Shown here piece after piece: positions 1 through 32,218 of a stretch of DNA of 32,218 nt. Under the pieces are notes generated by a model. The model worked only from the letters and a program-made list of their open reading frames with translations, was not told the origin of the DNA and ran no database searches. The stretch's first letter is position 1. Every line of letters starts with the position of its first letter. Origin of the DNA: an uncultured Bacteroidia bacterium (GTDB taxonomy: Bacteria; Bacteroidota; Bacteroidia; Bacteroidales; F082); contig CAJVWU010000047.1 in the NCBI GenBank assembly GCA_913009755.1, forward strand, positions 1 to 32,218, written 5' to 3'. The translations under genes were made by a program, and so were the position numbers.

Positions 1-105
1 CTGGCAGAAGGTATAAACAGTAAAATCCAAAAGTTTATTTCATCAAACCAAGGTGCCAGAGACAGGGACTTTTTCTTCTTTAGACTCGCTAATTATTTTT
101 CGTAG
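1..105 (+). CDS. Transposase C-terminal fragment (cut by window edge)
   Basis: The first 34 codons are open and end at TAG 103-105. They read as the end of a protein containing EGINSKIQKF, then GARDRDFFFFRLANYF. The pattern 'E-x-x-N-x-K-I-Q ... RD-x-x-FF-x-x-R-x-x-x-x-F' resembles the C-terminus of DDE transposases of the ISL3/ISAon1-like kind common in Bacteroidota: the glutamate of the DDE triad followed by the helical tail. Only the 3' end is in the window, so family assignment and integrity cannot be judged. No clear terminal inverted repeat was recognised downstream. The assignment rests on motif memory, not on a search. Confidence 0.5.
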   Translation: MAEGINSKIQKFISSNQGARDRDFFFFRLANYFS

Positions 106-164
106 CACATCAAAATAAAATTTAGCCTTTAAACTGTACATGGCATAGGTTTTGTAAAAAGTTG

Positions 165-172
165 TAGTTTTG
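165..172 (+). promoter_or_regulatory. Candidate -7 element (TAGTTTTG) for the T9SS-type protein gene
   Basis: TAGTTTTG matches the Bacteroidota sigma-ABfr -7 consensus TAnnTTTG exactly and lies 20 bases before the ATG at 192. No well-spaced -33 TTG was found, so the call is tentative. Bases 106-164 otherwise show nothing recognisable. Confidence 0.4.
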
Positions 173-191
173 AAACTTACTGATTGAAGGG

Positions 192-2810
192 ATGAGGAAA
201 GTAATTTTAACTGTTATTTTTTTGGTTTTTCTTGTTGGACAGGGCTTCGCAACTCACCAACGTGCTGCCGAAATTACTTATAAACACCTTCAGGGACTGA
301 CTTATGAGTTCACCATTACCATGTACACACGTACATCCAGCCCTGCTGACGACACACGGACTTATATGCCCATCAACTGGGGCGACGGAACGGGCGATGA
401 AATTAAAAGGATCGTGTTTGAACCGGTTCCTGATGTTTTTGATATTACCTATAACCTGTATAAAGGCGAGCATACTTTCCCTGCCCCGGGGACTTATACC
501 ATTTCGGTGGAAGATCCAAACCGAAATAACGGCGTAATTAACATTCCCAACTCGGTCAATGTACCGATGTATGTTGAATCGGTTCTTGTGATTAACCCTT
601 TTCTGGGTTTCAATAATTCCGTTCAGTTACTCAATCCGCCCATCGACCAGGGATGTGTGGGCAAAATCTTTGTTTATAACCCGGCAGCTTACGATCCTGA
701 CGGCGATAGTTTATCATTTAAACTTGTGGTTTGCAAAGGGGCGGGAGGCATGGACATTCCGGGCTATACTTTTCCTAAAACCCAATCAGGCGGCCTGTTT
801 AAAATTGATTCGTTAACGGGGGAAGTATTCTGGCAGTTCCCTGTTTTGCAGGGGGAATATAATATTGCTTTTGTGGTTACCGAATGGCGTTTCGGGATAA
901 AAATAGGATCGGTAAGAAGGGATATGCAGATCAACATCGTAGCCTGCGACCATGATCCGCCCGAACTTTACGGCATTGATGACACCTGTGTGATAGCCGG
1001 TGATTTTTTGCAGTTTGATATTACAGCCATTGACCCCGATAAAACAAACGTTGAACTGACGGCTTTTGGCGGACCGTTTGAGCAAACGGTCAACCCGGCC
1101 TATATTGACCCTGACCCTGCTACGGGTAATGATACGGTTACGACGACATTTAACTGGCCGACTACCTGTGCCCATGTCCGTTTTGAACCTTATACCGCTA
1201 TTTTCAAGGCCAGGGACAGTGGTTTTCCTGTCAGCCTGGTTAATTTCAAAACTGTTTTTATCAATGTGATTGCGCCGGCACCGGAAAACCTGGAAGCGAC
1301 AGCATTGGGTAACGGGATTAACCTCAAGTGGGAGAAAAGCAGTTGCCAAAATGCAGCAGGATATAAGGTTTATCGCCGTAGTGGCCAGTCGGGCTGGGAA
1401 CCCGGGTATTGCGAAACAGGCGTACCTTATTATACAGGGTTCCGGTTAATAAAACAATTAGACGGGATAAATGATACTGCATTCAGGGATGATAATGAAG
1501 GTAACGGGCTGGTACATGGTGTTAATTATTGTTACCGCGTTACAGCCTACTTTAATGATGAAGCCGAAAGCCGGGCATCCAACGAAGCCTGTGCTTACCT
1601 TAAAAGGGATGTCCCCATTATTACCAATGTGAGCAATGACAGCCTTAACCTGCAAAGCGGCAATGTACTGGTGGCCTGGTCGAAACCAATCGAACTGGAT
1701 ACAGTTCAATATCCGGGCCCCTATAAATATGTGCTTAAGCGGAACAATGGCCTGCAATGGGATAACCCGCAAAAAGTTATCGAACTGCCGGGGCTTAACG
1801 ATACGATCTATTTGGATAAATCGGTAAACCTGAATGCAAACAATGGCCCTTATGTTTACCAGGTGGATCTGGAAAGTGTGACCATCGGGTATATCGGCAG
1901 TTCACAAAAAGCATCTTCAATATTTGTTCAAACTGCACCTACAGACCAGGAAATTAAATTATTATGGGCACCGGTGGTTCCGTGGGAAAACAAATTTTAT
2001 GTAGTTTACCGGAAAGATCAGGGACAAACTGTTTATGACTCGATAGGTTTTACCCCATTCGTTTTCTACCGTGACCAGGGTTTGGATAATGATCAGAAAT
2101 ATTGTTATTACATTAAATCCGTCGGGCATTATTCCCTGCCCGGATTGCTCGATCCGTTAATCAACTTTTCACAGATCACCTGTGCCAAACCGGTTGATAA
2201 TATCCCGCCCTGCAAACCTGTGCTTACCGTGGAAACTGATTGTGAAGAAGTTTCCAATACCCTTATCTGGTCGTTGCCTTATGACTCGTGCAACCAGGAT
2301 GTGGCCCGATATAAAATCTATTTTACACCCGAAAAAGGCCAGGATATGGTACTGATAAAAACCATTAACAATCCCTTTGATACCAGTTGGGTGGAAAGTG
2401 GTATTCAAAATGTAGTGGGGTGTTACAGTGTTACGGCCATTGATTCAGTCGGTAATGTGAGCGAAATGAGTGATACGGTTTGTATTGATTATGATACCTG
2501 CCCGCCGTATGAACTGCCCAATGTTTTTACCCCCAACGGGGATAATTTTAATGACTTTTTCGTCCCCTTAAATAATAATAACAGTAATGCTTTTGCCAAT
2601 GTTGAACGAGTGGACATGACCATTTATAACCGCTGGGGAAAAGTAATGTACACAACCCATGATCCGCAAATCAACTGGGACGGGAAAAACCAGAACAATA
2701 ATGAAGATTGTGCCGACGGGGTGTATTACTATACCTGCCAGGTTTATATTATTACCTTAAACGGCCTGGATCAAATGAAACTTCAGGGGTCAATTACACT
2801 TTACAGATAA
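192..2810 (+). CDS. Secreted multidomain protein with FN3-like modules and CHU_C (gliding/T9SS-type) C-terminal domain
   Basis: The protein has 872 residues. The N-terminus is a signal peptide: MRK, a hydrophobic stretch, then GFA-T with cleavage likely after residue 20. Early residues include a PKD-like INWGDGTGD segment. Several FN3-like modules follow (about 360-470, 475-580, 590-665 and 675-770), with YKVYRR and YKIYF strands and paired cysteines. The last ~98 residues are a gliding-motility-associated/CHU_C-type domain: NVFTPNGDNFNDFF, IYNRWGKVMY, a WDGKN turn, DGVYYY and a final GSITLYR. In Bacteroidota this C-terminal class is tied to export by the type IX secretion system and retention at the cell surface. 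The ligand or adhesive role is unknown. The stop is only 11 bases from the stop of the convergent gene, so no room is left for a separate terminator. Confidence 0.9.
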   Translation: MRKVILTVIFLVFLVGQGFATHQRAAEITYKHLQGLTYEFTITMYTRTSSPADDTRTYMPINWGDGTGDEIKRIVFEPVPDVFDITYNLYKGEHTFPAPGTYTISVEDPNRNNGVINIPNSVNVPMYVESVLVINPFLGFNNSVQLLNPPIDQGCVGKIFVYNPAAYDPDGDSLSFKLVVCKGAGGMDIPGYTFPKTQSGGLFKIDSLTGEVFWQFPVLQGEYNIAFVVTEWRFGIKIGSVRRDMQINIVACDHDPPELYGIDDTCVIAGDFLQFDITAIDPDKTNVELTAFGGPFEQTVNPAYIDPDPATGNDTVTTTFNWPTTCAHVRFEPYTAIFKARDSGFPVSLVNFKTVFINVIAPAPENLEATALGNGINLKWEKSSCQNAAGYKVYRRSGQSGWEPGYCETGVPYYTGFRLIKQLDGINDTAFRDDNEGNGLVHGVNYCYRVTAYFNDEAESRASNEACAYLKRDVPIITNVSNDSLNLQSGNVLVAWSKPIELDTVQYPGPYKYVLKRNNGLQWDNPQKVIELPGLNDTIYLDKSVNLNANNGPYVYQVDLESVTIGYIGSSQKASSIFVQTAPTDQEIKLLWAPVVPWENKFYVVYRKDQGQTVYDSIGFTPFVFYRDQGLDNDQKYCYYIKSVGHYSLPGLLDPLINFSQITCAKPVDNIPPCKPVLTVETDCEEVSNTLIWSLPYDSCNQDVARYKIYFTPEKGQDMVLIKTINNPFDTSWVESGIQNVVGCYSVTAIDSVGNVSEMSDTVCIDYDTCPPYELPNVFTPNGDNFNDFFVPLNNNNSNAFANVERVDMTIYNRWGKVMYTTHDPQINWDGKNQNNNEDCADGVYYYTCQVYIITLNGLDQMKLQGSITLYR

Positions 2811-2821
2811 GGGGAATAAAA

Positions 2822-5800
2822 TTATGATTTTGTTTCGATCAGATAAATCCGCTTACGCCCGTCCATTTTAATGCTGATCGGTTTTTGAAAACGGACATGG
2901 TTAAAGTATTTTCCTTTATACTCAATATTTTCCTTTCTTAGTATCTGGTAGTTGATATAGCTGTTTGATGATTCGTGCTGAACGCTGAAATAACCAACAT
3001 TCATGGAAGTTACGTTATGAAAGAAATGGGATCCCGATGAAGCATCAAGGGGAAAATTCTCAAGGCTTGTTTCCACGATGACACAGGCATTGGATATCTG
3101 ATACCATTTTATCGGAATGCCGATCCATGGGTCGCGTGTTCCCCAGCGTCCGGGGCCAATCAAAACATATTTCCGTTTTTTCCGTGTCATCATTTCATTG
3201 ATCTTCTCGATTTCCACGGCCATTTCTTTGGTTTTACTTTTATCAAAATGGTTTTTATCAATATAAATTACATCTTCAACGTTATCAATGCGCCCGTTAC
3301 CCATACCCTGTTCGCTGTATAATATTGTCTTGTTCTTTTTAATATCCGAAACTTTAATTTCACATTCAACTCTGTTGCTGATCAAAGGTTTGATTTGAAG
3401 AATATAAAATGAAGCATAACCGTTTTCATCCTTGTTCAGGTCAACGGCATACTCAATTTCAACCGCCGTACCCATGGCATTTTTACCCAGTTCAAGTACA
3501 GCTTCAATGGTTTTGGCAAGGGGGATATAATTGTATCTTAGGATATTGGCGAAATTAATGATCCGGGGGCCCGACTTTGCCAGTCCGGGATAAATGCTAT
3601 TGTTGTCTGGATTATAAACCGAAGCGCAGTGATTTAGTGTGCCGTGTTTTTCAGCAACACTGATGTCCTCAAATGAAAGGCCTGCCATCTCACCTTCGAG
3701 CAGGTTGGGCTCTGTATTTTTTAAGTCCACGGCATAAAACCTGACCTGCGAATTACGAAACTGTCCTTTGGGGGTATTGATCTCCATTTTGGGATATTTT
3801 GGCGAAAAACGGTAAGCCTTATCGCCTTCAACAACATTGCGGCCCAAACCGATGGCTGCCACGGCGAACCCTTCCTCAGGCTTCATGTGTGAAAAAGGAT
3901 AAAAATTATAGGACTGGGCAACGCCGCTGATATGTGGATAAAACAGATGATCAAACCGGTTACCGACCACTTCCTGAATGACCACGGCCATTTTTTCATC
4001 ATCTATTTTATAATTAATGGCTTTCACATATCCTTTGGCAGTGGTTGAAAATGCAGAAGCAAAAACCAGTTTTATGGCATCTGTTGTCTGTTTGAGCCGT
4101 ACTTTGTGATCAGGATGGTGATTGGGCAAAAGGTAGGTGTCGAATATTCCGGCAAACGGTTGATTTAGCGAATCTTCAAACAAACCCGATGAACGTACGG
4201 CAATGGGTTTTGTGATGATACGCAACAGGTGGTCAAGCTTGGAGATCAGGTCTTTGGAGAGCCTGCCTTTGATAAATGCTTTTTTAAGCTTTATGTAGTC
4301 CTTCTCTTCCAGAATCATATTTGTCAGGTTGTTGTTGCTGATAAAATTTTCAAATTCCTGAATTCCGATAATAAAAGTTTTGGGTGTCCTGATATTTATA
4401 TCCGGCACAAATCGTTTAAAATTATAATTTTCAATCAGGGCATTGATAAAAGAAAGGCCTCTCCCTTTGCCGCCCAACGACCCTTCAACCAGTGAATAAA
4501 TGTTTTTATCGGTCAGCTCATGCTCAAAATTATAAGGGATAATTGTCCCGGTATCCTGTTCGTTCCGATACTCTTTTATCAAGTCAAGAATTGCAAAGCG
4601 AAGCTCATGGGCGTTTTTAAAATCCGAAACTTTTTTGGGATTGATGATGCTGGCAGCTTTTATCTCGCCCCGAGCCAGCAGCCACATCGAGAAATGGTCG
4701 CGTGTAGCATGGTAGAGCAGTGATTCGTCGGGAATTTTTTTCAACTGTTTCTCAAATGCTTTCATGTTGCTTGCTACTGCAATCTGCTTGCCCGACTTGT
4801 CCTTAAAAATAAAATCGCCGAACCCCAGGTAATTGGTGATAAAATTTTGAAAATCCTTGTAAAGTGTTTCCGATTCTTTATGGATGAACAACGAATTGTT
4901 TTCTTTGGCTATTTCTGCATAAGATTCATCGGAAGATTGCAAAACAGTCGGCAGGTTTCCCAGGTCTTTTTTTACATATTTTAATAGATTAATTCCGGCA
5001 TTTTCATCCATTTTGCCATCATGCACAAATTTGACATCCGTGATGAGACATAGCATAAATTTTTTGTAATTGTTTATGATCTTCATCGCCTCTTCATAGT
5101 TGAGGGCATGTAATATTTTGGGCCTGGCCCTCAACCGGAGTATTTTAAACAATTCGTCGGAAGCCACATCATCAATGATGCGTCGTGTTTGTTCCAAAAC
5201 CACCCGGTATAAAAAGGACAAATAACGGGAATAATAAACAGGTGAATCTTCCACCAGCAGGATAATGCGGACTTCCCCCAGCCGCGTATCATTTTCCGCG
5301 TTCACTTTATCCTCAAGCAATTTGATCATGGTGAAGAAGATGTTGGGGTCGCCGTTCCAGACAAACACATGGTCAATAAAAGGCAACCTGCCCTGTAACT
5401 CAAGATAGTAAGCTACATCATGGCTGTTGTTCAGCAAGAGGAAAATGGGAATATAGGGATATTTTTTCTTGATCTCCTGGCTGACGGTGACGGGCAATTT
5501 TTTGTCAACCCCCACCATATAAATGATCAGGTCGAAATGTTTGGTAGTCAGTAAGCCCAGCGCCTGGCTGATGGAAGAGGCTACCGTAATGCGCGGAAAA
5601 GAAGTCAGGTTCAATTGCCGGTATTGCCCCAGCATGTGTTCCGAAAAACGGCCCTCCCTTTCGATGGCATAAGCATCATAAAGGCTTGATATCAAAAGGA
5701 TTTCTTTCACCTTAAAAGGCATCAGATCGTGAAAAATATCACGGTTGTATGTATGTTTGTTCAGAAATTTCTGAAGGAAGGCACTGCTAAAGGAACCTTC

Positions 5801-6226
5801 AAACCCTTCTTCATCCTCAGGGCCAAACAGGCTTTTGTGTTTATATGCATTTTCCGCATCATTTAAAAATCTGAGCAAAGTGCTGACCAGCGTATTCAGG
5901 AAGTAAAACTGTTCGCTTTGCTTTTCAGGGCTCATGTCGGCATATTCTTGCACGGTACACAACTGGATATGCCCGATCTTGCCTGCCGAAGTTTTAAAAC
6001 TTCTTTCCTGATAATGGCATTTTTCGGAAAAACCCTTTGTCTTGAATTCTTTCCGGTCAAAAATTATCCGGAAAGAAGAAGGCTCGGGAAAATTTTCACA
6101 AACCTGAAGGTTCTCAACAACCTGGTTTAGCGTAGAATCCAAATCCTTATGCTGGTCAACCGTATTATTGATCTTACTGATGATCTCGAGTAAACTAAAG
6201 TATTTGCGGGTTTGCTGTTCTTGCAT
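2822..6226 (-). CDS. Receiver-like / PEP-pyruvate-binding (PPDK N-terminal) fusion protein, long paralog
   Basis: The protein has 1134 residues. Residues 1-130 contain a small sensor-like domain (FRIIFDRKEF, then KIGHIQLC), resembling the GAF-like domain that precedes many histidine kinases. Residues ~174-310 are a receiver-like fold without an obvious phosphoacceptor. Residues ~318-475 form a second receiver: ILLVEDS, likely phosphoacceptor D397 in LITDVKF and conserved K450 in FIHK. From ~575 comes an ATP-grasp domain of PEP synthase/PPDK type: GSLGGKGRGL, then IAVRSSGLFEDS at about 675-686, then FAGIFDTYL. The C-terminal block contains IGPGRWGTRDPW near residue 1020. The phosphohistidine swivel domain and PEP-binding barrel of true PEP synthases are not seen, so it is probably not a classic gluconeogenic enzyme. 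It is paralogous to the protein at 7354-10374 and diverges from the LuxR-type regulator. The function is unknown; phosphotransfer signalling is an inference. Confidence 0.82.
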   Translation of the reverse strand: MQEQQTRKYFSLLEIISKINNTVDQHKDLDSTLNQVVENLQVCENFPEPSSFRIIFDRKEFKTKGFSEKCHYQERSFKTSAGKIGHIQLCTVQEYADMSPEKQSEQFYFLNTLVSTLLRFLNDAENAYKHKSLFGPEDEEGFEGSFSSAFLQKFLNKHTYNRDIFHDLMPFKVKEILLISSLYDAYAIEREGRFSEHMLGQYRQLNLTSFPRITVASSISQALGLLTTKHFDLIIYMVGVDKKLPVTVSQEIKKKYPYIPIFLLLNNSHDVAYYLELQGRLPFIDHVFVWNGDPNIFFTMIKLLEDKVNAENDTRLGEVRIILLVEDSPVYYSRYLSFLYRVVLEQTRRIIDDVASDELFKILRLRARPKILHALNYEEAMKIINNYKKFMLCLITDVKFVHDGKMDENAGINLLKYVKKDLGNLPTVLQSSDESYAEIAKENNSLFIHKESETLYKDFQNFITNYLGFGDFIFKDKSGKQIAVASNMKAFEKQLKKIPDESLLYHATRDHFSMWLLARGEIKAASIINPKKVSDFKNAHELRFAILDLIKEYRNEQDTGTIIPYNFEHELTDKNIYSLVEGSLGGKGRGLSFINALIENYNFKRFVPDINIRTPKTFIIGIQEFENFISNNNLTNMILEEKDYIKLKKAFIKGRLSKDLISKLDHLLRIITKPIAVRSSGLFEDSLNQPFAGIFDTYLLPNHHPDHKVRLKQTTDAIKLVFASAFSTTAKGYVKAINYKIDDEKMAVVIQEVVGNRFDHLFYPHISGVAQSYNFYPFSHMKPEEGFAVAAIGLGRNVVEGDKAYRFSPKYPKMEINTPKGQFRNSQVRFYAVDLKNTEPNLLEGEMAGLSFEDISVAEKHGTLNHCASVYNPDNNSIYPGLAKSGPRIINFANILRYNYIPLAKTIEAVLELGKNAMGTAVEIEYAVDLNKDENGYASFYILQIKPLISNRVECEIKVSDIKKNKTILYSEQGMGNGRIDNVEDVIYIDKNHFDKSKTKEMAVEIEKINEMMTRKKRKYVLIGPGRWGTRDPWIGIPIKWYQISNACVIVETSLENFPLDASSGSHFFHNVTSMNVGYFSVQHESSNSYINYQILRKENIEYKGKYFNHVRFQKPISIKMDGRKRIYLIETKS

Positions 6227-6245
6227 AACAGTAATTTTTATGTTA

Positions 6246-6253
6246 CAAAGTTA
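6246..6253 (-). promoter_or_regulatory. Candidate -7 element (TAACTTTG) for the long PEP-binding/receiver gene
   Basis: Read on the minus strand, TAACTTTG matches TAnnTTTG exactly. It lies 20 bases upstream of the ATG at 6226, in the 126-base divergent region shared with the regulator gene. No clear -33 TTG at usual spacing. Confidence 0.4.
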
Positions 6254-6352
6254 CATTGAAAATGTAAAGAACAGGATTAAAATTATCTTCGCAGGAAAAT
6301 TCATTTTTAGATTTTGTAATTTCGTAGCCTGCCTTCCGGCAAACGCATACTT

Positions 6353-7009
6353 ATGATCGAACTTGCAATAATTGATAAATATCCTGTTGCCTGCGACGCA
6401 CTCCGTTCGCTGGTGAGTGATGCCGACGATGTTGAAACTGTTGCGTGTAAACGAAACCTGGATGAACTAATTGAAATATTATCCCGTAACCTGGTGCATG
6501 TGGCCCTTGTAGTGATCTACTCCCCTTATGAGCAAAGTATTGAAGAGATCAAGACACTGATGCACCGTTTTCCCAAAGTGAAAATTCTGGTGCTTTCGAT
6601 GTACAGTAATGAAGATTTTATACTGAAACTGATCAAAGCCGGTGTGCAGGGCCATCTGGGTCCCGACACCGACCGTTCTGAAATTCTTGAAGCGATTTAC
6701 ACATTGAGGAACGGTTATGAGTTTCATGCCAAAACCATTACCAATATACTTTTAAGCAGTTATCTTTCAAATCAGGGGATTGATAAAAAGGAAAAGGAAA
6801 AACGCCAGAAGAACCTTTCGCCCAGGGAAATGGAAATTTTCAAACTATTTGCCGAAGGCTTATCGAACCGTACCATTGCGGATAAGCTGTTCATCAGTGT
6901 ACGCACGGTGGAAACCCACAAAAACAACATCATGAAAAAAATCAACCTGAAAACCACAGTGGACATGGTGAAGTTTGCCATTAAAAATAATATTATTGAG
7001 TTGGATTGA
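6353..7009 (+). CDS. NarL/FixJ-type (LuxR HTH) regulator with degenerate receiver domain
   Basis: The protein has 218 residues. Residues 1-125 align with a receiver fold, from MIELAIIDKYPVACDALRSL to VKILVLSMYSNEDFILKLIKAG. The segment where the phosphoacceptor Asp should sit reads LVVIYSPYEQ and has no Asp. Only one of the acidic pair (D8) remains, and the conserved Lys region reads GHLGPDTDR. The C-terminal domain is intact: LSPREMEIFKLFAEGLSNRTIADKLF, then SVRTVETHKNNI, the classic LuxR DNA-binding helices. It is therefore probably a phosphorylation-independent DNA-binding regulator. It sits between two paralogous receiver/PEP-binding proteins, which suggests it is their output partner, but this is inferred from position only. 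The start fits the divergent spacing from the gene at 2822-6226. Confidence 0.85.
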   Translation: MIELAIIDKYPVACDALRSLVSDADDVETVACKRNLDELIEILSRNLVHVALVVIYSPYEQSIEEIKTLMHRFPKVKILVLSMYSNEDFILKLIKAGVQGHLGPDTDRSEILEAIYTLRNGYEFHAKTITNILLSSYLSNQGIDKKEKEKRQKNLSPREMEIFKLFAEGLSNRTIADKLFISVRTVETHKNNIMKKINLKTTVDMVKFAIKNNIIELD

Positions 7010-7253
7010 ACGAAACCATTTTGACTGGTTGATTTTTACGGAAGATATAGTAAAATGGTCTGTTTGAAGATCCGGGGAAACAAATAACAGGATCAGAAAA
7101 ACAGCACCTGTTTCTACCGGAGAATAATAAGACTTACAGGAGATGATTCAAATATGAAAGCAGTTTTGAAAGCATCTGAGATTAATACAGCCAATCTTTT
7201 ATCAATAAACGCTCATACTGCATAAGCAAATAAACCAAATGCCCCATTTCCTT

Positions 7254-7261
7254 TATCTTTG
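7254..7261 (+). promoter_or_regulatory. Candidate -7 element (TATCTTTG) for the second PEP-binding/receiver gene
   Basis: TATCTTTG fits TAnnTTTG exactly. It would give a leader of roughly 85 bases that contains the AT-rich tandem repeat at 7317-7344. The 344-base gap 7010-7353 contains no convincing gene; besides this element and the repeat I see nothing in it. Confidence 0.4.
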
Positions 7262-7316
7262 TCCTGGATAACAATAAACCCACATCTCAAATCAAACATC
7301 AAAAATCCAACATAAC

Positions 7317-7344
7317 AAATCAAAAATCGTAAATCAAAAATCGT
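7317..7344 (+). repeat. Two tandem copies of AAATCAAAAATCGT in an AT-rich leader
   Basis: The 14-base unit AAATCAAAAATCGT occurs at 7317-7330 and 7331-7344. Looser copies precede it from about 7289 (ATCAAACATC, AAAAATCCAA). It ends 9 bases before the ATG at 7354. Such 'aaatcaaaaatcgtaa' runs are a familiar small intergenic repeat of Bacteroidota. On the minus strand they give spurious peptides rich in FDLRF, which should not be annotated as genes. Confidence 0.75.
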
Positions 7345-7353
7345 AAGCCCCTC

Positions 7354-10300
7354 ATGATTCCGACAAAAACCGACCTGGAAACACAGAAAAAATACTTTGA
7401 GGATGTTTCTTTCTCTACCCTCATGTTGAAACGGATACACAACATCCTCATCGTTTCCAGTGTTTATGATGCGTTTATTCTGGAAGAGGATGGCCGGATT
7501 GAGGAGCAGATATTTTACGAATACATGTCGCTCAACCTGCGTTACCCGCCCCGTTTTATCAAGGCTGCTTCTGAGAAAGAAGCCATGGATGTGTTGCAGG
7601 AAGAAGACATTAACCTGGTGATCTCAATGCTGAGTGCGGAGGAAAAAGATACTTTTCAGCTTGCCGATGAAATCAAATCACAATATCCTTCCGTTCCCAT
7701 TGTCGTTTTAACACCCTTTTCCAGGGAGGTGAGCCTGAAACTTGAAAAGCTGGATAAGAGTTCCATTGATTTCATTTTTAGCTGGCTGGGCAATGCCGAT
7801 ATCATCCTGGCCATTATCAAGTTGATGGAAGACAGGATGAACGTGGAACACGATGTACTTGTCGTCGGGGTGCAGACCATCATACTGGTGGAAGACAACA
7901 TCCGGTTTTATTCCAGTTATCTCCCTGATATTTACAAGATCATATTCAAGCAGTCCAAATCGTTTATGACGGAAGGACTGAATGAGCACCAGAAAATGAT
8001 CAGGGCGCGTGGCCGGCCGAAGATTTTACTGGCCACAAATTATGAAGAAGCCATCAGCCTGTACGAGAAGTATAAAGACAACCTGCTGGGCATCATATCG
8101 GATGTAAGTTACCAACGCAACGGTAAAAAAGACCCTGACGCCGGTTTTGTTTTGTTCCGCCACATCAAGAAGCAGGATAAGTACACCCCCATGTTGCTGC
8201 AATCATCCGATCCGGCAAACCGAACAAAAGCCAAAGCCCTAAAAGTTGGGTTTATAGACAAAAATTCGAAGATTCTGAATTATGAGTTGAGGGAGTTTAT
8301 TAAAGAATATTTTGCATTTGGTGATTTCGTCTTTAAGGACCCCGGTACCAATAAAGAAGTTGCCCGTGCCAGGGATTTGAAGGATTTGCAGGAAAAAATA
8401 TTTCAAATCCCGGAAAAATCACTTCAATATCACATTGAAAGGAACCATATTTCAAAATGGCTGAGGGCACGGGCTTTGTTTCCTATTGCCGCTTTATTCA
8501 AAGAATTTTCATCGGAGGATTTTTCCGATTGCAACGAAATAAAAGCATTTATTTTTGATACCATTGCCAATTTCAGGATCACGGTATCACGCGGTGTTAT
8601 TGCTCAGTTTAACAGGGAATCGTTTGATGAGTATTTTACATTGACACGCATTGGTGAAGGGTCTATCGGGGGAAAAGCCCGTGGACTGGCCTTCCTTGAT
8701 TCGCTGATCAAACGGAACCATCTTTACAGCCTTTTTGACGGTGTTGAAATTACTATCCCGAAAACGGTGGTCATCGGGACCGATCTTTTTGATGAGTTCA
8801 TGGAAATGAATCAATTGTACCCGATTGCCCTGTCGGAGGATCATAGTGACCGGCAAATTCTTCAACGGTTTCTGGATGCTTCTTTACCTGACCGATTGCT
8901 CGATGACCTGGAAACCATCGTTTCGGCCATTAGCAACCCGGTTGCCATCCGGTCGTCCAGTTTACTTGAAGATTCGCATTACCAGCCCTTTGCCGGAATT
9001 TACAATACCTATATGGTCCCTTATCTGAAAGATGATCTTTCAAAGATGTCCGGAATGATCCGGCAAGCCGTTAAAGGGGTGTATGCTTCCTGCTTTTTTC
9101 AGGACAGCAAAGCTTATATGCTGGCTACTTCCAATGTGATTGATGAAGAAAAAATGGCCATCGTTTTACAGACGGTTTGCGGGACACAATACGACAACCG
9201 CTATTATCCGACCCTTTCGGGGGTTGCCCGGTCGGTGAACTTTTACCCTATTCCACCGGAAAAGACAGAAGACGGCACCGCCAGCATTGCTTTGGGGTTG
9301 GGAAAATATATTGTGGACGGTGGACTGGCCCTTCGTTTTTCACCGAGTTATCCGAAAAAAATACTGCAAATCTCAACCCCGGAAATGGCTCTCCGGGAAA
9401 CCCAGAAACATTTTTATGCCCTTGACCTTGATCCGGCTCATTTTAATATCAAACCTGATGATGCATCGGGGTTATTGCAACTGAGGATTAGCGAAGCGGA
9501 AAAAGACGGTTCATTGCGGATGATTGCCTCAACTTATGATTTTCACAACAACGTTCTTCGCGATGGCTATCACCATGAAGGAAAAAAAGTGATCACATTT
9601 TCCAATATTCTTAAATACAACACTTTTCCACTTGCCGCTGTCCTTAAAAAAGTTTTAAAACTGGGTGAAAAAGAAATGGGTTATCCGGTTGAAATAGAGT
9701 TTGCCGTTGACCTGCACGCCACCAGTAACAACAAGTATTTGTTTTACCTTTTGCAGATCAGGCCGATTGCCTCGCCGGGCGAAAGTGTCCATATCCACCT
9801 TCCTGATATTAAAAAGGAAAATGCTATCATCATTTCAAAGTCTGCCCTGGGTAATGGTATTGTCAGCGATATCCGAGATGTTGTGTATATCCGTCCGCAG
9901 GGCTTTGATGCTTCACGCAACAAAGACACCGTTGAGATGATTGCCAAACTCAACGAGAAGTTTTTAAAGGACGACACGAATTACATCCTCATCGGGCCGG
10001 GACGCTGGGGCTCAGCCGATCCCTGGCTGGGTATTCCGGTGAAGTGGCCGAATATTTCTGCTGCCAGGCTGATCATTGAATCGGGCCTGGAAAACTACCG
10101 CATTGACCCCAGTCAGGGCACACATTTTTTCCAGAACCTGACTTCGTTCAGGGTGGGATATTTTACCATTAATCCCTTTATTAACGATGGTTATTACGAC
10201 CTTGAATTTTTAGATAAACAACCGGCGGTTTTTGAAAATGATGTGGTCAGGCATGTGCGGTTTGAAAAAACTTTACCCATCATGCTTGACGGAAAACAGA

Positions 10301-10374
10301 ATTTGGGCGTGGTGCTGAAGCCGGGTGTTATGCTATACAAAGAGCCTGATTTTATTGATTCAAACTCATTCTGA
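7354..10374 (+). CDS. Receiver-like / PEP-pyruvate-binding (PPDK N-terminal) fusion protein, short paralog
   Basis: The protein has 1006 residues and the same plan as the 1134-residue paralog, minus its N-terminal sensor-like ~150 residues. Residues ~27-165 are a receiver-like fold (ILIVSSVYDAF) in which the phosphoacceptor position appears as LVISM, with no Asp. Residues ~173-325 are a second receiver: IILVEDN, likely phosphoacceptor D250 in IISDVSY and K303 in FIDK. From ~433 comes the PPDK-type ATP-grasp domain: GSIGGKARGL, then VAIRSSSLLEDS at 530-541 and FAGIYNTYM. Later come EIEFAVDL with LLQIRPIA, and the C-terminal IGPGRWGSADPW. No phosphohistidine swivel domain is visible. It lies downstream of the LuxR-type regulator on the same strand but has its own candidate promoter. 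Family function is not established; a signalling rather than metabolic role is an inference from the receiver domains. Confidence 0.82.
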   Translation: MIPTKTDLETQKKYFEDVSFSTLMLKRIHNILIVSSVYDAFILEEDGRIEEQIFYEYMSLNLRYPPRFIKAASEKEAMDVLQEEDINLVISMLSAEEKDTFQLADEIKSQYPSVPIVVLTPFSREVSLKLEKLDKSSIDFIFSWLGNADIILAIIKLMEDRMNVEHDVLVVGVQTIILVEDNIRFYSSYLPDIYKIIFKQSKSFMTEGLNEHQKMIRARGRPKILLATNYEEAISLYEKYKDNLLGIISDVSYQRNGKKDPDAGFVLFRHIKKQDKYTPMLLQSSDPANRTKAKALKVGFIDKNSKILNYELREFIKEYFAFGDFVFKDPGTNKEVARARDLKDLQEKIFQIPEKSLQYHIERNHISKWLRARALFPIAALFKEFSSEDFSDCNEIKAFIFDTIANFRITVSRGVIAQFNRESFDEYFTLTRIGEGSIGGKARGLAFLDSLIKRNHLYSLFDGVEITIPKTVVIGTDLFDEFMEMNQLYPIALSEDHSDRQILQRFLDASLPDRLLDDLETIVSAISNPVAIRSSSLLEDSHYQPFAGIYNTYMVPYLKDDLSKMSGMIRQAVKGVYASCFFQDSKAYMLATSNVIDEEKMAIVLQTVCGTQYDNRYYPTLSGVARSVNFYPIPPEKTEDGTASIALGLGKYIVDGGLALRFSPSYPKKILQISTPEMALRETQKHFYALDLDPAHFNIKPDDASGLLQLRISEAEKDGSLRMIASTYDFHNNVLRDGYHHEGKKVITFSNILKYNTFPLAAVLKKVLKLGEKEMGYPVEIEFAVDLHATSNNKYLFYLLQIRPIASPGESVHIHLPDIKKENAIIISKSALGNGIVSDIRDVVYIRPQGFDASRNKDTVEMIAKLNEKFLKDDTNYILIGPGRWGSADPWLGIPVKWPNISAARLIIESGLENYRIDPSQGTHFFQNLTSFRVGYFTINPFINDGYYDLEFLDKQPAVFENDVVRHVRFEKTLPIMLDGKQNLGVVLKPGVMLYKEPDFIDSNSF

Positions 10375-10404
10375 TTTTGATTTTCATGATCCGCCGGCAG
10401 GATG

Positions 10405-10692
10405 CTAACCGGATTTAATATAAGACTTCAAATCACGGTAATAATTTTCATGTGGGCCAAGCATGATCAGTTTCAGAATATTATCTGAAAATCTGTATAC
10501 CGAAAGATATTTTGTGGAGCCCAGAAAGAATTTATAAACAAAAACGCCCTTGAGGTCTCCTTTCTTTTCATCTCCAATCGAAGGTGTTTTCATGATCTGG
10601 CGGATATGGCCATCCAATGCTTTTTTATCCTGCTTATTCAGTTTTTTAACTTTACGGGCAAACAGGCGGGATTGTATGACTTTTCCTGCCAT
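10405..10692 (-). CDS. RelE/ParE-family type II toxin
   Basis: The protein has 95 residues, the usual size. It carries the hallmarks of the RelE/ParE fold: an N-terminal RLFARKVKKLNKQDKKALD helix pair, GDLKGVFVYKFFLG, then the beta strands YLSVYRFSDNILKLIMLGPHENYY. It is likely an mRNA interferase, or a gyrase toxin if ParE-like; the subgroup cannot be decided by eye. Its ATG (10692) directly abuts the antitoxin stop (10693-10695), so the two are translationally coupled in the usual antitoxin-first order. Confidence 0.85.
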   Translation of the reverse strand: MAGKVIQSRLFARKVKKLNKQDKKALDGHIRQIMKTPSIGDEKKGDLKGVFVYKFFLGSTKYLSVYRFSDNILKLIMLGPHENYYRDLKSYIKSG

Positions 10693-10911
10693 TTATCCAA
10701 AAGTGTATTCAGATGATTCCCCGGATTCCAGTTCTGCAATTCCTGTGATCAATTCCTTGATTAGTTTAAAGGACAAATCCGGGTTTTCTTCGGCATACTT
10801 CCCGATTTTTGCCCAATATTCAATCTGTCCTGTGAGTGAGCGGTTTTCAATTTTTGAATACCTTTTGGCTTCTGAAACCAGTTTTTCCGAAATTCTGACC
10901 GCAGTTGACAT
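10693..10911 (-). CDS. ParD-like antitoxin
   Basis: About 72 residues from the chosen ATG at 10911. It begins MSTAVRISEKLVSEAKRY, a ribbon-helix-helix-type DNA-binding start seen in the ParD_like family, followed by SLTGQIEYWAKIGKYAEENP. Two further in-frame starts exist at 10926 and 10947. The 10947 start would lie upstream of the candidate -7 element and is unlikely. The 10926 start would make the mRNA nearly leaderless. The 10911 start matches where the conserved domain begins. It should neutralise the adjacent toxin and autorepress through the palindrome at 10951-10965. Confidence 0.8.
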   Translation of the reverse strand: MSTAVRISEKLVSEAKRYSKIENRSLTGQIEYWAKIGKYAEENPDLSFKLIKELITGIAELESGESSEYTFG

Positions 10912-10933
10912 ATTAAGTTCTTTCATATTTGTA

Positions 10934-10965
10934 CAAAAATACAACATTTAGTTGCAAAATGCAAC
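10934..10965 (-). promoter_or_regulatory. Toxin-antitoxin promoter with palindromic operator
   Basis: On the minus strand, TATTTTTG (10934-10941) matches TAnnTTTG. A TTG at 10962-10964 sits 20 bases upstream as the -33 element. That TTG lies inside a perfect palindrome GTTGCA-AAA-TGCAAC at 10951-10965. An antitoxin dimer bound there would cover the -33 box, the classic conditional-repression layout of type II modules. Confidence 0.6.
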
Positions 10966-11398
10966 AAGTAATAAATGTATAATCGGCTATGTGGAAAAAA
11001 AATGGACTTACACTAAAATCCAGGCTTTTTTAAAAAATGATGTTGACAAAGTAGTGAAGTTTTTCTCATCTTCCTACAATTCAAAAGATTCGAAACTGTA
11101 TTTATACATTAACGATGAATTGCAGTGCGTTTTAAAAAAGGAAACCTGATACTGGTATGGTGTAACCAATACCGGAGACACTATTTTACTGACAGTAGTA
11201 TCGGAAAACGGTTTTCGGACAACAAAAACGATTATTAACCAATCCGTGAATGCAGAGGTTTATCTCATTATTGACAAATAGAGAAAAGCACCTCTTGTAA
11301 ACAAAGTCTATTCCCAAAAAGTCCGGAGTATTGAAAACATGATGATACCTAAAAACAGGGTTTATAAAGATGCTGAAAGCCATAATACCCTGAAATAA
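10952..11398 (+). pseudogene. Decayed hypothetical gene remnant with two in-frame stops
   Basis: One frame reads coherently for ~148 codons, to TAA 11396-11398, but is interrupted by TGA (11147-11149) and TAG (11279-11281). It also has a stop immediately upstream (10949-10951) and no usable ATG near the 5' end. Segments look protein-like: KKWTYTKIQAFLKNDVDKVV before the first stop, then NTGDTILLTVVSENGFRTTK, then KAPLVNKVYSQKVRSIENMM. I do not recognise the family. The 5' end merges into the toxin-antitoxin operator, as if the module's arrival truncated an older gene. It could also be chance coding-like sequence. Confidence 0.35.
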
Positions 11399-11479
11399 AC
11401 ATTTTTATACCCTGAAAGAACGAATCAAAAGGTTGTTAAAAGATGACCAGAACATTATAAACAGTAATTTTAGCAGTTA

Positions 11480-11551
11480 ACAATAAAATTATTGTTAAAA
11501 TCACTTGACAATGAAGATATTGTTACGTACATTTGCCAATAAAATTATTGT
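11480..11551 (+). promoter_or_regulatory. Promoter of ATPase operon flanked by two copies of a palindrome
   Basis: TACATTTG (11528-11535) is an exact TAnnTTTG -7 element, with TTG (11505-11507) 20 bases upstream. The sequence ACAATAA-AA-TTATTGT (11480-11495), a perfect inverted repeat, recurs at 11537-11551 as CAATAA-AA-TTATTGT. One copy lies just upstream of the -33 box and one just downstream of the -7 box, 56 bases apart. This looks like a two-site operator for an unknown dimeric repressor. It also shows that the coding start is the ATG at 11553, not the upstream TTG at 11505. Confidence 0.55.
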
Positions 11552-11552
11552 C

Positions 11553-12752
11553 ATGGAAAAAGAAAGTAACTGGATTCATCCCAAAACAATTACCGGACCT
11601 CCTGCTGAAGGAGATTATTTTTTTCGCAGGGATTACATCAATGACGAATTCTGGAAAGAAATTGAAAAAGGAAGTCACGTACTTTTTATTGCACCAAGAC
11701 GTGTCGGGAAGACTTCCGTTATGAAAGACCTTGTTAAAAACAAAAAAGTCGGTTTTTTATGCAGATATGATAATATCGAAGCAGACTGTAACCAAAATCA
11801 GCTATTTAAAAGGATATTTCTGTTATTGATTAATGAATTAAACACAGTAAATAAAGTAAAAAAGAAAATAGGTAACTGGCTAAAAGGAAGAGGAATTGCT
11901 GAAATAAATGTTGACGGATCAGTTAAATTTATCTCAAAAAAGATTGATTATAAAACCGAACTATTGTCCGTTTTAGGTGAATTAAAATCAATTGATCAGA
12001 GGGTTGTTCTTTTTCTGGATGAATTTCCGGAAGTGATCAATGCCATTGCCCGCAATGATAGCAAAGAAAAAGCAATAGAAACGTTGCATACGATCAGGGA
12101 AATAAGGTATGATGATGATTTTTCCAATTTTATACTTGTGCTTGCAGGATCAATCGGCCTGGATAATGTCGTTAATGATCTTGACCGGCCAAAATTGATA
12201 AATGATCTGCACAGGATTAAATTACCCGCCCTGAGTAAGGAAGAAGCCCGGCAAATGATCAGGCAAATAACAAAAGGGGCAACAATGGAGATCAAAGCAG
12301 AACAGGAAATCTATATCATTAATAAACTGGGCCAGCTTATCCCTTATTTTATTCAGAGTATGATTGAGGAATGCAACAGAATATTGCAAAGGGATAGCTG
12401 CCGGCCGTTGCTTGAAAACAAAGATGTTGACCTTGCTTTTAATCATTTGCTGAAGCAGGATGAGAACCTGAAAGATTGGAAGTCCCGGTTAAAAGAACCC
12501 TACCTGACGAAAAACAAATTCAGTTTTTGCAATAATATCCTGACACACTGTGCTCATAAAGATAAAATATTCATTCAGGAAATATATGACATCTCTGCAA
12601 AATGGAAACAACAGGAAGATTATATGGAATTGATGCAGATGTTAGTTAGGGACGGCTATTTATTCGAGGAAAAAGAAACCTATGTTTTTCTTTCGCCCCT
12701 TTTGAAAGCATGGTGGAAACGACAGCATCCGGAATATGAACTTAATAAATGA
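11553..12752 (+). CDS. P-loop ATPase of the archaeal-type ATPase (AAA+/STAND-like) group
   Basis: About 399 residues from the ATG at 11553. A Walker A motif, APRRVGKTS, lies at residues 47-55, and Walker B is VVLFLDEFPE near residue 150. LVLAGSIGL follows as a sensor-1-like strand. The C-terminal part (TKNKFSFCNNILTHCAHKDK to YLFEEKETYVFLSPLLKAWW) reads as a winged helix ending in the 'F-x-S-P-L-L-x-x-W' type of tail seen in archaeal-type ATPases. The N-terminal PPAEGDYFFRRDYI resembles the start of such stand-alone ATPases. The next gene begins 5 bases after its stop, so the two ATPases are surely cotranscribed. The role is unknown; defence or regulated switching are possibilities suggested only by fold and company. 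Confidence 0.72.
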   Translation: MEKESNWIHPKTITGPPAEGDYFFRRDYINDEFWKEIEKGSHVLFIAPRRVGKTSVMKDLVKNKKVGFLCRYDNIEADCNQNQLFKRIFLLLINELNTVNKVKKKIGNWLKGRGIAEINVDGSVKFISKKIDYKTELLSVLGELKSIDQRVVLFLDEFPEVINAIARNDSKEKAIETLHTIREIRYDDDFSNFILVLAGSIGLDNVVNDLDRPKLINDLHRIKLPALSKEEARQMIRQITKGATMEIKAEQEIYIINKLGQLIPYFIQSMIEECNRILQRDSCRPLLENKDVDLAFNHLLKQDENLKDWKSRLKEPYLTKNKFSFCNNILTHCAHKDKIFIQEIYDISAKWKQQEDYMELMQMLVRDGYLFEEKETYVFLSPLLKAWWKRQHPEYELNK

Positions 12753-12757
12753 ATTAA

Positions 12758-15358
12758 ATGGAAAACAGAAGCATTAATTTTTTTCAATCGGCAAATCTTA
12801 CTAATGAGGAAAGCAAACAGCATTTTGTCGTTAGGCAAAATGAGTTCCACCGGATAATCAGTGAAATAAAAAGGGATAAAATGGAAGGGTCTGTCCAGCA
12901 TTATATAGTGTTGGGACACCGAGGAAGCGGCAAATCCACGCTGTTGAGAAGGATAGAAGCCGAAATCTGTACAGATGAAGACCTTTCGACAAGATTTATG
13001 GTGGTTAACCTGAGTGAGGAGCAGGCAGGTATATACCGTCTTTATGATGTGTGGGATGCCGTGATAGAGGAAATGAAAGAAAGAAAAATTGCGGTGGAGA
13101 AAGTTTTATGGACTGGTTATTCCGATGACAGTATTGCCTATACCAGAAAACTGTTTCTGTCAATACAACAGGCCCTGAAAAGAGAAAAGAAAAAGCTGAT
13201 CCTGCTTGTTGACAACATTGACAGGATTTTTGATGCTATCGGCGAGGAAAGTCATCTGTTGCGTGAATTGCTGACCAATTATAACGATGTCCGCATAGTT
13301 GGGGGCAGCACACGGATGAATGAACATTACTGGAAATACGAAAAGCCGTTTTATCAGTTTTTCAGTCTCATCCGGCTTGAAGCGCTCACCGCCGATGAAG
13401 TTAAAATATTGCTGTTGTATTGGAGCGATTACCTGGGTCAGCCGGTTATCAGGAAATTTATTGAAGAACATCCTGGAAAGCTGAATACCATCAGGACACT
13501 GACCGACGGGATGCCGCGGACGCTTTTGTATTTTATCCAATTGTTAATTGACCGCCCGAATCAGAATGGCTTCGATTACCTGCGTTTTATTTTAGATCAG
13601 GCAACACCCGTTTATCAGGAACGGCTCCTGAAATTACCTCCCGCACAGCGAAAAATTGTTCTGGAACTTTCCTTTTTCCGTGATGCCGTAAAAGTTGAAC
13701 CACTAATTAACAAATGTAAAATGCCCGGGAAGGTGATTTCCGCGCAGCTTGCTCAATTGGAAAAAGCGGGAATTGTGGAAAAAATCAAAGGATTAAAGAA
13801 AAACAATTTATACCGGGTTGCTGAACGTTTCTTCAATTTATGGCTGGTGATGACCCAAGGAGGACCCAGGGAAAAGCACCAGGTGAAATACCTGACCTTG
13901 TTTCTCGAAAGCTGGTATGACCAGACTGAATTACAGCAATTGCTCACGGAACATCTGAATGCATTAAAATCAGGTGATCTGAAACCGGCGTATGCCGCCA
14001 TGATGACCAAAGCGCTCGTGCATTCCAGGTTTATTACTTTGGATGAACGGGATGAACTGATCAATAAAACAACAACATACAAAGGGGTGAAGCCTTTGGA
14101 TATTTCATTCCTTCCTGAACCTTCCGATAAAATTTTCGAAAAGATAAACAGACTGTTGAAGGATAAAAAATGTAATAAAGCAAGGGAAGAATTGAAAGCG
14201 GTAGATCAGGAGAATGCCGATAAATATTTTCTTTATGGCCTGTCTTATCATATAGAGGGCCAACTAGAAAGAGCTGAGGACTTCTACCTGCAAGCCATCG
14301 AAAAGGGGCATGTTGGTGCCCTTTACAACCTTGCAAATATGTATCGGGAAAGCGGCCGGAAAGAGGAAGCTGAAAAATACTACCTGCAAGCCATCGAAAA
14401 GGGGCATGTTGGTGCCCTTTACAACCTTGCAAAAATGTATCGGGAAAGCGGACGCCAAGAAGAAGCTGAAAAATACTACCTGAAAGCCATTGAAAAGGGT
14501 AATCTTGAAGCCCTTAACAACCTGGCAGTTATGTATGATAAATTAGGCCGAAAAGAAGAAGCGGAAAAATACTACCTGCAAGCCATCAAAAAAGGAGCTA
14601 TTAAGGCCCTGTTCAACCTGGCAAATATGTATCGGGAAACAGGGCGCACAGAAGAAGCGGAAAAATACTACCTGCAAGCCATCGAAAAGGGAGATGCTGA
14701 GGCCCTGAACAACCTGGCAGTTATGTATGATAAATTAGGCCGAAAAGAAGAAGCGGAAAAATACTACCTGCAAGCCATCGAAAAGGGAGATGTTAATGCC
14801 TTGTTTAACCTGGCAGTTATGTATAAGGAAACAGGGCGCACAGAAGAAGCGGAAAAATACTACCTGCAAGCCATCGAAAAGGGAGATGTTAATGCCTTGT
14901 TTAACCTGGCAGTTTTTTATTATTACGAAAATAGGAACCAGACGAAAGCATTGCAATTGATGGAACAAATCCCACCATCAAATCAGGATGAAAAATACAA
15001 ATTATTCTATGCTATTTGCTTATTGTGGGTGGGGAAGATGAAAGAATATGAGAACTTGATCAAAGAAATAGTACCAGAGATGATAAAAGAAGAGCAAGTT
15101 GAAAATCTTGAAATGTTATTTCTTGAATTACTGGTACACTATCAATCCCGTACGGTGTGGGAATGGTTTATGTCCGAAGAAACGGGAGAGCAGTTAAAAA
15201 AATTACTACAACCCTTATATTTTGTTACCGCCGGTTTTATCAACGAAGAGCGGGCAAAGGAAGAAGTGCTGAAAGCCGGGCCTGAGTTAAAAGAAAGTAT
15301 TGAGCAGATCAGGGAATACATTTTAAAAAGACAGGAATTTTATTACGGCAAGTCATAA
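12758..15358 (+). CDS. P-loop ATPase with C-terminal array of 32-residue TPR/Sel1-like repeats
   Basis: The protein has 866 residues. Walker A GHRGSGKS lies at residues 53-60 and Walker B LILLVDNID at about 147-155. A winged-helix region follows (LPPAQRKIVLEL, KMPGKVISAQLAQLEKAGIV), then the ERFFNLWLVM segment typical of archaeal-type ATPases. Residues ~504-727 are seven helical repeats of exactly 32 residues, with cores such as EEAEKYYLQAIEKG and ALYNLANMYRESGR. An unrecognised ~140-residue helical C-terminus ends the protein. The plan (NTPase plus helical repeats) is that of STAND-like sensors, where repeats recognise a ligand and the ATPase oligomerises. This is inference. No nuclease, protease, TIR or other effector domain was seen. 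The last 6 bases overlap the end of the convergent PLP-enzyme gene. Confidence 0.72.
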   Translation: MENRSINFFQSANLTNEESKQHFVVRQNEFHRIISEIKRDKMEGSVQHYIVLGHRGSGKSTLLRRIEAEICTDEDLSTRFMVVNLSEEQAGIYRLYDVWDAVIEEMKERKIAVEKVLWTGYSDDSIAYTRKLFLSIQQALKREKKKLILLVDNIDRIFDAIGEESHLLRELLTNYNDVRIVGGSTRMNEHYWKYEKPFYQFFSLIRLEALTADEVKILLLYWSDYLGQPVIRKFIEEHPGKLNTIRTLTDGMPRTLLYFIQLLIDRPNQNGFDYLRFILDQATPVYQERLLKLPPAQRKIVLELSFFRDAVKVEPLINKCKMPGKVISAQLAQLEKAGIVEKIKGLKKNNLYRVAERFFNLWLVMTQGGPREKHQVKYLTLFLESWYDQTELQQLLTEHLNALKSGDLKPAYAAMMTKALVHSRFITLDERDELINKTTTYKGVKPLDISFLPEPSDKIFEKINRLLKDKKCNKAREELKAVDQENADKYFLYGLSYHIEGQLERAEDFYLQAIEKGHVGALYNLANMYRESGRKEEAEKYYLQAIEKGHVGALYNLAKMYRESGRQEEAEKYYLKAIEKGNLEALNNLAVMYDKLGRKEEAEKYYLQAIKKGAIKALFNLANMYRETGRTEEAEKYYLQAIEKGDAEALNNLAVMYDKLGRKEEAEKYYLQAIEKGDVNALFNLAVMYKETGRTEEAEKYYLQAIEKGDVNALFNLAVFYYYENRNQTKALQLMEQIPPSNQDEKYKLFYAICLLWVGKMKEYENLIKEIVPEMIKEEQVENLEMLFLELLVHYQSRTVWEWFMSEETGEQLKKLLQPLYFVTAGFINEERAKEEVLKAGPELKESIEQIREYILKRQEFYYGKS
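14267..14938 (+). repeat. Seven in-frame 96-bp tandem repeats
   Basis: Units begin near 14267, 14363, 14459, 14555, 14651, 14747 and 14843, spaced exactly 96 bases. Neighbouring units share long identical runs, for example TACCTGCAAGCCATCGAAAA in nearly all. Units also alternate between an MYDKLGRK type and an MYRETGRT type, giving a 192-base higher-order period in the second half. The high DNA identity indicates recent duplication or gene conversion and makes copy number likely to vary. Confidence 0.9.
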
Positions 15359-16420
15359 GTCCCCATGATTGGTTTTTAATTTCAACAAATTTACCGTCAA
15401 ACAAGAGTGCACAGGAAGAATCCCGACCACATCGCCCGGTTTATATTTACGGATAAACTCTTTCGGCATTTTCACAATGCCGTGTTCCTGGCTGAGGGAC
15501 GAAACATAAGCACCGGGAATGGGTTCGCCCCAGCCGTTTTCGGTCAATTCGACGACGTAGCCAAACAGGCGAAAGTTGTTGTCGGCTTCAATGAATTCTT
15601 TGGATAAATGCACGGCACCCCCGTAAATGACCAGCTCTTTTCTGCCGGGATAAACCGAAACCACCGGGCAGATAACGGCAACGGCAATATCATCCAACCT
15701 GCATGAGCCAATATGGTATTGCATCACATCATAATACACAAAATTTCCCGGCCTGATTTCGTCAAATCCGTTGCAATCGTCAGCAAGGCTGCACGAAGGG
15801 GTGTCGCCGTAAGAAGTGATAATTTCGGGAAAATGTTGGAGGTATTTAGCTTTTAAACGATTTAGCTTTTGCCGGGCATCTTCCATGATGGACAGGATAT
15901 TTGCTTTCCCCCCGGCCGAATAAGTGTGTCCTGCATGGGTAAGAAAACCTTTGAAAGAAAGTGTACCTGAATCTGAAAGAACCCTGATGATTGATTCAAT
16001 TTCCGGGTCATTTGGCAACAAACCGCTGCGGTGGTAACCGGTATCAATCTTGATGAAAACCCCGGCTTTGTTTTGCAAACTTTTGGCGAGAACAGATGTG
16101 GAATAAGCAGAATCAACAAGCAGGTTGAGTTGAACTTTTACGGCCAGCCGGTTGATTTCTTCCATTTCCAACAGGTTTGCCGGAAAGGCAATGGTGATGT
16201 CGTTCCAGCCATGACCGATAAAATATTGTGCCATGGAAACCGAAGAAACCGTGATTTTCCCCACTCCTTTTTTTCTGAATATTTTTCCGATTTCTGCCGA
16301 CTGGTGCGTTTTGAAGTGCGGACGGAAAACGGCATGGCTATGTCTGGCTTTGGCCAGCATCCGGTCAATGTTCCTGCTCACTTTTTTCCGGTCAATGATG
16401 AGTTCCGGTTTGTTATCCAT
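15353..16420 (-). CDS. D-threonine aldolase / D-serine dehydratase-like PLP enzyme
   Basis: The protein has 355 residues, a normal length for the alanine-racemase N-terminal fold DSD1/D-TA family. RPHFKTH at residues 33-39 is the hallmark PLP-lysine loop, with K37 the likely Schiff-base lysine. FIKIDTGYHRSGL, then LTHAGHTYS and TPSCS follow along the barrel. The C-terminal LPVHSC supplies H338 and C340 at the positions of the metal ligands of D-serine dehydratase/D-threonine aldolase enzymes. It likely cleaves or dehydrates a D-beta-hydroxy amino acid; the substrate cannot be fixed from sequence. It lies downstream of the rhodanese genes on the same strand but has its own candidate promoter, so it is probably a separate unit. 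Confidence 0.85.
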   Translation of the reverse strand: MDNKPELIIDRKKVSRNIDRMLAKARHSHAVFRPHFKTHQSAEIGKIFRKKGVGKITVSSVSMAQYFIGHGWNDITIAFPANLLEMEEINRLAVKVQLNLLVDSAYSTSVLAKSLQNKAGVFIKIDTGYHRSGLLPNDPEIESIIRVLSDSGTLSFKGFLTHAGHTYSAGGKANILSIMEDARQKLNRLKAKYLQHFPEIITSYGDTPSCSLADDCNGFDEIRPGNFVYYDVMQYHIGSCRLDDIAVAVICPVVSVYPGRKELVIYGGAVHLSKEFIEADNNFRLFGYVVELTENGWGEPIPGAYVSSLSQEHGIVKMPKEFIRKYKPGDVVGILPVHSCLTVNLLKLKTNHGDL

Positions 16421-16448
16421 GAAGTATTATGTTAAAATGGTTTGACAA

Positions 16449-16456
16449 CAAATGTA
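16449..16456 (-). promoter_or_regulatory. Candidate -7 element (TACATTTG) for the PLP-enzyme gene
   Basis: On the minus strand TACATTTG matches TAnnTTTG exactly, 29 bases before the ATG at 16420. No clear -33 partner. It supports separate transcription from the sulfur operon that ends at 16588. Confidence 0.4.
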
Positions 16457-16587
16457 AGCCAAATTAATCTGCTCCTATCAGTTACCCGGAGGAAGTAAAG
16501 TTTAAATGTTTAAAATCGATTCGAAATAGTAACAGTGAATTTACCGTCTGTACGTTTATTCCAGTTTTTTTGAAAAAAGGACAACAC

Positions 16588-17229
16588 TCAGCAACCACCC
16601 GAGGCTGCTACCACTTTCTTTTTACGGCGGATGACCACCGGTTTTTTCTTTGCAGTTTTTTGTGAATTATTGTTAACGGTAGTGCTACGGGCCACTTTGG
16701 CATAGTCGTACCGGGCCATGCCCTTTCGATAACTTTTATCGCCTTTTGTTTCAGCGAGGGTGTTTTTGTGGGTTTTGTAGTAATCGTAACCGCCAAGGAG
16801 GATTTTAACATTATTAAAACCAGTTTGTCGAAACCACATCCACGGGCCGTTAGCCTGAAGCTGGTCGTTACCGTAAAGCACAACGGTCATGTTTTTGTTC
16901 CGCAATTCTTTCAGGTGTTCAATATTTTCAGGATCAGTCAGGTCGTAAGCCGAAATGTTTTCAGCTCCGGGGATGTGTCCCTGTCCGTAAGTAAATTTAT
17001 CCCGTATGTCAATAAGAACGACTTCGCCGTTTACTTTGTTCAGAACATCAGCCAGTTGGAAGGGCTGAAAGCAGGCATCTTTATCATGCAGAAGCTGAAT
17101 GCTTTGTTGAAGTGAGAGCTTGTAAGTAAAACGGGGTTTTTTCAGGGTAAGAAAACCGACCAGGATAATCAACACAAAAATGATCACCGTTACCAGGGTT
17201 TTTTTGGGGTTTAATTCGTGAACATGCAT
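16588..17229 (-). CDS. Membrane-anchored rhodanese-like protein lacking the catalytic cysteine, C-terminal GGC tail
   Basis: The protein has 213 residues. An N-terminal transmembrane anchor (about residues 11-28, LVTVIIFVLIILVGFLTL) precedes a rhodanese fold: VVLIDIRDKFTYGQGHIPGA, VVLYGNDQ and NVKILLGGYDYY. The active-site loop that normally reads YCxxG here reads LYGNDQ, so the catalytic cysteine is missing. Only two cysteines exist: one in DKDACF and the very last residue. The C-terminus is a lysine/arginine-rich stretch ending IRRKKKVVAASGGC, nearly identical to the end of the neighbouring rhodanese at 17281-17892. It is the last gene of the Psr/YeeE operon, 51 bases after its paralog. Likely role: periplasmic or membrane-surface sulfane-sulfur handling, with the tail cysteine as possible carrier (inference). 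Confidence 0.8.
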   Translation of the reverse strand: MHVHELNPKKTLVTVIIFVLIILVGFLTLKKPRFTYKLSLQQSIQLLHDKDACFQPFQLADVLNKVNGEVVLIDIRDKFTYGQGHIPGAENISAYDLTDPENIEHLKELRNKNMTVVLYGNDQLQANGPWMWFRQTGFNNVKILLGGYDYYKTHKNTLAETKGDKSYRKGMARYDYAKVARSTTVNNNSQKTAKKKPVVIRRKKKVVAASGGC

Positions 17230-17280
17230 CTTTTTTGTTTTTTTAACCGTTTTAAAAATGAAAGACCTTCTGTGTGAAAA

Positions 17281-17892
17281 TTAGCAGCCACCCGAAGCAG
17301 CCACTTGTTTTTTCTTTCTTCTGACCACTACTTTTTTCTTTTTTGCGATGGTGTTTTCCACTTTAGTACCTGTAAAATACATTTGCACCCCTTTCCTGAA
17401 CTGGTATTGTTCAAAAGCAGTATATGGCTCATCTTCCCGGGGTTCTTTTGGTTGAATTATGGTTTCAATCCATTGGTTCAGGCCGCCTTTCATCACATAA
17501 GTGCCACCATATCCCATACGGCGTGTGATCACCCAGGCCTGGTCGGCAGCTATGTCATCATTGGAATAAAAAACCACTTTTATGCCGGGTAATCCAAAAT
17601 AATCCTGACTGACAGGAGAGAGCAGACTGTCGAGCGGAACATTTACGGCATTGGCCAGTGCAAACTTTTCAAAAGAATTCACGTCCCTGACATCCACCAG
17701 TTCCAGCGAAGGGTCTTTGTCAATAATCATTTTTGCCACCTGATCGGTCGAGACATATCGCGTGGGCTGGATAATGTCCCATAATAATGTTTCGGGTTTT
17801 ATTTGCTTATATTCCGGCGTTTTTTTCAGAAAAAGGGTTCCTGCTGCAAGAACGAGCATTATCAGGGTAAGAAATAGATAATTTCTGTTCAT
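17281..17892 (-). CDS. Membrane-anchored rhodanese-like protein whose only cysteine is the C-terminal residue
   Basis: The protein has 203 residues. An N-terminal hydrophobic anchor (about 5-21) precedes a rhodanese fold: ELVDVRDVNSFEKFALANAV, KVVFYSNDD and YVMKGGLNQW. The catalytic loop FYSNDD has serine where rhodaneses carry cysteine. The complete protein contains one cysteine, the final residue, in the tail VVVRRKKKQVAASGGC. It sits 4 bases after the YeeE/YedE-like gene, between the sulfur transporter and a second rhodanese of the same design, inside the operon headed by the molybdopterin oxidoreductase. It is either a sulfur-binding or scaffold domain, or a carrier using the terminal cysteine; a normal thiosulfate:cyanide transferase is unlikely. 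Confidence 0.82.
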   Translation of the reverse strand: MNRNYLFLTLIMLVLAAGTLFLKKTPEYKQIKPETLLWDIIQPTRYVSTDQVAKMIIDKDPSLELVDVRDVNSFEKFALANAVNVPLDSLLSPVSQDYFGLPGIKVVFYSNDDIAADQAWVITRRMGYGGTYVMKGGLNQWIETIIQPKEPREDEPYTAFEQYQFRKGVQMYFTGTKVENTIAKKKKVVVRRKKKQVAASGGC

Positions 17893-17896
17893 AATT

Positions 17897-18499
17897 CTAA
17901 AATTTGTATTCTGTTATTTTTTTCCGAACCTTTTTTTCAATAAGCATTGTAACCCAGAAAGCTGCCAAAGCAATAATAACAAAGGCAAAAGCAAACCAGG
18001 CCGCGTTAATTCCCGTAACATCGGTAAGTGTTACATGACCTAAGTTGCCACTATTATAGAAACCTTTAAACAGCGGAAAGCTTTCTGAGAATATGAATAT
18101 GCCAAGATAAAGGCCGACTGTAAAAACAAGGCCGTCAATTTTCCCGATTGAGATGGCTGTAAAGCTGGTTCCGGGGCAAAAACCACCCATCAGAAAACCG
18201 AAACCCATAATTACTCCACCGAGAAGCATAGCAGGCCAAAAGGTTGGGAGAATAAAAATCTGGGAAAGATTGATCCATCCAAAATAATCAAAGTACAACA
18301 AGCCGACCATAGCGACAATTACGGCTGTAAAAAAAACGCGCAATACAACAAAATTGTATCCGTAAAAAACACCGGCAATATTTCTTGAGGAAGAAAAGCC
18401 GGAGGCTTCCAGAATAAATCCAAAAGCTATTCCCACCAAAATGGCAATAACAAAGTTCCAGTCGCCTGTGATGATACCATTCGGAATAAGAGGTCCCAT
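17897..18499 (-). CDS. YeeE/YedE-family sulfur transporter, second half
   Basis: The 200-residue membrane protein has several hydrophobic helices (for example IAILVGIAFGFILEASGF). It carries the family's cysteine motif GGFCPGTS in a glycine-rich helix, MGFGFLMGGFCPG. YeeE/YedE (Sulf_transp) proteins move thiosulfate or other sulfur species across the inner membrane using conserved cysteines, and are often split into two half-size genes like this pair. It lies 27 bases after the other half (18527-19063) and just before the two rhodanese genes. The LFKGFYNSGNLGHV loop and an additional C-terminal helix make this half longer. The transported species (thiosulfate, sulfane sulfur or another) is not determinable here. 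Confidence 0.85.
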   Translation of the reverse strand: MGPLIPNGIITGDWNFVIAILVGIAFGFILEASGFSSSRNIAGVFYGYNFVVLRVFFTAVIVAMVGLLYFDYFGWINLSQIFILPTFWPAMLLGGVIMGFGFLMGGFCPGTSFTAISIGKIDGLVFTVGLYLGIFIFSESFPLFKGFYNSGNLGHVTLTDVTGINAAWFAFAFVIIALAAFWVTMLIEKKVRKKITEYKF

Positions 18500-18526
18500 T
18501 TTTATATTTTTTAAAGTTAAACCTTA

Positions 18527-19063
18527 TTAAATCCATAATTTTCTGAAAAACCAGGCAACAGCATAGCCCGTGCCAAAAATAGTGAGCATAACAATTACGC
18601 CACCCAGCGCAAAAGTGGCACTGCCACTTAAAGCGGCACCACTGGTACATCCGCGGCCAAACTGACTACCGGCCCCAAAAAAGATTCCACCCAAAAGAGC
18701 GAAAATCAGCCTGGTTTTACTTGTGATTTTCGGACTATGTTCCACCCATGGTTTTCGTATCCTCCGGAAAATAATTCCGGAAAGTAAGCCACCAAAAAAA
18801 ATGCCCAACGATTCAAATACCAGCCAATTATACATTGGTGAACGATCGCCGCTAATAAATTTCCCCATATAAGCATTGGCTTTAGCGAGTGTCGGGCTAA
18901 TTGCATCGGCAGTTGTAACCACGGTACTTTTTACTGCCCCACTGGCACCCAGCCCGCGTCCTGTAATATAAACAGTTAACAGCACCAATAACCCAAGTAA
19001 AACACCCCCCAAATAGGGATTAATATAATTGGGCTTGTAATTGTTTTTTGTTTGTGTGTTCAT
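18527..19063 (-). CDS. YeeE/YedE-family sulfur transporter, first half
   Basis: The 178-residue membrane protein starts with a helix, YLGGVLLGLLVLLTVYITGR, then the family motif GRGLGASGAV. The second conserved cysteine element follows as GAGSQFGRGCTSGAALSG. Together with the following gene it makes up the two halves of a full YeeE/YedE transporter (the PmpA/PmpB-like arrangement). It follows the NrfD-type subunit gene by 18 bases and so belongs to the same operon as the Mo-oxidoreductase. That suggests transport of the oxidoreductase's sulfur product or substrate. Confidence 0.85.
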   Translation of the reverse strand: MNTQTKNNYKPNYINPYLGGVLLGLLVLLTVYITGRGLGASGAVKSTVVTTADAISPTLAKANAYMGKFISGDRSPMYNWLVFESLGIFFGGLLSGIIFRRIRKPWVEHSPKITSKTRLIFALLGGIFFGAGSQFGRGCTSGAALSGSATFALGGVIVMLTIFGTGYAVAWFFRKLWI

Positions 19064-19081
19064 TTCTTAATTTTTTACAGA

Positions 19082-20023
19082 TCAATATAAAAATCGGGTA
19101 ATCTGGCCTGCCTCAACCATTACAAAACGAAACATTAAACCCCCAAATAAAATAAGGAAAGCGGGTACCCATCTGGGAACGCGATAACCTGATAATTCCA
19201 GAATTTCAAGAATGCCGGGAAGTATAAGGCCCAGCAGAACAACAAAAACCCAAAAGCTAACGGTAAAAGGGCCTCCCAGGAACAATTTAAAGGCTTCCAG
19301 TTTTACTGCCGTACCGGCCATAAACCCCATAAACAGATGGATGATCAGAAAAAGTTCAACGGCGATAAAAATCAGGTCGAGACGACTCAAAACTTTCCGT
19401 TCATGTTCATCCCTGCTAATCCACATGGTGGCTGCCAGTCCGGTAGAAAATCCGGAAACCAGAAACAGCGGGCCCAAAATGGAAGTGTTCCATAAAGGAC
19501 GGGCATTAAATGCAGAGAGGAGGATTCCGGTATAAACGCCTAAAATAATGGAGAGAATCATCATTATCCAGGCAAAAGGTATCCGGTTTTTAATCACCCA
19601 CTTTTCAAAACTGTTTAAGAAACCGAGTTTCCAATCCCATTTAGGAAACATTTCTTTCATATAACTCGCTACCCAAACCATTGACAAAGGGGTAATCAGC
19701 ATCAATGTCCATGCTCCCCACGACATAGGCGATGTGAAACGTATGGTTGTGTATAATTTCCAAAAATATAATTTATGATTTAAATCCCAAAATAAAGCTC
19801 CGAGGCCTATTACCAGCGCAGCCGGGGCAATAATGGAGGCCCACTTAACTGCTGCAGGCATTTCTTTTTCTTTGCCACGAACCACAAAATAAGCGGCAAA
19901 AAAGATTACACCGGCTGCCAGTCCTCCGAGAAAGAGGTAAAGCGCAATTTGCCAGTGCCACATATTTAAATACGGATCAATGCCTGGGATATTACGACCG
20001 CTAACTATCAATTCTTCCTTCAT
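19082..20023 (-). CDS. NrfD/PsrC-type quinone-interacting membrane subunit
   Basis: The 313-residue protein has about eight hydrophobic segments. It starts with the characteristic NMWHWQIALYLFLGGLAAGV, then VIGLGALFWDLNHKLYFWKL, SPMSWGAWTLM, and ILLSAFNARPLWNTSILGPLFLVSG in pieces. This is the NrfD/PsrC family, the membrane anchor that exchanges electrons with quinol for polysulfide, thiosulfate, tetrathionate and related reductases. It comes directly after the ferredoxin subunit gene (21-base gap), in the A-B-C order of psr/phs operons. In the expected arrangement electrons flow from menaquinol through this subunit to the four Fe-S clusters and the Mo site, or in reverse during sulfur oxidation. 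Confidence 0.92.
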   Translation of the reverse strand: MKEELIVSGRNIPGIDPYLNMWHWQIALYLFLGGLAAGVIFFAAYFVVRGKEKEMPAAVKWASIIAPAALVIGLGALFWDLNHKLYFWKLYTTIRFTSPMSWGAWTLMLITPLSMVWVASYMKEMFPKWDWKLGFLNSFEKWVIKNRIPFAWIMMILSIILGVYTGILLSAFNARPLWNTSILGPLFLVSGFSTGLAATMWISRDEHERKVLSRLDLIFIAVELFLIIHLFMGFMAGTAVKLEAFKLFLGGPFTVSFWVFVVLLGLILPGILEILELSGYRVPRWVPAFLILFGGLMFRFVMVEAGQITRFLY

Positions 20024-20044
20024 TGTTATTATCTTTTGAGGTTG

Positions 20045-20578
20045 TTATGTAAGAAAATATAATTGGGGTTTGGTTCCTGCTTCCGGAGCCAGCACATACC
20101 ACTTTCTGTTTTTAAGTGCCAGAGACACCTCGCTGTTTGGATTATCGAGGTCGCCAAAATGGAGACAGTGCGTAGGGCACACATCTACGCAGGCGGGATT
20201 TTGTCCTTTATCAATGCGCTGAATACAGAAAGTGCATTTATCCACATATCCATCCGGGTGAACATACCGGGCATCATAAGGACACGACTCAATACAGGCA
20301 CTACAACCGATACAATCGTCGTGGGTTACCAAAACAATACCTCCTTCAGCTATATGGCTTGCGCCGGTGGGGCAGCACCTCACACAGGGAGCATTATCAC
20401 AATGATTACATCGTTCGGAACGGAAATTCATATTTAGATTCGGATAAGTTCCCGCAACATTCTCCACAATCCAGTCACGGGAAAAACCATGAGGGACATT
20501 GTTTTCCGTTTGACAGGCTACCACACAATCGGCACAGCCTACACACTTATTGGTATCAATAGCCATTGCATATCTCAT
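20045..20578 (-). CDS. Four-cluster ferredoxin subunit (PsrB/PhsB/NrfC-like)
   Basis: The 177-residue protein has four cysteine groups: CVGCADCVVACQ, CNHCDNAPCVRCCPTGA, CIGCSACIESCPYDARY, and CTFCIQRIDKGQNPACVDVC. This is the electron-transfer subunit between the membrane NrfD-type subunit and the catalytic Mo subunit. It has no Tat or Sec signal of its own, as usual, since it is exported with the catalytic subunit. Its ATG overlaps the stop of the catalytic gene (ATGA), and an AGGAGG Shine-Dalgarno-like sequence lies inside the end of the upstream gene, so the two are translationally coupled. Confidence 0.93.
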   Translation of the reverse strand: MRYAMAIDTNKCVGCADCVVACQTENNVPHGFSRDWIVENVAGTYPNLNMNFRSERCNHCDNAPCVRCCPTGASHIAEGGIVLVTHDDCIGCSACIESCPYDARYVHPDGYVDKCTFCIQRIDKGQNPACVDVCPTHCLHFGDLDNPNSEVSLALKNRKWYVLAPEAGTKPQLYFLT

Positions 20579-22839
20579 GCTTTATCCTCCTTTCTGTTAT
20601 TTGCCGGAGCTTCTTTTAAAAACGTAACAAAATTGCCCCTCATTCCGGTACCCCCCATAATGGGATCTTCCATAACTTTTGAAATTAAATGTGTGTCGTT
20701 GGCTCCGCGTCCGTAAGCCCTTGTTAATTTTTTGTTGTCCTGGCCGAAACCATGGACCATGTAAACGGAATCCCAGCGGATGCGTTCGGTGATTCTCACC
20801 TTGATCGGGAAAATAGAAATGATACCATCTTGATTTTTCAGCCAGACCTCCTGTCCGTTTTTCAGGTTCCAGAGATCGGCAACTTTAGGATTAACCCACA
20901 CCTTGTTTTCTTTCATCAAATCCCATAAATTATGGTTATCAACGGTACGGCTGAAAGTGTGCATAGGCGCCCGTCCGTAATTCAAACGATAATATCCTTC
21001 GGGTGGTTCGGGATGATGTGTGTAGTCGGGAAAAGGATCAAATCCCTCCTCTTCCAGTTCAGTAGAATACAATTCTATTTTTCCTGTATTGGTGTTGAAT
21101 TCACAATCCTCCAGGTTTTGCAGGTTATACAAATCATCGTATTCCCTGTGGAATTTTTTCACGCCAATACGTTTCATCTCTTCCAGTGAAGATCCTTTTT
21201 GTTTTAACTGCCATTCGAGCATTTCCTCAATATTATCCCACTTGAAATAATCATCCAGTCCCAGGCGGTGAGCCAGTTGTTTGGCAATCCACCAGCCGGG
21301 TTTGGTTTCGTATTTGGGTTTGGCGGCAGGCATTCGCAGTGCCAGGTAAGGTTCCCGATGAGGGGAATCGCGCAAAATATCATAACGCTCAAGGTAAGTA
21401 CATTCAGGCAGAATCACATCGGCATACCCGGTAATGTCCATGGGCATGGTATCAATTACAACGAGAAAATCAAGACTGTGAATAGCCTGTAGTGTTTTTT
21501 TCTGATCGGGTAAAGAAGCCATCAGGTTTGTACCATAAACAATCCAACCTCTCAAATGGCAATCCCACTCAGGATTAGGAATGGTTGCATCGCAAATACC
21601 GGAAGTCAATACTTCCGAAGCCAGTTTGTATTTTCCTTTGGGGAAGGCATCACGCCACGATCTTTTAGGTTTTGGATAAGGCGGATGCGGATACGAAGGT
21701 AAATGCACTTTTTCAGGATTATAGAGTCCTCCCCGACGTCCCCAGGAGCCAAGTAATGCATTTAATATGGCAATGGCCCTGGAACGCTGGGTATCATCAC
21801 CATACCATACAACGTGCCTTCCGGGATGAACAATTACCGAAGGGGCAGCACCGGCCATTTCGCGAGCGGTCCGGCGAATTACATCCGGTTCAATGGTGGT
21901 AATTCCATAAGCCCATTCAGGGGTTTTGTCTTTAACATGTGCTTTCAGTTCACCAAAACCATACGTGTATTTTTCTACATAAGCTTTATCATACAACTCT
22001 TCTTCTATAATTACATGCATCCATGCCAGCAACAGGGCAATATCGGTAGCCGGTTTTATGGCCAGCCAATATCTTGAATGAGAAGCAGCAGTAGAGTAGC
22101 GGGGATCCACTGTAATAATGGTGGCCCCGTTATCAATGGCCTCCGACATCTCCTGGATTTGCCCATTGTGCATATTTTCACCGATGTGTGAGCCAATAAG
22201 CACCAAACATCTCGTATCACGAATGTCGGTCCGTTCCGGAGACAACACGCCTTCGCCGTAAGTGGCGAAAAAACCCACCTCGCGCGGACCCCGGCATTGT
22301 GCAAAAGAAGGTGCCGTAATGTTGGGCGAACCGTAAGCTTTGATTAAATGACTCATGATTTTTCCACCGGTTCCGTGTGCAAACAAAGCCATGCACTCCG
22401 GGCCATGTTCCTTACGGAGTTTATTCATATTGGCTGCCACCAAATTCAGGGCTTCATCCCAGGAAGCTTTACGAAAATACTGATGGCCTTTGTCATCTTC
22501 CTCACGGATAAGCGGTGTTTTCAGCCTGTTTTCGTCATTGTACATTCCGAGGCCTCCTGTTCCTCTCGGACACATACGCCCATTGCTGTGCGGATCATTT
22601 TTGTTGCCGATTATTTTTCTTATTCTCCCTTTTTTGTCAACATAAGTCCATCCGGCACATTTCCAAAAACAAACTTCACAATAGGTCGGGGTTGCAGTCA
22701 TATCTTCATCACTTACAGGCTCCTCAGTATTTTCCTCACCAAGCAGGTTCAGCCCTTTTACTTTAAGTGAATGCAACCCCAAAGCAGCAACTCCGGCGCC
22801 TGCCGTTGAGATTTTAATAAATTGACGTCTTGTTTTCAT
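20575..22839 (-). CDS. Tat-exported molybdopterin oxidoreductase, PsrA/PhsA-like catalytic subunit
   Basis: The protein has 754 residues. A Tat signal, MKTRRQFIKISTAGAG, opens it. A [4Fe-4S] site uses C54, C57, C61 and C90 (CEVCFWKCAGW, then MCPRG). The Mo-ligand loop SFAQCRGPREVGF gives C182, the cysteine ligand expected in polysulfide and thiosulfate reductases. The C-terminal domain contains NYGRAPMHTFSRT and DTHL, as expected for molybdopterin binding in the DMSO-reductase superfamily. Substrate is most likely polysulfide, thiosulfate or tetrathionate, judged by the Cys ligand and the YeeE/rhodanese/TusA neighbourhood; arsenate- or selenate-type activity cannot be excluded by eye. It heads a seven-gene operon. 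The 5' region carries a candidate promoter (22895-22902) and a Crp-like dyad (22994-23009). Confidence 0.92.
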   Translation of the reverse strand: MKTRRQFIKISTAGAGVAALGLHSLKVKGLNLLGEENTEEPVSDEDMTATPTYCEVCFWKCAGWTYVDKKGRIRKIIGNKNDPHSNGRMCPRGTGGLGMYNDENRLKTPLIREEDDKGHQYFRKASWDEALNLVAANMNKLRKEHGPECMALFAHGTGGKIMSHLIKAYGSPNITAPSFAQCRGPREVGFFATYGEGVLSPERTDIRDTRCLVLIGSHIGENMHNGQIQEMSEAIDNGATIITVDPRYSTAASHSRYWLAIKPATDIALLLAWMHVIIEEELYDKAYVEKYTYGFGELKAHVKDKTPEWAYGITTIEPDVIRRTAREMAGAAPSVIVHPGRHVVWYGDDTQRSRAIAILNALLGSWGRRGGLYNPEKVHLPSYPHPPYPKPKRSWRDAFPKGKYKLASEVLTSGICDATIPNPEWDCHLRGWIVYGTNLMASLPDQKKTLQAIHSLDFLVVIDTMPMDITGYADVILPECTYLERYDILRDSPHREPYLALRMPAAKPKYETKPGWWIAKQLAHRLGLDDYFKWDNIEEMLEWQLKQKGSSLEEMKRIGVKKFHREYDDLYNLQNLEDCEFNTNTGKIELYSTELEEEGFDPFPDYTHHPEPPEGYYRLNYGRAPMHTFSRTVDNHNLWDLMKENKVWVNPKVADLWNLKNGQEVWLKNQDGIISIFPIKVRITERIRWDSVYMVHGFGQDNKKLTRAYGRGANDTHLISKVMEDPIMGGTGMRGNFVTFLKEAPANNRKEDKA

Positions 22840-22870
22840 TCGGTTTGATTCAATGTATTATATAAATATG

Positions 22871-22926
22871 TACATTCATGTATGTTAACAGCTACAAAAT
22901 TAAAAACAAAGAATTTAAAATATCAA
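22871..22926 (-). promoter_or_regulatory. Candidate promoter of the psr-like operon with a downstream palindrome
   Basis: On the minus strand TAATTTTG (22895-22902) matches TAnnTTTG, with TTG at 22924-22926, 21 bases upstream. A perfect inverted repeat TACAT-TC-ATGTA (22871-22882) lies just past the expected transcription start and could be an operator. The rest of the 400-base gap 22840-23239 is AT-rich and contains no convincing gene. Confidence 0.4.
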
Positions 22927-22993
22927 TCTCAGGGAGGATTGGCTAAAAATGTTTAGTAATTGAAATTCAATATAATAACGATTTATCGCTTTT

Positions 22994-23009
22994 TATGACA
23001 AAAATCATA
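22994..23009. promoter_or_regulatory. Crp/Fnr-type dyad TATGA-N6-TCATA
   Basis: TATGA-CAAAAA-TCATA is a perfect 5-base-arm dyad with the 6-base spacing of Crp-family sites (TGTGA-N6-TCACA). It lies ~155 bases before the Mo-oxidoreductase start and resembles the dyad at 29323-29338 beside the Crp/Fnr-type gene. Confidence 0.4.
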
Positions 23010-23204
23010 AATCTATAATAGAAAGGCTAACAGGCTATTACAAATTTTATTTAAAAAGAAAATAAATTACAGATTATAAAGCCTTGTTGTGGTTATATAA
23101 CTGATAAAAAGGATATTAAGGTTTATTTTGAGAGGCTATAAATTATAATTATTGTAAAATTATTTATTTCAGATTGCAATCAGAATTGTCACAGCAAACA
23201 ATTT

Positions 23205-23222
23205 ATTGTACCCGGTTACAAT
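23205..23222 (-). other. Short hairpin just past the qmoC stop
   Basis: ATTGTA-N6-TACAAT is a perfect inverted repeat starting 17 bases after the stop of the gene ending at 23240. It is not followed by a U-tract, so it is a weak candidate for transcript-end structure rather than a standard intrinsic terminator. Confidence 0.25.
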
Positions 23223-23239
23223 TGATTATTCTTTAAATT

Positions 23240-24298
23240 TTATTTGGCCAATGTTGCCCGATGGAGATTTGCAAAATACATAGCAAACGAACGGTATAGA
23301 AAATGTGTCCATTTACCAAAAGGGACAATAATAAGAGCCCATTGCACAAGTATAATTAAATTGACAAGATACATCCAGATATTATTTTCGAGGATATTTA
23401 CATCCATAAAAAGCCGCACCAAAAAGGCGGTTAAGCCCATCATGAACAACCAGATAACAAAAAACCAATCGCTGGGTTGTGAGTGCTTGCTGATTTCCTT
23501 GTCTTTTTGAATGCGTCGTCTTATAAAATCGAAGGTTACAATGAAAATGATTGCACTCTCCACATATCCCAATACAATAATGAACATGCTTTGGGTAGAA
23601 AACCAGTCAAGGAATACGGTAGTAAACAATAAGCCGAGATAGCCTAAAACCATAATAAAATGCTCGAACCAACGCAATTGATTATCGTCGCAACTAAGGG
23701 TGCGCTTTTGCGTAAACAGGTGAACAACCAGCTCGCCAATGGCTTTGATATAAACTGAAATTGGTGCTTTTATACCGGGTTTATAAACTGTCAGCCACCA
23801 CATGTAGATTATGTTGGGAAGTAAGATGGCCAAAAACACAAGGCTTATGGCGGCTATCTCGAAATAATGGCCGTAGTGCATGACTGTTTCAAGATTAAAA
23901 TGCCAATAAGCTCCAAACCAAATTACGACAGCAGCCAATAATACAAAAGCTGAAATGGAAGCGGCCAGTGATTTATAAAGCAAACCCGACAAGCCGGTCC
24001 AATCGTATTTTGAAATCAGCCACCTGCGCAAGGACATCATCAATTCTCCCGGGTCAGCTTCTCTCGGACATGTAATACTGCACTCACCGCAATAGTAACA
24101 CAGCCATGGATCAAGCGAAGCTTTAATCTCATCATCGAGGCCAAGCACGCTGTATCGAACCATTTTACGCGGAAAAGAATTATTTTCATCCGACAGGGTG
24201 CAAACTGCCGTACAATTGCCGCAATTGTAACAGGCATTGGGATCAAATGCACCATATTTTATTAGTTCATCAGTAAACTCAGGATTTATCCTTGCCAT
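23240..24298 (-). CDS. qmoC: QmoC-like HdrC-cytochrome b fusion protein
   Basis: The 352-residue protein begins with an HdrC-like ferredoxin part: CYNCGNCTAVCTLS and CYYCGECSITCPREADPGEL, two [4Fe-4S] cluster motifs. About six transmembrane helices follow (for example SISAFVLLAAVVIWFGAYW, AISLVFLAILLPNIIYMWWL, MFIIVLGYVESAIIFIV), the HdrE/cytochrome-b-like part. This soluble-plus-membrane fusion is the hallmark of QmoC, the quinone-interacting subunit of the Qmo complex of sulfate reducers and green sulfur bacteria. Here it should link the two HdrA-type flavoproteins to menaquinone. Its start overlaps the small winged-helix gene by 20 bases. It is the last gene of the dsrE-tusA-qmo operon. 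Confidence 0.85.
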   Translation of the reverse strand: MARINPEFTDELIKYGAFDPNACYNCGNCTAVCTLSDENNSFPRKMVRYSVLGLDDEIKASLDPWLCYYCGECSITCPREADPGELMMSLRRWLISKYDWTGLSGLLYKSLAASISAFVLLAAVVIWFGAYWHFNLETVMHYGHYFEIAAISLVFLAILLPNIIYMWWLTVYKPGIKAPISVYIKAIGELVVHLFTQKRTLSCDDNQLRWFEHFIMVLGYLGLLFTTVFLDWFSTQSMFIIVLGYVESAIIFIVTFDFIRRRIQKDKEISKHSQPSDWFFVIWLFMMGLTAFLVRLFMDVNILENNIWMYLVNLIILVQWALIIVPFGKWTHFLYRSFAMYFANLHRATLAK

Positions 24299-24575
24299 CG
24301 TTTTTTATTTTATAATAAAAATACTCGTCCATGTCATCAATTTCACCGGTTTCCACAAAACCATATTTCAGTAAACTCATCAATTGAAACAACACTTCAT
24401 CCCTGGGGAGTTTCAATTCTTCAGCAAGTTGAGGAACTGTTTTCTCCTTTTCTTTCAAAGCATTGAGAAGTAATTTTTTGGTTTTTGTATAATATTTCAA
24501 CTGCCCGGTAACTTCTTTTGGAACAGGGCGTTTTTCCTTTAAATATTTAGCCGTTTTACCTTTTTCAACTTCCAT
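24279..24575 (-). CDS. Small winged-helix-like protein inside the qmo operon
   Basis: The 98-residue protein is lysine-rich. The central part, LLLNALKEKEKTVPQLAEEL, then LPRDEVLFQLMSLLKYGFV, reads as a winged-helix-turn-helix: helix, recognition helix, then a wing at VETGEIDDMDEYFYYKI. It has no cysteines, so it is not an electron carrier. It lies 11 bases after the HdrA-type gene and overlaps the following qmoC-like gene by 20 bases. It could be an operon-specific transcription factor, or a wHTH used for protein assembly or bridging within the complex. I know of no characterised homologue in Qmo complexes. Confidence 0.7.
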   Translation of the reverse strand: MEVEKGKTAKYLKEKRPVPKEVTGQLKYYTKTKKLLLNALKEKEKTVPQLAEELKLPRDEVLFQLMSLLKYGFVETGEIDDMDEYFYYKIKNDGKDKS

Positions 24576-24586
24576 GATAAATTGTT

Positions 24587-26521
24587 TTAGATAGTTGGAA
24601 TTAAAGCATCAATCATACTTTCCACCTCCTGATCGGTCAGACCAATGAGTTCAAGGGCATTTACAGGGCAAACGGGCAGGCACATCCCGCAGCCTTTGCA
24701 AACGGCAGAATTTACTTTTGCCATGAACTTCCCATCCTTTTCAATTTTTTCAAAAGCGCTGTAAGGACAAGCTTCTTCACATTTTCCGCACCATTCACAG
24801 GTTTTCTCATTAACTTTGGCTACTGTAGGTTCTAATTCCAGTTCACCGGAATCCACCAGTTCAAAAGATTTTGTGGCGGCTGCCAGTGCCGAATTCATGG
24901 ACTCCATGATATTTTTAGGCCCCTGGCTGGCTCCGGAAATGGTAACTCCGTCAATAACGGTTTCCACAGGCCTTAGTTTCATGTGGATTTCGTTAAAGAA
25001 TTTATCCCTTCCTTTGGGAACTTTTAGTAAATTACTTATTGAATTATCTTTACGCGGTTCCATTCCGGTAACCAAAACCACCAGATCGGCAACCACTTCA
25101 AGCTCTTTATCGGTCGTAAGCACATCTTTGATTTTGACAATAGTCCGGTCACCTTGCTTTTCTATGATCGGCGGGTCATGTTCAAAAGATTGCAGGTAAA
25201 TATCGCCAAGCCGGGATGATTCATCATACCATATTTCGGCTTTGCCATAAGTTCTTATCCCCCTGTTAAAATGGTAGTTATGTATGTTTTTATATTTTTT
25301 CTTTACGGTAATGGCAGTATGAATATTGGCCGTGCAACAATAGCGTGAGCAATATTTGTTTTCTCCGTCCACCTGCCGGCTGCCCACACAATAGATATAT
25401 GCGATATGTTTTATCTCTTTGCCATTATAGGTCAGTTTATCATCACAATAATGCACAATTCTTTTAAACTGAGGAAAAGTAACTACATTATCAATTTCAC
25501 CATAGGCGAATTCTCCTTTTTTGGGCTCATAAGGGTCGAAACCGGTGGCCAGCAGAATGGAACCAACTTTTATATTAAGATTTTCAGTTTTTTGGCTAAA
25601 GTCAATGTTGCTGCATACTTTTTCACATTCACCACAGCGGGTACAGTTTTTCAAATCAATAGCCGGCAATTGCGGGTATTCACTGGGATAATTGTGGAAA
25701 ATTGCTTTACGTTTGGTAATGTTAAAATTAAATTCATCGGGTACTTCAACCGGACAAACATCAATTGCTTTCTGCAATTCCCCACTATTGCAATGAAGTT
25801 TAAAATGACGAGGTGTAATTTGTACTTTCAAATTAAAATTCCCAACACTACCTGAATTTTCAATGACTTCGGCACCTGTAAAAAGGGTCACATGTTTGTG
25901 TTTCATTACTTCGTCATACAGGCGGGTAATAAGTTCTTTTCCGGTTTCTTCGGTGATACAAAGGTCGTCCCATTGTGAAACACGGCCTCCCACAAAAAAT
26001 TCCCTTTCAATAAGGAAAACTTCTGAACCTGCTTCGGCCAACTCAATGGCGGCACGCATTCCGGCTACTCCGGCGCCAATTACTGCAACCGCTTTGGTAG
26101 ATTTTACTTTTATCGGTTCCAATGCTTCGGCATACCGGACTTTTGCGATGGCTGCTTTTACGATTTGTATGGCTTTTTCGGTGGCGCCTTCTTTATTGTC
26201 GGAATGTGCCCAGGAAACCTGTTCGCGGATATTGGCGTGGACATAATTGTATTTGTTTAAACCAGCCCTTTCAACCACTGCGCGAAAAGTCAGTAAATGT
26301 AGTTTTGGGGAACAGGATGCGACCACCACACCATCGAGTTTTCGGTTTTCAATATCCTCCACCATTTCCTTTTGGTTGGAATCGGCGCAGGCAAACATGG
26401 TCGTCTTGGCCAGAGAAACCCCCTCGTCATGTTCGATGGACTGACGCACTTTTTCCACGTCCACATAATCGGAGATATTTCCTCCGCAATGACAGATATA
26501 TACGCCTATTTTTTGTTTCAT
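24587..26521 (-). CDS. qmoB: HdrA/QmoB-type iron-sulfur flavoprotein
   Basis: The 644-residue protein starts YICHCGGNI, the HdrA N-terminal motif, then VVASCSPKLHL. A Rossmann FAD motif VIGAGVAGMRAA lies at 147-158. An internal cluster is CTRCGECEKVCSN, with the HdrA cysteine-rich segment YCVGSRQVDGENKYCSRYCC. Two C-terminal clusters follow: CEWCGKCEEACPYS and CKGCGMCLPVCPVNALEL. In known Qmo complexes the larger subunit QmoB carries a C-terminal MvhD-like domain. This protein ends right after the ferredoxin clusters, and an MvhD-like protein is encoded separately at 27828-28235, so it is closer to canonical HdrA. It shares an ATGA overlap with the upstream qmoA-like gene. Confidence 0.87.
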   Translation of the reverse strand: MKQKIGVYICHCGGNISDYVDVEKVRQSIEHDEGVSLAKTTMFACADSNQKEMVEDIENRKLDGVVVASCSPKLHLLTFRAVVERAGLNKYNYVHANIREQVSWAHSDNKEGATEKAIQIVKAAIAKVRYAEALEPIKVKSTKAVAVIGAGVAGMRAAIELAEAGSEVFLIEREFFVGGRVSQWDDLCITEETGKELITRLYDEVMKHKHVTLFTGAEVIENSGSVGNFNLKVQITPRHFKLHCNSGELQKAIDVCPVEVPDEFNFNITKRKAIFHNYPSEYPQLPAIDLKNCTRCGECEKVCSNIDFSQKTENLNIKVGSILLATGFDPYEPKKGEFAYGEIDNVVTFPQFKRIVHYCDDKLTYNGKEIKHIAYIYCVGSRQVDGENKYCSRYCCTANIHTAITVKKKYKNIHNYHFNRGIRTYGKAEIWYDESSRLGDIYLQSFEHDPPIIEKQGDRTIVKIKDVLTTDKELEVVADLVVLVTGMEPRKDNSISNLLKVPKGRDKFFNEIHMKLRPVETVIDGVTISGASQGPKNIMESMNSALAAATKSFELVDSGELELEPTVAKVNEKTCEWCGKCEEACPYSAFEKIEKDGKFMAKVNSAVCKGCGMCLPVCPVNALELIGLTDQEVESMIDALIPTI

Positions 26522-27822
26522 AATGTAGCCCTCCTTAAATAACTGGTTGTTTCTGCTGAGGCAGCACCTCCCGAAAGAATCGAATCGGGAATATCCATCG
26601 GGCCGGATGCCGTACCCGCTACAAATACTCCTTCAATGCTTGTTTTGGCCGGGCTTGCCAGGATATCCGATTGGTTGATAAAATGAAAGGGGTCAAGTTC
26701 AAGTTTTTGATTATCAAAAACATCGGAGATGCCCTGATGAGGCAACACACCCACCGAAAGCACTACCATATCATGTTCGGCTTCTTTCACAACTCCCGCT
26801 TCAATATCTTCGTAACGTAAAACCAGGTTACCGTTTTCTTTTTCAGTGATCTTTCCTGCTTTTCCTTTAATAAATTCAACCCCCATATCCTGGGCCTGGG
26901 CATAAAACTCATTAAATCCTTTTCCAAATGCCCGGATGTGCAGGTAATAAATTGTAATATCAGCCATTGGCAAAGCACCCATCAGCAACTGAGCCTGTTT
27001 AATGGAATACATGCAACAGATTTGTGAGCATATCGGATTTCCCACGGATTTATCGCGTGAACCGGTACACAACACATAAGCAATGTTATCGGGCATTTTG
27101 CCGTCACCCGGACGCAAAATGGTATTAAAAGGACGGGTAGGAGCCAGTTCACGTTCCATTTGCATGGAAGTAATTATGTTTTTATAAGTTCCATATCCGT
27201 AGCGTGGAATTTTCAGCGGGTCGAACAAATCAAACCCGGTAGCTACCACCACCGATTTTATTTTTACCAGAAATTCTTCTTCGATTTGTGTAAAATCAAT
27301 ACAATTGGGAGGACATACCCGTTCGCAGGCACCACATAAGATACAGTTTTCGATATCAATAACCGCGGCACGCGGACTGGCAATATTAAATGGAATATAG
27401 GCCGCTTTCCGTCCCACAAGGCCGTATTGATATTCATCAGAAACACTTACGGGACAAGCTTCTTCGCACAACTGGCATCCGGTACAGGCTTCAACATCCA
27501 CATAACGTGGTTTTTTTAGGATGATGGCTTCGAATTGACGTTCCCCCTTTTTGGTTATTTTTTTGGCTTCGGCACCGGTAAAAATTGTGATGTTGGAATT
27601 TCGTGCTATTTCCGAAACTTTTGGTGTGGTGATACAAGCCGCACAATCAAGGGTTGGAAACACTTTGCTGAGTAAAATCATTTTACCGCCGATAGAGGGT
27701 TCTTTCTCAACAAGCAAAACCTTATAGCCGAGTTTTGCCAGGTTCAGGGCTGACTCGCCCCCCGCAATACCACCACCAACCACAAGAACATCGTATTCCC
27801 ATGTTTTCATTTGTTCCTGCAT
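26518..27822 (-). CDS. qmoA: QmoA-like (short HdrA) iron-sulfur flavoprotein
   Basis: The 434-residue protein begins with an FAD-binding VLVVGGGIAGGESALNLA at about residue 12. The HdrA cysteine segment LDCAACITTPKVSE follows, then two ferredoxin-type clusters, CTGCQLCEEACPVSVS and CILCGACERVCPPNCIDF. Later come CTGSRDKSVGNPICSQICCMYS and the second dinucleotide-binding half, ending FVAGTASGPMDIPDSI. Its short length and lack of the N-terminal CHCGGN part match QmoA rather than full HdrA. It overlaps the larger flavoprotein gene by 4 bases. With QmoB, QmoC and the FlpD-like protein it should form a membrane-associated electron-transfer complex. No AprAB, the usual partner in sulfate reducers, is encoded here. 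Confidence 0.87.
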   Translation of the reverse strand: MQEQMKTWEYDVLVVGGGIAGGESALNLAKLGYKVLLVEKEPSIGGKMILLSKVFPTLDCAACITTPKVSEIARNSNITIFTGAEAKKITKKGERQFEAIILKKPRYVDVEACTGCQLCEEACPVSVSDEYQYGLVGRKAAYIPFNIASPRAAVIDIENCILCGACERVCPPNCIDFTQIEEEFLVKIKSVVVATGFDLFDPLKIPRYGYGTYKNIITSMQMERELAPTRPFNTILRPGDGKMPDNIAYVLCTGSRDKSVGNPICSQICCMYSIKQAQLLMGALPMADITIYYLHIRAFGKGFNEFYAQAQDMGVEFIKGKAGKITEKENGNLVLRYEDIEAGVVKEAEHDMVVLSVGVLPHQGISDVFDNQKLELDPFHFINQSDILASPAKTSIEGVFVAGTASGPMDIPDSILSGGAASAETTSYLRRATL

Positions 27823-27827
27823 ACTAT

Positions 27828-28235
27828 TTAATTTGAAGATTTACTTAAATATTCGGTAAAACTTTTTACATGTTTTACAAAAGGCTCACTACATACCGAA
27901 CAAATGGCTGCCATTTTTAAACGGGCAGGATCTATTCCTTTGTCTTTCATTAACTGCTGGGTAACATTCATCAACTGCCCTGTTTTTTCGGTACATGTTT
28001 CACCATAGGGACAATCGGTGCCATCGGCAGCTAAGAATACCCCATCGAACCCCTGCTCTAATGCATGTAAAATCCATCTTGGTTTTATTGCACTGGAACA
28101 GGGAACAGGAATTGTGTAAACAGTTGGCGGATAGTGTAGCTTTAAAAGGCCGGCCATATCAATAGCCGGATCGGAGATTTTTTCCGTTGAGAAAACCAAA
28201 ATCTTAGGGCTATTATTTACTTTTCCACCTGCCAT
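27828..28235 (-). CDS. FlpD/MvhD-like iron-sulfur protein
   Basis: The 135-residue protein shows the pattern VPCSSAIKPRWILHALEQGFDGVFLAADGTDCPYGETC, here in pieces: C46, then GFDGVFLA, then C75 and C81. LMKDKGIDPARLKM then ICSVCSEPF gives C112 and C115. This corresponds to the MvhD/FlpD family, a small [2Fe-2S] protein that passes electrons to HdrA. In QmoB the same domain is fused at the C-terminus, whereas here it is a separate gene directly ahead of qmoA (5-base gap). It most likely delivers or accepts electrons at the HdrA-type subunit. Confidence 0.78.
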   Translation of the reverse strand: MAGGKVNNSPKILVFSTEKISDPAIDMAGLLKLHYPPTVYTIPVPCSSAIKPRWILHALEQGFDGVFLAADGTDCPYGETCTEKTGQLMNVTQQLMKDKGIDPARLKMAAICSVCSEPFVKHVKSFTEYLSKSSN

Positions 28236-28237
28236 TG

Positions 28238-28486
28238 TTATTTTTTTAGAAAGATTTTATAAAATCCTGCTTCTTCAAGTGTTCCCAGGTATTCATATCC
28301 TTTTTTGGTACACCATTTTGGAATGTCGCGACGGGTTCCCTCGTCAGCGGAAAGCACCTCCATAACTTGTCCTTTTTCAATTTGACCGATGGCTTTTTTT
28401 GCAGCCAATAGTGGTCCCGGGCATGAAGTTCCGCGGGCATCTACCGATTTGTCAACTGTTAATGCTGTTAATTCTTCTGTGTTCAT
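28238..28486 (-). CDS. tusA: TusA sulfur carrier protein
   Basis: The 82-residue protein contains the diagnostic CPGP motif (DARGTSCPGPLLAAKKAI, C22) followed by GQVMEVLSADEGTRRDIPKW, the TusA fold. TusA carries a persulfide on the CPGP cysteine. In dissimilatory sulfur metabolism it works with DsrE-family and rhodanese proteins to move sulfur between enzymes. Here it lies between the two dsrE-family genes and the FlpD/HdrA genes, with 2 bases to the next gene. That is the neighbourhood expected for cytoplasmic sulfane-sulfur delivery. Confidence 0.95.
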   Translation of the reverse strand: MNTEELTALTVDKSVDARGTSCPGPLLAAKKAIGQIEKGQVMEVLSADEGTRRDIPKWCTKKGYEYLGTLEEAGFYKIFLKK

Positions 28487-28519
28487 GATTTCTGTTTTTA
28501 AAATTTAACATTCTATTTA

Positions 28520-28759
28520 CTATATAAAAAGCTGAATACTGCTTTCACCGGCATCAGCAATAAACGTGGCAACACCGTAATAGGATAAGTTGGAGTAATC
28601 AATCATTTCCTCTTTTTTAAAGCCCATCAAATCCATAGACATTGCACAAATGCATATTTCTACGCCAAGTTCTCCGGCTGTCTTCAGCAACTCTTCGGGA
28701 GAAGAAATGTTTTTGTGTTTCATGATTCCTTTAATCATGTTTTTTCCCAACCCTTCCAT
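28520..28759 (-). CDS. Short DsrE-family protein (C-terminal half only)
   Basis: The 79-residue protein corresponds to the second half of DsrE2-like proteins: SSPEELLKTAGELGVEICIC, AMSMDLMGFKKEEMI, then YGVATFIADAGESS and a final IQLFI. The cysteines in EICICAMSMDLMG sit where the sulfur-binding cysteine of DsrE2 lies. The first ATG gives only this half. Upstream, the same frame is closed by a stop 7 codons before it, so the N-terminal sheet of a normal ~150-residue DsrE is absent. It may be a genuine short form that pairs with the full-length DsrE encoded 34 bases upstream, or a 5'-truncated gene. Genes on both sides are intact and tightly spaced, which favours function. Confidence 0.75.
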   Translation of the reverse strand: MEGLGKNMIKGIMKHKNISSPEELLKTAGELGVEICICAMSMDLMGFKKEEMIDYSNLSYYGVATFIADAGESSIQLFI

Positions 28760-28793
28760 GTTCAGCTTCTGGCATAATTAAAGTTTTAACGGA

Positions 28794-29213
28794 TTAAATA
28801 AAGAGGTTAATATCTGCCTCTTCCGCGGAAGTCATGTATTCACCAATGCCGCAGATATCATCGGCCAGATCAATGAAGTCGTCCGGTTTTTCGCCATGCC
28901 ATACTTTTCCGGCAAAGCCGCAAATGTGGATCTTTACATTGGTCATCTCTTTGGCTGTGCGGAAAGCTTCAGTCCAATGCGGAGTGTTCAGGCGTTTCAG
29001 GGAAGCCAGGAATTCGTCTTTCTTGTCAGTGATCTCGGATACCCTGTCATTTACCATTGCATTTTCTTTTTTAAATGCAAATGCAGCCTGCAACAGGACA
29101 AAGATGTCAACATCCATGTCTTCGGCGGCAGCACCACCAAGAATTACACCGGCAGCCGTGAGTTTGTCCACGCTTCCGGAAAACAGTGCTAAGGTTAATT
29201 TTTTGTTTGCCAT
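28794..29213 (-). CDS. DsrE/DsrE2-family sulfurtransferase-like protein
   Basis: The 139-residue protein runs LTLALFSGSVDKLTAAGVIL, VDIFVLLQAAFAFKKENA, then NVKIHICGFAGKVWHG with the probable sulfur-binding Cys, and ends EEADINLFI like the shorter DsrE gene that follows. DsrE-family proteins exchange persulfide sulfur with TusA. It is the first gene of the eight-gene dsrE-tusA-flpD-qmo operon. A strong AAGGAGG Shine-Dalgarno-like sequence lies just ahead of the ATG, which is uncommon in Bacteroidota and suggests high translation. The upstream 153 bases are shared with the divergent Crp/Fnr-type regulator. Confidence 0.85.
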   Translation of the reverse strand: MANKKLTLALFSGSVDKLTAAGVILGGAAAEDMDVDIFVLLQAAFAFKKENAMVNDRVSEITDKKDEFLASLKRLNTPHWTEAFRTAKEMTNVKIHICGFAGKVWHGEKPDDFIDLADDICGIGEYMTSAEEADINLFI

Positions 29214-29260
29214 TATTTTTCCTCCTTTTAAATTAATTTGATGTTATTTAATTAACAGTA

Positions 29261-29275
29261 TAAAAGTACCGTACT
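29261..29275 (-). promoter_or_regulatory. Candidate -7 element (TACTTTTA) and small dyad for the dsrE-qmo operon
   Basis: On the minus strand TACTTTTA (29261-29268) is one base off TAnnTTTG, with a TTG 20 bases upstream. It overlaps the short inverted repeat AGTAC-C-GTACT (29265-29275). Weak evidence. Confidence 0.3.
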
Positions 29276-29322
29276 CCAAATTTTAAACCAAGGAAGAGAC
29301 GGTGATATTGATTTCATTAATT

Positions 29323-29338
29323 TGTGATTTAAATCATA
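29323..29338. promoter_or_regulatory. Crp/Fnr-type dyad TGTGA-N6-TCATA
   Basis: TGTGA-TTTAAA-TCATA contains the 12-base perfect palindrome TGATTTAAATCA (29325-29336) and fits a Crp-family site with one mismatch. It lies between the divergent Crp/Fnr-type gene and the dsrE-qmo operon, and between the candidate -33 and -7 boxes of the regulator gene. That fits autorepression plus control of the sulfur operon. Confidence 0.5.
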
Positions 29339-29346
29339 TTTTACTT

Positions 29347-29354
29347 TAACTTTG
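29347..29354 (+). promoter_or_regulatory. -7 element (TAACTTTG) for the Crp/Fnr-type gene
   Basis: TAACTTTG matches TAnnTTTG exactly. TTG at 29322-29324 is a -33 candidate 22 bases upstream. Transcription should start close to 29361, a few bases before the ATG at 29367, so the leader is very short. Confidence 0.5.
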
Positions 29355-29366
29355 TTTTAAAATGAT

Positions 29367-30053
29367 ATGGTGATGAAATCGGTAAGCTGTTCAACCTGTC
29401 TGTTAAAATCCAAAGCGGCAGAAAATCTGGAAGATGCCGAATTAAATATATTAGGCCAAAGTTGTGTGGAGGTTGTTTTTCAAAAAGGGGAGACCATTTT
29501 CAAGCAAAGTGCCTTGTCTTCCAATATTATATATTTGCAAAGTGGAATGGTAAAGCTGATCATGGCAGGGCCTCAGCGAACGCAGATATTACGCATTAAA
29601 AAAGCGCCTTGTTATCTGGGTTTACCGACCACTATGGGCGACAAGGTCAATCACTATTCGGCAGTGGCGGTGGAACCTACAACTGCTTGTTTTATAGATA
29701 TTGTGGCATTTAAGCAATTGCTCCGGCTGAATACTGATTTTTCTAATGAAATCACTATTGAACTTTGTAAAAACGAACTGGAACAATTTCACCGTTGTGT
29801 AAAACTTGTTCAAAGCCATGTATTTGGCCGCATGGCCGGCAATCTGCTTTATTTTGCCAATGAAATTTATCGGTCGGACGAATATGACCTTCCCCTTTCA
29901 AGAAACGAACTGGCCGATTTGGCTTATACCTCCCGGGAAACAGTGAGCCGGTTATTAAGCGATCTGGCCAAAGAACAGGTAATTAAAATTCAGGGGAAAC
30001 ATATTCAGATTATCAATAAAACGATGCTTCAAAAAATTAGTGAGAAAGGATAA
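29367..30053 (+). CDS. Crp/Fnr-family transcriptional regulator, cysteine-rich
   Basis: The 228-residue protein has a cyclic-nucleotide-binding-type beta-roll (about 30-130: GETIFKQSALSSNIIYLQSG) and a C-terminal HTH, LSRNELADLAYTSRETVSRL at 178-197, typical of Crp/Fnr regulators. It has seven cysteines: C8, C11, C33, C82, C108, C134 and C144. The N-terminal CSTC pair could bind a cluster or sense sulfane sulfur or redox, but this is speculation. It is divergent from the dsrE-tusA-qmo operon with a Crp-like dyad between, so it is the best candidate regulator of the sulfur genes. A second ATG at 29373 is also possible as start. Confidence 0.88.
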   Translation: MVMKSVSCSTCLLKSKAAENLEDAELNILGQSCVEVVFQKGETIFKQSALSSNIIYLQSGMVKLIMAGPQRTQILRIKKAPCYLGLPTTMGDKVNHYSAVAVEPTTACFIDIVAFKQLLRLNTDFSNEITIELCKNELEQFHRCVKLVQSHVFGRMAGNLLYFANEIYRSDEYDLPLSRNELADLAYTSRETVSRLLSDLAKEQVIKIQGKHIQIINKTMLQKISEKG

Positions 30054-30118
30054 GGGAAAAACAGTGAGGGCAGAAGAACACATTTTTTTTGAAATATCCG
30101 GAGTATTGCATTTTTTTA

Positions 30119-30126
30119 TAAATTTG
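30119..30126 (+). promoter_or_regulatory. Candidate -7 element (TAAATTTG) for the TPR regulator gene
   Basis: TAAATTTG matches TAnnTTTG exactly, 34 bases before the ATG at 30161. No good -33 partner; the upstream stretch is T-rich. Confidence 0.4.
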
Positions 30127-30160
30127 TGAAAACCAAATTAATAACATTCTGTTTTTAAGG

Positions 30161-31981
30161 ATGAAAAAGACAGTTACCGAACAATACCGTTTTTCATATC
30201 CTGTTTTCATCATGTTGTCTTTTCTATTGCTTTTCCATACCGGGATAGCGGAAGCCGAAAACAACTTTTCTAAACTGGAAAAGAAAGTCATGGAAATGGC
30301 CGACGATACAGCCAAAGTGAACATCCTGTTAAAACTGGGCGAACATTATTGCAGTTTTGACAATGACAAAGCCCTGATGTTCTTGCAGGAGGCCTACACC
30401 ATCTCGCTGGCAAATGACTATACCGAAGGCATCGGCAAAAGCCTGATGTGGCAGGGGCGTGTGTATTATTACAAGTCCAACTTCAGTTTGTCGAACAAGT
30501 ATCTTGATAAAGCCAAAAAACCACTGGAAGCTGCTGCAGACTCCGGCACTCTTGCATTCTGGCATCTGGCCAAAGCATTCAGTCTGCGCACAAGCGGCGA
30601 CTATGTTGGCGCTGTAGAAATGTTTAAAAAGGGCATTGAGTTGTCCAGACAGACGGGAAAAATAACAACAATGACAACGTGTTATCTGGAAATGGGGATA
30701 ACATTGCTTGAGCGGGGGGATGCTCACAAGGCCATGAACTATTTCAAGGAAGGGCTGGCCATAGCCAAAGATGCCGGTAACAAAGTCGTGATCGCCAATG
30801 CGCTGACATCCATTGCCGGTGCCCATAAAGCAAAGGGCTCGCCGGATTCTGCGCTGATCTATTACCGGCAGGCGCTGAAAATACGCACGGCATTAAAAAT
30901 GGACCGGCATATTGCTTCCTCCGAAATGTCAATCGGAGAATTACTCATTGAAATGGGAAGATATGCCCAAGCAGAGCAATCGTTAAAACATGCAATTTCC
31001 TTGTTTAAAAAGTTCGATGAGAAAACAGGCATCGTAGTGACGAACATGTCCCTGGCCAACGCCATGAACAGGCAGGGAAAACCCGAAGGCATTGAGCTTG
31101 CCAAACAAACACTTCAAGTGGCGAAAAACATTGACAATCCAAACCTGTTAAGTTTTGTTTACGAAAAACTGTCTGATATATATGCTTTCAATCATGGCTA
31201 TCAAAAAGCATTTGAATATCAAAAAAAGTATGATGTGCTTAAAGACAGTTTGTTCACCTCTAAAAAAGAACGGATGCTTGCCGAGGTGGAAGCCAAATTC
31301 CAATCGGAAAAGAAAGACAGGGACATCGCCTTGCTGAAAGAAAGAGCGAAAGTGGAACGGAACAGAAATATTATGCTGATCGTTTTGCTGGTTGTATTCC
31401 TGATCGTGATCTTTCTGCTGATCATTATGTTCCGGTATAAGTCAACCGCTTTCAAGCGGCAGCAAAAGCTGTTGGAACAGGAAAAGATCATTCACGCTCA
31501 GGAAAACGAAATTGCTGAAAAAGAGAAACAACTGCTAAAGGAACAACTGGAATCCAAAAACCGTGAACTGGCTTCCAAAGCGCTGGAGATGATAAGGATG
31601 AATGAAACCATCTCCGGGATCATTGAAAAGCTGGAAGGGTTTAACAGTTCTGCGGATACGAACCCCAAAATGGTTAAAAACACCAAAGAGATCATCCGTG
31701 ATCTGGAAACCCATACCAAGCAAAACATCTGGAACGAATTTGACAAAATATTTAAGAATATCCACTCGGAATTTTACGCCAGACTATTCGAAACCTGCCC
31801 CGACCTGACCTCCACCGAGATAAAAACTGCTGCTCTCCTTAAACTTAACCTTACCACCAAAGAAATTGCCGCCATCACATTCAAGTCAGAAGGCGGTATC
31901 AAGACCACCCGCTACCGGCTGCGCAAAAAACTTGGGCTGTCGGGCGACGACAATCTGGTTCCTTTTTTAATGCAAATCTGA
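30161..31981 (+). CDS. Transmembrane TPR protein with C-terminal LuxR-like HTH
   Basis: The 606-residue protein has an N-terminal signal sequence (about residues 13-31, FSYPVFIMLSFLLLFHTG). Several tetratricopeptide repeats follow to about 380, with cores such as GDYVGAVEMFKKGIELSRQTG, GDAHKAMNYFKEGLAIAKDAG and SPDSALIYYRQALKIRTAL. One transmembrane helix lies near 405-427 (MLIVLLVVFLIVIFLLIIMF), then a charged coiled coil (about 435-480). The C-terminal HTH is LTSTEIKTAALLKLNLTTKE, then GGIKTTRYRLRKKLGL. This layout (periplasmic TPRs, one membrane span, coiled coil, cytoplasmic HTH and no kinase) is a common Bacteroidota one-component design. Target genes are unknown. A downstream partner cannot be judged because the window ends soon after. 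Confidence 0.85.
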   Translation: MKKTVTEQYRFSYPVFIMLSFLLLFHTGIAEAENNFSKLEKKVMEMADDTAKVNILLKLGEHYCSFDNDKALMFLQEAYTISLANDYTEGIGKSLMWQGRVYYYKSNFSLSNKYLDKAKKPLEAAADSGTLAFWHLAKAFSLRTSGDYVGAVEMFKKGIELSRQTGKITTMTTCYLEMGITLLERGDAHKAMNYFKEGLAIAKDAGNKVVIANALTSIAGAHKAKGSPDSALIYYRQALKIRTALKMDRHIASSEMSIGELLIEMGRYAQAEQSLKHAISLFKKFDEKTGIVVTNMSLANAMNRQGKPEGIELAKQTLQVAKNIDNPNLLSFVYEKLSDIYAFNHGYQKAFEYQKKYDVLKDSLFTSKKERMLAEVEAKFQSEKKDRDIALLKERAKVERNRNIMLIVLLVVFLIVIFLLIIMFRYKSTAFKRQQKLLEQEKIIHAQENEIAEKEKQLLKEQLESKNRELASKALEMIRMNETISGIIEKLEGFNSSADTNPKMVKNTKEIIRDLETHTKQNIWNEFDKIFKNIHSEFYARLFETCPDLTSTEIKTAALLKLNLTTKEIAAITFKSEGGIKTTRYRLRKKLGLSGDDNLVPFLMQI

Positions 31982-32143
31982 GGCCGGCCAGCATTCAATA
32001 GAGCCTTCATTACCTCCCTGTCATTTTTTCCATACTCTTTTGTAATGTTTCTAAATAAATCGTATATTGGTATTATAACCCTAAACTACTAACCCAACGT
32101 GGACAAGCCACAACCAAACAGGGATTTTTTGCATCTTTGAGAC

Positions 32144-32218
32144 ATGGAATTACTTACAAAAACATACAAGAATAAAATCAATGGCACCTTGGGCTGTTTT
32201 GACAGGGTAATCATAACA
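32144..32218 (+). CDS. 5' end of a conserved protein gene, cut by window edge
   Basis: ATG at 32144 opens 25 codons, starting MELLTKTYKNKINGTLGCFD and continuing RVIIT, without a stop to the window end. A near-consensus -7 (CATCTTTG, one mismatch) lies at 32132-32139. The N-terminus resembles that of a conserved family I associate with multi-copy genes in environmental bacteria, but I cannot name a function. The gap 31982-32143 otherwise shows nothing recognisable. Confidence 0.5.
   Translation, partial: MELLTKTYKNKINGTLGCFDRVIIT

Follow-up and report, generated by a model that had tools for sequence, protein, structure and literature searches.

Proteins A and B, encoded next to each other in a 32,218-nucleotide stretch of DNA (the whole stretch analysed, hereafter the window), are by their sequences membrane-anchored rhodanese-fold proteins in which glycine or serine replaces the catalytic cysteine. 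Each ends in a basic tail with a terminal cysteine, and the two genes lie in one cluster with those of a PsrABC-type reductase and of two YeeE-type transporter halves. We propose, with a probability of about 0.55, that A and B are extracytoplasmic, SoxY-like sulfur carriers of a conserved module, the tail of which would act as an arm that links the reductase to an importer of the YedE1E2 type.

Gene organization of the window

The genes follow one another in the order PsrA/PhsA-like, PsrB, NrfD/PsrC, YeeE1, YeeE2, then B and A, all on the minus strand (Table 1). YeeE1 and YeeE2 have 178 and 200 residues, respectively. Upstream of this Psr-YeeE operon, on the same strand (positions 23240-29213), sit HdrA2- and QmoC-like, FlpD, TusA and DrsE_2 genes, which suggest an adjoining cytoplasmic sulfur route. 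The window also contains an ATPase-like ORF (positions 12758-15358). Its several tandem repeats, near-identical and following the pattern EEAEKYYLQAIEKG, look Sel1/TPR-like by eye and are a possible source of length variation.

Table 1. Features of the window, with positions counted from its first nucleotide
Feature	Position	Strand	Remark
Protein A	16588..17229	-	213 aa; N-terminal hydrophobic segment aa 11-29, Cys-less rhodanese loop, basic GGC tail
A active-site loop LYGNDQ	16861..16878	-	Gly at catalytic Cys position, judged by comparison with B
A tail, last 16 residues VVIRRKKKVVAASGGC	16591..16638	-	GGC kept in 31/31 A orthologues
Protein B	17281..17892	-	203 aa; N-terminal hydrophobic segment aa 4-22, Cys-less rhodanese loop, basic GGC tail
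B active-site loop FYSNDD	17554..17571	-	Ser110 opposite loop Cys of solved rhodanese 6mxv
B tail, last 16 residues VVVRRKKKQVAASGGC	17284..17331	-	GGC kept in 30/30 B orthologues
YeeE2, PmpB/YedE-half-like transporter half	17897..18499	-	Single Cys = Cys108 in GGFCPGT motif
YeeE1, PmpA/YedE-half-like transporter half	18527..19063	-	Single Cys = Cys139 in GRGCTSG motif
NrfD/PsrC-type membrane subunit	19082..20023	-	Profile match
PsrB-type iron-sulfur subunit	20045..20578	-	Profile match
PsrA/PhsA-like molybdopterin subunit	20575..22839	-	PhsA model E 1.9e-140, under the model's cut-off; Tat signal weak, under Pfam cut-off
QmoC-like subunit (context)	23240..24298	-	Match under the model's cut-off
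HdrA2-like subunit (context)	24587..26521	-	Match under the model's cut-off
Second HdrA2-like subunit (context)	26518..27822	-	Match under the model's cut-off
FlpD/MvhD-like subunit (context)	27828..28235	-	Profile match
TusA-family sulfur carrier (context; possible cytoplasmic acceptor)	28241..28447	-	
DrsE_2-family protein (context)	28794..29213	-	

A and B keep the rhodanese fold and share a cysteine-terminated tail

Pfam search (E ≤ 1) returned Rhodanese (PF00581) alone for each protein, with E-values of 2.5e-17 for A and 2e-13 for B. The rhodanese motifs VLIDIRD and LVDVRD are kept, together with the GG region (GGYDYY in A and GGLNQW in B), and the first-pass annotation was right to assign the rhodanese fold to both. 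It also correctly read the two active-site loops, LYGNDQ in A and FYSNDD in B, as devoid of the catalytic cysteine, an absence on which an active rhodanese was rejected. When the B profile is aligned with 6mxv, a rhodanese of solved structure, Ser110 falls opposite the loop cysteine, and structure comparison revealed that the predicted structure of B resembles solved rhodaneses. The model of B has a pLDDT of 77.3, falling below 50 for residues 177-203, such that the tail is disordered in the model.

The C-terminal ends of A and B, RRKKKVVAASGGC and RRKKKQVAASGGC, both consist of a basic stretch followed by AASGGC. Identical ends had been claimed at first; the shared basic, GGC-terminated end is indeed there, yet the tails are only near-identical, agreeing at 14 of the last 16 residues and using the same codon at four of the 16. 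The terminal cysteine is the sole cysteine of the 203-residue B, as had been noted, whereas A has two.

The tail is conserved in orthologues and, in the loci read, confined to rhodanese-type proteins

A scan of genome contigs with A identified 29 loci in MAGs labelled Bacteroidetes or its groups, or Chlorobiota, two of the loci coming from one Neomarinimicrobiota-labelled MAG; the phylum name Bacteroidota is our reading of these labels. Where the contigs are long enough, the order PsrA-PsrB-PsrC-YeeE1-YeeE2-B-A is kept, bar ORFs masked by overlap. Counting these loci, one further genome and the window, a profile search in which the tail was no selection criterion collected 31 A and 30 B orthologues (the contig of L031 stops before B), and every one of them has the GGC end. 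None of the 30 A and 29 B sequences aligned has a loop cysteine. The invariant columns near the end are Lys205, Gly211, Gly212 and Cys213 in the alignment of 22 A sequences, and Lys195, Gly201, Gly202 and Cys203 in that of 19 B sequences.

Two identical 71-residue ORFs downstream of the operon in L116 (positions 11183-11398 and 13574-13789) copy the C-terminal end of A including its tail; this genome is represented by one contig, and big minus-strand ORFs surround the two copies, perhaps as a repeated element. In L023, the segment at positions 5359-8173 adjoins the A/B operon and encodes SQR-like and DUF1641-like ORFs (by eye), a DsrC-family protein with a cysteine near its end and a DrsE_2 protein; ORFs of such sizes recur in several relatives.

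A general sorting tag on unrelated proteins was also considered and rejected. All GGC-ending ORFs of the 29 named loci are rhodanese-like by their motifs, including seven besides A and B that carry the loop cysteine. Moreover, in the window's own genome a profile of the tail alone, basic stretch included, matched A and B, followed by a single match at E 3.9. Across 26 genomes this profile gave E < 1e-6 solely at A/B places and at two extra tail-fragment copies in G396, and its weaker matches in G502 (E 0.005-0.016) are tailed rhodaneses. In 20 wide loci plus the window, 23 of the 26 ORFs that match the rhodanese profiles carry the end cysteine, the other three being double-rhodanese-like (in L230 and L234), compared to a cysteine among the last two residues in 3 of 322 ORFs outside these profiles and a GC or GCx end in none of the 322. 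The terminal cysteine of rhodanese-profile ORFs is thus beyond chance. Of 45 rhodanese matches in six other genomes, we read 30; four have the tail, all YeeE-coupled, and no ORF at the other 26 matches (24 distinct) has a cysteine in its last two residues. One tailless rhodanese of this control set, L199, has a YeeE gene nearby and retains a loop that reads CSGGYR.

Tailed rhodaneses accompany one subclass of split YeeE transporters

Within the same family, the B profile (E ≤ 1e-6) matched 65 of 100 genomes, and 20 stretches from these 65 revealed tails on non-orthologous proteins: A, B, YeeE2-rhodanese fusions of about 406-430 residues, A-like proteins that follow the fusion, and lipoprotein-like double rhodaneses. 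Most tailed members of the last type have a loop cysteine in both domains. In L127, the tail of B recurs on two proteins whose N-terminus looks like a lipobox by eye. Related double rhodaneses in L028, L029, L230 and L234 lack a tail. Since tail and loop cysteine occur together in some lipoprotein-type rhodaneses and tailless double rhodaneses exist, having a tail is not strictly tied to lacking the catalytic cysteine.

For a survey of one phylum (395 genomes), we built a profile from 20 diverse B-like proteins, in which Leu65, Asp67, Arg69, Ala119, Trp120, Gly137, Ile145 and Cys203 (B numbering) are invariant. At E ≤ 1e-15 it matched at least 61 of the 395 genomes, and among the 60 best ORFs cysteine is the last residue in 53 and the second-last in five. 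The two tailless ones are L198, a rhodanese with the loop cysteine and no YeeE neighbour, and L174. In the latter (positions 1930-2550, genome G294), the YeeE-linked rhodanese gene is frame-broken and a KKKKREGC end is visible in another frame. The catalytic column of the 60 ORFs holds serine in 22, alanine in 21, glycine in 13, aspartate in one and cysteine in three, so the loop alignment that the first-pass annotation had suggested gives a non-cysteine residue in 57 of 60; L152 and L154 combine a cysteine in this column with the tail. That annotation had named homologues with the catalytic cysteine and without the tail as evidence against its reading. Such homologues exist, many with CxxGx[RS] loops, yet they are paralogues mostly outside the YeeE linkage.

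A reverse search with a YeeE2 profile matched at least 66 of 395 genomes and at least 67 places at E ≤ 1e-40, the next match being at E 1e-22. YeeE1 lies within the stretch at all 67 places, and YeeE2 is fused to the rhodanese at 35. Cysteine is the last residue of the rhodanese partner at 57 places (including L145 and L159, where the partner ORFs start inside YeeE2 and end in EGC) and the second-last at nine, with the frame-broken L174 as the remaining place. The first-pass annotation had suggested a search for such tails beside NrfD/YeeE genes, and 66 of the 67 YeeE places have one, although GGC itself is not universal. Most loci behind the YeeE2 profile had been reached via tailed proteins, and at most 7-8 first-look candidates per genome were scored, so this count applies to a single transporter subclass and some copies may be missing from it. 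In the stretches read, no tailed partner lies beside four weaker YeeE2 matches (L284-L287), the neighbour of which, judged by eye, is either an MBL-rhodanese or an Acr3-like gene, or beside the full-length YeeE of L288 and L289, indicating that the tail goes with one transporter subclass.

Two types of reductase share the module

We read 20 loci, chosen for spread, over up to 19 kb. Beside the YeeE1, YeeE2 and rhodanese genes, twelve encode PsrABC, seven an octaheme tetrathionate-reductase-type cytochrome and one neither. The second type of cluster comprises an octaheme cytochrome of the tetrathionate-reductase family (571.6 bits to TIGR04315, the cut-off of which is 375), cytochrome b561, a double rhodanese, YeeE1 and YeeE2-rhodanese; we recognised the cytochrome b561 in six of the seven loci. 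In L107 (positions 2658-7792), L240-L243 and L246-L248, the octaheme cytochrome, usually with cytochrome b561, replaces PsrABC upstream of YeeE1 and YeeE2-rhodanese.

Two exceptions bear on which partner the tail serves. Genome G296 (99% complete as listed) encodes PsrABC together with B and A, both with GGC tails, and has no PF04143 match at E ≤ 0.001. YeeE therefore cannot be the sole partner, and the tail would be useful without it, most simply with PsrABC. Conversely, L244, whose tail ends in MGC, has YeeE with neither a Psr nor an octaheme gene nearby. Both cases are compatible with an arm that serves two partners, yet they leave space for a role with the reductase alone. Under that alternative, the terminal cysteine would offer the sulfur of polysulfide or thiosulfate to PsrA or the octaheme cytochrome in the manner of Sud, and YeeE would have a separate function. 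It accounts for G296 and for a Psr or octaheme cytochrome in 19 of the 20 wide loci, and Sud (1qxn) is the weakest of the listed sequence matches of the B profile (E 0.001). We consider it unlikely, given that the YeeE pair adjoins the tailed protein in the other counted loci, that the two are fused at 35 of 67 places, and that L244 has YeeE with no reductase nearby.

The tails of A and B resemble each other within genomes

Over the nine residues before GGC in 30 genomes, the tails of A and B are 0.80 identical within a genome and 0.565 between genomes, compared to 0.184 and 0.179 for the rhodanese domains. Taking one representative for each of 10 clades, the tail identity of 0.733 exceeds the permuted mean of 0.543 and was reached in none of 10000 permutations; the domain shows a slight within-genome excess (0.195 against 0.186, 194 of 10000). 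Identical tail residues share a codon in 61 of 148 cases, against 60.9 expected from codon usage (15 genomes). Recent gene conversion as the general cause was rejected because this sharing is no higher than expected; in the main family, selection, or an ancient conversion followed by selection, thus holds the tails together, and such an ancient conversion may underlie the likeness. Tail copying also occurs, judging by near codon-identical tails of paralogues: three consecutive proteins of G502 end in HKKKKQAAAGGCE and both proteins of G296 end in VEVEEGGC, in each case with largely the same codons, which makes copying likely in these two genomes.

Matching tails within a genome are what one shared partner would produce, and they would also fit a redox or structural thiol that forms disulfides with the paralogue, YeeE or the reductase, for anchoring or sensing, and carries no sulfur. 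We regard this as somewhat less probable still than a role with the reductase alone, since the tail is also found on single B-like proteins and on fusions, and the tailed proteins in the loci read are of the rhodanese type and lie in sulfur loci.

The cysteine, not the diglycine, is the constant part of the tail

Among the 58 tailed proteins of the phylum-wide set, 24 lack the Gly-Gly pair, ending in EGC (18), MGC (4), DGC (1) or FQC (1). The diglycine of the tail, as far as sequences can tell, is dispensable and the cysteine is not, which weakens the early analogy to the C-terminal Gly-Gly of ThiS and MoaD. It also weighs against a processed C-terminal signal, either cleaved after Gly-Gly to give a ThiS/MoaD-like thiocarboxylate or lipidated and anchored through the cysteine. 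Many members do have GG before the cysteine, at times with one further residue (GGCS, GGCG or GGCE), as such a signal might. Two members, however, have GGLCS, the window proteins already possess an N-terminal hydrophobic segment, and adenylation requires ATP, which is not expected outside the cytoplasm; processing of this kind is therefore quite improbable, and its ThiS/MoaD form was rejected, Gly-Gly not being required. The basic character of the tails, with a median net charge of +5 over the final 20 residues and +3 or more in 52 of 58, would suit a tail that binds a metal or mainly an anion, with an indirect link to sulfur, of which we see only a very slight chance: a lone cysteine with no conserved histidine or second cysteine makes a poor metal site, and the L042 tails have shed much of their basic charge but keep GGC.

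Transporter halves and side of the membrane

YeeE1 and YeeE2 have one conserved cysteine each, and in some relatives YeeE2 has a second one six residues on. In the alignment with the YeeE1 profile, Cys139 of YeeE1 falls on the GGC in the C-terminal half of S. thermophila YeeE; this profile alone matched YeeE in the PDB, which was found neither by phmmer with single halves nor by the YeeE2 profile. The two halves have one cysteine each at the Cys293 and Cys91 positions, the match to Cys91 being by motif and half only. In passages of PMC11582611, the cysteine of PmpA is equated with Cys293 of S. thermophila YeeE and that of PmpB with Cys91. Neither half has an equivalent of the third, cytoplasmic-side cysteine of that protein. 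The arm as supplier of a missing channel cysteine was rejected, as the one missing is on the cytoplasmic side.

Hydropathy revealed an extra hydrophobic segment ahead of the rhodanese in the YeeE2-rhodanese fusion of L107, which would place the rhodanese on the other side of the membrane; structure prediction of the fusion was poor (pLDDT 57.9). The lipoprotein-like relatives with the same tail point to the same extracytoplasmic side. Our assignment of the side draws on these relatives, on simple hydropathy and on the cytoplasmic position of YeeD given in published excerpts.

A proposed sulfur carrier arm

The fusion of L107 and the lipoprotein-like relatives led us to propose a carrier arm outside the cytoplasm, for which we infer the side of the membrane, the loading of sulfur, the direction of flow and the docking. 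The rhodanese fold would have given up catalysis and, tethered to the membrane, most likely serve for docking or binding. The functional residue would be the last or next-to-last one of a basic and disordered arm, the cysteine, with an arm length of some 25 residues or more. Outside the cytoplasm, this cysteine might be loaded with sulfur, as a persulfide, S-sulfonate or polysulfide, at a partner enzyme of the PsrABC type in the window and of the octaheme tetrathionate-reductase type in other lineages. The loaded cysteine could then be offered to the YeeE1/YeeE2 importer with its two channel cysteines, as proposed for SoxY and SoxT, and TusA or DsrE-type carriers might accept the sulfur in the cytoplasm.

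The published excerpts are compatible with such a route. The YedE1E2 pair imports zero-valent sulfur and both of its cysteines are essential (passages of PMC10812762). In passages of PMC11582611, the transfer of sulfur from the SoxY cysteine along the channel cysteines of the YeeE-like SoxT is called "conceivable", and handover outside the cytoplasm to a YeeE-type importer is said to occur "by unknown means". The first-pass annotation had pictured a swinging arm between Psr, YeeE and the rhodanese domains. Apart from its ThiS/MoaD analogy, this picture fits the comparative evidence, namely the near-universal terminal cysteine, operons with YeeE and a periplasmic-type sulfur reductase, modelled disorder, and the likeness of the tails within a genome. 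A wider picture, somewhat less probable than the proposal itself, can be offered tentatively: many Bacteroidota might possess an undescribed extracytoplasmic carrier in which the sulfur-holding cysteine of a rhodanese is found at the end of a basic arm and no longer in the active site. This arm would collect from either of two unrelated respiratory enzymes and feed a split YeeE from outside as the mirror image of the inner YeeD, the tails of one genome being alike because of a shared receiving site.

The first-pass annotation knew of no description of the tail. Likewise, none is found in the titles and abstract openings of the open papers searched, or in the available passages of PMC11582611, PMC11073785, PMC10812762, PMC13047784, PMC12998232 and PMC11237559. 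The carrier would clearly exemplify an enzyme fold without its active-site residue, with the same chemistry apparently shifted to a tail. As a dedicated and often fused partner with a single kept thiol, it makes handover to a YeeE-type importer testable by a one-residue change, and the tailed rhodanese provides a marker by which sulfur metabolism can be traced in the phylum.

Comparison with known sulfur-transfer systems

The transporter halves resemble YedE1E2/PmpA-PmpB, in which two half-transporters with one conserved cysteine each match the N- and C-halves of YeeE. Those halves are given as about 130 residues in the excerpts available, whereas the window halves are longer and partnered with a tailed rhodanese. 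One survey reports YedE1/YedE2 almost only in Proteobacteria (passages of PMC10812762), and YeeE-type proteins are noted in some Bacteroidota (passages of PMC11582611). In the YeeE-YeeD (TsuA-TsuB) system of thiosulfate uptake, as described in excerpts, the partner extends the cysteine relay of the channel and can share a chain with YeeE, as here. However, YeeD is there a cytoplasmic TusA-type protein, whereas the partner in our loci has a rhodanese fold, comes with an extra hydrophobic segment and appears extracytoplasmic. The YTD cluster unites yedE, tusA, dsrE and 2-3 hypothetical genes and was compared on yedE, tusA and dsrE alone; in the window, Psr and Hdr/Qmo-like genes separate the TusA/DsrE-type genes from YeeE, over a distance of about 9-10 kb.

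Among carriers, Sud is a polysulfide-sulfur transferase, a rhodanese-fold partner of polysulfide reductase encoded next to Psr in Wolinella, and its structure (1qxn) is a weak match. Sud binds polysulfide via its rhodanese active-site cysteine, whereas A and B have lost that cysteine and kept the terminal one. DsrC has its functional cysteine at the end of a C-terminal arm, like A and B, but is cytoplasmic and of another fold, and its domain (PF04358) is not matched by either. ThiS and MoaD expose a C-terminal Gly-Gly, whereas in A and B a cysteine follows the glycines and the fold is that of rhodanese.

SoxY ends in GGCGG. As part of SoxYZ it is extracytoplasmic and bears sulfur intermediates on the cysteine of a peptide swinging arm (passages of PMC11237559), as we propose for A and B. 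Its fold differs, its domain (PF13501) is matched by neither protein, and the window's own genome has no SoxY match; membership in the DsrC or SoxY families was rejected, the domain matches being absent. The disorder of the tail in the B model and the kept cysteine would suit a putative arm of the SoxY type, and by analogy SoxY may serve as a closer working model for A and B than DsrC.
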